From positions 1 through 47,786 of IMG/VR virus record IMGVR_UViG_3300017917_000808: a stretch of DNA of 47,786 bases; one strand, 5' to 3'. The position numbers were made by a program, and so were the translations under genes. The stretch is from a virus. This document shows positions 1 to 47,786 of the stretch, piece after piece (within the stretch, counting starts at the first letter, position 1; every line of letters begins with the position of its first letter). A model generated the notes under the pieces. That model ran no database searches, was not told the origin of the DNA, and saw nothing but the letters and a program-made list of their open reading frames with translations.

Positions 1-1
1 C

Positions 2-1351
2 GTAACCGGTGGCAATTTATTGACTGGTGGATTGATCAGTGCCACTTCAACAATTACAAGTTCTGCCAATATCACTGGTGGTAATTTATTAACAGGTGGA
101 TTAATATCAGCTGGTAGTACTATCACAGGTACAAGTCATTTAGGATCAGTTGTCAGCGTAAGTGCCAATATCACAGGTGGTAATTTATTAACTGGTGGTT
201 TAATATCATCTGCCTCGACTATTACAGGAACAAGTCATTTAGGTTCAGTTGTAAGTGTTAGTGCCAACGTAACTGGTGGCAACATATTAACTGGTGGATT
301 GATTTCAGCCACATCAACTATCACCTCGGCTGCCAATATCACAGGTGGTAATTTATTAACAGGTGGTTTAATCAGTGCCGCAAGTACAATTACAGGCACA
401 AGTCATTTAGGTACAGTTGCATCATTAAGTGGTAATGTAACTGGTGGTAATTTATTAACTGGTGGATTAGTATCGGCTACAAGTACAATTACTTCAGCCG
501 CCAACATCACGGGTGGCAATTTATTAACTAGTGGCTTGATTAGTGCTACATCAACTGTATCAGGATTGATTTTAAAATCAACACAGTCTTCGGGCGACGA
601 AGGTGGAGAAATTCAGTTGGCGTTGGCCGCTGCCAATACAGTTCTTACAACTAGTATTACTTTTGACGTTTTTCAAAATAAATTAAGATTTTTTGAAACA
701 GGTGGCACAAACCGAGGTGCTTATATTGATTTAACATCTTGTAACGCATCCGTTGGAACAAACTTGTTATCAGCAGGCGGTGGAGGCGGCACACCTGGCG
801 GAGCAAATACTCAGGTTCAGTTTAATGATTCTGGTATATTTGGTGGTACTGCGGGCCTTACATTTAACAAGCTCACTAATGCCTTTGCCACAACTGGTAC
901 AGTAAGTGCTACTGCAAATATAACCGGCGGCAACTTATTAACCGGTGGACTTATTAGTTCAGCAAGTACAATTACAGGAACAAGTCACTTAGGTACAGTA
1001 GCATCATTGAGTGGTAATGTAACTGGTGGTAATATACTTACAGGTGGATTGATTAGTGCGACCGGTAACATCACAGGTGGTAACTTAACTCTAAATACAG
1101 CCAGCGGTAATATCTATGCTCATGATATTTTGTTAGGTGGAATCGTATCGGCTACAGGTAATATTTTAACTCCAGGATCAATGAGTGCAACAGGCACAGT
1201 AATGGGTTCTGTTTTAACAACACCAAAATCATTAACATCGAACGTTACCCTACCTCCAGATACTAACAATATGATACTTAGTCCATATGTTGTTAACAGT
1301 GGAGTGGTAATTACAATACCGGATTCGAGTACCCTGGTTGTTATACCATAA
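2..1351 (+). CDS. Repeat-rich phage fibre/appendage protein, 5' end cut off by the window edge
   Basis: The reading frame is open from base 2, so the true start lies outside the window; a TTG at 20 is not a convincing start. The protein is built from repeats around 'TGGNLLTGGLIS' and 'TGTSHLGSV', low in charge and rich in Gly, Thr and Ser, as in fibrous beta-structured phage appendages. A non-repeat segment (about residues 180-290 of the visible part) carries a poly-Gly linker and a 'NTQVQFNDSG' motif familiar from fibre proteins of aquatic phages, then two further repeats follow. It ends 34 nt before another fibre-type gene. The fibre role is inferred from composition and neighbour; the receptor is unknown. 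Confidence 0.7.
   Translation, partial: VTGGNLLTGGLISATSTITSSANITGGNLLTGGLISAGSTITGTSHLGSVVSVSANITGGNLLTGGLISSASTITGTSHLGSVVSVSANVTGGNILTGGLISATSTITSAANITGGNLLTGGLISAASTITGTSHLGTVASLSGNVTGGNLLTGGLVSATSTITSAANITGGNLLTSGLISATSTVSGLILKSTQSSGDEGGEIQLALAAANTVLTTSITFDVFQNKLRFFETGGTNRGAYIDLTSCNASVGTNLLSAGGGGGTPGGANTQVQFNDSGIFGGTAGLTFNKLTNAFATTGTVSATANITGGNLLTGGLISSASTITGTSHLGTVASLSGNVTGGNILTGGLISATGNITGGNLTLNTASGNIYAHDILLGGIVSATGNILTPGSMSATGTVMGSVLTTPKSLTSNVTLPPDTNNMILSPYVVNSGVVITIPDSSTLVVIP
15..535 (+). repeat. Tandem coding repeats of 99 and 69 nt
   Basis: The core GGTGGTAATTTATTAAC recurs with small changes starting near 77, 176, 275, 344, 443 and 512, giving steps of 99, 99, 69, 99 and 69 nt. 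The 30-nt difference is the presence or absence of the segment coding for TGTSHLGxVx. A second short block recurs near 926, 1025 and 1076. All steps are multiples of three, so recombination between copies would keep the frame. Confidence 0.85.
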
Positions 1352-1356
1352 ACTAA

Positions 1357-1364
1357 GATAAATA
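1357..1364 (+). promoter_or_regulatory. Late-promoter-like GATAAATA before the 1386 gene
   Basis: GATAAATA lies just after the preceding stop codon and 21 nt before the ATG at 1386. It differs from the T4 late -10 consensus TATAAATA in the first base only. A Shine-Dalgarno AAGGA follows at 1374-1378, 7 nt from the ATG. Confidence 0.55.
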
Positions 1365-1385
1365 TCATTAGATAAGGATATAGAA

Positions 1386-1904
1386 ATGGCAATTACATTA
1401 GACGGCACAAACGGCATTACAACACCAGCAATTTTAAACAGTGGCGCCAATGGCGTGGGAAATATTGGTACATCAAGTACCTATTTTAACACGGTTTTTG
1501 CCAAAGCTACTTCGGCACAGTATGCTGACTTAGCAGAAATGTATGTTGCTGATAATAATTATCCTTCGGGTACAGTTTTAGAATTTGGTGGATCTGCTGA
1601 AGTTACAATTACTAATAAGAGTCATTCTACCGCAGTAGCAGGTATTGTTTCTACCAATCCAAGTTATTTAATGAATGCCACCCAAGAAGGTGAGTATGTT
1701 GTAGCTGTGGCATTAACTGGTCGTGTTCCTTGTCAGGTATTAGGCCCGGTTAATAAAGGCGATGTGCTGGTTTCATCTAATTTACCAGGTGTGGCACAGC
1801 GCATTGGCACTGATTGGCAGCCTGGAGTAGTATTAGGTAAATCTCTTGAAGTAATTGACACACCAACTGTAAAAACTATCGAAGTTGCTGTGGGCCGTCT
1901 ATGA
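1386..1904 (+). CDS. Phage fibre/appendage-associated structural protein
   Basis: 172 aa. It opens with 'AITLDGTNGITTP', a frequent N-terminal motif of phage tail-fibre proteins. The rest (from about residue 45) matches a conserved phage module with 'YADLAEMY', a 'PSGTVLEFGG' turn and 'AVAGIVSTNPSYLMN', found at the ends of fibre-like proteins. The ATG is supported by AAGGA 7 nt upstream and a late-type promoter. Its stop overlaps the next start in an ATGA junction. A chaperone or tip role for the upstream repeat protein is possible but not shown. Recognition of the module is from memory, without a search. Confidence 0.6.
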   Translation: MAITLDGTNGITTPAILNSGANGVGNIGTSSTYFNTVFAKATSAQYADLAEMYVADNNYPSGTVLEFGGSAEVTITNKSHSTAVAGIVSTNPSYLMNATQEGEYVVAVALTGRVPCQVLGPVNKGDVLVSSNLPGVAQRIGTDWQPGVVLGKSLEVIDTPTVKTIEVAVGRL

Positions 1905-2566
1905 TTGAAACAAGATTTCGCAAAGATTATCTAGGCGAATTTGTTATAACTGAAACTAAATGGTCTGGGGGAAAAAAAGAACAAATCCGAGAGTGGATTG
2001 CTAATCCAATTGAAAATTATCACATAAGCAGCCGGGCAGTTTGCATAGCTAGTCGCAATAATATTGAAAGGTTTGATTACACTATACTTGAGCGTCACCG
2101 CGGTGGACTATTAAGTAGTAAAAAGGTTCAGACATATGGTATTGGATCCATAGCAGAAGATTTAAAATTGGATTTTATTGTAGAAACTAATTCAACTGAA
2201 TTAGAAAAAATTTCCAGTAAACAATACCAAGAATCAAATATTGTTTATACTAGCGCAAGAAATTGTACAAACAATCCAGGGAAATTTTATCTCATACCCT
2301 ATTCACCGAGATTAACAGATACAGCTACAATCATATACCTAGCCGCTTTTGATGGACACCAAGAGATATTTTTAATTGGATATAACAAAGAAACTCCTCC
2401 AACTATTTTAAATTGGGAGTTGTATGTTAAACAGGTATTTGATGCTTATAAGGATGTAAAATTCTATCTAGTGGGCGAAAAAACTAATATGTTTGATTGC
2501 TGGCTAGAGTGTGATAATGTCAACACTTTAACCGAACGAGAGTTTGTTACCTACGCCGATGTTTGA
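1901..2566 (+). CDS. Unknown protein, possibly a glycosyltransferase-like Rossmann protein
   Basis: 221 aa, started at the ATG overlapping the previous stop (ATGA). I do not recognise a definite family. The second half has alternating hydrophobic strands and 'TDTATIIYLAAFDGHQEIFLIG', with the pattern 'gvy..a.Al..G..eI.L.G.D' seen in GT42 sialyltransferases and DUF115/MptE-like proteins, and 'VCIASRNN' near residue 47 could be a nucleotide-binding start. That link is weak. It is tail-to-tail with the NUDIX gene, the stops overlapping by 16 nt. Co-transcription with two fibre genes suggests a virion or surface-glycan role. Confidence 0.4.
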   Translation: MIETRFRKDYLGEFVITETKWSGGKKEQIREWIANPIENYHISSRAVCIASRNNIERFDYTILERHRGGLLSSKKVQTYGIGSIAEDLKLDFIVETNSTELEKISSKQYQESNIVYTSARNCTNNPGKFYLIPYSPRLTDTATIIYLAAFDGHQEIFLIGYNKETPPTILNWELYVKQVFDAYKDVKFYLVGEKTNMFDCWLECDNVNTLTEREFVTYADV

Positions 2567-2991
2567 ATCTGTTGTTCCATTGTTTTAATCTTATACTTAA
2601 CAGCTTCAAAATTCACAGTAGACCACAATCCAGGGTGCATGGGTTTAGGCCATGTACCTGATGCAATCCACGACCATCCAGTATGCTCATCATTTAATTT
2701 TGGTATAAATTCAGTTGGAACACTACAGAAAAATGTATGATACGAAAATCCTAAATCAGCTGTGGTAAACTTCTCAAGTGGTGCTAGCCTTAGATATTCA
2801 GGCATTGATCCCAATTCTTCAGTACATTCTCGTATGATACTATCAATGAGAGTTTCGCCTTCTTCTACTTTACCCCCGGGTAGTCCCCAGTGATTTGGAT
2901 GTTTAGGATCATTACGCATGAGATAAAGATATCGTTGCGTGTCTATAGAATAAAACCAAATGCCTACGGCATTTATAATACTAGGCTCCAT
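2551..2991 (-). CDS. NUDIX hydrolase
   Basis: 146 aa from the ATG at 2991, chosen because AGGAGG lies 3 nt upstream; a longer frame from 3045 has no such signal. The NUDIX box is clear: G40, E46, then R54-E55, E58-E59 and G61, matching Gx5Ex7REUxEExGU with Ser in the last position. These glutamates bind the metal that hydrolyses nucleoside diphosphates linked to another group. The substrate cannot be read from the sequence; nucleotide-pool cleaning, mRNA decapping or NDP-sugar hydrolysis are options, the last being notable because the phage carries sugar-nucleotide genes. The start overlaps the end of gp15 by 19 nt, so the genes are probably translationally coupled. Confidence 0.85.
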   Translation of the reverse strand: MEPSIINAVGIWFYSIDTQRYLYLMRNDPKHPNHWGLPGGKVEEGETLIDSIIRECTEELGSMPEYLRLAPLEKFTTADLGFSYHTFFCSVPTEFIPKLNDEHTGWSWIASGTWPKPMHPGLWSTVNFEAVKYKIKTMEQQIQTSA

Positions 2992-4370
2992 TGTCCTCCT
3001 GGATAAAGACCTTGGTAGCTCTTGACCCAAGTTGAACCTGTCCATTTGTACTGGATACTTGTTGTGATATTTGTGACATATTGTATATTATCTTGACTGT
3101 TAGCCGAGTCAAAAGAAACTAGCCATCTAGTTCCATCATACTCAATAATGTCATTAGCATTAGCCACTAGTGGTTGACCGCCTGAACCTTCCCAAGCCAC
3201 AGCATCACCCTGGGTGTATGTGCCAGTTGCTTCAGTTAATAGATATCGTTGTCCAACCACCGGCGCCGCCAATCCAGCATTAGGTCCACTTAGTAAAGGA
3301 TTGATCACCGCATTAACTGGATCTAATGTATTAGCCGGAACAGTGTCCACATCAATGTTATATAATAAGAAACGATCATCAGTTGGGTCAAATGCCACGG
3401 TACCAATAACTTCTGTTCCATCTTCTTGTTCAAGTTTAATTAAACTGATACCGGGTCTCAGTGTACCATATGCTCCAATAACAGCCGACCAGAATAAGTT
3501 GCTAGGTGGACTGTCGGGCGGTGTTAAACTACTGTTAGGTTGATCAACTACCTGTGGAGGTCTAAGTGCCTGTAGTTTGTTTCCAATTAATAATACTTGG
3601 AAATCATATGGTGTAAAAATTTGTCTTGTTCCTAACAACAGGTCGCTGTCAGTGATAGCGTTGACTGCATCACCACCAGCGTCATAAATGCTGGCAATAA
3701 TACGTTCAACAACACCAAGCTTCTTGACTTTAGCCGGTGCACTGATCCAAATTGGCAAAGTGAATGTTAGTGTGGCAATATCAATAGGATCGGCTGTGCC
3801 AATAGGAACAGTTCTACTAGACCACTTGACCGTTTGTAATTCGCACACAGTTAAACTGGTCCAGTCAATGTAGTTGTCAGTTGATTGAATCTCAAGTGCT
3901 GGATTGAACAGAGTAAGAATTTGTTCTAACAACTGCATTTTTTGATTGGTATTTGATGTCCAGATATCTAAGTTAAGTGTGAGTTTATAAGGAACTGGCA
4001 TCAAACGTTCAATAGTAAATGCATTACCTTGTGTAGTTTCATAACTGTCAGTTACTTGATCGTATGTGCGTTGGCGCACTTGCATTTTACTCACAAAGTA
4101 TGGCTCTTGAATTCTAGGACGATCATAATCTAGTCCAGTGATATAAAAAGTCATTTGTGGAACGCTAGGCATAGTACTAGCTGAGTTGTTCTGTAGTACT
4201 GTTTGTGCCTGACGTGACCAATCTCCGTACTTAACTGGCACACGGATTAGTGTGTGATTGGTACCCTCCTCGTTACGTCCATATTCAACTTCAAAGTTAT
4301 TGAATATTCTAGCAAACTGTAATAAGAATCGACGTATCTGTTCGTCGTAGAAAAAATTTGGACCAGCCAT
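2973..4370 (-). CDS. gp15: Tail sheath stabiliser/completion protein gp15, with C-terminal extension
   Basis: 465 aa. The first 235 residues carry the T4-like gp15 signature: 'FFYDEQIRRFLLQFARIF' at 6-23, 'RVPVKYGD' near 43-50, 'ERLMPVPYKLTLNLDIWTSN' at 121-140, 'LFNPALEIQ' at 154-162 and 'PIWISAPAKVKK' at 206-217. T4 gp15 is 272 aa and caps the top of the tail for joining to the neck. Residues from about 295 form an extension with 'GQRYLLTEATGTYTQGDAVAWEG' split across 373-395 and Trp/Tyr repeats (YDGTRWLVSF, YKWTGSTWVK) resembling small beta-sandwich display modules. The ATG overlaps the gp14 stop by one base (TAATG). Confidence 0.85.
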   Translation of the reverse strand: MAGPNFFYDEQIRRFLLQFARIFNNFEVEYGRNEEGTNHTLIRVPVKYGDWSRQAQTVLQNNSASTMPSVPQMTFYITGLDYDRPRIQEPYFVSKMQVRQRTYDQVTDSYETTQGNAFTIERLMPVPYKLTLNLDIWTSNTNQKMQLLEQILTLFNPALEIQSTDNYIDWTSLTVCELQTVKWSSRTVPIGTADPIDIATLTFTLPIWISAPAKVKKLGVVERIIASIYDAGGDAVNAITDSDLLLGTRQIFTPYDFQVLLIGNKLQALRPPQVVDQPNSSLTPPDSPPSNLFWSAVIGAYGTLRPGISLIKLEQEDGTEVIGTVAFDPTDDRFLLYNIDVDTVPANTLDPVNAVINPLLSGPNAGLAAPVVGQRYLLTEATGTYTQGDAVAWEGSGGQPLVANANDIIEYDGTRWLVSFDSANSQDNIQYVTNITTSIQYKWTGSTWVKSYQGLYPGGQWSLVL

Positions 4371-5719
4371 TATGAGTTCCCGTAAGGTGGTGGGTTAGGC
4401 GGTAAGTTGCCGCCTTGGTCACCATTGTCTGCTCGAGGTTTAAGAATCTCTGACAAACTCTGACGACTTGGAATATTGCCCATATCTGTTGTTGATACGG
4501 TATATGGATTATTAACAAAGCTGGCACGTAAGGTCTTGGCGTTGGTTGCGTAGTCGAGATCTGTACGAACACTTTCTTCAATTTTAACCCACTTTACTCC
4601 GTTGTATCTAAACAAACGATTTGGGAAGTAATCTAAACGTAGACAGTAATCTCCAACTACTGCATTTGGTGGAAAACTAACTCCAGGTGTAACTGGCAAA
4701 CCATTGGGCGCAATACCATCTCCAGTTAGGTAACCTAATGTGTAACCATCTGCACGTGGAGTAATACCTTCGCCGGTTTGTGTACTGTCCACAGTGGCAT
4801 TGGTATTGTCTGCGGTGTACCCAACTTGACTTGCTGGCAATCCTGCTTCAGTGGTGGGTAAAATATAAAACTTAACAGTATCGTATCCTGACAGTGGAAC
4901 TTCAGCATAAGCCTGGGTGATAATAGCATCGTTAACTTGAAGATCTTTAGGTCTTGTGCTATCTTGATCAGCAAGAGTAGTTGGGTTCTCAATCAACTGC
5001 CAATAATTTGTATCTGTAATGGGTGTACCCGGCGGAACATTTTGTACAGACTGGTAATAGGTGTTACCATCTTGTACCACCGAACCATTAGGATAAAAAT
5101 TACCATCATCCCAAATGTTATCGGGCATAAATGGAGTGTTAAGAATATCTTGATATTCCTGGGCGTTAACCAACGGAGTTGCTTTGATACGCCATAGGTG
5201 TGGCAACCAAGTTTGAGAGAAACCTTCTGAAGCAAACGCCGCATCTTGAATAACATAGTATCGAGGTAGTGCTCGATTAAAACTAGTATTCAAAGGATTG
5301 TAATCTTTAAGATTTGGAAACTCCAACACATCTCCTGCCATTAACTTACGACCAAATGTATCAATCATATCGTTATAATGGAATGTGACAAACATTGTGT
5401 CATTGTTTAAGAATAAACCAAATTGCGATAAGTCGAAGTCGATATCTTGTGTACGATAAACACCACGCATGATGTATACATCTGGATCATAAGCTCTGTC
5501 GCGGTTTTCGCCTAGTAACAAATCTTCGATAAACAGTGGATTCTGCTGATCGTAAACAGGTAGTGTAGCATCGTTATCACCGGCATCGCCTGTTTTTGGA
5601 CCCATGTACTTGTGTACATAAATGTCAAGTCCACCAACGGTGTACATTTCGGAAATTGTTCGATCCAAAAATTGATAGTCATTTGTCCTATTTGGACGGT
5701 AAAGCGATAAACGTGGCAT
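4370..5719 (-). CDS. gp14: Neck protein gp14, with inserted display-type module
   Basis: 449 aa against 256 in T4. Residues 20-185 resemble T4 gp14: 'IEDLLLGENRDRAYDPDVY' at 64-82, 'FGLFLNNDTMFVTFHYNDM' at 100-118, 'LMAGDVLEFPNLKD' at 126-139, then 'HLWRIKATPL'. gp14 works with gp13 to complete the head before tail joining. Residues about 200-243 hold a Trp/Tyr-rich unit (FYPNGSVVQDGNTYYQS ... NYWQLI) like a carbohydrate-binding CBM5/12-type fold. The C-terminal third ('RLDYFPNRLFRYNG', 'SLSEILKPRADN') is a form seen in aquatic T4-like phages. A CATAAATA element ends 7 nt before the ATG with no room for a Shine-Dalgarno, so the mRNA may be leaderless. Confidence 0.82.
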   Translation of the reverse strand: MPRLSLYRPNRTNDYQFLDRTISEMYTVGGLDIYVHKYMGPKTGDAGDNDATLPVYDQQNPLFIEDLLLGENRDRAYDPDVYIMRGVYRTQDIDFDLSQFGLFLNNDTMFVTFHYNDMIDTFGRKLMAGDVLEFPNLKDYNPLNTSFNRALPRYYVIQDAAFASEGFSQTWLPHLWRIKATPLVNAQEYQDILNTPFMPDNIWDDGNFYPNGSVVQDGNTYYQSVQNVPPGTPITDTNYWQLIENPTTLADQDSTRPKDLQVNDAIITQAYAEVPLSGYDTVKFYILPTTEAGLPASQVGYTADNTNATVDSTQTGEGITPRADGYTLGYLTGDGIAPNGLPVTPGVSFPPNAVVGDYCLRLDYFPNRLFRYNGVKWVKIEESVRTDLDYATNAKTLRASFVNNPYTVSTTDMGNIPSRQSLSEILKPRADNGDQGGNLPPNPPPYGNS

Positions 5720-5726
5720 AATACAC

Positions 5727-5734
5727 TATTTATG
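5727..5734 (-). promoter_or_regulatory. Late-promoter-like CATAAATA, 7 nt before the gp14 start
   Basis: On the minus strand CATAAATA is followed by GTGTATT and then the ATG of gp14. With the usual T4 late start about 5-6 nt past the element, transcription would begin at or next to the start codon. Confidence 0.5.
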
Positions 5735-5740
5735 GGCAGA

Positions 5741-5769
5741 TTGACCACTATGTCCAAACCTGCTATAAT
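5741..5769 (+). promoter_or_regulatory. Strong host-type promoter with extended -10
   Basis: TTGACC (5741-5746), exactly 17 nt, then TATAAT (5764-5769), preceded by TGC (extended -10). The predicted start (about 5775-5777) is immediately before the ATG at 5778, so the transcript would be leaderless. There is no Shine-Dalgarno. Confidence 0.8.
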
Positions 5770-5777
5770 TACAAAAT

Positions 5778-6029
5778 ATGGACGATCTAAGCAAACGCAT
5801 AGACACAGCTTATACCAAAATTACTGGCATCAAAAACAAGGTTGCCCGTAGGGATTTGCTTATAATGATGCGAGCCACAGAATCCGCTTACACTAAATTG
5901 GATATGGAAAGTGTGGAATGCCGCAGGCTACACCGCACGACACCCAAATACAACGAATTACTCAAGAACTGCGAAGAGCTCATGGACCATTTGGAAAAAC
6001 ACATAACCTTTGCTAGTTTACTAAATTAA
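5778..6029 (+). CDS. Small helical hypothetical protein
   Basis: 83 aa, highly charged and probably all-helical, with no signal peptide or membrane segment. I do not recognise it. The start is fixed by context: a near-consensus promoter ends 8 nt upstream, leaving no ribosome binding site. The early-type promoter suggests expression soon after infection. It is followed by a second promoter and another unknown gene. Confidence 0.65.
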   Translation: MDDLSKRIDTAYTKITGIKNKVARRDLLIMMRATESAYTKLDMESVECRRLHRTTPKYNELLKNCEELMDHLEKHITFASLLN

Positions 6030-6045
6030 ACAACTACTATATACT
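6017..6045 (+). promoter_or_regulatory. Host-type promoter, leaderless geometry
   Basis: TTTACT (6017-6022), 17 nt, TATACT (6040-6045). Only six bases (cacact) separate the -10 from the ATG at 6052, so transcription should start at the start codon. The -35 matches consensus at 4 of 6 positions. Confidence 0.6.
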
Positions 6046-6051
6046 CACACT

Positions 6052-7197
6052 ATGATCAAATCTAAATCCACAATCAAACTACTGCACCCAAAAAGTGCTG
6101 AAATCAAATACACAGGTGGCGAGCCTGAATGGCGCATCCAGCCCGACCCTGAAAATCGTGTGAGTGCGCTCAGTGCGGCCTTCTCCTGGTACAATTACCA
6201 CTACGGTAAAAAGGAAGCCAAAGACATGATTGCTCATTGGCTAGATCATAATGGACGCCAAAAAGACGCTAAGAAGATTCGTTCAATTCCTGACAGTCAA
6301 ATACGATTAACTCCGGCCTGGGTTTGCCGTATGAACTTGGTTGGCTTACAACTTAACGAACACGAACTAGCACAAGTGGACACACAAATTAGCAACATGC
6401 TCAAGATTAAAAGCGAAGTTAAAGTAGTAGCCACAGAAGAAGAAAACACTCAAGCACGAGTAACTATCCAAGATCGTTTGCGTGAAAAGATTAGCGAATG
6501 TGCTGGCGAATTAGAAGGCATGTTTGATCAGTTTATTGATGAAGGTGCTAAAATGTCCGCGAGCTACAAGCCCATTGCCACAATCCGCGGCATGAACGTA
6601 GCACCACAAATGATCAGCTCAATTGCTGATACCTGGAAAGAAAAGCTAGAAGAGTTTGAACTAGCCGCAGAGGGCAAAGATGGGCAACTGGTAGAGGGTT
6701 ACAGCCAGTTCAGTAAAATACAACTGCGTAACATGATCAAGTTTGCTGAACAGGTGATCAACGACTGCGGTGCGTATGTTCAGATTAAGAAAGTTGAACG
6801 CAAGCCACGTGCTAAGAAAGCAGTAAGTCCAGAAAAACTCACAGCCAAGTTTAAGTATCTTAAGGAGTTTGCTGAACTCAAACTTGAAAGTGAAAGCCCA
6901 GTTAAGCTCGTTGAAGCGGGCGAAGTGTGGTTGTACGATACTAAAAAGCGTAAACTTATCTACGTTGTAGCTGACACGCACATTGGTAGCTTGACTGTTA
7001 AAAACAATAACATCCTGGGCTTTGATGCAGGAGCAAGTATCCAAAAAACCTTGCGTAAACCCGCAGAACAAATTCGAGCCCTACTAGCTGGTGGTAAACC
7101 CGCGGCACGTAAGTACTTTAAGGATATCAAAGCCACAGAAACTAAGTTTAACGGACGTGGAAACGAAAACTTAATCATACTTAGAGCTGGTAAATAA
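6052..7197 (+). CDS. Conserved-type phage protein of unknown function, 381 aa
   Basis: Not assigned to a family. An N-terminal part (about 20-105) is rich in Trp and His ('EPEWRIQPDPENR', 'AFSWYNYHYGKKEA', 'IRLTPAWVCRMNL'); a charged helical middle (110-260) may be coiled coil; a basic segment follows ('KKVERKPRAKKA' near 245). The C-terminal 110 residues look globular ('AGEVWLYDTKKRKLIYVVAD') and end with a Gly/Arg-rich tail. Its promoter is of early/host type and would give a leaderless mRNA. The basic segment allows nucleic-acid binding, as inference only. Its stop codon lies within the late-like element before gp13. Confidence 0.6.
   Translation: MIKSKSTIKLLHPKSAEIKYTGGEPEWRIQPDPENRVSALSAAFSWYNYHYGKKEAKDMIAHWLDHNGRQKDAKKIRSIPDSQIRLTPAWVCRMNLVGLQLNEHELAQVDTQISNMLKIKSEVKVVATEEENTQARVTIQDRLREKISECAGELEGMFDQFIDEGAKMSASYKPIATIRGMNVAPQMISSIADTWKEKLEEFELAAEGKDGQLVEGYSQFSKIQLRNMIKFAEQVINDCGAYVQIKKVERKPRAKKAVSPEKLTAKFKYLKEFAELKLESESPVKLVEAGEVWLYDTKKRKLIYVVADTHIGSLTVKNNNILGFDAGASIQKTLRKPAEQIRALLAGGKPAARKYFKDIKATETKFNGRGNENLIILRAGK
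7189..7196 (+). promoter_or_regulatory. Late-promoter-like GGTAAATA before gp13
   Basis: GGTAAATA matches the late element in its last six bases. It overlaps the stop region of the upstream gene and the 5' edge of a hairpin at 7196-7217. Confidence 0.35.
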
Positions 7198-7217
7198 TAG
7201 GGACAGGAGTTCCTATT
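7196..7217 (+). promoter_or_regulatory. Hairpin presenting the gp13 Shine-Dalgarno in its loop
   Basis: AATAGGGA (7196-7203) pairs with TTCCTATT (7210-7217), eight pairs including one G-T wobble. The 6-nt loop CAGGAG holds the Shine-Dalgarno AGGAG, 9 nt before the ATG at 7219. Read-through transcripts would form the hairpin; a transcript begun near 7202 would not. Confidence 0.6.
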
Positions 7218-7218
7218 A

Positions 7219-7989
7219 ATGGCTATTGAAAATCAATCAACACTTGAAGTATTAAAGCAAAATCTAATTGATTATGTTCGCTTGCAAATTGGCGATCAAA
7301 TCGTTGACCTTGAATTAGATCCTGCCCACTACGAAGCCGCTTATCAAAAAACAATCGGAACTTATCGTCAACGTGCTCAAAATGCCTACGAAGAAAGCTA
7401 TAGTTTTTTACAGTTAGTTCAAGACGTAAGCATTTACACACTGCCACAAGAAGTTATTAACGTTCGACAAGTATTCCGTAGAACGTTTGGTAACAGTCAA
7501 GGTCAATATGCCACAAATTTTGACCCATTTACACAGGCCAGTTTGAACGTTTACTTAATGAACTTTAACGTAGCTGGTGGTTTAGCAACTTATGACTACT
7601 ACACACAGTATGTTGAACTTGCTGGACGTATGTTTGGTGCCTATGTTGTGTTTACTTGGAATCCAGTAACCAAGCGACTACAAATGATGCGTGATTGGCG
7701 CGGCACAGGCGAAGAAGTTTTACTTTGGTGCGATAATTTAAAACCAGAAATTGAACTGCTTTCAAACTACCAAATTGGTCAGTGGATTCGTGATTATATG
7801 GTTGCCAACTGTAAGTACATCATCGGTGAAGCACGTGAAAAGTTTGGACAAATTGCTGGCCCACAAGGTGGCGGCACACTAAACGGCACCGCTATGAAAG
7901 CCGAAGCACAAGCACAAATGGATAGACAAATTGAAGATCTTAAGAACTATGTTGATGGTTCTCAAGGACTTACCTGGGTAATCGGTTAA
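7219..7989 (+). CDS. gp13: Neck (head completion) protein gp13
   Basis: 256 aa. The N-terminal half matches gp13-type neck proteins of T4-like aquatic phages: 'LIDYVRLQIGDQIVDLELDP' at 16-35, 'YQKTIGTYRQRAQNAYEESY' near 42-61, then 'YTLPQEVINVRQVFRR'. gp13 and gp14 close the filled head and provide the tail docking site. The C-terminal part is helical with an Ala/Gln-rich stretch. AGGAG 9 nt upstream supports the ATG and lies in a hairpin loop. The last 20 nt overlap the antisense HNH gene. Note that gp13 is on the plus strand while gp14 and gp15 are inverted. Confidence 0.78.
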   Translation: MAIENQSTLEVLKQNLIDYVRLQIGDQIVDLELDPAHYEAAYQKTIGTYRQRAQNAYEESYSFLQLVQDVSIYTLPQEVINVRQVFRRTFGNSQGQYATNFDPFTQASLNVYLMNFNVAGGLATYDYYTQYVELAGRMFGAYVVFTWNPVTKRLQMMRDWRGTGEEVLLWCDNLKPEIELLSNYQIGQWIRDYMVANCKYIIGEAREKFGQIAGPQGGGTLNGTAMKAEAQAQMDRQIEDLKNYVDGSQGLTWVIG

Positions 7990-8524
7990 TATCTTTAAAA
8001 TTCTTGAGTCCTTTATTCCAAGGCACTCTACCTTTATTAGCTTTAGATACAGCATCCTTCACTGAGTCCGGTCTTGGAATTCCTTTGTTCCAAGTAGATT
8101 TTCCTTTTTTTGCGGCAGATATCTTAGCCTTCCATTCGTTAGTAAAATCTTCTTTTGTTCGACCAGTTTTTCGTCCCCAGTTATGATGTTGCTCGCCAGT
8201 TACAGATTTTTGAGATTCGATAAACTCTGCTCTGAGACTTTCGTATAAACGTCCCTTAACCTTTTTTCGATGTTGATGGTTATTACACAAATTCATAATA
8301 GCCCAAAGTGCATATACCATTTTTTGCTTTTCTTTTCCAGTATACATTTTGGCAAGTAATAAATGGCATACAAAATGTTCTCTTGGTGTGAGTTTAACCA
8401 AATTATCTTTTCGGTTTGAACCACCGAGTGATTTTGGCACGATGTGGTGCGTTTCAAAAATGGCAGGAACCTCTCTTGACTTAGCACGTTCAATTATGTT
8501 AAAATAAAGTTTACTATAGTTCAT
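7970..8524 (-). CDS. HNH homing endonuclease with NUMOD3-type repeats
   Basis: 184 aa. The HNH core is 'HHIVPKSLGGSNRKDNLVKL' at 26-45 followed by 'REHFVCH' at 48-54, so H26/H27, N41 and H50/H54 are in place. The C-terminal part has two 'WNKG' units (145-148 and 169-172) typical of NUMOD3 DNA-binding repeats. Such free-standing genes cut recipient phage DNA and spread by repair. It lies antisense between gp13 and dexA, overlapping the end of gp13 by 20 nt, and starts 11 nt from the divergent dexA start. A CATAAATA element ends 6 nt before its ATG. Confidence 0.9.
   Translation of the reverse strand: MNYSKLYFNIIERAKSREVPAIFETHHIVPKSLGGSNRKDNLVKLTPREHFVCHLLLAKMYTGKEKQKMVYALWAIMNLCNNHQHRKKVKGRLYESLRAEFIESQKSVTGEQHHNWGRKTGRTKEDFTNEWKAKISAAKKGKSTWNKGIPRPDSVKDAVSKANKGRVPWNKGLKNFKDINRLPR
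8476..8505 (+). promoter_or_regulatory. Possible host-type promoter for dexA inside the antisense HNH gene
   Basis: TTGACT (8476-8481), 18 nt, TAAAAT (8500-8505). It points to the ATG at 8536 with a leader of about 24 nt. Both hexamers match well, but it lies in coding DNA. Confidence 0.3.
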
Positions 8525-8530
8525 ATGAGT

Positions 8531-8538
8531 TATTTATG
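8531..8538 (-). promoter_or_regulatory. Late-promoter-like CATAAATA, 6 nt before the HNH start
   Basis: CATAAATA on the minus strand is followed by ACTCAT and the ATG at 8524. Transcription starting at the usual distance would begin on the start codon. The element overlaps the first codon of dexA on the other strand. Confidence 0.5.
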
Positions 8539-9060
8539 GCAGACATCATGATTGATATTGAAGGATTGGGCACAGGCCCAGACACTACAATCCTAACTAT
8601 TGCCGCACAGTGTTTTGACCCACTGGGCACAGGCTATTATGATCAATATTACTACTGCCGTGTGGACTTAGAAAGCCAAGAAGGCCGTAGCATCCAACAA
8701 AGCACCATAGACTGGTGGGCCACACAACCTCCAGCCGCACGTGATGAAGCTTTTGCCGAAGATGGACGTATTCCGCTAAAACAAGCACTGGAAGAACTAG
8801 GACGGTTAGCTTGGCAAAGTAAACGTATTTGGGCTAATGGTCCTACTTACGATATGAACATACTAGAGCATGCTTACAAGAGTTTAGACATGCACATACC
8901 TTGGCAGTTTTACAATGTACGTGATGCTCGCACGGTATATAGTTTGTACCCAGATTTACCAAAACCACCAACAAGTCATCATGCATTAGAAGACTGTAAG
9001 CGACAGATTGACTTGTTACAACTAACATTAAAACATTTTAATATTAAGGAACTTAGATAG
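8536..9060 (+). CDS. dexA: DexA-like 3'-5' exonuclease
   Basis: 174 aa, related to T4 DexA (227 aa). DEDDh exonuclease residues are visible: D7 and E9 in 'IDIEG', D106 in 'GPTYDMN', H149 and D153 in 'HHALEDC'. The family motif 'STIDWWATQPPAAR' at 56-69 parallels DexA 'STIEWWKNQSPEAR'. It degrades single strands from the 3' end, probably trimming DNA ends in recombination or salvaging nucleotides. The start is 11 nt from the divergent HNH start with no clear Shine-Dalgarno. Its TAG stop overlaps the next GTG start. Confidence 0.88.
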   Translation: MADIMIDIEGLGTGPDTTILTIAAQCFDPLGTGYYDQYYYCRVDLESQEGRSIQQSTIDWWATQPPAARDEAFAEDGRIPLKQALEELGRLAWQSKRIWANGPTYDMNILEHAYKSLDMHIPWQFYNVRDARTVYSLYPDLPKPPTSHHALEDCKRQIDLLQLTLKHFNIKELR

Positions 9061-9818
9061 TGTCTAAAAATGAAGATTGGATGACATTTTACAAAAATGT
9101 AAAAGATCCATCCTGGCCCGACTGCGACCATATCGACGATTTTGTTAAATTACCTACTAATATTCAGCTTGAAATTTTAAGAGACCATTTATTCGACACC
9201 ACTAAACGATTAGTCGATATAGATCGCCTGATACACTCATTTCATGAATCGTATGACACTGATAAAAGTCAACCTGAGTTTTTAAAAAAAATGTTGTTTA
9301 TTTCTGAAGTAATTGGAATGGACAGATGCCAAATTGAACTAAAGGACGTAGTAATACTTTATGCAATGGTTGTTTCGAAACAGCCAAAGTTAGCACTGGA
9401 AATTGGTCGTTTAGCTGGGTGGAGCACGGCAATAATTTCACTGGCTCTTAAAGAGAACGGCGCTGGGCATTTAATTTCAATTGACATTTCTAACATATTA
9501 TTAGGAGTTATAAAACATTTTATTGATCCTTGGGCTACAACACTGGTACACGATAGTAAATTTTTACTAGAATGCAAAGAGATTAAAGATAACAAATTTG
9601 ATTTTGTGTTTATTGACGGCGATCACTCATACGAAATGGTACTTAATGATTTACAAAAGATAAAAGAGATTACAACACCAGGCGCATGGATTTTAATGCA
9701 TGACATTGACATGCCGCCAGTAGCTTTGGCAGTAAACGATTTTTTAGCAGATAACCCTGAATTTGTTGATTGCGGAAATTGTAATGAACATATGAAATTT
9801 TTAATTAGGAGCAAATAA
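9060..9818 (+). CDS. Class I SAM-dependent methyltransferase (Methyltransf_24 type)
   Basis: 252 aa from a GTG that overlaps the dexA stop (TAGTG), with AAGGA 9 nt upstream. The SAM-binding core starts at 'LALEIGRLAGWSTAIISLAL' (111-130), continues with the acidic strand end 'ISIDIS' (139-144) and 'FVFIDGDHSYEMVLNDL' (182-198), then 'PGAWILMHDID'. This order is typical of Methyltransf_24 enzymes, many of which act on sugars or small molecules. The N-terminal 90 residues are unassigned. The target is unknown; it may belong with the other methyltransferases at 35-40 kb. Confidence 0.78.
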   Translation: MSKNEDWMTFYKNVKDPSWPDCDHIDDFVKLPTNIQLEILRDHLFDTTKRLVDIDRLIHSFHESYDTDKSQPEFLKKMLFISEVIGMDRCQIELKDVVILYAMVVSKQPKLALEIGRLAGWSTAIISLALKENGAGHLISIDISNILLGVIKHFIDPWATTLVHDSKFLLECKEIKDNKFDFVFIDGDHSYEMVLNDLQKIKEITTPGAWILMHDIDMPPVALAVNDFLADNPEFVDCGNCNEHMKFLIRSK

Positions 9819-10495
9819 TGATCATTGGAGTATGCGGATTTATTGGAACAGGTAAAGATACCATTGCAGACTATCTTGTAAACATACATCAGTTCAGGCG
9901 AGAATCCTTTGCTAACACGCTTAAAGATGCAGTGGCCGCAGTATTCCAGTGGGACCGAGAATTATTAGAAGGACGTACTAAACACAGCCGTGCCTGGCGT
10001 GAGCAACGGGACGAATGGTGGAGCACACGTTTAGGACGGGACATCACACCACGCTGGGTTCTACAATATTGGGGCACAGAAGTGTTCCGTCAAGGATTCC
10101 ATGACGATATTTGGATTGCCAGTTTAGAAAATAAACTGCGTAAAACTACAGATGATATTGTGGTAAGCGACTGTCGCTTTCCTAACGAAATCAAGGCTAT
10201 TAAACAAGCTGGGGGTAAAGTTATTAGAGTGGTACGTGGCCCAGATCCAGAGTGGTATAAAATAGCCGAAGCAGTAAACACTGGCCCTAAACATGCCGCT
10301 TGGAGTTTGTCTAAAACAGCTCTAGCCAAGTACAATGTACATGCCAGCGAAACTGCCTGGGTTGGTACTAATTTTGATGCAGTAATTGATAACAATGGCA
10401 CATTAGATCACATGTACCAACAGCTTAACGATCTGGTTCTAGATCTCCAGGCCGCCAAGGTAGATCCTGCTTCTGAACCTCTACAACACAGTTAA
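9818..10495 (+). CDS. gp1: Deoxynucleoside monophosphate kinase gp1
   Basis: 225 aa. The P-loop 'GFIGTGKDT' is at 7-15, followed by 'FRRESFANTLKDAVAAVF', the base-recognition region 'TPRWVLQYWGTEVFR' and 'DCRFPNEIKAI', all as in T4 gene 1 dNMP kinase. The enzyme phosphorylates dNMPs for phage DNA synthesis. AGGAG 6 nt upstream supports the ATG, which overlaps the previous TAA by one base. The last 71 nt overlap an antisense gene. Confidence 0.88.
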   Translation: MIIGVCGFIGTGKDTIADYLVNIHQFRRESFANTLKDAVAAVFQWDRELLEGRTKHSRAWREQRDEWWSTRLGRDITPRWVLQYWGTEVFRQGFHDDIWIASLENKLRKTTDDIVVSDCRFPNEIKAIKQAGGKVIRVVRGPDPEWYKIAEAVNTGPKHAAWSLSKTALAKYNVHASETAWVGTNFDAVIDNNGTLDHMYQQLNDLVLDLQAAKVDPASEPLQHS

Positions 10496-10772
10496 GACAC
10501 ACAGTTCTAAGATTGTAGCCGGTAACATTGTTTAAATTACCGTCTATATGATAGACTAATAATTGGGCAGGATGTTTTGCTTTAAACCCACAGCGATCAC
10601 ATGTGGGTTTTTTCTTATAACCAGCTGACTTCCAGCGTGGATCTGGCACTTTAATTTTACGATTGCGTTTGATACAAAACTCACAACGACTTCTATAATG
10701 AGGCTCATCATCCTTGTAGTAATTTATAGCACAGAAACGTTGTTGACAAGCTGGGCATAATGGTCTTTTCAT
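10425..10772 (-). CDS. Small zinc-binding, HNH-like protein
   Basis: 115 aa with four Cys pairs: C6/C9, C30/C33, C58/C61 and C92/C95. Between the last two pairs 'YHIDGNLNN' (74-82) and 'YNLRTVCLNC' (86-95) give an HNH-like His/Asn arrangement inside a zinc ribbon. Similar small proteins occur in T4-like aquatic phages. It may be a nuclease or a DNA-binding regulator; without the first catalytic His pair I would not call it a homing endonuclease. It overlaps the 3' end of gp1 by 71 nt antisense. CTTAAATA ends 4 nt before its ATG. Confidence 0.65.
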   Translation of the reverse strand: MKRPLCPACQQRFCAINYYKDDEPHYRSRCEFCIKRNRKIKVPDPRWKSAGYKKKPTCDRCGFKAKHPAQLLVYHIDGNLNNVTGYNLRTVCLNCVVEVQKQDLPWRPGDLEPDR

Positions 10773-10776
10773 ACAG

Positions 10777-10784
10777 TATTTAAG
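10777..10784 (-). promoter_or_regulatory. Late-like CTTAAATA, 4 nt before the start
   Basis: CTTAAATA then CTGT then the ATG at 10772 on the minus strand. It is a weaker match to TATAAATA, but the same leaderless geometry is seen at several other genes. Confidence 0.3.
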
Positions 10785-10834
10785 ACTAAACCTTTGCCAA
10801 AGGGCAGTAATCTACCAGTCTTTTTACCTTTTCC

Positions 10835-10842
10835 AATAAATA
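10835..10842 (+). promoter_or_regulatory. Late-promoter-like AATAAATA before tail sheath
   Basis: AATAAATA lies 26 nt before the sheath ATG at 10869, followed by the purine-rich ribosome site AAAAAGGA. Position and sequence fit a T4-type late promoter. Confidence 0.55.
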
Positions 10843-10868
10843 TTAACAACTTAGAAAAAGGATTTACT

Positions 10869-13800
10869 ATGGCACTAACATCACCTGGCGTAGAGATTAC
10901 ATTAATTGACGAAAGTCAATACATTCCTGCCGCAACAAATTCAGTACCTTACATTTTAATCGCGACTGCTCAAAACAAAGTTAGCGGAACAGGTACAGGT
11001 GTTGCCGCTGGTACATTAAAAGCCAACGCAAACAAACCTTATTTGATCACAAGTCAACGTGACTTGTCGGCAACATTTGGTGTACCGTTCTTTTACAAGA
11101 CCACAGCTGGTACTCCAATTAACGGATATGAATTAAACGAATACGGCTTGTTAGCCGCATACTCAGCATTAGGCGTAACCAATCAAGCATACGTTCAACG
11201 TGCTGATATTGACTTAACAGAATTAACAGCCAGTTTAACACGTCCAACTGGTAATCCATCAAATGGTACTTACTGGTTAGACACAGCTAATAGTTTATGG
11301 GGTATCTTCCAGTGGAATATTACCACAGGTGCCTTTACAAATCAAGTGCCTTTAGTAATCACCAGTTCTACACAATTGGACGGTACGGTACCATTACAAA
11401 GTTTAGGTAACATTGGATCATATGCTATTAACGCAACTAACGTTTACTTGCCAGCTTATTACAAACGTGGCGGCCCAAGTAATGCCAGCGACTATGCTCC
11501 AACAACATTAACAGACTTATACGGTACTTGGGTATTAGTTGGTAGTGACGATTGGAAAACAGCTTGGCCAACAATCACCGGCACACTAGCTCCTGCTAGT
11601 TTAACAGCTGGTAATAGTATTGACATTAACGGTACAACAGTAGCAGTACCAGCAGGCCCCAATAATACTGTTGTTGGGTTGGCCACCGCAATTAATACTG
11701 CGGCTATTGCAGGTGTTTATGCCGCTGTTATCGATGGCAAGTTAAACTTGTATTCTGATAGCACTACAACATTCCAGGACAGTGCTGAAACCGCAGGTGG
11801 CGCAATTTACATTAATAACGTAAGTGGAACACCATTGACAGCATTGGGTATTACTGCCGCTAACACATACTTGGCACCAATCTTCCAAACTGGTACTAAC
11901 TATCAAACTCCACGTTGGAGAAGTACTGATGCTGAACCAGCTCCGACTGGATCAGTATTCCAAAAGACTAATGCAGTTAACTTAGGTACTAATTTAGTTC
12001 TTAAGAAGTACAACACAGCATTAGGAACCTTTATTCAACAATCAGTTCCAGTTTATGCCAGTTTGAATGCCGCAATTTATGCGTTGGATCCAAGCGGTGG
12101 TGGCAAGAATATCGCTGCCAATAGCACAATCGCTATTACCAATGCCGCTTATAACAATCCAGCCACTTATGGCATGACGGTATATGAACAATATACTACA
12201 GGTCAATTGGTTGCCACTGGTAATACCACAACACCTGGACCATTTATTAATGGTCAAACATTTACAATCAGCGCCAGTGTTCCAGGATCGGCAACATTGT
12301 CAACTCCTGTAACTGCCACAGTAAATGGCACAACAGCTACAGATTTTGTTCAAGCTGTTCAAGATGCCGCTGGTGTAGCTGGTATTTCTGCTTATGTTAA
12401 CGCTGAAGTTAGTAGCAGTGGTGCTATTGTGTTTACACACAGCGCCGGTGGTATTATTCAGTTAGACAACACATCAATTAGTGGTAATCCATTGTCATTG
12501 GCAGGATTTACAACCAGTGTTAAATTTGTACTAGAAGGTGCAAGTGGATCAATTATTTTAACCAACTTTGTTGGTACACCTTGGTTCACATACACATCTA
12601 GTTCTACTGCACCAAATCAAGATCCGGCAGATGGTCGTTTGTGGTATTATGCTACTACTACAGAAGCAGATATCATGATTCAAAACAACGGTCAATGGGT
12701 AGGATATCAAAACGTAACAAATGATGTACGTGGTGATAATCTTTCATTAACCAATGCCAGTGGTCCAATTTTTAGTGCTACTGCTCCAACTATTCAATCA
12801 GATGGAACTACTGCACTACAGTATGGTGACTTATGGATCAATACTAGTGATTTAGAAAATTATCCAGTGCTCAGCCGTTGGTCAAATGTTGATGGTGTAG
12901 ATCAATGGGTATTAATTGATAACACTGATCAAACAACAGAAAATGGTATCTTGTTTGCTGATGCACGTTGGGCACCTAACGGTACTACTAACCCAGTTAC
13001 AGGTAATATTCCAACTATTACAAGTTTGTTAACATCAAACTATTTGGATTTAGATGCACCAAACCCATTGTTATATCCACAAGGTATGTTGTTGTTCAAC
13101 ACACGTCGTAGTGGTTACAACGTTAAGAGTTTCCAGGTTGATTATTTCAATCCAACAACATTTAACATTCCAAGTTACGATAATGGTACAAGCTATGCAA
13201 TTGGTGATAAAGTATTGTACAATGCTGTTGTTTATGTTGCTATTGCTAGTGGCTCAGGCAATTTACCAACTAACACAAGCTTCTGGTCTCCGTTGGTTAC
13301 CAATGCCTGGGTAACTGCCAGTGGTAATCGCAATGATGGTAGTCCATACATGGGTCGTCAAGCTCAGAGAGCATTGATTGTAGCCGCATTGAAGTCTGGT
13401 ATTGATTCTAGCGTAGAAATTCGCGAAGAGCAACGTCAATTTAACTTAATTGCTTGCCCAGAGTATCCAGAGTTGATGCCTAACATGGTTGTATTAAACA
13501 ATGACCGTGCTAACACAGCATTCGTTATTGGTGATACACCAATGCGCTTGCCTAACGATGCTACAAGCATTAATAATTGGGCAACCAACGCAATGAATCA
13601 AACATTTACAAACGAATCTGGTTTAGTAACGTCTGACACATACTTAGGTATGTTCTATCCAAGTTGCCAAACTTCAGACTTAAGTGGTACAGCAGTTGTA
13701 CAACCACCAAGTCACATGATGATTCGTACAATCATTCGCAGTGACTCAGTTGCTTATCCTTGGTTAGCACCTGCTGGTACACGTCGTGGTGTAATTGACA

Positions 13801-14318
13801 ATGCCGCACGTATTGGTTATATTAACGCTTTAACAGGTGAGTTTGTAACTATTGGTGTAAATCAAGGTTTACGTGATGTGTTGTATCAAAACAGTATCAA
13901 CCCAATTACATTTGTTCCTGGTGTTGGTATTACTAACTTTGGTAACAAGACAGCTACATCAACAAGCACAGCAATGAACCGTATTAACGTGTCTCGTTTG
14001 GTTGTGTTTATCCGTAGCAGATTGGCAGAAATTGCTAAACAGTTCTTGTTTGAACCAAATGATCAGATCACACGTAACGAGATCTCCAATGCTATTAACA
14101 GCTTGATGATCGACTTGGTAAACAAGCGTGGTATCTATGACTACTTGGTAGTTTGTGATCTATCAAACAACACACCAGCACGTATTGATGCTAACGAGTT
14201 GTGGGTAGATATTGCTATCGAACCAGTCAAGGCAGTTGAATTCATTTACATTCCATTGCGCTTAAAGAACACTGGAGAGATTGCCGCAAGTTTGGCTACT
14301 ACAGCACAAACAGCTTAA
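10869..14318 (+). CDS. gp18: Tail sheath protein gp18, greatly enlarged
   Basis: 1149 aa, against 659 in T4. The start is the ATG at 10869, just after AAGGA, where 'MALTSPGVEI' matches the conserved sheath N-terminus; an in-frame TTG at 10794 is less likely. The contractile core is clear at the end: 'MGRQAQRALIVAALKSG' (about 827-843), 'PAGTRRGVIDNAARIGY', 'NRINVSRLVVFIRSRLAEIA' and 'VDIAIEPVKAVEFIYIPLRL'. Between roughly 100 and 820 lie inserted beta-rich domains, with repeated 'LWxxxxTxxxx' units and, at about 770-809, a module (SYAIGDKVLYNAVVYVA ... FWSPL) like CBM5/12 chitin-binding folds. The insertions probably decorate the outside of the sheath. Confidence 0.92.
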   Translation: MALTSPGVEITLIDESQYIPAATNSVPYILIATAQNKVSGTGTGVAAGTLKANANKPYLITSQRDLSATFGVPFFYKTTAGTPINGYELNEYGLLAAYSALGVTNQAYVQRADIDLTELTASLTRPTGNPSNGTYWLDTANSLWGIFQWNITTGAFTNQVPLVITSSTQLDGTVPLQSLGNIGSYAINATNVYLPAYYKRGGPSNASDYAPTTLTDLYGTWVLVGSDDWKTAWPTITGTLAPASLTAGNSIDINGTTVAVPAGPNNTVVGLATAINTAAIAGVYAAVIDGKLNLYSDSTTTFQDSAETAGGAIYINNVSGTPLTALGITAANTYLAPIFQTGTNYQTPRWRSTDAEPAPTGSVFQKTNAVNLGTNLVLKKYNTALGTFIQQSVPVYASLNAAIYALDPSGGGKNIAANSTIAITNAAYNNPATYGMTVYEQYTTGQLVATGNTTTPGPFINGQTFTISASVPGSATLSTPVTATVNGTTATDFVQAVQDAAGVAGISAYVNAEVSSSGAIVFTHSAGGIIQLDNTSISGNPLSLAGFTTSVKFVLEGASGSIILTNFVGTPWFTYTSSSTAPNQDPADGRLWYYATTTEADIMIQNNGQWVGYQNVTNDVRGDNLSLTNASGPIFSATAPTIQSDGTTALQYGDLWINTSDLENYPVLSRWSNVDGVDQWVLIDNTDQTTENGILFADARWAPNGTTNPVTGNIPTITSLLTSNYLDLDAPNPLLYPQGMLLFNTRRSGYNVKSFQVDYFNPTTFNIPSYDNGTSYAIGDKVLYNAVVYVAIASGSGNLPTNTSFWSPLVTNAWVTASGNRNDGSPYMGRQAQRALIVAALKSGIDSSVEIREEQRQFNLIACPEYPELMPNMVVLNNDRANTAFVIGDTPMRLPNDATSINNWATNAMNQTFTNESGLVTSDTYLGMFYPSCQTSDLSGTAVVQPPSHMMIRTIIRSDSVAYPWLAPAGTRRGVIDNAARIGYINALTGEFVTIGVNQGLRDVLYQNSINPITFVPGVGITNFGNKTATSTSTAMNRINVSRLVVFIRSRLAEIAKQFLFEPNDQITRNEISNAINSLMIDLVNKRGIYDYLVVCDLSNNTPARIDANELWVDIAIEPVKAVEFIYIPLRLKNTGEIAASLATTAQTA

Positions 14319-14340
14319 TAGTTATGCATAAGCAAGTAAG

Positions 14341-14384
14341 AATAGGGCTCGAAATGGGCCCTATTTTTTTCGGCCTCAAAGGCC
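14341..14384 (+). terminator. Rho-independent terminator after tail sheath, with a second small hairpin
   Basis: AATAGGGC (14341-14348) pairs with GCCCTATT (14358-14365) around a 9-nt loop, followed by seven T (14364-14370). A second hairpin GGCCT-CAA-AGGCC (14372-14384) follows at once and touches the next late promoter element. This would separate the abundant sheath message from the tube message. Confidence 0.8.
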
Positions 14385-14391
14385 ATAAATA
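14384..14391 (+). promoter_or_regulatory. Late-promoter-like CATAAATA before tail tube
   Basis: CATAAATA is 20 nt before the gp19 ATG at 14412, directly after the sheath terminator; AGGAG at 14401-14405 is the ribosome site. Confidence 0.6.
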
Positions 14392-14411
14392 ATATTATAT
14401 AGGAGAACAAA

Positions 14412-15029
14412 ATGGCCGTTTCATCACTAACAAGAATGACAGTGCCTTTAGCAAGCGATCAGAGTCAAAGTACTCAAGGCTTGTTAATGCCGAAACTTAA
14501 ATATCGCTTTAGAGTGATATTTGAAAACTTTGGTGTATCAACACCACGTACAGAATTAACAAAACAAGTTATGGATTTTACACGTCCTAGCTTGACATTT
14601 GCTGATATCGACGTTCCAATTTACAATTCAACTATTCGTTTGGCTGGCAAGCATACTTGGGACAATCTTACTTGCCAATTGCGAGACGATGCCGCTGGTA
14701 ATGTTTCAAGATTAGTTGGTGAACAGTTACAGAAGCAATTGGACTTTATGGAACAAGCAAGTGCTAGTTCTGGTATCGATTACAAGTTCTTAACACGCTT
14801 TGAAGTGTTAGATGGTGGTAACGGTACTGCTGAACCGATTGCATTAGAAACATGGGAAATTTATGGTTGCTACCTACAAGGCGTAAACTATAATGGCATG
14901 GACTACGGTGCAAGCGAAGCAGTTACAGTTTCGATGACCATCCGATTTGATAATGCTCTTCAGACCCCAGCCGGTTCTGGTGTTGGTGCTACTGTAGGCA
15001 GAACACTAGGCGACGTTGCAACAGGCTAA
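14412..15029 (+). CDS. gp19: Tail tube protein gp19
   Basis: 205 aa. 'LKYRFRVIFENFGV' (29-42), 'KQVMDFTRPSLTFADIDVPI' (51-70) and the C-terminal 'YGASEAVTVSMTIRFDNA' are typical of gp19-type tube subunits, which polymerise as hexameric rings inside the sheath and conduct DNA. AGGAG 6 nt upstream supports the start. It has its own late-type promoter after the sheath terminator, fitting the need for many copies. Confidence 0.9.
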   Translation: MAVSSLTRMTVPLASDQSQSTQGLLMPKLKYRFRVIFENFGVSTPRTELTKQVMDFTRPSLTFADIDVPIYNSTIRLAGKHTWDNLTCQLRDDAAGNVSRLVGEQLQKQLDFMEQASASSGIDYKFLTRFEVLDGGNGTAEPIALETWEIYGCYLQGVNYNGMDYGASEAVTVSMTIRFDNALQTPAGSGVGATVGRTLGDVATG

Positions 15030-15037
15030 TACTTAAG

Positions 15038-16222
15038 ATGTCTTTCGGCCAAGACTTCCTTAAAGGGTTCTTTGGCGCCGATGGTCTTAAAGATTACGCC
15101 CACGCCGCTAAAACCTTTGAATCAAATGGGTACGAGCTAGCCCCTCGTACCAAATTCCTATTCCACGTTTACTTTACTATTAACTTGATTAACGTTCCTG
15201 CGTTGCGCCAGGTGTTTGGTAATGAGGATGTGGCCACAATAGGACTGTTGGTTAAAAACATCCAGCTACCTAATTACACTATTAGCGTTGATACATTAAA
15301 TCAGTACAATAGAAAACGTAACGTACAAACTAAAATAGATTACAATCCAGTTACTTGTGAATTCCACGATGACGGTGGTGATTTAATTCGCAACATGTGG
15401 TACAACTATTTCAGTTACTACTACAAAGACCCAAGTCAAAAGTATGATGGTGTGACCAATCAAAATGGTATCATGGGTGCTCTAATGGGTACACCACAAG
15501 GATTCAATTACAATGCTCGTGATATCTATGATCAATCACGTGTGGTCAATGATTGGGGTTATATTGGCGAGAGTTACGGTGATGGATATAGCTTTCCACC
15601 CGGTGGCGCATTGAGCAATGCTGGTAAGCCTCCCTTCTTCCGCGACATTAGAATTTTTGGTCTAAATCAACATCGTTTCGCTGAATATGTATTGATCAAT
15701 CCAATGATTACAGAATGGCAACATGATACATATGATTACAGTCAAGACAATGGTATCATGAGTCACAGAATGACCATGAAATATGAAACTGTAAAATACT
15801 TTTCTGGCGCAATCGGAGCAAGTCGTCCTGATACATTTGTCGAAGGATTCGCTGACCCAGCATATTATGATACTGTTCGAAGCGCATTAGCACGTCCAGG
15901 ATCAACTGCTACAGTATTAGGTCAAGGTGGATTGTTAGACACCGGTATTGGTATTGTTGAAGATTTACAAAGTGGTGGTATGGCAGGTTTAATTGGTGCA
16001 GTACAAAAAGCCGGAACTGCATACTACACTTGGAAAGACAAAAATATTCGTAGCGTGGTTAATGAAGAAGTTAATCAAGCTGTGAGAAATACAGTTCGTG
16101 GTAGTTTACCAGGTGCTACTCGAGCTGCCATTGGAACAACCCGTCCACCGACCGGTGCTCAAGCAGTCGGCATTAATGCTCAAGATGGTATCTTCTTTCC
16201 AACCCCACCTAGGAATGTATAA
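15038..16222 (+). CDS. Second tail-tube-like protein (tube initiator or baseplate-tube type)
   Basis: 394 aa. The region 40-260 shares the gp19-family plan: 'PRTKFLFHVYFTINLINV' (36-53), 'LLVKNIQLPNYTISVDTLNQ' (70-89), 'VTCEFHDDGGDLIRNMWYNY', and later 'EWQHDTYDYSQDNGIMSHRMTMKYE'. It is about twice the length of a tube subunit, with a Gly-rich, weakly hydrophobic C-terminal third. In T4, gp48 and gp54 are longer relatives of gp19 that start the tube on the baseplate; this could be such a protein. It begins 8 nt after gp19. Family recognition is firm, the exact counterpart is not. Confidence 0.7.
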   Translation: MSFGQDFLKGFFGADGLKDYAHAAKTFESNGYELAPRTKFLFHVYFTINLINVPALRQVFGNEDVATIGLLVKNIQLPNYTISVDTLNQYNRKRNVQTKIDYNPVTCEFHDDGGDLIRNMWYNYFSYYYKDPSQKYDGVTNQNGIMGALMGTPQGFNYNARDIYDQSRVVNDWGYIGESYGDGYSFPPGGALSNAGKPPFFRDIRIFGLNQHRFAEYVLINPMITEWQHDTYDYSQDNGIMSHRMTMKYETVKYFSGAIGASRPDTFVEGFADPAYYDTVRSALARPGSTATVLGQGGLLDTGIGIVEDLQSGGMAGLIGAVQKAGTAYYTWKDKNIRSVVNEEVNQAVRNTVRGSLPGATRAAIGTTRPPTGAQAVGINAQDGIFFPTPPRNV

Positions 16223-16587
16223 TGAGTACTATTAACGAAACCAATTTTAAAGTTGATCAAACTGTTAGAATTTTTGATCAGTTTTATCGTTATGAAGCCA
16301 ACGTTCCTGCAGATGAGTACGATATTGTTTACAGTTATTTCCGCAGTGTGTTTACTACTGATCAGGCAGCGGCTAACTTTACCAGTTCATTATTTCAAGT
16401 GGCTAGCGAAACCAATGTTCCTGCAACTGATTTGCTAAAAACATTCCAAGGTCAGGGAACCGATCAAATGCAATTGACTATTACTATGGCTTACTATCTT
16501 AACAGCATTCGTAGCCCAGCTACGTTGTTAGGAGTGTTAACACCAACAACTCCTAATTATTGGACAGCCAGAAACGTAAGACAATGA
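16222..16587 (+). CDS. Small putative virion protein
   Basis: 121 aa, started at an ATG overlapping the previous stop (TAATG). It is helical in the middle ('DEYDIVYSYFRSVFTTDQAA') with no motif I can name. Its position between a tube-like protein and gp4, and the tight coupling to both, suggest a structural or assembly role. Its stop overlaps the gp4 start in an ATGA junction. Confidence 0.6.
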   Translation: MSTINETNFKVDQTVRIFDQFYRYEANVPADEYDIVYSYFRSVFTTDQAAANFTSSLFQVASETNVPATDLLKTFQGQGTDQMQLTITMAYYLNSIRSPATLLGVLTPTTPNYWTARNVRQ

Positions 16588-17015
16588 GTAAGTTTGCTAA
16601 CGGCATTTACCAAGTTAAAAATCCACAAAAGTATGTAGGCAAACGTAGCCCACGTTACCGTTCAGGTTGGGAATTTGCCTTTATGACTTTTTGTGACAAC
16701 AACGATCACATTGTACAATGGGCTAGTGAGAGTATCACTATACCCTATCGTAATCCGTTAACTGGTAAAAATACAATTTATGTGCCAGACTTTCTTGTTC
16801 AATATCGTACTAAAAACAATCAAGTTATCACCGAACTTATTGAAATCAAACCTAAAAAGCAAAGTGTGATTGAAAGCAAAGCGTCGGCTAGAGATCGTGC
16901 GGCAGTAGCTGTTAACTATGCCAAATGGGATGCCGCTATGAAATGGTGTAAGCGTAATGGACTTATCTTTCGCGTCATAACAGAGGATGACTTGTTCGTA
17001 AATGGAAAGAGATAA
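16584..17015 (+). CDS. gp4: Head completion protein gp4 (TnsA-like nuclease fold)
   Basis: 143 aa from the ATG at 16584 overlapping the previous TGA; an upstream ATG at 16560 is inside the previous gene. 'VKNPQKYVGKRSPRYRSGWE' (11-30), 'YVPDFLVQYRTK' (66-77) and 'ELIEIKPKKQ' (84-93) place E30, D69 and E87-x-K89 as in restriction-type/TnsA-like nucleases. T4 gp4 is a similar-sized protein needed to finish packaged heads; it may trim or protect DNA at the portal. A late-type element begins just before its stop codon. Confidence 0.88.
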   Translation: MSKFANGIYQVKNPQKYVGKRSPRYRSGWEFAFMTFCDNNDHIVQWASESITIPYRNPLTGKNTIYVPDFLVQYRTKNNQVITELIEIKPKKQSVIESKASARDRAAVAVNYAKWDAAMKWCKRNGLIFRVITEDDLFVNGKR

Positions 17016-17018
17016 ATA
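17011..17018 (+). promoter_or_regulatory. Late-promoter-like GATAAATA overlapping the HNH hairpin
   Basis: GATAAATA overlaps the first bases of the hairpin at 17015-17046. A start 5-7 nt downstream would fall inside the hairpin's 5' arm. Confidence 0.6.
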
Positions 17019-17046
17019 ACATTGTAGGAGATTTTACAATGTTATT
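17015..17046 (+). promoter_or_regulatory. 12-bp hairpin sequestering the HNH start codon
   Basis: AATAACATTGTA (17015-17026) pairs perfectly with TACAATGTTATT (17035-17046). The loop GGAGATTT carries the Shine-Dalgarno and the ATG at 17039 is inside the 3' arm. Transcripts from upstream should be untranslatable; a late transcript begun near 17024 would lack most of the 5' arm. T4 controls I-TevI, soc and lysozyme in this way. Confidence 0.8.
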
Positions 17047-17788
17047 CGAAAACAACAAATATTCCAGGTGGTATAATTCAATAATTCAGAGTGCTAGGGA
17101 GAGGACAACGGTCCTCTCTTACTCCGAAAAACATCACATCATTCCAAAATCAATCGGTGGATCAAATCTTAAAGAAAATTTAGTAAGTCTTACGGCTAGA
17201 GAACATTTTATTTGTCATTATTTGTTGACTAAAATGTTAACAGGATCTGCTAAACAAAAAATGATTTATGCATTTTGGCAATTAGCTAATGTAAAGAATT
17301 TAAGCCAAGATCGTTATAGAGCAACCAATAAATCGTACGAGGTTGCTAAAAAATTATTTGCCGCCGCACATTCTTCGAACATGAAACAAAACCATCCTTT
17401 AAGAAAAGAAGAAAATAAAAGAAAGCACCAGCTTGGAGTAGATAAAAGAGGCCCAACATCAGTCAAAGGAGCCAAACGTTCTGAATCAATGAAAGAAAAG
17501 ATGAGGAATAGAACATGGACAGAAAAAGCAATCCAAAATAGGCTGAAAAATTGTTTAGACAATGCGGCTAAACGTAAAGGGAAACCAAACCCAGAACACG
17601 GTAACCGTATATTTAACGCATATGTAAACAAAAATAAAGATTTATTCCCTCAAATTTGGTCTCTCTACAATGCTGGGATCAACCGTCGACAGATATCCAT
17701 GCAGTTAGGGATAAGTTGGGACCGAGTTGATTTGGCTATAAATAGGAAACTAGATATACAATCAGTATTGGAGAATCAAAATTACTAA
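17039..17788 (+). CDS. HNH homing endonuclease with C-terminal helix-turn-helix
   Basis: 249 aa. The HNH core 'HHIIPKSIGGSNLKENLVSL' (32-51) plus 'REHFICHYLL' (54-63) is close to that of the antisense HNH gene at 7970-8524, so the two are relatives. The middle is basic and helical. The C-terminal 40 residues ('IWSLYNAGINRRQISMQLG') look like a helix-turn-helix DNA reader rather than the NUMOD3 units of its relative. It sits between gp4 and terS, and its 3' end overlaps the only plausible Shine-Dalgarno-linked start of terS. Confidence 0.9.
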   Translation: MLFENNKYSRWYNSIIQSARERTTVLSYSEKHHIIPKSIGGSNLKENLVSLTAREHFICHYLLTKMLTGSAKQKMIYAFWQLANVKNLSQDRYRATNKSYEVAKKLFAAAHSSNMKQNHPLRKEENKRKHQLGVDKRGPTSVKGAKRSESMKEKMRNRTWTEKAIQNRLKNCLDNAAKRKGKPNPEHGNRIFNAYVNKNKDLFPQIWSLYNAGINRRQISMQLGISWDRVDLAINRKLDIQSVLENQNY

Positions 17789-17792
17789 AAAG

Positions 17793-18275
17793 TTGGAGGA
17801 GTTGTTCGATTTACCTACTTCTGACGACGCCGATGAGCCGTTGGATATTCCAGCAACCAAACAGGAAATCATTGCTTTAGATGAAGCAATTGATAAAATT
17901 GACGCGGCCTTGCCGGGCATACGCGACTTAGACAAGTCGGACGAAGAGCTCGATGAACTAGCTAAACTCGCCAAGGATAGCTTTGAAGACTTATCTGACT
18001 TGGGCATGAATGTCGACAGTCGCTACGCTAGTGAAATATTTGCGGTGGCTAGTAGTATGCTAGGACATGCGTTAACTGCTAAAACAGCCAAGCTGAATAA
18101 AAAGCTCAAAATGGTACAACTACAACTACAAAAAGCCAAGTTAGACGCAGATAAAAATAAACGAATTGATGTAAACGGATCGGGTCCTGTTGAAACAGCC
18201 GAAGGGCATGTGCTAACAAGAAACGAGCTATTAGAACGCTTAATAGGCGACAGAACACAAAAGTCAAAAGACTGA
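17793..18275 (+). CDS. gp16: Terminase small subunit gp16
   Basis: At least 160 aa. 'LFDLPTSDD' at the N-terminus, 'IDAALPGI', 'DEELDELAKLAKDSFEDL', 'GMNVDSRYASEIFAVASSML' and 'HALTAKTAKLNKKLKMVQLQ' form the gp16 pattern of aquatic T4-like phages. It is acidic at the N-terminus and coiled-coil around 90-120. It recognises DNA for packaging by gp17. No ATG exists in this frame after the stop at 17751. The given start is TTG 17793, which has no Shine-Dalgarno; ATT at 17781 has GGAG 7 nt upstream and would add the residues MTKK. The HNH insertion seems to have taken the original start. Confidence 0.82.
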   Translation: MEELFDLPTSDDADEPLDIPATKQEIIALDEAIDKIDAALPGIRDLDKSDEELDELAKLAKDSFEDLSDLGMNVDSRYASEIFAVASSMLGHALTAKTAKLNKKLKMVQLQLQKAKLDADKNKRIDVNGSGPVETAEGHVLTRNELLERLIGDRTQKSKD

Positions 18276-18281
18276 TAAATA
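18274..18281 (+). promoter_or_regulatory. Late-promoter-like GATAAATA before the 18300 gene
   Basis: GATAAATA begins right at the gp16 stop and lies 18 nt before the ATG at 18300. A short inverted repeat TAGG-GAC-CCTA lies between, over the likely ribosome site. Confidence 0.5.
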
Positions 18282-18299
18282 TCGTATAGGGACCCTAAC

Positions 18300-18908
18300 A
18301 TGAAACATTTTAAAGAATATCTTGCAGAATCGGAAAGAGTTTATGAGTATCGCATTAAAATTTGTGGCGATGCTGACACTTCTTTCATCAATGCACTAAA
18401 AGACAAGTGCGCTCAATTTGATGTGGTAAAGTTTGGTGATGTTAAAACAACACCTGTACAGGCTAAGATTCCTGACTTTCCTAATTTTCAAAATGATCGT
18501 TTGAGCACAATCGACGTGACTTTCCGTTATCCAGCTATCGAGCCTCAAATTAAACAATTAGCACAACTACTTGGATTTGATCCAAATAAGATTTGTATGC
18601 AGACTGTGCCATTTCTTAATTCAGTTGATGACGAGCGTGCTAAAGTTGAAGCACAACCAGAATCATTGTTAGCTGATACCGATTATCCAGCACCTGATGC
18701 AGAACAAAAAGCATTGAGCAAAGATTATTCAACTGGTCCATATGATCATGCGGTGTTAAAAAATGCCTATAGAAGTGATTTCACAGTAGCAGGTGGCAAG
18801 ACCCCCGAAGCTGTAACTACAAACGACATGCCAATGGGTAATACTAGTCCAATGAGCAAAGTTAAGCGTCCAGCAAAGCCAGCAACCGGCGCCCAACCAA
18901 GAGGATAA
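18300..18908 (+). CDS. Putative internal head protein with capsid-targeting-like N-terminus
   Basis: 202 aa. It begins 'MKHFKEYLAE', very like the T4 internal-protein targeting peptide, and the L-A-E10 end fits the T4 prohead protease rule (Leu/Ile-x-Glu, cut after Glu). Residues 15-105 form a compact alpha/beta domain ('YEYRIKICGDAD', 'RLSTIDVTFRYPAIEPQIKQL'), perhaps of ferredoxin/ACT type. The last 90 residues are low-complexity and Pro/Ala-rich. The function of the domain is unknown. It is followed 4 nt later by another putative internal protein. Confidence 0.6.
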   Translation: MKHFKEYLAESERVYEYRIKICGDADTSFINALKDKCAQFDVVKFGDVKTTPVQAKIPDFPNFQNDRLSTIDVTFRYPAIEPQIKQLAQLLGFDPNKICMQTVPFLNSVDDERAKVEAQPESLLADTDYPAPDAEQKALSKDYSTGPYDHAVLKNAYRSDFTVAGGKTPEAVTTNDMPMGNTSPMSKVKRPAKPATGAQPRG

Positions 18909-18912
18909 TATA

Positions 18913-20373
18913 ATGACATTTTTTTACGACTTAAACAAAAAGCTAGCGGCACTTGCTGGTGTACAGCTCAACGAAGGTAAAGCTAAACCCGACTTCTTAG
19001 ATGTCGACAAAGATGGCGACAAAAAAGAGCCAATGAAGAAGGCATTTAAAGACAAGATGAAAGAAGTTGAAGAATCAACCGGTAATTATTCTGCTAAGAA
19101 AGCACGTGCTGGTAAGGATATTGGCAAGCCAGGCAAGCAGTTTGCTAAGATTGCCAAGTCGGCAGCCGAGCGTTATGGCAGCAAAGAGCGTGGTGAGAAA
19201 GTTGCTGGCGCTGTATTAGCCAAGTTGCGCAAAGAAGATGTCACTGATGAAGGTAATGCTTTTACTGCTAAACTTAAAGCTACACCGAAGGGTGGAAAGT
19301 TTAAATTAGGCGACAAAGAATTTACTGATACTTCAACTATTGAAGAGAAAAAAGAAAAACCAAAAGCCAAGAATGCGTTTGATCCAGAAGTGGCACGTTC
19401 AATGTTTGCACCTGAAAAAGGTAAAACAAAAACTGGTCACGAAGTTAAAGACACAGGTTACTCTAAGCGTTACACAAAAGATTTTGATGACACATATTCA
19501 TCTGACGAAGACGACGACAATGATGGTGCACCAAAGAAAAAAGGCCGCAAGGCAGTTGGTGCTGGTAAAGGCAAGAAAATTGGTGCTAAACACAAAGGCA
19601 CGAGCAAGTTACACCGTAAAGCAGCCATCGCTGAAACTGACCTAGAAGAAAAAGCAGTAAGTCAAGCTCAACAAAAGTTTATGGGCATGGCACACGCTAT
19701 TCAAAAGGGAGAAAAAGTTAAAGGCGCAAGCTCAGAACTTAAGAAAGTTGCCAAGACAATGAAGAAGTCTGATGTTAAAGACTTTGCTAGAACCAAACAT
19801 AAAGGTTTGCCAAAGCATGTTAAACACGAAGAAGTTGAAGAAACAACTACTAGTGGTTCTGTAGCCCCAGTGGCTAATGCTCCTAAGACTGCTAAGTCTG
19901 GTGGTATTGAGTTTGGTAAAGGTGTTTATGAAGCAATGAACGAAAAACTTGAATCATTAATTACCGAAGGTATGAATGTTACTGTTAATATGGGTCAAAG
20001 CCAAGAAGGACAAGCAACTAAAAATATCACAGTAAGTGCTGATGGTGATGATGCTGATGCATTGGCTAAGTTATTAAATTTAGCAGGATTACAAGGTCAG
20101 TCTGAACATGCTTGCCCAACATGCGGTGAAGAACCATGTGGTTGTGCGGAAGTAGTTGATGAGAATGCTCCTGATTGGCCCACTGAAGAAGAGTATAGTG
20201 ATGATGCATTACAATACGCAGGTGGATTGAACAAACCTAAAGCAACTGGACAAACAACAGGTGCTCCGTTCAACCGTCAGCGTGAGCGTCAAGGTGCTGG
20301 ACAAATGGCCGAAGCTAAAGATTTAGGTATGAACTTATACAAAGAACTACAAAGCTTCAAAACAAAAAAATAA
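18913..20373 (+). CDS. Lys-rich putative internal head/DNA-associated protein with DUF3008-like segment
   Basis: 486 aa, extremely rich in Lys, Glu and Asp. It opens with 'MTFFYDLNKKLAALAGVQLNE', whose L-N-E21 end could be a prohead protease site. The segment at about 247-305 ('QAQQKFMGMAHAIQKGEKVK' ... 'TKHKGLPKHVK') matches the DUF3008 pattern. A Cys cluster near residue 400 ('CPTCGEEPCGC') may bind zinc. A second site-like 'LITEG' lies near 355. AGAGGA upstream supports the start. The basic composition suits binding packaged DNA. This is a prediction; scaffold or core functions are also possible. Confidence 0.6.
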   Translation: MTFFYDLNKKLAALAGVQLNEGKAKPDFLDVDKDGDKKEPMKKAFKDKMKEVEESTGNYSAKKARAGKDIGKPGKQFAKIAKSAAERYGSKERGEKVAGAVLAKLRKEDVTDEGNAFTAKLKATPKGGKFKLGDKEFTDTSTIEEKKEKPKAKNAFDPEVARSMFAPEKGKTKTGHEVKDTGYSKRYTKDFDDTYSSDEDDDNDGAPKKKGRKAVGAGKGKKIGAKHKGTSKLHRKAAIAETDLEEKAVSQAQQKFMGMAHAIQKGEKVKGASSELKKVAKTMKKSDVKDFARTKHKGLPKHVKHEEVEETTTSGSVAPVANAPKTAKSGGIEFGKGVYEAMNEKLESLITEGMNVTVNMGQSQEGQATKNITVSADGDDADALAKLLNLAGLQGQSEHACPTCGEEPCGCAEVVDENAPDWPTEEEYSDDALQYAGGLNKPKATGQTTGAPFNRQRERQGAGQMAEAKDLGMNLYKELQSFKTKK

Positions 20374-20381
20374 ATTAACAT

Positions 20382-20402
20382 AACCCGGGAATTACCCGGG
20401 TT
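20382..20402 (+). promoter_or_regulatory. 8-bp hairpin between 18913 and 20430 genes
   Basis: AACCCGGG (20382-20389) pairs with CCCGGGTT (20395-20402) around AATTA. No T-run follows on the plus strand; on the minus strand the run toward the A-rich stretch at 20360-20377 is interrupted. It may be a processing or weak termination site. Confidence 0.5.
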
Positions 20403-20429
20403 CAATAATGAGAATATGAGGAATATAAA

Positions 20430-20714
20430 ATGAGCCAAGCCAACGTCTATACATCAGTTAGCAGTCAAGTGTGGTACACAGACAAAGCAAAAATTGCCAC
20501 TGGAACTAATCCTGTTACATTTAACGTAGCACTATCTCCTACATTTACAGGTAACATCTATAGTGCGGCAACACAAGTACCGGCTAACAGTATTGAATTT
20601 ATATATGTTGGTGTTGGTAACAAATTAACTGTAACAGGTGGTAATGTTACGGTAACAGAAGCTGGCACAGCAAGTTCCGGTACTGCTGGTGTTATAGGCG
20701 GTGGCAGTTACTAA
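20430..20714 (+). CDS. Small beta-rich putative virion decoration protein
   Basis: 94 aa, uncharged and rich in Thr, Val, Gly and Ser, ending in a Gly-rich tail; this composition suits a small beta-barrel capsid or fibre protein. GAGGAA about 8 nt upstream supports the ATG. I do not recognise a family. A hairpin precedes it and a putative capsid-targeted protein follows after 2 nt, so it is probably made with head proteins. Confidence 0.55.
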   Translation: MSQANVYTSVSSQVWYTDKAKIATGTNPVTFNVALSPTFTGNIYSAATQVPANSIEFIYVGVGNKLTVTGGNVTVTEAGTASSGTAGVIGGGSY

Positions 20715-20716
20715 TC

Positions 20717-21097
20717 ATGCGAGCACGTGAGTTTATCTCTGAGGGCTCTCGACCCGGCAGTAGAGCCAATGCTCGTCACGATTTTGAAATGGCACATCCT
20801 GGGTTGGTAGGACCCGATGCTAAAAATGATATCTATTGGGGTCGTTACTATGACTTCTATCGTGTGTGCTCGTTAGCTGGTATGAATCTTGAGGATTTAG
20901 ACAAAGTTGATGACATCAACTTCTTTGGTAACTTACCATTATTCAGTGCCTATACTGATTACGATCGCGAAAAACTCAAAGCAATCATGAAAAAGTTGGG
21001 CATGAAGCCCAAGGATATTATTGGCAATGGCAGTTTTGAAACCAACGGAACTCATGCCGTTAGCCCGGTTAAACCATTTAGCGGTTACAACAGATAA
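20717..21097 (+). CDS. MRAxEFIxE family protein A (putative capsid-targeted)
   Basis: 126 aa. It begins 'MRAREFISE', fitting an Ile-x-Glu prohead protease site at E9, and ends 'SPVKPFSGYNR'. Two later genes (21972 and 22370) share both ends and a similar middle: an aromatic segment ('YYDFYRVCSLAGMN'), then 'YTDYDREKLKAIMKKLGM'. I recall this family as frequent in aquatic T4-like phages; its function is unknown. No ribosome site is evident, so coupling to the preceding gene (2 nt away) is likely. Confidence 0.65.
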   Translation: MRAREFISEGSRPGSRANARHDFEMAHPGLVGPDAKNDIYWGRYYDFYRVCSLAGMNLEDLDKVDDINFFGNLPLFSAYTDYDREKLKAIMKKLGMKPKDIIGNGSFETNGTHAVSPVKPFSGYNR

Positions 21098-21099
21098 CC

Positions 21100-21972
21100 A
21101 TGTGCATCATTGTTGCAAAATACTTTCCTGGTATAGGATGGGCCGGTGCCAAGAACAGAGATCGCAACTACACTCCCACATTAGATTTCATCGAAGATAA
21201 TCATCGCGGCATCGAACGCATGATGATGCATGATGGTGTCACGGGTTACAAAGAAGGTATTAACAGTACTGGACTTAGCATACTAAACACCAGCCTTGAC
21301 GTATATGATGACGAAACCGAAGTTGAAGCAGGTACTGTAGAATCCAGTCCTGATGGGAAAATCATAGCTCAAGCACTACTATATCGAGAACCGTTAGATG
21401 CAATAAAATTATTAGTTAGAAAAAAACTAGGTGGTTGTACTATTGTGTTCAATCAACGGGATCTATATCTAATAGAAGCCACAGATGATGATGGTAAAAA
21501 TCCATATAGATATCTCGTAAAAAAGATTGGACGAAATAATACTGTAGCACGTAGCAACCACGGCATTTGGCTTGATGATGCTGGCTACCAAAGAAATCCT
21601 AAAAATGAAAGCGAATATCTGGGTAGAATTAGCAGTGATGCTAGATTGCTACAAGCTCAAGCAGTGGTCAAAGCCGCCGACAAGCCTGAGGATTTAGTTG
21701 ATGGCATGTGTCAAGTATATGTCAATGATCCACAGCTAAATATAATGAGAACCAGTACAGAACGCAAGAAAATGCGTACTACTAGTCAGCAGTTATGTGT
21801 ACCAAAAGAACGTACATTGTATTGTCGACCAATAAGCAGTCATGTAGAATTTGATTTCTGGAGTTTGAACAAACCTGATACTAATGTATGGGTTGAGATA
21901 TTAGGCAATCGTGAGTTGTGGCAAAACACCAAAGGTAAACCATTTGGTCATATGAATATGAAAGATTTGTAA
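21100..21972 (+). CDS. Ntn-hydrolase-like protein (N-terminal Cys nucleophile)
   Basis: 290 aa. It begins 'MCIIVAKYFPGIGWAGAKNRDRNY'-type sequence (shown in part): Cys2 would become the N-terminal nucleophile once Met is removed, and 'NRDRNY' (about 18-23) matches the Asn/Arg/Asp motif of choloylglycine-hydrolase, acyltransferase and NRDE-type Ntn enzymes. Later 'GINSTGLSILN', 'GGCTIVFN' and 'ARSNHG' fit the expected strand pattern. These enzymes cleave amide bonds; the substrate here is unknown. It lies between two capsid-targeted-like genes, and its stop overlaps the next start (TAATG). Confidence 0.65.
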   Translation: MCIIVAKYFPGIGWAGAKNRDRNYTPTLDFIEDNHRGIERMMMHDGVTGYKEGINSTGLSILNTSLDVYDDETEVEAGTVESSPDGKIIAQALLYREPLDAIKLLVRKKLGGCTIVFNQRDLYLIEATDDDGKNPYRYLVKKIGRNNTVARSNHGIWLDDAGYQRNPKNESEYLGRISSDARLLQAQAVVKAADKPEDLVDGMCQVYVNDPQLNIMRTSTERKKMRTTSQQLCVPKERTLYCRPISSHVEFDFWSLNKPDTNVWVEILGNRELWQNTKGKPFGHMNMKDL

Positions 21973-22373
21973 TGCGAGCAAAAGAATTTATCAGCGAAGC
22001 AAAATACGGCAGTGCCGCTGACGTTCCTGCGAGTTCTAAAAAATTGCCCAAGTCACACCATTCGGCTATCAAGGGTGCTATCAGCATGCCCGATATCAGC
22101 CAAACTAAACAGGGTGGTAGCCCATATACACAATGGCGCTTTGGTATCGCCATGGCAGGAGCACCGGATTATCCTACTGAACCGGCTGGTGCATTTGCTG
22201 GAGATCCATTATTAGCAACTTATAGTGATGCTGATTTAGAAATTATCAACTCAGCCGCTAAGATGGTTGGTGCCGGAGAGGTTAAGAAACTTACGGATAA
22301 TCGTAGTACCGAGCCAGAATATGTACAGAAAACTAGTCCTGTTAAAGGATTTAAAGGTTATAAGAGAAAATGA
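21972..22373 (+). CDS. MRAxEFIxE family protein B (putative capsid-targeted)
   Basis: 133 aa. It begins 'MRAKEFISE' and ends 'SPVKGFKGYKRK'. The middle has 'YTQWRFGIAMAGAP' and 'YSDADLEIINSAAKMVG', aligning with family members A and C. It would lose nine residues if the phage prohead protease cuts after E9. It is translationally coupled at both ends (TAATG before, ATGA after). The function is unknown. Confidence 0.65.
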   Translation: MRAKEFISEAKYGSAADVPASSKKLPKSHHSAIKGAISMPDISQTKQGGSPYTQWRFGIAMAGAPDYPTEPAGAFAGDPLLATYSDADLEIINSAAKMVGAGEVKKLTDNRSTEPEYVQKTSPVKGFKGYKRK

Positions 22374-22759
22374 GAGCTCGTGAGTTTATTAAAGAAAGTC
22401 GCGTAGGATCGATCACACAAGATGTGGGTCGAGCACTTCCTGGTGCGTTTAAAATTCCTGCTCTTAAAAATCAAGATCCATATTTACAATATCGTTTTGG
22501 AGTGGCTATAGCTGGTGCTAAAGGTGCTAAACAACGTGCTAAGGATGATGTTCCTCCATTTGAACGTGAAAGTGTATTTGGGGAAAACGAAATCATAGTA
22601 AGTTATGATCCAGACGTTGAAACATATATTAAAGATGCTTTAGTTGCCATGGACATGCCCCCAAGCGATGCTGTACGCATTGGCACACAGGCTAGTGAAG
22701 AAGCACTGGACGTCAGTAAGAATAGTCCATTAAAGCCATTCCGCGGCTACAAACGATAG
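22370..22759 (+). CDS. MRAxEFIxE family protein C (putative capsid-targeted)
   Basis: 129 aa. It begins 'MRAREFIKE' and ends 'SPLKPFRGYKR'. The middle 'YLQYRFGVAIAGAKGA' aligns with 'YTQWRFGIAMAGAP' of protein B, and 'YDPDVETYIKDALVAMDM' with the later helix of A and B. The copies have diverged strongly at the DNA level, so duplication is old or they were acquired separately. The start overlaps the preceding TGA. Confidence 0.65.
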   Translation: MRAREFIKESRVGSITQDVGRALPGAFKIPALKNQDPYLQYRFGVAIAGAKGAKQRAKDDVPPFERESVFGENEIIVSYDPDVETYIKDALVAMDMPPSDAVRIGTQASEEALDVSKNSPLKPFRGYKR

Positions 22760-22771
22760 TTCAGGGCCATT

Positions 22772-23482
22772 GTGAAGCCCGTACTCATTCTCCAACACCA
22801 AACCCCTGAACAGCCAGCATATCTTGTGACCTGGCTTGAACAACATAACATTCCTTACGAAATACGTAACGCTGGCTCTGGAGAAGATTTCCCTACAAGC
22901 ATTGAACCTTATTCGGCACTGGCTGTAATGGGTGGAGCTATGAGCTCTAATGATCCATTGTTGAGCAATCGTCAAGCAGAAATTCTTATATTGCAGGCTG
23001 TACTTAAAAATATTCCAACCATAGGACATTGTCTAGGCGGGCAACTAATGACACGGGCACTGGGTGGTACTATAGGACCAAGTCCACAGCCCGAAATTGG
23101 CTGGCAACCTATTGCTTATGAAGATAATGAATTGGTCGAGCATTGGTTTGGCAACAACCCTACACCTACAGTTATTCAGTGGCACTACGAAGCATTTACC
23201 ATACCCACGGGTGCTACAAAATTAGCAGGATCACCTGCCTGCCCTAATCAAGCCTGGGCACTGGGCCCTCATCTGGCCATGCAGTTTCATATTGAAATGG
23301 ACGAGTCAAAAGCACACTGGTGGGCCAACGATGAAGACCCTAAATGGGCAGAGTCAAGAGCATTGTATGAATCGGTACAAGACAAAGATGCTATTATAGC
23401 GGGCATAGAACTGCATTTATCCCAACATCAAGCAACAGCCAATCACATTTATGCAACTTGGTTTAACCATGCTCGAGTATAA
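22772..23482 (+). CDS. Class I glutamine amidotransferase-like protein
   Basis: 236 aa from GTG. The triad of class I amidotransferases is present: C87 in the elbow 'GHCLGGQ' and H173/E175 in 'FHIEMD'. 'AVMGGAMSSND' (51-61) forms the oxyanion region. There is no fused synthetase domain, so it either releases ammonia for a partner or hydrolyses a gamma-glutamyl compound, as single-domain relatives do. Its location next to putative internal head proteins and an Ntn-hydrolase is unusual. A longer protein from an upstream non-ATG codon is not supported. Confidence 0.8.
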   Translation: MKPVLILQHQTPEQPAYLVTWLEQHNIPYEIRNAGSGEDFPTSIEPYSALAVMGGAMSSNDPLLSNRQAEILILQAVLKNIPTIGHCLGGQLMTRALGGTIGPSPQPEIGWQPIAYEDNELVEHWFGNNPTPTVIQWHYEAFTIPTGATKLAGSPACPNQAWALGPHLAMQFHIEMDESKAHWWANDEDPKWAESRALYESVQDKDAIIAGIELHLSQHQATANHIYATWFNHARV

Positions 23483-23485
23483 ATA
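23478..23485 (+). promoter_or_regulatory. Perfect T4-type late promoter TATAAATA
   Basis: TATAAATA matches the T4 late consensus at all eight positions and lies 25 nt before the ATG at 23511. It spans the stop codon of the amidotransferase gene. Confidence 0.7.
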
Positions 23486-23510
23486 CATCTATATTATAAA
23501 GAGAGCATAA

Positions 23511-24821
23511 ATGTCTTGGCCATCAACACCGGGTCCTACACCTTATCAGCACCCATTTCCTAACTATCAGTTAAATGATCTACATCAGGCCATGGACTAT
23601 AACGCAGCTGGTGAGCCTCTTATTCGTGTGGCTACATATCCTGGCGTTGCTGATATATCTACCAGTGATGCGTTTGGTCGTGCTAGAGTAGCACAGCCTT
23701 ACACCCTATTTGATAGTGCGTTTATTGGTACAAACGACGGGCACAAATTTGACACATCCACATCAGGTGGAGCAAGTACATCGTACAATTCATATGCTAG
23801 CACAGTATCAATGACTGTGGGCACAGCATCGGGTGACCAAGTGATCCGTCAAAGTTATCGCGTGTTTCCGTATCAACCGGGCAAAGCATTAGAAGTATTT
23901 CAAACATTTACTATGGCCGCTGCACAGACTAATTTGCGTCAGCGTGTGGGTTATTTTACAGCATACAACGGAATCTATTTAGAACAAGATGGTACTACTG
24001 TAAATCTTGTTATTCGTCAGCAAACGGGTGCGTCAACCTATACTGAAGATCGTGTGGCACAAGCCGATTGGAATGGAGATCCTCTTAATGGATCAGGCCC
24101 AAGTGGCATTACTATTGATTTAACCAAGAGTCAAATTTTTTACACAGCTATCGAATGGTTAGGCGTAGGTAGTGTATTCTGCGGATTTATCATCAATGGT
24201 CAATACATACTTGCACATCAATTCAACCACGCCAACGAAGCTACATCAACATACATGCAAAGTGCTCAGATGAGTATTCGTCTTGAAATAACCAACACTG
24301 GTACTACTACTGGTGCTACTATGCAACAAATTTGTTCAAGCGTAATTTCATCTGGTGGATATAGTCCTAATGCCACACAACAATTTACTGGTCGAGGATT
24401 GACTTATTATACTATGACCACCGCTGGGACCTACTACAATCTTGTTAGTTTAAGATTAGGCACAGATGGCATCGACTATAATAAAGTTGTTTATCTTGAT
24501 GCATTAAATGTTCTTACGGACAGTAATCAAAATATGGAATGGCGGGCTATACTTAATCCGACATTCAGTTCCAGTCCAACTTGGGCCAACGTTACTACCT
24601 TTACCCAATACACAACATCTGATGTTACTGTAACTGGCGGCACAGTCATTGGCACAGGCTATGTGGTTAACAAAGGTGAACCAGTGAGTTTAACTGGTGA
24701 TGCACTAAAGTATCAAATTGGTCGCAGTATTGCTGGCGTAAGCGATGTAATCTGTATTGCAGTTACAGCAGACAGCAATAATGTCAAACTTGGCGGCACA
24801 ACAGGATTCTTTGAAATTTAA
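23511..24821 (+). CDS. Putative virion structural protein (fibre or capsid-associated)
   Basis: 436 aa, rich in Thr, Ser, Tyr and Gln with little charge, as in beta-structured virion proteins. 'FGRARVAQPYTLFDSAFIG' (about 54-72), 'VIRQSYRVFPYQPGKALEVF' and 'LRQRVGYFTAYNGIYLEQDG' match a family I recall from aquatic T4-like phages, often labelled structural protein. A perfect late promoter and a GAGAG ribosome site precede it. No receptor-binding domain is evident. Confidence 0.65.
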   Translation: MSWPSTPGPTPYQHPFPNYQLNDLHQAMDYNAAGEPLIRVATYPGVADISTSDAFGRARVAQPYTLFDSAFIGTNDGHKFDTSTSGGASTSYNSYASTVSMTVGTASGDQVIRQSYRVFPYQPGKALEVFQTFTMAAAQTNLRQRVGYFTAYNGIYLEQDGTTVNLVIRQQTGASTYTEDRVAQADWNGDPLNGSGPSGITIDLTKSQIFYTAIEWLGVGSVFCGFIINGQYILAHQFNHANEATSTYMQSAQMSIRLEITNTGTTTGATMQQICSSVISSGGYSPNATQQFTGRGLTYYTMTTAGTYYNLVSLRLGTDGIDYNKVVYLDALNVLTDSNQNMEWRAILNPTFSSSPTWANVTTFTQYTTSDVTVTGGTVIGTGYVVNKGEPVSLTGDALKYQIGRSIAGVSDVICIAVTADSNNVKLGGTTGFFEI

Positions 24822-24822
24822 T

Positions 24823-25536
24823 ATGAAAAAAATATTACTTGTATTATTATTTGTTCCACTATCTGTGCTTGCACAGATCGCACAACAGTGCCCACAATTT
24901 TTACCTAACGGTCCTGTAGCTTATCAAGCACAACCAGGCGACCAAGAGTTATGTAAAACTAATTACGCTGTCATACACAAATGCTCAGTTAAGGCACCTA
25001 TTGCTGTGTTTGAACATTTGACCATTGCGGCTATGACAGGTCCAGCCAAGCGTAAGGACAACTTCCGTCCCGACCCACAAGTATATCCACAATGCTCTGC
25101 AAGTTTAGCAGACTATGCCACTGTAGGCAAGACACACGATCGTGGGCACATGGCACCAGCAGGTAACAACACACAAAATGATGCTATTATGAGTGAAAGT
25201 TTCTTCCTATCAAACATGGTAGCACAAGTGGCCAACAACAATCGCGGTGCGTGGCGTTTATTAGAAGCCGCAGAACGCCAATGGGCTATGCAACCTGGAA
25301 CAGATTTTTATGTTATTAGTGGAGGAATTTATGATTCTGGTCATCCGGTCACTGGAAATGGTTTAGGAATCCCAACCCGTTTATATAAAGTTATTGTTGA
25401 AAAAAATAGTCGCCGAGTGCAAGCATACATAATGCCTAACGCAAACATTAATCCAGCGACTGATTGGCCTAAATACCAAACCACTATGGCGGAAGTTGAA
25501 CGTGCAACCGGTATGCGTTTTAATTTAGGACAATAA
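24823..25536 (+). CDS. Secreted DNA/RNA non-specific endonuclease
   Basis: 237 aa from ATG 24823, one base after the previous stop. A classical signal peptide is present: two Lys, then 'ILLVLLFVPLSV' and a likely cut after 'LA' at 17. The mature part is a beta-beta-alpha metal nuclease of the NUC family: 'HDRGHMAPAGNN' at 105-116, with H109 as the general base, then 'SFFLSNMVAQVANNNRGAWR' carrying the Asn/Arg metal and phosphate contacts. Cys 23, 44, 54 and 91 could form disulfides outside the cytoplasm. It should act in the periplasm or medium: degrading superinfecting DNA or feeding on released nucleic acid are options. Confidence 0.85.
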   Translation: MKKILLVLLFVPLSVLAQIAQQCPQFLPNGPVAYQAQPGDQELCKTNYAVIHKCSVKAPIAVFEHLTIAAMTGPAKRKDNFRPDPQVYPQCSASLADYATVGKTHDRGHMAPAGNNTQNDAIMSESFFLSNMVAQVANNNRGAWRLLEAAERQWAMQPGTDFYVISGGIYDSGHPVTGNGLGIPTRLYKVIVEKNSRRVQAYIMPNANINPATDWPKYQTTMAEVERATGMRFNLGQ

Positions 25537-25539
25537 ATA
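25532..25539 (+). promoter_or_regulatory. Late-promoter-like AATAAATA before GIY-YIG gene
   Basis: AATAAATA begins in the stop codon of the nuclease gene, 60 nt before the ATG at 25600. Confidence 0.45.
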
Positions 25540-25544
25540 AGGGT

Positions 25545-25574
25545 GTAGTTCGCGGGATTGCAGTCCCCAACTAC
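25545..25574 (+). promoter_or_regulatory. Leader hairpin upstream of the GIY-YIG gene
   Basis: GTAGTT (25545-25550) pairs with AACTAC (25569-25574), and inside it GGGA (25554-25557) pairs with TCCC (25564-25567), with a small asymmetric internal loop. A further CACT-GTAAGG-AGTG could hide the ribosome site AAGGAG. Confidence 0.5.
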
Positions 25575-25599
25575 TCTAACACTGTAAGGAGTGCCAGCA

Positions 25600-26211
25600 A
25601 TGATATTTAACAAAAAACATCCACCGGCGGGTTATTACGTTTATGCCTATCTACGAAAATCCAATTTGACACCTTATTATATCGGCAAAGGTAAAGATAT
25701 TAGAGCTATTGAGAAGCATAATATTACTGTGCCAAAAGATCCTACCAAGATAATCATTCTTGAACAAAATTTAACAGAAATTGGAGCATTTGCTATTGAA
25801 CGCAGGCTTATACAATGGTGGGGTCGCAAGGATATAAAAACTGGTATCCTATTAAACAAAACAGATGGTGGCGATGGTGCGTCGGGTCGTGTATCAAAAC
25901 AAGGTAAGGAATCTCCGTTGTATGGTAGAAAAAGACCAGAATTTAGTAAAATGCTCAAAGGTAGAAAACGACCAGACCAATCTAAAATTATGAAGGGTAG
26001 ATATGTTGGAGAATTGAATCCTCGGTATGGCAAGCCAGGAACATTTACTGGAAAGAAGCATAGTGAAGAAGCATTAGCTAAAATGCGACGATCAACCGGC
26101 CCACATACAAAACCAAGAGAACTTTTAACTTGTCCGTATTGTCAAAAAATATCCGATTCGAGTAATGCTAAACGATGGCACTTTGATAACTGTAAAGTTA
26201 AATTGCCATAA
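25600..26211 (+). CDS. GIY-YIG homing endonuclease with NUMOD3 repeats and zinc finger
   Basis: 203 aa from ATG 25600, supported by AAGGAG 8 nt upstream (an in-frame GTG at 25591 lies on top of that site). The GIY-YIG fold appears as 'YYVYAYLR' (12-19) and 'YYIGKGKD' (26-33), with a likely catalytic Glu in '[11 protein letters not shown]'. Then come NUMOD3-like units ('[20 protein letters not shown]', '[18 protein letters not shown]'). The end carries a C2HC-type finger 'CPYCQK ... WHFDNC'. It sits directly upstream of terL. Confidence 0.9.
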
Positions 26212-26219
26212 TTAATAGT

Positions 26220-27797
26220 ATGAGCAAAAGCCTTGAAGGCGTCTTAATTAAGGCGCCGCACAAACGCCAAACATTTACTGACGACGAACTTCAAGAGTTC
26301 CTAAAGTGCGCTGATCCAGTTACTGGACCTGAATATTTTATGGACAACTATTTTTATATACAACACCCCACCAGGGGTAAAATGTTGTATCATCCATTTG
26401 ACTATCAGAAGAGACTGATTCACACCTATCATAATTATCGATTTTCAATCTCAATGATGCCACGACAAACGGGCAAATCAACTTCGGCTGCTGGCTACTT
26501 ACTTTGGTACGCACAATTCATTCCAGACTCAACTATTCTTATTGCCGCTCACAAATACACAGGATCACAAGAGATCATGCAACGTATTCGTTATGCGTAT
26601 GAACTGTGTCCAGATTTTATCCGAGCAGGTGTAATCAGTTACAACAAAGGATCAATAGACTTTGAAAACGGATCACGCATAGTATCAGCAACAACTACAG
26701 AAAACACAGGTCGTGGTATGTCTATATCACTACTATATGCTGACGAGTTTGCGTTTGTTCGACCCGGTATTGCCAAAGAATTCTGGACTTCTATTAGCCC
26801 TACACTAGCCACAGGTGGTAAGGCAATTATTACAAGCACACCTAACTCCGACGAAGATCAGTTTGCGTTACTGTGGAAGGGTGCTAATAAGATGGAAGAT
26901 GCTTACGGTAATCCAACTGACGTGGGCATTAACGGGTTCCGTGCTTATCGTTCATATTGGAACGAGCATCCAGACCGCGATGATAAATGGGCAGAAGAAC
27001 AGCGAGCACAACTAGGTGAAGATCGTTTCCGTCGTGAAATGGATTGTGAATTCATTATCAATGATGAAACACTTATTGCCCCAACAAAACTTATTGATTT
27101 ATCGGGCATTGATCCAGTATATCGCACAGGACAAGTACGTTGGTATAAAAATCCTGAACCAAATAAGATTTATGTAGTAGCCCTAGATCCAAGTTTAGGC
27201 ACAGGTGGAGACCCAGCAGCCATACAAGTATTCGAAGCCAACTCGACTACGCAAATTGGCGAATGGAGACATAATCGCACAGATATTCCTACACAGATAC
27301 GCATACTAGCGGACATTATTAAACACATATACGATCATAATAAGAACGATGATAAAAGCATATACTATAGCGTAGAGAATAACACAATTGGTGAAGCGGC
27401 ATTAATATCCATAGCAGAGTTTGGCGAAGAAAATATCAAGGGTTACTTTTTAAGCGACAATACTGTGGTTAGTTCTGGCGGTCGCCGTTATCGCAAGGGA
27501 TTTAACACAACAAATAAATCTAAACTTTCTGCTTGTAACAAACTCAAAGTTTTAGTAGAATCCAATCGTATGAAAATACTGTCAAAACCATTGGTATCAG
27601 AGCTCAAAACATTTGTTGCTCGCGGCACTACCTATGCCGCAAAAGACGGTGAAACAGACGATTTAGTTATGGCTACTATATTAAGTGTGCGTATGATGCA
27701 AATTTTACAAGATTATCACACAGAAATGGACAGTCAGATGCGTGATCACGGTGATGTGCTAATTGAGCCGATGCCGTTCATTTCTGTTATGCACTAA
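26220..27797 (+). CDS. gp17: Terminase large subunit gp17
   Basis: 525 aa. ATPase domain: Walker A 'PRQTGKST' (81-88) and Walker B 'LLYADEFAF' (171-179) with catalytic E176, then a coupling motif 'TSTPNS'. Nuclease domain: D323 in 'VVALDPSLGTGGDPAAI', E386 in 'YYSVENN' and D480/D481 in 'DGETDDLVMA'. It pumps DNA into the head and cuts concatemers. There is no evident Shine-Dalgarno before the ATG, and the GIY-YIG gene ends 8 nt upstream, so the insertion may have displaced its original leader. Confidence 0.95.
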   Translation: MSKSLEGVLIKAPHKRQTFTDDELQEFLKCADPVTGPEYFMDNYFYIQHPTRGKMLYHPFDYQKRLIHTYHNYRFSISMMPRQTGKSTSAAGYLLWYAQFIPDSTILIAAHKYTGSQEIMQRIRYAYELCPDFIRAGVISYNKGSIDFENGSRIVSATTTENTGRGMSISLLYADEFAFVRPGIAKEFWTSISPTLATGGKAIITSTPNSDEDQFALLWKGANKMEDAYGNPTDVGINGFRAYRSYWNEHPDRDDKWAEEQRAQLGEDRFRREMDCEFIINDETLIAPTKLIDLSGIDPVYRTGQVRWYKNPEPNKIYVVALDPSLGTGGDPAAIQVFEANSTTQIGEWRHNRTDIPTQIRILADIIKHIYDHNKNDDKSIYYSVENNTIGEAALISIAEFGEENIKGYFLSDNTVVSSGGRRYRKGFNTTNKSKLSACNKLKVLVESNRMKILSKPLVSELKTFVARGTTYAAKDGETDDLVMATILSVRMMQILQDYHTEMDSQMRDHGDVLIEPMPFISVMH

Positions 27798-27800
27798 ATA
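27793..27800 (+). promoter_or_regulatory. Late-like ACTAAATA, 7 nt before the 27808 start
   Basis: ACTAAATA overlaps the terL stop and is followed by CAATACT and the ATG. It is a weaker match, but it has the leaderless geometry seen elsewhere. Confidence 0.3.
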
Positions 27801-27807
27801 CAATACT

Positions 27808-29694
27808 ATGGCGATACAAACCTCTGCAAAACAACTTTTTGACTTGCTCGTGACCAAGAATTTTGAGCCTGAACTATTAGATAGTTTGGGTAAAACTGCT
27901 ACAGATCCAACTGAAGCAGAAGTATTCAGCTTTGATTTTACCACAACCAGTGGTAACAATTATGGCACAGTAGTTATCATGCTCACCGACGAAGGACAAC
28001 TTGAAGTTTACTTTGGCGACAATGTAGGAAAAACTATGGAAAATGTTGAAGACAAACGTGAATGGTTTGACTTCTTAGAACAACTTAAACATTTTTCTGT
28101 AGGACATAATCTACAAGGATTTGGTTTAAAGAATCTTAACAAACTCAAATATTCCATGCAAGGGCAAGCCGCTCTTAAAGAAGGTTTATTTGAAAGCTGG
28201 CGCGGCAACAAACATACCAGTTGGAATGACAAGCCAGAGCATGTTCGTTTAATGATCAAGCATAAAAAGCCAATTGGTGAAAGTGATGCTCGTTATCGTT
28301 ACATTGAAAGTTTATATGTTGAAACATCAGACGGTGAAAGATTCAAACTACCATTTACTAAACTAGCCGCTGGTCGTGCCATGTGTGAACACGTTCGCAA
28401 TGGTGGCAAGCCATATGATCCATTTGGTCAACACATTTGCGAAATTGTTGAAGAACTCAATGTATTGAGTCGGTTCCGTCGTGCCAATCATAATAAGGTA
28501 TTTGAAGGCGATACAGCAGAGTTAGTAAATGAAACTAATGTTTATTATGAAAACTTAAATCGTGTGCTCAAGGGATTAAGCACGCACCGCGGTTATAAAA
28601 ATTATTTTGAAAGTTGGAATCCGGCTGAACTCACCGAGCAGGATGTTGTGATTGAAAGTATTAAACATATGTTTGTACGTCAGTCAATAGATGAAAGAAT
28701 TGAAGAGGCCCTTCCAATATTGGCCCGCATACAACAACAAGGAAAAGCTATGAAAGAGATTAACATTTTTGAATCCTGGGCCAATCGCCTAATGGAAGGT
28801 ACCTGGTCAACACCAGAAACTAAAGAGCAAAAAGCACAGTTAGTAGAATTATTGTCAAAAGATTTCCCAGTTGGCGCCGACGCACTTAACGCCACCGAAC
28901 AGTTATATGATTTAATTGGCGACGATGTTTTGTTTGATCAACTAGAAACATTAGCCGACAAAGATGCTAACGCAGATGCTCGTCAAGTTGTATTAAATCG
29001 CATGCAAGAGTTAGCCGACAATCCTGATATTGCTGAAGTTATCGCTCAATTAAATGTTGATGTTGATACGCCGGCTGAACCAGAAGCTGATTTAGATCAG
29101 GATATCGAAGCAGACGAAGTTGGTGCTGAACAGGATGTTGAAGAGGATGAAGAAGTCGATGAAACTTTATCACGTATTAAAAAATTAGCCACTGGCGAAG
29201 AAACAGATGAGGGTTTGTTGGGTAAACTAGCCGGCGGCGCAATTGGAACGGCCTTAGGTGGCCCAGTTGGTGGTGCAATTGGTTCTACATTGGGCAGTGC
29301 CGCACAAGATACACTAAGCGACGATGAAGAAGAATTAGATGAAGCAATTGGTAGCTTCTTTGTTGTGTACAACGATGGTCGTAAACCTTTTGGTCCAATG
29401 CCAGAAGACCAAGCCAAAGCCACTGTAGCCAAATATAAAGAAGGTCAAGTAATTCCAGCAACTAAATTAGCACATTGGCAAGAAACCAATCGCCATGAGG
29501 CAATGGGCGGTGACTTCGTTCCAGAAGCAGACAATCTAGCTACATTTGAAGATAAATGCAACCATACTATGGAAGGTGAAGAATGCCCAGTACACGGTAT
29601 GAAAGAGTGTTATAGCTTGATGCCAGCACCAGTAGCTGAAAGTGATGAGTTTTTGGCAAGATTAAAAAGTCTATCTGGCATACTAGTTAGATAA
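27808..29694 (+). CDS. Large putative virion (internal or core) protein
   Basis: 628 aa from ATG 27808; an in-frame ATG at 27763 lies inside terL. The first half is alpha/beta and charged ('FSVGHNLQGFGLKNLNKLKY', 'YIESLYVETSDGERFKLPFT'). 'FESWANRLMEGTWSTPE' (about 330-346) contains a Leu-x-Glu-Gly site like prohead protease sites. A strongly acidic stretch (about 420-460) is followed by a glycine zipper (about 471-495) and a small domain 'FFVVYNDGRKPFGPMP'. The end has a 'HTMEGEECPVHGMKEC' cluster. I do not recognise the family by function; size, processing-like sites and position suggest a virion component. Confidence 0.55.
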   Translation: MAIQTSAKQLFDLLVTKNFEPELLDSLGKTATDPTEAEVFSFDFTTTSGNNYGTVVIMLTDEGQLEVYFGDNVGKTMENVEDKREWFDFLEQLKHFSVGHNLQGFGLKNLNKLKYSMQGQAALKEGLFESWRGNKHTSWNDKPEHVRLMIKHKKPIGESDARYRYIESLYVETSDGERFKLPFTKLAAGRAMCEHVRNGGKPYDPFGQHICEIVEELNVLSRFRRANHNKVFEGDTAELVNETNVYYENLNRVLKGLSTHRGYKNYFESWNPAELTEQDVVIESIKHMFVRQSIDERIEEALPILARIQQQGKAMKEINIFESWANRLMEGTWSTPETKEQKAQLVELLSKDFPVGADALNATEQLYDLIGDDVLFDQLETLADKDANADARQVVLNRMQELADNPDIAEVIAQLNVDVDTPAEPEADLDQDIEADEVGAEQDVEEDEEVDETLSRIKKLATGEETDEGLLGKLAGGAIGTALGGPVGGAIGSTLGSAAQDTLSDDEEELDEAIGSFFVVYNDGRKPFGPMPEDQAKATVAKYKEGQVIPATKLAHWQETNRHEAMGGDFVPEADNLATFEDKCNHTMEGEECPVHGMKECYSLMPAPVAESDEFLARLKSLSGILVR

Positions 29695-29697
29695 ATA
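29690..29697 (+). promoter_or_regulatory. Late-promoter-like GATAAATA before second GIY-YIG gene
   Basis: GATAAATA overlaps the stop of the 27808 gene and lies 81 nt before the GIY-YIG ATG. Confidence 0.45.
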
Positions 29698-29712
29698 CTC
29701 TTGTAACAAATA

Positions 29713-29740
29713 GTAGAGTATGTAATAATGCATACTCTAC
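29713..29740 (+). promoter_or_regulatory. Perfect 10-bp hairpin in GIY-YIG leader
   Basis: GTAGAGTATG (29713-29722) pairs with CATACTCTAC (29731-29740) around TAATAATG. No T-run follows, so it is not a typical terminator. It lies between the late-type element and the start at 29779. Confidence 0.7.
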
Positions 29741-29778
29741 ACAGGCAACTAAAATTAAAGCAATAGATAGGCAACACA

Positions 29779-30465
29779 ATGAATTACTTGTATATTAAAA
29801 CACACACTAAAACTGGATTAAAATATCTAGGACAAACATCAAAAACAGATCCACACAAATACACCGGATCTGGAAAGTATTGGTTAAGCCATGTTAAGAA
29901 ACATGGTAAAGATTGGACCACAGAAATACTTTTAGAATCTCCAAACAAAGAAGATATTAATAAAGCAGGAATCTATTATAGCCAACTATGGAACGTAGTG
30001 GAAAGTTCAGAATGGGCAAACTTAAAACCAGAATCTGGTGATGGTGCCGCATCCGGACGATACAATCCAATGAATAATCCTGATATAAAGTCTAAGCAAC
30101 AAACAATAATTCGTTCACCGGAAATCAAAGAAAAACACCGCCAAGCAACTATTGCGGCAATGAATCGCCCTGAGGTTGTAGAAAAATTAAAGGCATATCG
30201 AAATACCAAAGAATATAAAGAGCGGTTGAATCAAACATTAAATCGCCCGGATATGAGATTGAATCGCGGAGGTTCTAGGAATTCGATGTTTGATTCTACA
30301 ATTTATACATTTGAGCATGTTAATGGAGAGAGATTCATCGGAACACGATTCGACTTTAATAAAACTTACCATCTTACTAATGGTAGCGTGTCGAGATTGA
30401 TAAATGGAAAATATAAAATTACACAAGGCTGGAAATTATCCAATACACCAGTTTTGCCAATTTAG
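29779..30465 (+). CDS. GIY-YIG homing endonuclease
   Basis: 228 aa. The catalytic domain begins 'NYLYIKTHTKTGLKYLGQTS' (2-21), a GIY-YIG variant with 'YLG', continuing to 'AGIYYSQLWNVV' and 'NLKPESGDGA'. The rest is basic with repeated 'NRPE/NRPD' helices, a likely DNA-binding part, and a C-terminal 'NGSVSRLINGKYKITQGW' resembling NUMOD1-type readers. It lies immediately upstream of gp32 and behind its own late-type element and hairpin. Confidence 0.87.
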   Translation: MNYLYIKTHTKTGLKYLGQTSKTDPHKYTGSGKYWLSHVKKHGKDWTTEILLESPNKEDINKAGIYYSQLWNVVESSEWANLKPESGDGAASGRYNPMNNPDIKSKQQTIIRSPEIKEKHRQATIAAMNRPEVVEKLKAYRNTKEYKERLNQTLNRPDMRLNRGGSRNSMFDSTIYTFEHVNGERFIGTRFDFNKTYHLTNGSVSRLINGKYKITQGWKLSNTPVLPI

Positions 30466-30562
30466 TAGTAAACACGTACTGTGGCGTGTTAAAATAGCAC
30501 AGCAAGCAACATCTAAATTATTTAGATATTATTAAACTTAAAACTTAGAAAGGCAACACAAA
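30466..30562 (+). promoter_or_regulatory. gp32 leader with two hairpins, candidate autogenous control region
   Basis: The 97-nt leader holds AACACG/CGTGTT (30471-30476 with 30485-30490) and an AT-only-loop hairpin ATCTAAA-TTA-TTTAGAT (30511-30527), then an A-rich unstructured run up to the ribosome site GAAAGG. T4 gp32 represses its own mRNA by binding a structured site and an A/U-rich leader, so a similar role here is plausible. I found no convincing promoter in it. Confidence 0.45.
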
Positions 30563-31555
30563 ATGGCATCATTATCAGAGATTCGAGCAAGACTCGCTGC
30601 CAGCGAGAATAAACAAGGCGGCAGCCAATCCACAGGGGGTGATAATTCAATTTATCCTCATTGGAATATTCAAGAAGGAGAATCATGCCTAGTTAGATTC
30701 CTCCCAGACGGAAACTCAAAAAATACATTCTTTTGGCAGGAACGTGCTATGTTAAGATTGCCATTTAATGGCATCAAAGGCGAAATGGACAGTAAACAAG
30801 TTATGGTCCAAGTTCCATGTATGGAAATGTATGGTGAGGCCTGTCCTGTACTAGCAGAAGTGCGTACATGGTTCAAGGACAAATCTTTAGAAGAGATGGG
30901 TCGTAAGTATTGGAAGAAACGTAGTTATATTTTCCAAGGCTTTGTACGTGAGAATCCTTTAACAGAGGACAAGACACCAGAGAATCCAATCCGCAGATTC
31001 ATCATTGGTCCACAAATTTTCAACACAATCAAATCAGCGTTGATGGACCCAGAGTTGGAAGAATTGCCAACAGACTATTTGCGTGGTTTGGACTTCCGTA
31101 TTAGCAAAACATCAAAAGGTGGCTTTGCTGACTACTCAACAAGCAAGTGGGCTCGTAAGGAAACAGCACTGACTGAACAAGAACAAGCGGCTATTGCGGC
31201 TCATGGCTTGTTTGATCTTTCAACATTCTTACCAAAGAAACCAACTGATGTTGAGTTGCGAGTAATCAAAGAAATGTTTGAAGCATCAGTGGATGGTCAA
31301 CCATACGACACAGATCGTTGGGGTCAGTACTATCGTCCAGCAGGTGTACAAGCACCCGCAGGTGGTGGTTCACACGATGATGAGGAATCAGCTCCACGTT
31401 CAGCTCCTGTAGCCAAACCAGCTCCAGTAGCGGCCGAACCGTTTGAAGCAGATGAGCCAGCAGTAGCAAGTGCTCCGGTTCAAACACCGAGTGCTCCAGC
31501 AAGTAATAAAGCTGAAGACATCTTGGCAATGATTCGTGCCCGTCAACAGAAGTAA
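30563..31555 (+). CDS. gp32: Single-stranded DNA-binding protein gp32
   Basis: 330 aa. The N-terminal basic cooperative region is 'SLSEIRARLAASENKQ'. The OB-fold core includes 'SIYPHWNIQEGESCLVRFLP' (29-48), 'FFWQERAMLRLPFNGIKG' (56-73), 'RKYWKKRSYIFQGFVRENPL' and 'LDFRISKTSKGGFADYSTSKW'. The C-terminal tail is Pro/Ala-rich and acidic and ends with a helix. In the zinc region C86 and C94 ('CPVL') remain, but the last T4 ligand Cys is Leu97, so zinc binding is probably altered or lost. It coats replication and recombination intermediates. Confidence 0.92.
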   Translation: MASLSEIRARLAASENKQGGSQSTGGDNSIYPHWNIQEGESCLVRFLPDGNSKNTFFWQERAMLRLPFNGIKGEMDSKQVMVQVPCMEMYGEACPVLAEVRTWFKDKSLEEMGRKYWKKRSYIFQGFVRENPLTEDKTPENPIRRFIIGPQIFNTIKSALMDPELEELPTDYLRGLDFRISKTSKGGFADYSTSKWARKETALTEQEQAAIAAHGLFDLSTFLPKKPTDVELRVIKEMFEASVDGQPYDTDRWGQYYRPAGVQAPAGGGSHDDEESAPRSAPVAKPAPVAAEPFEADEPAVASAPVQTPSAPASNKAEDILAMIRARQQK

Positions 31556-32346
31556 TGCAACTAGTCTGGCAGACTACCGGGGATTGGCTGGAGATTGATC
31601 TAGCCAATCCTGGTCTAGCAGAATACTGGGTCGAATCTCTTAATCGAGATAAAATTAATAATTTTAATTTGATTGCTAGTAAGTTTGATTCGACTTGGCC
31701 GGAATTGCTAAAAACACATATTAGTAAGATTAATGAATTTTTAATCAGCAAGTTAAAAATTACAGCACTTGAGTCGTTTCAAAATTTAAATTTACTCGAT
31801 CAACGTGTATTGAATGATATACATAGAACTTGGATAGGGTTAATTAACACACACCCATCGTTAGTTACATTGATTAAAAAATACGACGAAAAACTTTGGA
31901 TTCATTGGAATCAAATTAACAAAAAAGTTCACTTCATTGAAGAGGGTTTTGAATGTGTATACTGTGGACAACAATATTGGGAAACTCCTAATATTTTTGG
32001 AACAGAAATTTTAAACTTCAATCAGTGCCAACTTCAGATTATTTTTTCTCAAGAAGGACGAACTAACTATAACAAATGGTTAGTACACGATACAAACAGT
32101 ATTGGTCCGGATACCAATAATTTTAAAGCCATTGGATCAGAAGTTTTGATATCTCTATCTATGCCGTTGTATCGCGATGCTCCTAAAAATTATATAGAAT
32201 ATTCTAAGCAAAACAATATACCGGTGATCGGCGACATACTTAATCTTGGAAATTTTCAAGGATTTGAAGAGAATTTAACAGAATTGAGACATGTGTACTT
32301 AAGGAATGTGTTACATGAAAATAATACAGCATTATTTAAAATTTAG
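31555..32346 (+). CDS. Unknown protein between gp32 and a beta-hydroxylase
   Basis: 263 aa, with its ATG overlapping the gp32 stop (TAATG). It is unrecognised. It has aromatic motifs ('KLWIHWNQINKKVHFIEEGF'), a lone 'CVYCGQQYW' near residue 138 and a conserved-looking 'NKWLVHDTNSIGPDTNNF'. There is no signal peptide or membrane segment. Coupling to gp32 and to the hydroxylase gene downstream suggests early or middle expression. A role with the hydroxylase is possible: similar-sized partners can be substrates or accessory proteins, but nothing in the sequence proves it. Confidence 0.6.
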   Translation: MQLVWQTTGDWLEIDLANPGLAEYWVESLNRDKINNFNLIASKFDSTWPELLKTHISKINEFLISKLKITALESFQNLNLLDQRVLNDIHRTWIGLINTHPSLVTLIKKYDEKLWIHWNQINKKVHFIEEGFECVYCGQQYWETPNIFGTEILNFNQCQLQIIFSQEGRTNYNKWLVHDTNSIGPDTNNFKAIGSEVLISLSMPLYRDAPKNYIEYSKQNNIPVIGDILNLGNFQGFEENLTELRHVYLRNVLHENNTALFKI

Positions 32347-32956
32347 ACCATCCACTGAATGGATTCAAGAAAATAGTGGACTGAGCTATTTGCAAATAAA
32401 TGTTGATGTTCCTGTACAAGACATTCTTGAAGAATGGGAGTCAGTTAAAGATTTATCAGTGTTACATCGCCCAGAGGAAAGTATTTCAGAAAAATTTTTT
32501 TACGGGCATCAAGGTTGGAAAAGTCTTACAATTTATGGAGTGCATCATCAGGTTACTGAAGACTCAAACGAACTACATAGGTGGACTGAAATTGCTAATC
32601 GTTGCCCAAAAACAAAAACATGGTTAGATCAAAATTTTCTTATTGATGATTCAACTAGACGAATAAGATTTATGTTACTCGAACCTGGGGGCTACATACT
32701 ACCCCACATTGATAGAGAAACCAAAGGGTTAAGTGAAATTAATATAGCTATAACAAACCCAGATGATTGTGTGTTTAGATTCACGCACCATGGGAATGTT
32801 CCGTTTTTACCGGGTCGAGCATTTTTAATGGATATAAGCAATGAACACTTGGTTTATAACAATAGCGATCAACCAAGATTGCATATTATTGTTCACGGAC
32901 AATTAAAACACAAAAATTTAATATTAGAAAGTTATGAAAATCGCTATAATAGTTGA
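32315..32956 (+). CDS. Aspartyl/asparaginyl beta-hydroxylase-like 2-oxoglutarate oxygenase
   Basis: 213 aa from ATG 32315, chosen because AAGGA lies 9 nt upstream; the ATG at 32306 touches that site. The iron-binding motif is H131-x-D133 in 'LPHIDRE' plus H178 in 'NEHLVYNNSDQPRLH', with R188 positioned for 2-oxoglutarate. 'EPGGYILPHID' and 'PGRAFLMDIS' are typical of this family. Family members hydroxylate Asp/Asn in proteins, or amino acids. The start overlaps the preceding gene by 32 nt and its end overlaps the next by 23 nt. Confidence 0.8.
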   Translation: MKIIQHYLKFRPSTEWIQENSGLSYLQINVDVPVQDILEEWESVKDLSVLHRPEESISEKFFYGHQGWKSLTIYGVHHQVTEDSNELHRWTEIANRCPKTKTWLDQNFLIDDSTRRIRFMLLEPGGYILPHIDRETKGLSEINIAITNPDDCVFRFTHHGNVPFLPGRAFLMDISNEHLVYNNSDQPRLHIIVHGQLKHKNLILESYENRYNS

Positions 32957-33803
32957 CGATGGGACTAACGAATCGTTGCTTAGGTTTACGGAAACAAAGT
33001 TATTTTTTGACGCAAAAAATCAATCAAGAACTTTAGTTGATGATTCAATGATTGTTTCTACACGTGAACAAGCTCAATCGATTATTGATCAAAATCCTCA
33101 ACACACTTATTATGTGATTTCAACTGGTACTTTCCTTACCAGTTCATTTGCTTCGTCATATGCTGACGCTACCGGTACTCATTGGATTGAACCAACTCAT
33201 GAATTTGTTATAGCATTTGACCCAGACACATATGTAGGATTTAAGAAAAAATCTAAGTATGCATCCGGTAGTAAGCAGTTGTACATTATTGAAAATATGT
33301 TGAAAAGCATAATCGCGGCAAAGAAAAATGTTTATGTAGAGAATACTGAAGATTTGTTTGTTAATGTAGATACTAGTTCTGTTCGACATCTGTTTGGACT
33401 ATCAAGTGGATGGAAAACAGCAAGTATCGCAAATCAAATTGGGTTGGATCAATTAGAATCAATAACAATGTATGATGTTAATCCTTATCAATTGGATTGG
33501 GCAAAAAAATTACACAGTTTTGAAATTTTACCAGAACATTTAGATATACCATATAATCATGTTGGTAATTATATAATCCCCGCATGGGCACACGATTGGT
33601 GGAAACAGTGGCACAAATATCCGGTTCAATTTCGAGAAATTGATTTGTTATCTGTACCAATATTTCCAAACGATAGTTTAGTTTGGATTAGTAACGTTTT
33701 TAATTTTGAACCTTTGCTTTTTTCATTAGGAAGAGAAAGGTTAACAAAAATTAAAAACCAGTTGATTAATTTGAATAAACACTCTATAATAGTTGAATAC
33801 TGA
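32934..33803 (+). CDS. Unknown protein with methyltransferase-like C-terminal half
   Basis: 289 aa. The first 130 residues are alpha/beta ('MKIAIIVDDGTNESLLRFTE', 'TYYVISTGTFLTSSF'). From about 150, 'HLFGLSSGWKTASIANQIGL' followed by 'SITMYDVNPYQLDWAKKLHS' looks like a SAM-binding glycine loop and acidic strand, but the loop is degenerate. It may be a methyltransferase relative that lost activity. The next gene, uvsX, has its own promoter overlapping the end of this one. Confidence 0.55.
   Translation: MKIAIIVDDGTNESLLRFTETKLFFDAKNQSRTLVDDSMIVSTREQAQSIIDQNPQHTYYVISTGTFLTSSFASSYADATGTHWIEPTHEFVIAFDPDTYVGFKKKSKYASGSKQLYIIENMLKSIIAAKKNVYVENTEDLFVNVDTSSVRHLFGLSSGWKTASIANQIGLDQLESITMYDVNPYQLDWAKKLHSFEILPEHLDIPYNHVGNYIIPAWAHDWWKQWHKYPVQFREIDLLSVPIFPNDSLVWISNVFNFEPLLFSLGRERLTKIKNQLINLNKHSIIVEY
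33762..33790 (+). promoter_or_regulatory. Host-type promoter for uvsX
   Basis: TTGATT (33762-33767), 17 nt, TATAAT (33785-33790). It predicts a start near 33797 and a leader of about 18 nt with GAAAGG as ribosome site before ATG 33815. Confidence 0.65.
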
Positions 33804-33814
33804 AAGGCAAAAAC

Positions 33815-34876
33815 ATGTCAACAAAACCATTTGATGTATCAAAGTTCCGCAAGGAAATTACCAAATCTATTGATGGATTGTCAATAGGCTTTAATGATCC
33901 AACAGACTGGATCAGCACAGGCAACTACGCCTTGAACTATCTTATCAGCGGAGACTTTAACAAAGGTATCCCACTTGGTAAGGTTACTGTGTTTGCTGGT
34001 GAATCTGGCGCAGGCAAATCATATATCTGTTCCGGTAACATTATCAAGAATGCACAAGAGCAAGGAATCTTTGTTGTGTTAATCGACTCGGAAAACGCAC
34101 TTGACGAGGACTGGTTAAAAGCACTAGGCGTAGATACCAGCGAAAGTAAACTGCTTAAATTATCCATGGCTATGATTGATGATGTAGCCAAAACTATTTC
34201 AACATTTATGAGTGACTACAAAGCATTGGATCCTGCAAGTCGTCCTAAGGTTATGTTTGTTATTGACTCACTAGGTATGTTGCTCACACCAACTGACGTT
34301 AATCAATTTGATGCAGGTGAAATGAAAGGTGACTTAGGTCGTAAACCTAAAGCACTTACCGCACTTGTGCGTAACTGCGTAAACATGTTTGGTAGCTATA
34401 ACGTTGGTCTAGTAGCAACTAACCACACCTATGCGTCGCAGGATATGTTCGACCCAGATGATAAGATATCTGGCGGTCAAGGCTTTATCTATGCTTCTAG
34501 TATTGTTGTTGCTATGAAGAAACTCAAACTCAAAGAAGATGAGGATGGCAACAAGATTAGTGATGTAATGGGTATTCGTGCCGCATGTAAGGTTATGAAA
34601 ACACGTTACGCCAAGCCGTTTGAAGGTGTACAAGTTAAGATCCCGTATGAAACAGGCATGAGTCCATATAGTGGCATGGTTGACCTAGCTGAGAAACGTG
34701 GCTTGCTTAAGAAAGAAGGCAACAGTTTAGTATTTGTTACTAGCGATGGCGAGATTATCAAGCAATTCCGTAAAAAGTGGGAAGCTAATGAAGATGGTTG
34801 TCTTGACAAGATTATGGCAGACTTCAAAAATCAGAAAGAAACGGTAAGTACTGAAGAATCAGTTCAGGAGGAATAA
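33815..34876 (+). CDS. uvsX: UvsX recombinase (RecA-like)
   Basis: 353 aa (T4: 391). Walker A 'GESGAGKS' (62-69) and Walker B 'KVMFVIDSLGML' (about 144-155) are clear; 'GLVATNHTYASQD' and 'SGGQGFIYASSIVVAMKK' correspond to the later core. It forms filaments on single strands displaced from gp32 and drives strand invasion for repair and recombination-dependent replication. The C-terminal tail is acidic. It has a near-consensus host-type promoter, so expression is probably early or middle. Genes for an acidic protein and UvsY follow directly. Confidence 0.93.
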   Translation: MSTKPFDVSKFRKEITKSIDGLSIGFNDPTDWISTGNYALNYLISGDFNKGIPLGKVTVFAGESGAGKSYICSGNIIKNAQEQGIFVVLIDSENALDEDWLKALGVDTSESKLLKLSMAMIDDVAKTISTFMSDYKALDPASRPKVMFVIDSLGMLLTPTDVNQFDAGEMKGDLGRKPKALTALVRNCVNMFGSYNVGLVATNHTYASQDMFDPDDKISGGQGFIYASSIVVAMKKLKLKEDEDGNKISDVMGIRAACKVMKTRYAKPFEGVQVKIPYETGMSPYSGMVDLAEKRGLLKKEGNSLVFVTSDGEIIKQFRKKWEANEDGCLDKIMADFKNQKETVSTEESVQEE

Positions 34877-34879
34877 AAT

Positions 34880-35137
34880 ATGCCAGTATTCATGGCCAAC
34901 GAAGTATGGCAAGAAGTTAAACGCTATGTTCAACAAGCAGATCGTGCGGATGCCGCTGAGGCATTAGTTAACGTGCTTATTGATAATGATGTGTCTGCCG
35001 AGGAGATCAAAGACACATTTAAGGGCGATACAGAAGTTAAACGTGCATTACAAAGTTATCTTGATGATCACGACATTGTTGAGGATGATGAAGAGGATTA
35101 TGATGATGACTACGATGATGAGGATGACGATTATTAA
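34880..35137 (+). CDS. Small protein with very acidic C-terminal tail
   Basis: 85 aa, with AGGAGG shortly upstream in the end of uvsX. Residues 1-65 are helical ('EVWQEVKRYVQQADRADAAE'); the last 20 are almost only Asp, Glu and Tyr. Such tails can mimic DNA or bind basic surfaces, for example on gp32 or UvsX. Its place between uvsX and uvsY suggests a recombination accessory role, as inference. The next ATG overlaps its TAA. Confidence 0.7.
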   Translation: MPVFMANEVWQEVKRYVQQADRADAAEALVNVLIDNDVSAEEIKDTFKGDTEVKRALQSYLDDHDIVEDDEEDYDDDYDDEDDDY

Positions 35138-35589
35138 TGTGGTATAGCAAAGTTGTTGCTAACTTAGGTTGTATTCCAGACTTTATCGCACACTACGAAA
35201 AAGAACTAGAAGAAGCCAAACGTGATTGTCGGATAGGTGGACTTGTTGAAAAAAACATATCTGCCTTACCCGGCATTACTGAACACAGGTTTAATCAGCT
35301 ACAAGAAATTGAAGCTATCTTAAACTATCTTAACATTCAACTACGCAAGATTCGCCGTAAGCATTTTCAAAAATATTTAGAAGCCTATGCTCGTGCATTA
35401 ACCAGTAGAGATGCCGAAAAGTATGTTGATGGAGAAGATGAAGTTATTGACTTTGAAACTATTATTAACGAAGTAGCACTACTACGCAATAAATGGTTAG
35501 GCATTATGAAAGGTCTTGATGCCAAGCAATGGCAAATGGGTCATATTGTACGCCTACGTACAGCAGGTATGGAAGATATTACACTGTGA
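35137..35589 (+). CDS. uvsY: UvsY-like recombination mediator
   Basis: 150 aa (T4: 137). The pattern is that of UvsY in aquatic T4-like phages: helical hairpin with 'EAILNYLNIQLRKIRRKHFQ', then 'YARALTSRDAEKYVDGEDEV' and the final 'NKWLGIMKGLDAKQWQMGHI' segment. UvsY helps UvsX replace gp32 on single strands. Synteny with uvsX supports the call, as overall identity to T4 UvsY is low. Its stop overlaps the GTG start of the methyltransferase. Confidence 0.7.
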   Translation: MWYSKVVANLGCIPDFIAHYEKELEEAKRDCRIGGLVEKNISALPGITEHRFNQLQEIEAILNYLNIQLRKIRRKHFQKYLEAYARALTSRDAEKYVDGEDEVIDFETIINEVALLRNKWLGIMKGLDAKQWQMGHIVRLRTAGMEDITL

Positions 35590-36344
35590 CATTTCGTAAC
35601 AACGAAGAAGCACATCAGCACAGTCTTCAAACTTTAAATACCTTTTATGAATTTGATGACTTTATGGAGAGCTTGTCTCTTGTAGCTGATTTTGGGTGCG
35701 GCAACGGTCTTGATTTAGAATGGTGGGCAACTAGAACCACAAGAGACGACGCTCAGAGACCTTTAAACATTGAATGTGTTGGAATTGACACAAAAGATGA
35801 ACTACCAATAGCAAGACAATATCGTAATATAATATATCAAAAGACTGATTTTGAAGAAGACTTTCTTTTGATTAAACAAAGACCTTATGATTTAATATGG
35901 TGTCATAATTCATTTCAGTACTGTATTAATCCTGTACAAACATTGGGCAATTGGTGGCACAAAGTTTCTTTGGGTGGCATTCTAGCATTAGTTGTTCCAC
36001 AAACAACTAATATTCATAGGAAACAACAGGCATTTGAATTAGACAATGGTTGCTACTATCATCACACTTTGGTTAGTCTAATGTACATGTTAGCAGTCAA
36101 CGGATGGGATTGTCGTAATGGATATTTTCTTAAACAAATTGATGATAATTGGTTACACGCTGTAGTTTATAAGAGTGAGCATAAACCAATGAATCCTAAA
36201 ACTACAACCTGGCATAATCTTGCTGAACTTGGTTTATTACCTGAGTCAGCTGAAAAAAGTATTTACGCTCATAATGCTGTTAGACAGCAAGATCTTATTT
36301 TACCTTGGATGGATAAAAGTTTAACTTGGTATGGTAACCATTAA
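35586..36344 (+). CDS. Class I SAM-dependent methyltransferase
   Basis: 252 aa from GTG 35586, overlapping the uvsY stop (GTGA); an ATG at 35529 in this frame lies inside uvsY. Motif I is 'VADFGCGNGLDLEWWA' (33-48), followed by 'CVGIDTKDELPIARQ' and 'YDLIWCHNSFQYCINPVQTL', as in Methyltransf_11 enzymes. The target is unknown. It is the first gene of the sugar/methyl region, and its end overlaps by 24 nt the minus-strand gene that follows. Confidence 0.8.
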   Translation: MTFRNNEEAHQHSLQTLNTFYEFDDFMESLSLVADFGCGNGLDLEWWATRTTRDDAQRPLNIECVGIDTKDELPIARQYRNIIYQKTDFEEDFLLIKQRPYDLIWCHNSFQYCINPVQTLGNWWHKVSLGGILALVVPQTTNIHRKQQAFELDNGCYYHHTLVSLMYMLAVNGWDCRNGYFLKQIDDNWLHAVVYKSEHKPMNPKTTTWHNLAELGLLPESAEKSIYAHNAVRQQDLILPWMDKSLTWYGNH

Positions 36345-37160
36345 TCGTTGAAGTGGTGACCCTGTAGCAATTTCCTTTATCGTCCACTCTGAGTGGGCAA
36401 GTTCATTTAACCACTGCTCTCTATCTGGGCGCAGTGGTTTTTCTATTTGTGATAGATCGGTATTAGACACAGGCAAAGCTAGACTAGTATTGCCCACAAA
36501 AGCAGGAACTCCAGACATAATTGCTTGACACCCAGGGCCACTATTGTGATTAACCACTGCCCATGCTTGATCTAGTACACGTTCATAATCAAAACTATCA
36601 TAGGTATTAACCAAGGGTTTAGGTTGTTCTATAACTGTACCTGGTATGTTGGTAATACGCTGACGAGGATGCGGACGAATGATAATAGGGCGTTCACTAT
36701 ATTCTCTGATTTTTCTCACAGTATCCGAAAGCCAAGTTGCTGTTGGCGGCATACTAGCCCATTGTTCGCTGTCATTACGTTGACAAGCGATAACAATGTT
36801 TACTCCGTTATCCTTCCAAGGTTTTAATGTTAAACCTAATTCTTCCGCACGACCTAGTTTTATCTTGCCAGGGTAGCAATCAGCCCACGTACCATTTAAT
36901 CCAAGTTTCCAAGTCGAACCTCTGCGTAGCATGCCAACTTCTAGAACAAACACAGGTTTGTTTTGTTGTCTATATAAGCGATAAATGCCTTCGTTTTGCT
37001 TCATTCTACCATGCCAAAGTACTGACCAAATAACTGCGGCATCAGCATCCATACTATTTGGCACAGTTTCAATACCTAACCAGGCACATCCTTGTAAAAA
37101 GGCATCTAGTGCAGGTTGGGCATTTAGGGCGATCTGGTTTGGAAAGTAGGCTATACGCAT
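36321..37160 (-). CDS. GT-B-like protein, paralog 1 of 3
   Basis: 279 aa. It shares with the proteins at 42670-43620 and 43592-44704 a C-terminal half: 'RKIREYSERPIIIRPHPRQR', then 'WAVVNHNSGPGCQAIMSGVPAFVG', a Pro-rich link, and 'PDREQWLNELAHSEWTIKEIATG'. The order strand-'RPHP', 'HNS...A...G.PaF' resembles the nucleotide-binding half of GT-B glycosyltransferases and capsule-synthesis proteins. The N-terminal half is shorter than in its relatives. A sugar transferase role is inferred. Its ATG is only 17 nt from the divergent gene at 37178. Confidence 0.6.
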   Translation of the reverse strand: MRIAYFPNQIALNAQPALDAFLQGCAWLGIETVPNSMDADAAVIWSVLWHGRMKQNEGIYRLYRQQNKPVFVLEVGMLRRGSTWKLGLNGTWADCYPGKIKLGRAEELGLTLKPWKDNGVNIVIACQRNDSEQWASMPPTATWLSDTVRKIREYSERPIIIRPHPRQRITNIPGTVIEQPKPLVNTYDSFDYERVLDQAWAVVNHNSGPGCQAIMSGVPAFVGNTSLALPVSNTDLSQIEKPLRPDREQWLNELAHSEWTIKEIATGSPLQRLMVTIPS

Positions 37161-37163
37161 AGG

Positions 37164-37171
37164 GTTAAATA
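37164..37171 (+). promoter_or_regulatory. Late-like GTTAAATA, 6 nt before the 37178 start
   Basis: GTTAAATA then TTCATT then the ATG. The gap between the two divergent start codons is only 17 nt, leaving no room for a standard leader on either side. Confidence 0.35.
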
Positions 37172-37177
37172 TTCATT

Positions 37178-37963
37178 ATGAGATTACCACCTATTTACGG
37201 AAATTTAAACCAAGAGAAATTTTTTATCTATGCCGCCGCTGATGCTGGTTATTTTGATACATATGCTCGGCCACTGATTAACAGTGTACTTAAAAATGCG
37301 CCCGACGTAGGTGTACACATTCATATATACGATCCAAATCCGGAACAAATAGAGTTTTGTCGACAGCCAAATGTAAGTTATACTTACGAGAACCTTGACC
37401 TGGTAGTCTTTGCTGGCATCACTGAATTTTGGTTAAAGCGCACCGGATTAACTAATGATCGCCAACGACAGATGTTTAAAAAAGGACAAACTCTAGGAAA
37501 AGAAGAACTACATAAATTAGTAAAACAAACCTACTATGCCTGTGCAAGATTTGTACGTCTGTCAGAGATATTACCTCAAGGTAAAAAGTGTCTAGCCATT
37601 GATGTTGATGGATTAGTACGTGGAAAATTTGATTACAATCTAGGTACCGCTGACTTTTATCTATACGAAAAACCCAAAGATGGCACACACTTAGCCGGTG
37701 CCATATTATTCAATGGTCAATCGGGCACTCACAAGTTTTTACAAAATTATGCCATAAAACTTAGAGAGTCTTTTGAGCAAGATGATTTGTATTGGTTCTT
37801 GGATCAATTAATATTAGATCAGTTAGTACCTCAGTACAATAAAGGATTGTTGCCCATGAGTTATATTGACTGGGCCATGAGACCAGAAAGTTCTATATGG
37901 TCAGCTAAAGGCAAACGTAAAGAACTCGACATATTCAAAAACGAACAAAGAAAGTACCTATGA
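37178..37963 (+). CDS. GT-A-type glycosyltransferase
   Basis: 261 aa. 'FFIYAAADAGYFDTYARPLI' opens a GT-A-like fold, and 'YYACARFVRLSEILPQGKKC' then 'LAIDVDGLVRG' provides the metal-binding DxD (D-V-D) after the typical 'RF..l.e.l' helix of GT8-like enzymes. 'HLAGAILFNGQSGTHKFLQN' fits the acceptor region. The donor is unknown. It is first in a run of seven plus-strand genes, joined to the next by an ATGA overlap. Confidence 0.65.
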   Translation: MRLPPIYGNLNQEKFFIYAAADAGYFDTYARPLINSVLKNAPDVGVHIHIYDPNPEQIEFCRQPNVSYTYENLDLVVFAGITEFWLKRTGLTNDRQRQMFKKGQTLGKEELHKLVKQTYYACARFVRLSEILPQGKKCLAIDVDGLVRGKFDYNLGTADFYLYEKPKDGTHLAGAILFNGQSGTHKFLQNYAIKLRESFEQDDLYWFLDQLILDQLVPQYNKGLLPMSYIDWAMRPESSIWSAKGKRKELDIFKNEQRKYL

Positions 37964-38559
37964 TTTTGTACCAGAAGGATTGGATAAACGAAGAATGGTT
38001 TACTGACATCTACCAGCAACACAAGCGTGAAAACTTTGAACGGTTAGATTCATATCTGTCCAAGCCTCCTAAAAAAATATTAGACATTGGTTGCGGACTT
38101 GCTTGGGAAAGTCGAATGTTTAATGAAAAGTATGAAACCAAACTGTATCTATTAGACGGTGACTTTGACGACAACGATCATGATGGTAGAGTTCAACAAC
38201 AAGCACGATACACTACAGATGTTAAAAACTTTGCATTTTATTATAAGTTAGATTTTTTGCAAAATGAGTTAGATAAACTAAACACAAAAAATTATCAACT
38301 GATTGATTGTAACAATATTAAGATTCCAGCAAACGTTAAGTTTGATGTTATAACCAGTTGGATCAGTTGTGGGTTTCATTATCCAGTAAACACCTATAGA
38401 GACTTAATACTAAAACACAGTCGCCAAAATACAGTTGTTATTATGGATCTACGTATCCTAGCTAAAAATAAAAACCCATTGGTTGAGGAAGGTATTGAAA
38501 TTGTAAAAATACTTAACACTCGACCAAAGTACGTCACAGCACATATAAGGTTTGTATGA
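37960..38559 (+). CDS. Class I SAM-dependent methyltransferase
   Basis: 199 aa. Motif I 'ILDIGCGLAWESRMF' (about 36-50) is followed by 'LYLLDGDFDDND' and 'KFDVITSWISCGFHYPVNTY'. It is probably a sugar or lipid-linked-sugar methyltransferase given its place between two glycosyltransferases, but the substrate cannot be read. Starts and stops overlap its neighbours in ATGA junctions on both sides. Confidence 0.75.
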   Translation: MILYQKDWINEEWFTDIYQQHKRENFERLDSYLSKPPKKILDIGCGLAWESRMFNEKYETKLYLLDGDFDDNDHDGRVQQQARYTTDVKNFAFYYKLDFLQNELDKLNTKNYQLIDCNNIKIPANVKFDVITSWISCGFHYPVNTYRDLILKHSRQNTVVIMDLRILAKNKNPLVEEGIEIVKILNTRPKYVTAHIRFV

Positions 38560-39317
38560 TATCAATAGTAATGGCTTATTACAATCGATTGACTCAACTA
38601 AGATTTACCCTACAAACTATCGCCAACAGTGCGTATAAAGACGTTGAGGTTGTCATTGTGGATGATTTTAGTGATGCTGAAAATAGTTTAGATAGTATAA
38701 CACAAGAGTTCCCCCAATTACAGTTTAACATTATTCGCATGAGAGATTGTGTTACAAAAAAAGATTATTGTAATCCTTGCATTCCTTATAACGTGGGTCT
38801 ACGTGCTAGTTGTGGAGATATGATTGTAATACAAAATCCTGAGTGCTGCCACATAGGTGACGTGTTAGATTACGTTGCGTCTAATTTAACTGATCATGAT
38901 TATCTTAGTTTCCATTGTTGGGCGTGTACTAAACAAGATGTCGCTATTTTGCATCAAGAAGGATCAATACCCACAGTATCAACTTCAAAAAAAGCAAGAT
39001 GGTATAATCACGAAATCGAACGCCCAGTAGCATTCCATTTTTGTAACGCCATTACTAGGAATAACTTGATCAAGGTGAATGGGTTTGATGAAAGATATGC
39101 AACCGGTTATAATTGGGATGATGCAGAAATACTTTATAGAATTAGGCAAGTGTGTAATGTTAAGTTTGTAGCAGATCCATTTGTTATACACCAATACCAT
39201 CATAAGAGTTATGGACATCCTGACAACATTGAACCTAATCAAAGTAACAAGGATTTATATTTTAGTATTACTACTAATGGAACCGTACGAGCACCAAACA
39301 AAGAAAGCATCAAATGA
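38556..39317 (+). CDS. Family 2 glycosyltransferase
   Basis: 253 aa. It begins 'MISIVMAYYNRLTQLRFTLQ' and 'VEVVIVDDFSD' (about 31-41), the classic GT2 entry, followed by 'YNVGLRASCGDMIVIQNPEC' in the DxD position (here 'NPE' replaces Asp-x-Asp) and 'NGFDERYATGYNWDDAEILY', the ED-type acceptor region. The altered DxD may affect metal use. The product is a glycan whose donor may be the deoxyamino sugar made by the genes downstream. Confidence 0.82.
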   Translation: MISIVMAYYNRLTQLRFTLQTIANSAYKDVEVVIVDDFSDAENSLDSITQEFPQLQFNIIRMRDCVTKKDYCNPCIPYNVGLRASCGDMIVIQNPECCHIGDVLDYVASNLTDHDYLSFHCWACTKQDVAILHQEGSIPTVSTSKKARWYNHEIERPVAFHFCNAITRNNLIKVNGFDERYATGYNWDDAEILYRIRQVCNVKFVADPFVIHQYHHKSYGHPDNIEPNQSNKDLYFSITTNGTVRAPNKESIK

Positions 39318-39841
39318 AATTTAAGATCAAAGGCAAACGAGCCAGTCGTAATGACTTATTATCGCAGTTTATTAATGACAGCGTTGTTCCAGGCAGTTCA
39401 GTGTTGGACATTGGGTGTGGTCCAAAGGCATACTCAACCCCACTGTTAGATCTTGGTTGTAGAGTATTAACCATTGACGCTTGGGATTGGGTTGAGCCAG
39501 ACATTGTGGCCAACGTGGAAATCACTCCTATTGCTGAAATAACTCCTGAGCGTTGGGATTATATTTTAATGATTGATTTTATTGAACACTTAGACAAAGA
39601 TGCTGGCATAAGACTGTTAGAGGATTGTAAGAAGATAGTTAATAAGAAAATATTCTTGCTCACACCTTTGCTAGAAATTTGGACGGATAATAAACACAAC
39701 GTTGAAAACGAACGTATTTGGAGTCACGGTAATCAGTTCGACATACACAAGAGTTCTTGGACACATGATGACTTTACTGACTGGGCTGAAGTTAAGATAC
39801 CCTCGTTGGAAAAATATTACGTAGGTTATTATGCCGCGTAA
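39314..39841 (+). CDS. Class I SAM-dependent methyltransferase, small
   Basis: 175 aa. 'SVLDIGCGPKAYSTPLLDLG' (about 28-47) is motif I, 'VLTIDAWDW' the acidic loop and 'WDYILMIDFIEHLDKDAG' motif post-II. It lacks an extra substrate domain. Position within the sugar operon suggests glycan methylation. Its end overlaps the epimerase start by 11 nt. Confidence 0.75.
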   Translation: MKFKIKGKRASRNDLLSQFINDSVVPGSSVLDIGCGPKAYSTPLLDLGCRVLTIDAWDWVEPDIVANVEITPIAEITPERWDYILMIDFIEHLDKDAGIRLLEDCKKIVNKKIFLLTPLLEIWTDNKHNVENERIWSHGNQFDIHKSSWTHDDFTDWAEVKIPSLEKYYVGYYAA

Positions 39842-40907
39842 GATATTAACCATTTTAGGCACACGGCCTGAAATAATCAGGCTGTCTAGGATCATACCCA
39901 AATTAGATCAAGTGAGTGATCAAAGAATACTACACACCGGGCAAAACTATGATGCCACGCTCAATGATATATTTTTTGATCAGTTAAAATTAAGAAAGCC
40001 CAACTGTGTATTGGATAGTCGCGGTACCATTGGTCAACAATTAGCCGCTACCGTAATAGGTGTAGAGCAGTACATCACAGGATTCAAACCCGACGCTGTG
40101 CTTGTATTAGGCGATACCAACTCAGGGCTAAGTGCTATTGTGTGCGAACGCATGGGCGTGCCAGTGTTCCATATGGAAGCCGGCAATCGTTGTTATGACA
40201 TGCTAGTACCAGAAGAAAAGAATCGACGATTGATTGACAGTGTTAGTACTATTAACTTGCCCTACACAGAATTAAGTAGACAAAATTTATTAAGAGAAGG
40301 TGCACTAAATGATCATGTGTTTGTCACCGGCAATCCTATCAAAGAGGTGTTAGATTATTATGCCACAGACATTGATTCAAGCAACATACTCAATCGATTA
40401 AACTTACAAGCTGGCAACTATATCATCGCCACAGCACACAGAGCAGAGAATGTAGATGATCCTGGTCGGCTTGTTAATATTTTTAATGCGTTTGAAACCA
40501 TCGCAAAAGAATATCCAATTGTGTTTAGTTGTCATCCTAAAACACGTCAACGTATTAATCAGTTGGGCATACAACTAAGCGAACGTATCAAGTTAATGGA
40601 ACCATTGGGATTCTTTGACTTTGTGAAACTTGAACAAAATAGCTATATGGCCATCAGTGACAGTGGAACAGTACAAGAGGAAATGTGTTTATTCCACATA
40701 CCCACTGTGACCATACGTGCTACCACTGAACGTCCAGAAACTGTTTGGTGCGGATCAAATATTGTAACGGGGCTAGAAGCAGATAATATTATTGCAGGAT
40801 ATCAAGCAATGAAACAATGTACACGTTCATGGAGTATACCCGCAGAATATGCTCGCACTAACGTTAGTGACACAGTAATAAACATCTTGTTAGGAAATTA
40901 TGTTTAA
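39831..40907 (+). CDS. fnlC: UDP-sugar 2-epimerase (WecB/FnlC/WbvD type)
   Basis: 358 aa, full length. It begins 'KILTILGTRPEIIRLS'; 'VLVLGDTNSGLSA' (about 90-102), 'HMEAGNRCYDMLVPEEKNRR' (about 113-132), 'TAHRAENVDDPGRL' and 'ISDSGTVQEE' are UDP-HexNAc 2-epimerase motifs. The 'EAGNRC' form, in place of WecB 'EAGLRT', marks the FnlC/WbjD/WbvD branch that epimerises UDP-2-acetamido-2,6-dideoxy-L-hexoses at C2. Overlaps with both neighbours indicate one operon with the dehydratase and reductase genes. Confidence 0.82.
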   Translation: MPRKILTILGTRPEIIRLSRIIPKLDQVSDQRILHTGQNYDATLNDIFFDQLKLRKPNCVLDSRGTIGQQLAATVIGVEQYITGFKPDAVLVLGDTNSGLSAIVCERMGVPVFHMEAGNRCYDMLVPEEKNRRLIDSVSTINLPYTELSRQNLLREGALNDHVFVTGNPIKEVLDYYATDIDSSNILNRLNLQAGNYIIATAHRAENVDDPGRLVNIFNAFETIAKEYPIVFSCHPKTRQRINQLGIQLSERIKLMEPLGFFDFVKLEQNSYMAISDSGTVQEEMCLFHIPTVTIRATTERPETVWCGSNIVTGLEADNIIAGYQAMKQCTRSWSIPAEYARTNVSDTVINILLGNYV

Positions 40908-41886
40908 CGGAAAAAGAATATTCATATCTGGAGCCACTGGCTCGTGGGGTCAAACTTTGACTAAAATGTTGCTAGAGCAATATAATCCATTGGAGATTAT
41001 CTGCTTTAGCCGCGGAGAACTGCAACAAGTGTTGATGCAACGAAAGTTCCGCGACGCTAGATTAAAATTTGTCATAGGCGATGTAAGAGATTATGAAGCT
41101 GTGCGTTTTGCCATGCGCGATGTAAACATTGTATTCCATCTAGCGGCTCTTAAACATGTGCCCATATGCGAAGAACATCCACAAGAAGCAATTAAAACAA
41201 ATATTACAGGCACCACTAATATTGTCAACGCCGCAATTGAAAATTACGTAGACAAAGTAATTGACGTATCAACTGACAAAGCAGTGGAGCCACTGAACTT
41301 ATATGGCATGACTAAATCCGTTGGAGAGAAGTTAATCATACAGGGCAATGATCTAAGCACTCATACTCGTTTTGTTTGTATCCGCGGCGGTAATGTTATG
41401 GGATCTAATGGTAGCGTGATTCCTTACTTTGTTGAGCAAATTAAATCAGGCGGTCCAATAACTATTACTGACGTTGAAATGACACGATTCTTTTTAACCC
41501 TAGAAGAAGCTATTGGATTGTTGTTCAAAGCCGCTGAAAAGTCCATTGGTGGAGAGACATTTGTCATGAACATGCCAGCTTGTTATATTCGTGATGTAGC
41601 TCAAGTATTAATGGATCACTATGGAACTGTGGACATTAAAGAAATTGGTAGCAAGCCTGGAGAAAAACTAGATGAAATGTTAATCAGTAAACATGAGGCA
41701 TTACAAAGTTATTGTTACGATGACAACTACTATGTGATTTTACCAACCAATGCCAGTTCGCAACTGCTTGACCATTATAATCTATTGTCTAAGTTTAACC
41801 ATGCAGAGTTCAGTAGTCGCACCAAACTTATGAACAAAGAAGAAATCAAACAAATGTTAATCAAGGGCAGATTTATATGCGAGTAA
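40900..41886 (+). CDS. fnlA: UDP-GlcNAc 4,6-dehydratase/epimerase (FnlA/WbvB type SDR)
   Basis: 328 aa. The NAD(P) motif G11-x-x-G14-x-x-G17 is in 'SGATGSWG'; 'HLAALKHVPICEEHPQEAIK' and 'DVSTDKAVEPLNLYGMTK' carry the TDK and YxxxK catalytic groups of the CapD/PseB/FnlA group. 'VRGGN'-type and 'MTRFFLTLEEA' motifs follow. The family dehydrates UDP-GlcNAc at C4/C6 and epimerises C5 (and C3). Alone it could be PseB-like, but the FnlC-type partner favours an L-deoxyamino sugar. It overlaps the preceding gene by 8 nt and the next by 10. Confidence 0.82.
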   Translation: MFNGKRIFISGATGSWGQTLTKMLLEQYNPLEIICFSRGELQQVLMQRKFRDARLKFVIGDVRDYEAVRFAMRDVNIVFHLAALKHVPICEEHPQEAIKTNITGTTNIVNAAIENYVDKVIDVSTDKAVEPLNLYGMTKSVGEKLIIQGNDLSTHTRFVCIRGGNVMGSNGSVIPYFVEQIKSGGPITITDVEMTRFFLTLEEAIGLLFKAAEKSIGGETFVMNMPACYIRDVAQVLMDHYGTVDIKEIGSKPGEKLDEMLISKHEALQSYCYDDNYYVILPTNASSQLLDHYNLLSKFNHAEFSSRTKLMNKEEIKQMLIKGRFICE

Positions 41887-42677
41887 CTGTTTTAGGTGCA
41901 GCCGGCATGGCTGGTCATATGGTAACAAAATATCTAGCACAGCAAGGACACACGGTACAAGCTGTCACAAGACAAGACCTTGATGTAGAAGATACCAGTC
42001 AACTGTCCAAGTTATTTGACAACATAAACACTGACTTTGTAGTAAACTGCATTGGCTTATTAGTTAAGCCTTGTGCAGATAGACCTGATCGTGCCGCATT
42101 GATTAACAGTTGGTTGCCACATTATATTGAGTATCGTTTGTCAAATGCACCCACACGTTTGATACATTTGAGTACTGACTGCGTGTTTAATGGTGCACGT
42201 GGAGACTATATTGAAACAGACTTGCACACTGAAATGAATGCATACGGACGTAGCAAGAGTCTAGGCGAAGTCAATAATGCTAAAGACATTACATTTAGAA
42301 TGAGTATCATTGGGCCAGAACTAAAGAACGGCACAGGATTGTTACACTGGACCACAACTAACAATGAATTAATATTACCTGGATGGACCAACGCTTGGTG
42401 GAATGGTATTACCACACTAGAACTAGCACGATGCATTGATCTTTATATTAACAATCCAAAGATATCAGGAATATATCACTTGGTAAGCAATAACAATCGC
42501 ATTAACAAATATGATTTGTTGTGTAAGATAAACCACATCTATCAATTGGGTAAAACTATTGTACCCACGCAAGGCCCAAAAAATATTGATAAAGTGTTGA
42601 TTGATACCCGCCGAGAGTTTGACTTTGGTATTGCCGACTACGATCAGCAACTATCTGATTTGAGGAATTTTACTTAA
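41877..42677 (+). CDS. RmlD-like NDP-sugar 4-ketoreductase (SDR)
   Basis: 266 aa. G7-x-x-G10-x-x-G13 ('LGAAGMAG') binds NAD(P)H; 'LIHLSTDCVFNGARGDYIE' and 'YGRSKSLGEV' give the Ser/Thr and YxxxK groups of RmlD-like reductases. It lacks the C-terminal cupin of FnlB/CapF (about 370 aa). With FnlA and FnlC types next to it, it most resembles WbvR-type reductases, which make UDP-L-RhaNAc for conversion to UDP-L-QuiNAc. It is last in the plus-strand run and is tail-to-tail with the next gene, the stops overlapping by 8 nt. Confidence 0.78.
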   Translation: MRVTVLGAAGMAGHMVTKYLAQQGHTVQAVTRQDLDVEDTSQLSKLFDNINTDFVVNCIGLLVKPCADRPDRAALINSWLPHYIEYRLSNAPTRLIHLSTDCVFNGARGDYIETDLHTEMNAYGRSKSLGEVNNAKDITFRMSIIGPELKNGTGLLHWTTTNNELILPGWTNAWWNGITTLELARCIDLYINNPKISGIYHLVSNNNRINKYDLLCKINHIYQLGKTIVPTQGPKNIDKVLIDTRREFDFGIADYDQQLSDLRNFT

Positions 42678-43620
42678 CGTAGTTTCTCATGTGAGACCAT
42701 TGACGCCCTGATCGTAAATCTTCAAAACTCCAATGACATTGGGCTAACTTACGAATCCATTGTTCTCTATCAGGTAGGTTGGGATTTTCTAGTAGACTAA
42801 AATTGGTATTGGCAATATCACCTCCTTGGCTATAACTAGGATCATCAGTGATAAATGCTGGAATACCCTCAATAGGTGCCACAGCACTAGGTGTACTGTT
42901 GTGACAAACTAATGCCCAACAGTTGTTTAAATCTTCTAGTATGTGACGTTCTTGCGGACTAATAGTAACATTGTATTGTTTTAATATGTCAGCATAATTT
43001 GGATAGGCTTTCCAATCACCTGGGTGCCAGCGTATGATAATAGGACGATCGCTATATTGTCTAATTTTAGCAAATGTAGTCTGTAACCAATCCATGAGAT
43101 TATAACCACGCATACTCCATCCCATTGGTCTTTGTAGTGTGATAAGAATATGATTGCCTTGATTTCGCCATGGTTTTAAATCCATGTTGTAATCACGTCG
43201 AATGTTGGCCCAATTTTCTTCTCCAGGATTGTCATTACAATAAATGCCCGTAGCTGGGAACACACCATTGAAACTATAACGTAGATATTTGCGTGGGTTT
43301 GATCTGTCTTTGTAGATAAACACGTTGCTGTCAACACTCAGCCAATACTTGCCTAGTTTTTGTTGGGTTTCCATGACCATCTTACGAACTTTATAGTGAG
43401 ACAAAGTTACCTTGCTTGGGTTGGCATCGAAAGCATTGCCAATGATAGCACCCACATCGCATGGCTCGTATATTTGACTGCGTGTAACCGTAGCATGATC
43501 TCCACAACGAGCGGCGCCCTCGGCAAAAAATGTCAAGGCATCAATCTTTTCTTGCCCGTTTATCTTAATTGGCAAGCTACTTAGATAGCTTTTAATAACT
43601 AATGGTCGGCCGCTGTGCAT
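42670..43620 (-). CDS. GT-B-like protein, paralog 2 of 3
   Basis: 316 aa. The C-terminal half 'AKIRQYSDRPIIIRWHPGDW', 'WALVCHNSTPSAVAPIEGIP' and 'PDREQWIRKLAQCHWSFEDL' is clearly related to the protein at 36321-37160. The N-terminal half includes 'ALTFFAEGAARCGDHATVTR', suggesting an independent Rossmann half as in GT-B enzymes. No catalytic residues can be fixed. It is co-transcribed with paralog 3, overlapping its 3' end by 29 nt. Confidence 0.62.
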   Translation of the reverse strand: MHSGRPLVIKSYLSSLPIKINGQEKIDALTFFAEGAARCGDHATVTRSQIYEPCDVGAIIGNAFDANPSKVTLSHYKVRKMVMETQQKLGKYWLSVDSNVFIYKDRSNPRKYLRYSFNGVFPATGIYCNDNPGEENWANIRRDYNMDLKPWRNQGNHILITLQRPMGWSMRGYNLMDWLQTTFAKIRQYSDRPIIIRWHPGDWKAYPNYADILKQYNVTISPQERHILEDLNNCWALVCHNSTPSAVAPIEGIPAFITDDPSYSQGGDIANTNFSLLENPNLPDREQWIRKLAQCHWSFEDLRSGRQWSHMRNYVK

Positions 43621-44704
43621 TTTCTAATACCAATTTCCAGGCATTGCCTGTGATTATTTCATCTAAACTAAACTGACTATAAGCGATTGAGTACAACCAC
43701 TTTTGTATGATGTCTTCATCGGGCATGTTTGGTGTTTCAATTAATTTTAAATCTTTGTTGCCCACTGGATCAGCCGCAGTAGGAGCCAGAGCAAAAGCTG
43801 GAATTCCATATTGAATAGCTTCAACAGCGGCAATACTATTATAAGTGACCAGGGCATAGATATCATCATCTAATGCGTCGTATATAGTATCGTTAGTACG
43901 TACACCTCTACTGGCTTTTTCTCTAAAAACTATTTCTCGATCAGTGTACTTTTTAAGAGTTTGTTTGACTGTTCTAATCCAAGTTTTTTTATTTTCTCCA
44001 TAGTACTGAAATGGTTTGTCGGTACTCAGTACTACTAAAATTTTACTTCCAGTACGGCGCCATCCTTGATATTTTAAATTTGGATTGAAATCAACTAATG
44101 ATTTCCAACGGTCGCCCGGGACATCCATAATAGTATTATGTTGCATGGCATTTTTAACAATACGATGATATATCTTACGACCAGTGCGATTATTCTCACA
44201 TCGATAATTGCCTAGATATCCTGTTTCAATAAAATAGTAGTCGTCGCCTTTACTGCGAACATGATCAGCAATTCTACCACTAGATATGCCTCTTAATAAT
44301 ACTGGCCCGGTGATAGATTCTTCTTCTGCCCAGTAACGATCCTTACTAATAAATTTACTTTCAGGATATGCGGCCATGATCATTGCCGGGTAATCACTAT
44401 ATTTTATTAGTCTTGTTAACAATTCATCTTTATAAATTGTTGCTTGACTTATTTGTTCTTTAAAAGATTGACCAATTTTTCCGCCAACACGTTTAAGAGC
44501 CATACGCTGACTTTTGGTCATCGGCGGTAACTCTTCTTCTGGAATAGAATATAGATATTGTTCTATTTCTTTGAAAGTTTTTAAATCCAGATAAGCATTA
44601 AGCGTGTCACGAGAACTGTGTTTAAGTGCTGATTCAATTGTGGGGTGTTGATCTTTGTATAGGTCGGCTGGCCAACGATCAACTAAGGCTGTGGGTAAAA
44701 TCAT
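43592..44704 (-). CDS. GT-B-like protein, paralog 3 of 3 (divergent)
   Basis: 370 aa. It shares the plan of the other two: 'LKKYTDREIVFREKASRGVR', 'YALVTYNSIAAVEAIQYGIP' and 'IAYSQFSLDEIITGNAWKLV', but the 'RxHP' is replaced by 'REKA' and 'PDREQW' by 'PDEDIIQKW'. An extra N-terminal 100 residues are helical and charged. It may have a different donor or acceptor. It overlaps the upstream glycosyltransferase by 4 nt. Confidence 0.58.
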   Translation of the reverse strand: MILPTALVDRWPADLYKDQHPTIESALKHSSRDTLNAYLDLKTFKEIEQYLYSIPEEELPPMTKSQRMALKRVGGKIGQSFKEQISQATIYKDELLTRLIKYSDYPAMIMAAYPESKFISKDRYWAEEESITGPVLLRGISSGRIADHVRSKGDDYYFIETGYLGNYRCENNRTGRKIYHRIVKNAMQHNTIMDVPGDRWKSLVDFNPNLKYQGWRRTGSKILVVLSTDKPFQYYGENKKTWIRTVKQTLKKYTDREIVFREKASRGVRTNDTIYDALDDDIYALVTYNSIAAVEAIQYGIPAFALAPTAADPVGNKDLKLIETPNMPDEDIIQKWLYSIAYSQFSLDEIITGNAWKLVLENAQRPTISY

Positions 44705-45387
44705 TCAATAGTTCTTTGTAAACAGTAATCAGTTAGAATACGCTCTCTATGCCACTCATCACCTTGTGGTGTTGTGGCAAATTCTTGAAAGCACGGTGTA
44801 CCTAGTGTGTAGTGTAGCAACTTAGCATCAGGGTTAGGACCGTACTCATCAGGAAGCCAGTTCCATTCTTTTGGCAACTCACCAATGCGGTCATCTAATA
44901 TCCATGTAAAACGATGCAATTCAGCACCAGTTGACTTTTGTATAAAATCTGGAGTTAGCACACGATTAACCCAATTGGCACAGTTCCATAGTATCACACT
45001 GGACCAGTTTTTACGTGGGTAGTTCTCATTCTTAGAACCAAGATACTTAACAGGCATGCGAGTTTGATAATCGTGCTTGACCACTTGTACATCCAGGGCA
45101 CCGTCTCGCAACTCCCATAACTCAGCAATATCTCCACGCACAATCATGTCACCATCAATAAAAATAGCATGTCCTTTAAAATCCATTAAGTGTGGAACTA
45201 AGAAACGGCTGTAGATAAATTGGTTGCTACCATCAGTGTGTGTTTCTGTGTAATCCTTAAACAAGTTTAGTGCTAAGGGAATAATAGCCACTGGTTGACT
45301 GGCATGTCTAATAATGCTATTAGCACAAGTATGATATGCTATGGCCTCACGTGGGTCATAGCCAATAAAAATTGGAATGGGTTTCAT
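44701..45387 (-). CDS. GT8-like glycosyltransferase
   Basis: 228 aa. 'IPIFIGYDPREAIAYHTCAN' opens the fold; 'FIYSRFLVPHLMDFKGHAIF' leads to 'IDGDMIVRGDIAELW' with the D78-G-D80 metal motif; 'SSVILWNCANW' and 'LLHYTLGTPCF' supply the later His motif of GT8-type enzymes. It is a retaining-type transferase by family. Start and stop overlap neighbours by 4 nt, in one operon with the nucleotidyltransferase-cupin gene upstream. Confidence 0.78.
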   Translation of the reverse strand: MKPIPIFIGYDPREAIAYHTCANSIIRHASQPVAIIPLALNLFKDYTETHTDGSNQFIYSRFLVPHLMDFKGHAIFIDGDMIVRGDIAELWELRDGALDVQVVKHDYQTRMPVKYLGSKNENYPRKNWSSVILWNCANWVNRVLTPDFIQKSTGAELHRFTWILDDRIGELPKEWNWLPDEYGPNPDAKLLHYTLGTPCFQEFATTPQGDEWHRERILTDYCLQRTIE

Positions 45388-46148
45388 TTGCGTTGTATAT
45401 CCTCTTCGGCACAGTTATCACCGTACTGTATTTCAATTAACTTTAATGGTTTATTAGATTCGTTAACTAACTGATGCCATTCGTTGGTTTTAATGTATAA
45501 ACTTTCTTGTGCACCGTAGGTACCAAGTAATTCTGTATCACTGGCACGATTAACGGTATACACACTAGCGGTACCTTCGCTAACAAACCAAAACTCGTTA
45601 CGATCAAAGTGTCTTTGCATGCTTAAATGTTTACCTGGATCTACTGTGAGTTCTTTAACTTTGACGTGTTTGTTTGGATTATGTAACACACGATAGTACC
45701 CCCATGGGCGTTCAGTCTTAGGCGACTTCCATTCTTCTAGTATCCACGAGCTTGAGTTAGCCTTGTTGAATCCACCCACTCCAAAAACAAAACGAATGTT
45801 ATGGTCATCGTAGTTCACTTCTGGAATATTCTCATCTGTGCGATCACCGCCGTTGACAAAGATGATTTGATCATTGGGATAACTTTGACGCACTGACCAG
45901 ATGGCATGTTTAGCAGTGCCATCACTATCATCAAAGTCAAGAACAAAGTCAGCACATTTGAGGTTGCGTACAATTTCGCAACGTTCAGCCAAGGGCATGA
46001 ACGCACGACCTTTTTTCCTCATGAGCCAGTTATCACTGTTCACTCCAACTACTAGTATGTCACCTAGTGCCTTGGCCGCTTTTAGATATTCAATATGTCC
46101 AGTGTGGAGAGGGTCAAACCCTCCGGTTGCTAATACAATCTTCTTCAT
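45384..46148 (-). CDS. Nucleotidyltransferase-cupin fusion
   Basis: 254 aa in two domains. Residues 1-140 are a cytidylyltransferase-like fold: 'LATGGFDPLHTGHIEYLKAA' with HTGH at 15-18, then 'VGVNSDNWLMRKKGRAFMPL' as in RfaE/HldE or TagD types; the 'ISSTxxR'-type end appears as 'SSSWILEEW'. Residues about 148-245 are a cupin ('PGKHLSMQRHFDRNEFWFVS', 'EWHQLVNESNKPLKLIEIQY') like the mannose-6-phosphate isomerase domain. This suggests one protein that activates and isomerises or epimerises a sugar phosphate. TATAAATA ends 5 nt before the ATG. Confidence 0.8.
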   Translation of the reverse strand: MKKIVLATGGFDPLHTGHIEYLKAAKALGDILVVGVNSDNWLMRKKGRAFMPLAERCEIVRNLKCADFVLDFDDSDGTAKHAIWSVRQSYPNDQIIFVNGGDRTDENIPEVNYDDHNIRFVFGVGGFNKANSSSWILEEWKSPKTERPWGYYRVLHNPNKHVKVKELTVDPGKHLSMQRHFDRNEFWFVSEGTASVYTVNRASDTELLGTYGAQESLYIKTNEWHQLVNESNKPLKLIEIQYGDNCAEEDIQRK

Positions 46149-46153
46149 AAAGT

Positions 46154-46161
46154 TATTTATA
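46154..46161 (-). promoter_or_regulatory. Perfect late promoter TATAAATA, 5 nt before the start
   Basis: TATAAATA then ACTTT then the ATG at 46148 on the minus strand. It is a perfect T4 late consensus; the expected start site is the start codon itself. Confidence 0.65.
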
Positions 46162-46173
46162 TGCGTATATAAT

Positions 46174-46181
46174 GGTAAATA
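46174..46181 (+). promoter_or_regulatory. Possible late-like GGTAAATA or host-type TATAAT before the 46190 gene
   Basis: TATAAT (46168-46173) and GGTAAATA (46174-46181) lie in tandem before the ATG at 46190. The intergenic gap to the divergent gene is 41 nt. Either would leave a leader under about 12 nt. Confidence 0.3.
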
Positions 46182-46189
46182 ATAAATCT

Positions 46190-46897
46190 ATGGACGAACT
46201 GCATTGTGCTTGCTTAATTCACGGAAATTTATACAATTGGACCTACGTGGATCGACTGTATAATATGTTGACCAGGAATTCTAGCAAGAGTATTGTGTTA
46301 CATGTATTTACCGAACACTCTCGAGCAGTGCCAACTTGTTACATAAAACACACGCTAGAAGATTGGAATATCAAATACCCAGGTAAGACATGGTGGTATA
46401 AAATGCAGATGTTTAATCCTGAATTTTATTCTGGTCCTTTGCTTTACTTTGATCTAGACACTGTAATCGTTGACAATATTGATTGGTTATGCAATTTATC
46501 CACAGACTGCTTTTGGGGTATACGAGATTTTAAGTGTTTATGGAAACCCATGCATCAAGGAATCAATTCTAGCATAATGTGGTGGAATACTGATAAATTC
46601 AGCTGGATTTATGATAATTTTAAGCAACTTGATTTTAACAATGTTTTATTAAAATACCATGGGGACCAAGATTTTATAACTGATCAAGTGCCTATTAAAT
46701 TTCTAAGATTTTTCCCTGGTGATCGATTAAAAAGCTGGCGTTGGCAAGCATTTGACGGAGGATATGATTTTAGTAAAAAAACCTGGAAAAAACCTGGCAC
46801 CGGCACAAATATACACAATACCAGCGTACTAATCTTCCACGGAAACCCTAAGCCACACGAGGTCAGCGACGAAGTAATAGCCAAGCATTGGCAATGA
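46190..46897 (+). CDS. GT-A-type glycosyltransferase
   Basis: 235 aa from ATG 46190; an ATG at 46172 overlaps a TATAAT element and is less likely. 'GPLLYFDLDTVIVDNIDWL' (82-100) contains the D88-L-D90 metal motif, 'GINSSIMWWNTDKFSWIYD' fits the acceptor side, and 'VLIFHGNPKPHEV' near the end is a motif common in phage and bacterial transferases of this kind. The donor is unknown. It is divergent from the nucleotidyltransferase-cupin gene. A late-type element overlaps its stop. Confidence 0.75.
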   Translation: MDELHCACLIHGNLYNWTYVDRLYNMLTRNSSKSIVLHVFTEHSRAVPTCYIKHTLEDWNIKYPGKTWWYKMQMFNPEFYSGPLLYFDLDTVIVDNIDWLCNLSTDCFWGIRDFKCLWKPMHQGINSSIMWWNTDKFSWIYDNFKQLDFNNVLLKYHGDQDFITDQVPIKFLRFFPGDRLKSWRWQAFDGGYDFSKKTWKKPGTGTNIHNTSVLIFHGNPKPHEVSDEVIAKHWQ

Positions 46898-46903
46898 TAA
46901 ATA
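46896..46903 (+). promoter_or_regulatory. Late-promoter-like GATAAATA before the 46925 gene
   Basis: GATAAATA overlaps the glycosyltransferase stop and lies 21 nt before ATG 46925, with AGGAG between. Confidence 0.55.
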
Positions 46904-46924
46904 AACAGTAATAGGAGAATAGAT

Positions 46925-47581
46925 ATGTCTAACAAAACCGTTAAAATTTTAGGGTATGGATTTGGTGCTACACCAGCCGAAATTACGGTAACCACCAACG
47001 GTAATGTTGTATATAGTGGAACGGTTCCAACTTTGGATCAACCTGTGCCAACCTTGCCAAATTTAAATCTTGTTAATGAACCAGTTGAATTGATGAGTTT
47101 TGAAGTTGATCAAAGTTTTACTGGTATAATCCCAATGACTTGTAATATTAATTCTGGTACTGTAATATTTGCTGATGTAATAGCTAATTATTATCCGATT
47201 CCTAATCCAGCATACAGTGAAGCTGATATTCAAACAATTCAATCAGGGGATGGTCCGGCAATTTTAGCATTATACGAAGCCAAAGCGAATCCTCCATTGA
47301 GTCAAGCAGAAATTGATGTACTAGTAGCAAACGATGATCCAGCGGCAGTTAACGCAATTTTGCTCAGTCATCAATTAACAATTACTATACCAGGCGGCGT
47401 AAATGACTATGGTCAATGTGATACACTAGACGATCCAAGAGAAAGTCCTACAATCGATGGCGTACCTCAATCTACTGATCGTGTGCCACCTTACACAGGA
47501 TGCTGGTGGTGGGTAGTTAAAGAAAATTCAGTCTTTGCATACGACCTCGATATAGCACCAACGCCAATAGTTTATTATTAA
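46925..47581 (+). CDS. Putative virion appendage protein
   Basis: 218 aa. The N-terminal 90 residues are beta-rich ('KTVKILGYGFGATPAEITVT', 'GIIPMTCNINSGTVIFADVI'); a helical middle with 'SEADIQTIQSGDGPAILALY' and 'SQAEIDVLVANDDPAAVNAI' looks like two related helix-turn units. The end has 'ESPTIDGVPQSTDRVPPYTG' and 'WWWVVKENSVFAYDLD', which I recall from small structural proteins of aquatic phages. A late-type promoter, AGGAG and a strong terminator make it a one-gene unit. Confidence 0.55.
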   Translation: MSNKTVKILGYGFGATPAEITVTTNGNVVYSGTVPTLDQPVPTLPNLNLVNEPVELMSFEVDQSFTGIIPMTCNINSGTVIFADVIANYYPIPNPAYSEADIQTIQSGDGPAILALYEAKANPPLSQAEIDVLVANDDPAAVNAILLSHQLTITIPGGVNDYGQCDTLDDPRESPTIDGVPQSTDRVPPYTGCWWWVVKENSVFAYDLDIAPTPIVYY

Positions 47582-47594
47582 CATTATTAAAAAT

Positions 47595-47622
47595 AAAAAC
47601 CCTACCATGTGTAGGGTTTTTT
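47595..47622 (+). terminator. Strong rho-independent terminator
   Basis: AAAAACCCTAC (47595-47605) pairs with GTAGGGTTTTT (47611-47621) around CATGT, an 11-bp stem whose 3' side is the T-run. The A-rich 5' side makes it likely to work on both strands. It closes the 46925 transcript 13 nt after the stop codon. Confidence 0.9.
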
Positions 47623-47623
47623 A

Positions 47624-47652
47624 TTGACTAAAATCCTTGTTTATGCTATACT
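47624..47652 (+). promoter_or_regulatory. Host-type promoter with extended -10, leaderless geometry
   Basis: TTGACT (47624-47629), 17 nt, TATACT (47647-47652) with TGC just before it. It begins 2 nt after the terminator, and only six bases separate the -10 from ATG 47659. Confidence 0.75.
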
Positions 47653-47658
47653 TGCTAG

Positions 47659-47786
47659 ATGCTATTGAGAGTAAGATATCGTACCCGTGTTATCCGCAAT
47701 AAAAAACGCTTAAAAATCAAGCACTTACGCGGCTATAAAAAGCGTAGGCTAATACTTGACCGGTATCGGCATTTCAGGTATAATAG
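47659..47786 (+). CDS. Small, very basic reading frame, cut off by the window edge
   Basis: The frame is open from ATG 47659 for 42 codons to the edge. About half of the residues are Arg, Lys or His ('RNKKRLKIKHLRGYKKRR' within it), with several Tyr. There is no ribosome site; the start is proposed only because a good promoter ends 6 nt before it. It may be an early host-takeover or nucleic-acid-binding peptide, or the transcript may serve only the next gene. Confidence 0.4.
   Translation, partial: MLLRVRYRTRVIRNKKRLKIKHLRGYKKRRLILDRYRHFRYN
47756..47784 (+). promoter_or_regulatory. Host-type promoter at the right edge
   Basis: TTGACC (47756-47761), 17 nt, TATAAT (47779-47784). It overlaps the small basic frame and should drive a gene beyond the window. 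Confidence 0.65.

Follow-up and report, generated by a model that had tools for sequence, protein, structure and literature searches.

Results

Five proteins encoded in a 4.5-kb stretch of an environmental phage genome fragment are probably internal head proteins whose N-terminal tags would act as capsid-targeting sequences cut by the gp21 prohead protease; that the proteins are targeted to the head, cleaved, retained in mature virions and ejected into the host is what we infer. The window analysed here, the whole 47,786-nucleotide IMG/VR record IMGVR_UViG_3300017917_000808, is from an uncultured T4-superfamily jumbo phage. A nucleotide search of phages with the fragment returned no match, and its terminase large subunit (TerL) is 51% identical to that of Pseudomonas phage PA5oct (Arenbergviridae), the nearest cultured relative. 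The tagged genes come after tail and head-closure genes, and the terminase gene downstream places them in the head and packaging module. The features are as follows (window coordinates).

16560..17015, + strand: gp4-type head closure protein (phrog_218), upstream of the cluster
18300..18329, + strand: tag MKHFKEYLAE, a predicted capsid-targeting peptide with the predicted cut after E10
18300..18908, + strand: P202, 202-aa tagged protein (tag, ferredoxin-like domain at about 15-102, low-confidence C-terminus); PA5oct homologue flagged as a virion protein
18913..18975, + strand: longer leader of P486, MTFFYDLNKKLAALAGVQLNE, predicted cut after E21
18913..20373, + strand: P486, 486-aa Lys-rich protein with a DUF3008 domain at 248-303, candidate core or internal protein
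20430..20714, + strand: 94-aa protein without tag, inside the cluster
20717..21097, + strand: MRA1, 126 aa, tag MRAREFISE, C-terminus SPVKPFSGYNR
21100..21972, + strand: 290-aa protein without tag, start MC, 64-80% conserved among relatives
21972..22373, + strand: MRA2, 133 aa, tag MRAKEFISE, 80-86% identity in relatives
22370..22759, + strand: MRA3, 129 aa, tag MRAREFIKE, a more variable paralogue (35-70%) with an ATGA overlap with MRA2
26220..27797, + strand: terminase large subunit (gp17), downstream of the cluster

The first-pass annotation had singled out the four short starts and the longer leader of the 486-aa protein, which ends in QLNE, and all are confirmed as N-termini of open reading frames in their reported places. 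With a slash for the predicted cut, they read MKHFKEYLAE/S, MTFFYDLNKKLAALAGVQLNE/G, MRAREFISE/G, MRAKEFISE/A and MRAREFIKE/S; the residue following the tag Glu is not confined to small residues. Two genes within the 18300-22759 interval that went unmentioned there (20430-20714 and 21100-21972) are tagless.

Conservation of the tag

The pattern ^M[KR].{1,5}[FY][ILVM].E matches 4 of the 56 window genes, against a mean of 0.066 and a maximum of 2 when residues 2-14 were shuffled within each protein (0 of 2000 shuffles reached 4), a figure that is optimistic because the pattern was drawn up after the peptides had been seen. Conservation in homologues is independent of this post hoc choice. The motif is kept in 132 of 134 homologous MRA open reading frames, the two exceptions being accounted for by truncation at the end of a contig and by a misassigned start, and in 119 MRA sequences M1, R2, A3, F6 and E9 are invariant while the linker after the tag is variable. 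The P202 family carries it in 23/23 loci and in 80/80 further loci retrieved by body peptides; in this independent set of 80 homologues M1, K2, F4, Y7, L8 and E10 are invariant and positions 3, 5 and 6 vary freely, with F4, Y7, L8 and E10 likewise invariant in the other 23. Among 22 relatives, most retain FFYDLNK...LxE in the longer P486 leader.

At the DNA level the MRA tags exist in 107 distinct 27-nucleotide versions among 133, with synonymous changes, so that it is the residues that are kept and not the DNA; this variation at synonymous sites led us to reject a DNA or RNA signal as the explanation for the conserved start. The description of the peptides as amphipathic fared less well: a short N-terminal helix is predicted, but hydrophobic moments are not above those of shuffles, 9-52% of which score as high.

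One tag on unrelated bodies

Clustering the bodies without their first 14 residues gave separate families under one tag. At this locus the tagged, unrelated bodies comprise P202, the MRA paralogues, a 163-304-aa family (MKSFREYISE/S), DUF6321 proteins and a 323-aa protein, and the tagged cargo set differs between contigs. At least two tagged open reading frames fall within 5 kb in 34/34 loci, and at least three in 31. Outside the window, the relative G002 has a second tagged site, which encodes a 663-aa GNAT protein with predicted acetyltransferase domains.

MRA1-3 are true paralogues (about 27-35% identity), and it could be argued that three copies of one gene share their start by descent, or by chance, and offer no independent evidence. 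We consider this explanation very remote, given that a start of this kind is found on the unrelated bodies of the 202-aa, 163-304-aa, DUF6321 and 663-aa GNAT proteins, and that 5 of the 8 invariant MRA columns sit within the first nine residues.

Prohead protease and capsid protein in relatives

The tags occur in phages with a T4-type gp21/gp22/gp23 set. A gp21-type prohead protease is encoded in six relatives (G001, G002, G003, G005, G006 and G009), with PF03420 E values of 5e-27 in G001 and 6e-24 in G002, where gp21 and gp23 stand in T4 order. Relatives of 320 and 344 kb combine a gp21 with conserved His/Ser/Asp, residues that align with T4 gp21 in G001 and G002, and a gp23 propeptide junction fitting the same motif; junctions of this kind read FLTE/A in T4, YLKE/N in G002 and FLVE/N in PA5oct. 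The 47.8-kb fragment does not itself include gp21, a point against the proposed reading.

In T4 IPIII, targeting depends on residues 4 and 7 and processing on residues 8 and 10, gp21 cutting after L/I-X-E (PMC9026906). Together with this residue logic, the fit of gp21 and gp23 in relatives and the unrelated bodies under the tag make the proposed capsid-targeting role, and the proposed gp21 site, well supported in silico.

Virion evidence from homologues

The claim that the cluster is packaged has indirect backing for two of its members. In the PA5oct record, EST35_0202, the P202 homologue, and EST35_0203, the P486 homologue by position and leader, are both flagged ESI-MS/MS, and the two genes closely precede TerL in the order seen in the window. 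The three MRA proteins have no counterpart flag, and none was detected in PA5oct. Across the PA5oct genome, an early [ILVM]xE[AGSN] occurs in 15/93 MS-detected proteins versus 18/352 (p = 8.5e-4, with three patterns tried in all), whereas a pattern requiring M[KR] was not significant (2/93 MS-detected versus 3/352); this enrichment is mild, confined to one loose pattern of the three, and carries little weight.

Cleavage would not be universal, since E10 is lost from both the PA5oct P202 homologue (start MKSFRDYYDA, with F4 and Y7 retained and L8 also lost) and its Phosso counterpart, which retains F4, Y7 and L8. Such homologues, together with a cluster position after tail and head-closure genes, would suit an N-terminal helix that docks uncut to the neck, portal or tail, with a structural role for the Glu. 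This alternative is improbable in our judgement: E9 or E10 is invariant in 119 MRA and 103 P202 sequences with unrelated bodies, a variable linker follows it in MRA, and the pattern is that of the T4 cleavage motif.

Bodies and their possible functions

The bodies themselves are less informative. Neither Pfam nor PHROGs assigned a function to the MRA proteins, P202 or the 290-aa protein, the last of which had no match in either; tblastn against 50,697 cultured phage records found no significant match for MRA2 or MRA3, and no match of P202, MRA2 or MRA3 to T4 bodies. AlphaFold models are modest (pLDDT 73 and pTM 0.35 for MRA2; pLDDT 70 and pTM 0.45 for P202). Foldseek related P202 to ribosomal-S6/HPPK-like ferredoxin folds, too weakly for naming a function, and yielded nothing informative for MRA.

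T4 gp67, gp68 and gp22 are prohead core or scaffold assembly proteins, and the tagged proteins could be of this kind, brought in by the tag and processed by gp21 in the service of head assembly or genome organisation and not as injected effectors. We regard this as a real possibility short of an even chance. In its favour, the P486 family is Lys-rich, has DUF3008 and, in relatives, contains several additional LxE sites in its interior. All P202 loci having enough downstream sequence (29/29) include one or more MRA proteins, and MRA2, at 80-86% identity compared with 68-81% for TerL and 45-75% for most structural proteins, is as conserved as the terminase, as expected for an essential function. 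MRA2 in this respect does not look like arms-race cargo, an argument that we downgrade because the compared loci were retrieved with MRA2 peptides, which biases its conservation upward; MRA2 above 45% identity lies within reach in only 4 of 29 P202-retrieved loci. Also against a core or scaffold role, MRA3 and other paralogues vary (35-70%), the cargo set is changeable, and the PA5oct homologues were recorded in the purified virion and so are not simply cleared.

The bodies could instead be injected counter-defence proteins comparable with T4 Ip1-3, which act against GmrSD enzymes; these have only the leader in common, and each inhibits a type IV restriction enzyme of its own (PMC12373910). 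The proteins described here have the same architecture, a common tag joined to bodies that are unrelated or divergent. We hold this to be rather unlikely: Pfam and PHROGs searches linked none of the window's tagged bodies to a known anti-defence family, and both MRA2 and P202, the latter encoded by at least 500 public viral contigs, evolve slowly.

Proposed mechanism and implications

Under the preferred reading as internal head proteins, the first 9, 10 or about 21 residues would bind the prohead scaffold core, gp21 would cut after the Glu of [L/I]xE once assembly is complete, and the mature bodies would stay in the head beside the DNA, from which they may be ejected into the host. Given the match of their tags to the signals by which T4 loads its head, the tagged proteins probably travel inside the particle and may enter the cell along with the DNA. 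More tentatively, and with confidence below even, the island just upstream of the terminase might be a clade-wide cargo dock at which bodies are interchangeable and acquire or retain a T4-style tag. These jumbo phages would then carry several different internal proteins, some of them injected effectors, and the second site of G002 would contribute an injected acetyltransferase as a counterpart of T4 Alt.

If the reading is correct, a tag of 9-10 residues would predict head-borne proteins in a large and common group of uncultured jumbo phages, the T4 capsid-targeting rule, derived from one phage, would extend to phages as distant as the TerL identity to PA5oct indicates, and a short list of candidate injected proteins with possible effects on host defence would be at hand.

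Comparison with known systems

The internal proteins of T4 change fast, and their genes lie near e/tRNA. The cluster genes lie between head-closure and terminase genes, no similarity to T4 was found for the P202, MRA2 or MRA3 bodies, and conserved members are present throughout a clade of uncultured phages. What is shared with IPI-III is the use of one tag, with an LxE cleavage site, on unrelated bodies. T4 IPII and IPIII start MKTYQEFIAE/A and IPI starts MKTFKEF; the 10-residue start of P202 has aromatics at 4 and 7, an aliphatic residue at 8 and Glu at 10, and MRA has the EFIxE core (F6, I7, E9). The first-pass statement that T4 uses exactly such peptides holds for MKHFKEYLAE; MRA tags have one residue fewer and no aromatic at 4.

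PA5oct shares with the cluster the same two genes and gene order, with ESI-MS/MS flags, and differs in that its P202 homologue has lost the cleavage Glu and that no MRA protein was detected. T4 Alt, an injected ADP-ribosyltransferase cut at ITE-6 (PMC5694885), resembles the tagged proteins in its short N-terminal propeptide ending I/LxE; no ADP-ribosyltransferase was found in the cluster, and the tagged 663-aa predicted acetyltransferase of G002 could be an analogous injected enzyme. The head proteins of phiKZ and SPN3US likewise undergo Glu-dependent processing by prohead proteases, and the SPN3US paralogues gp53 and gp54 combine an identical 15-residue N-terminus with diverged bodies (PMC5694885). 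Their sites are S/A-x-E or A-x-E and their propeptides mostly longer (>100 aa for several SPN3US proteins), whereas the tags described here, at 9-21 aa with L/I-x-E, are T4-like.

Genomic setting of the tagged cluster

The record is complete in the virus collection at 47,786 bases, all within the window, and matches T4-like PHROG families for tail sheath, tail tube, gp4-type head closure, terminase large subunit, single-strand-binding protein, UvsX and UvsY. Judged by terminase, the cultured phages closest to it infect Pseudomonas and include PA5oct, MIJ3 and Paride (51% identity). Between the head-closure and terminase genes lies an interval encoding proteins with short N-terminal peptides ending in [L/I]xE (tags); all five N-termini described in the first-pass annotation were confirmed, and two genes inside the interval (94 and 290 aa) carry no tag.

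Features of the cluster and the remaining record
18300–18908, P202, 202 aa, tag MKHFKEYLAE
18913–20373, 486-aa Lys-rich protein, longer leader
20717–21097, MRA1, 126 aa, tag MRAREFISE
21100–21972, 290-aa protein between MRA1 and MRA2, start MC(I/V)IVAKYF..GAKNRDR, 64–80% conserved
21972–22373, MRA2, 133 aa, tag MRAKEFISE
22370–22759, MRA3, 129 aa, tag MRAREFIKE
22772–23482, protein with a class-I glutamine amidotransferase domain (PF00117, E 5e-10), downstream of MRA3
24757–25536, nuclease (phrog_14168), secretion-like N-terminus (MKKILLVLLFVPLSVLAQ), a short distance before terminase
17039–17788, 7970–8524 (minus strand), 25591–26211 and 29779–30465, probable homing endonuclease genes, HNH and GIY-YIG type
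36321–46897, glycosyltransferase-, methyltransferase-, sugar epimerase- and cytidylyltransferase-like gene block, likeness judged by eye
20–1351, tandem-repeat reading frame (LLTGGLISATSTITSSANITGGN...), left end of record

The 290-aa protein, which gave no match in Pfam or PHROG, presumably resembles Ntn-hydrolase-like proteins. The amidotransferase gene was not seen at the equivalent place in two larger related phage records, G001 and G002 (320 and 344 kb). The listed TTG start of the nuclease is probably too far upstream; in some relatives a different secretion-like protein occupies its pre-terminase place. The probable homing endonuclease genes, called by PHROG matches except for 7970–8524, which was judged by eye, lie dispersed among structural genes, and the tandem-repeat frame is probably part of a fibre-like protein.

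Conservation of the tag

A motif of M, K/R, one to five residues, aromatic, aliphatic, any residue and Glu is present at the start of 4 of the 56 genes in the window versus 0.066 expected with residues 2–14 shuffled (0/2,000 shuffles reach 4), and in G002 in 6/452 genes versus 0.36. The signal in G001 is weaker (2/407 versus 0.25, p = 0.027), some gene starts there being wrongly called; when all starts of both records were scanned, most matches fell in this same cluster. Because the motif was chosen after the fact, conservation tests outweigh these statistics.

Scanning public viral contigs yielded 56 loci with relatives of MRA2. With no motif filter applied, the motif is retained by 132 of 134 MRA homologues, the exceptions being one contig-end cut and one wrongly chosen start. 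This count is fairer than an alignment of 119 MRA sequences, drawn from tag-positive ORFs, in which M1, R2, A3, F6 and E9 are five of only eight invariant columns. Synonymous sites vary in the MRA tag DNA. P202 homologues, sought by patterns from the protein body, are encoded in at least 500 public viral contigs; among the best 80, F4, Y7, L8 and E10 are invariant (80/80), position 9 is A, T, V or I, and positions 3, 5 and 6 vary. Most of 22 relatives of the 486-aa protein have a FFYDLNK-type start, then an LxE-like site within ~15–25 residues. A capsid-targeting function for the tags, as first proposed, is predicted and well supported by sequence.

One tag on many bodies

When residues 1–14 are left out of the comparison, tagged proteins sort into unrelated families; some families from a loose scan, apparent internal starts of other genes, were left out.

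Tagged families (arrow, junction)
P202
MRA, several paralogues per genome
163–304-aa proteins, MKSFREYISE↓S and MKSLKDYLAE↓S, 22 loci
DUF6321 proteins, MRASEFIVE
323-aa protein, MKAHEIIVE

Among loci with enough sequence, at least two tagged ORFs lie within 5 kb of P202 in 34/34 and at least three in 31/34, and the set of bodies differs between contigs. The P202 model shows a ferredoxin-like domain and, after it, a tail predicted with low confidence; MRA models are poor. MRA2 is 80–86% identical to its relatives, about as conserved as terminase, a figure biased by retrieval of these loci with MRA2 peptides, and MRA3 35–70%; in 29 loci found via P202, an MRA protein is present in all 29 and MRA2 at >45% in only four.

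A 663-aa protein of G002 (L086:6394-8385; G002:C1:279394-281385) starts MRFKEFVTE, contains GNAT acetyltransferase domains (Pfam E 6e-13) and adjoins a tagged DUF6321 protein (MRASDFITE). It is a candidate injected acetyltransferase, whose role would be comparable to that of T4 Alt.

Proposed virion packaging, and processing machinery in relatives

The proposal that the tagged proteins are packaged in virions is partly supported, through relatives. The PA5oct GenBank record flags proteins seen by ESI-MS/MS; using these flags as deposited, both EST35_0202, the P202 homologue, and the next gene, EST35_0203 (leader LRLAGVQAVKE, similar to LAALAGVQLNE), are marked, immediately upstream of terminase. 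Across the PA5oct genome, the marked proteins show no more than a mild enrichment of early LxE sites. In EST35_0202 (L107:14690-15292) F4 and Y7 remain and the cleavage residues are lost; the homologue in Phosso (L109:10546-11313) keeps F4, Y7 and L8 and has lost E10. Both would fit targeting without cutting and may be naturally occurring examples of an uncut tag; T4 IPIII carrying Asp as residue 10 is targeted but uncut (PMC9026906). Loss of the cleavage Glu in these homologues shows that cutting is not required everywhere in the P202 family.

The gp21 protease invoked for cutting has no gene within the 47,786-base fragment and is present in six of ten larger related records. All six of these also match gp23, one of them by a match that sits at the edge of a contig and scores under the family cut-off. 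Gene order in G001 and G002 is gp20, gp67-like gene, gp21, gp22, gp23, with an extra small gene after gp20 in G002, and both have His, Ser and Asp in alignment with those of T4 gp21. The gp23 N-terminal region has a junction resembling the motif (T4, FLTE↓A; G002, YLKE↓N; PA5oct, FLVE↓N), whose positions outside T4 we infer from alignment.

Comparison with T4 internal proteins

The first ten residues of T4 IPIII suffice for head entry, residues 4 and 7 serving targeting and 8 and 10 processing, and gp21 cleaves after L/I-X-E (reviewed in PMC9026906). The invariant positions of the P202 tag are those same four, plus M1 and K2; T4 IPII and IPIII begin MKTYQEFIAE↓A and IPI MKTFKEF. The MRA tag corresponds to the second half of a T4-type tag, EFIxE, shifted one residue earlier. 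Because T4 Ip1–3, which have only the leader in common, are injected and inhibit type IV restriction enzymes (PMC12373910), a counter-defence role is a reasonable guess for those members that vary. The cluster probably encodes a set of T4-style tagged internal proteins of an uncultured jumbo-phage clade; such proteins were already known from T4, and what is new here is the cargo families and their genomic place.
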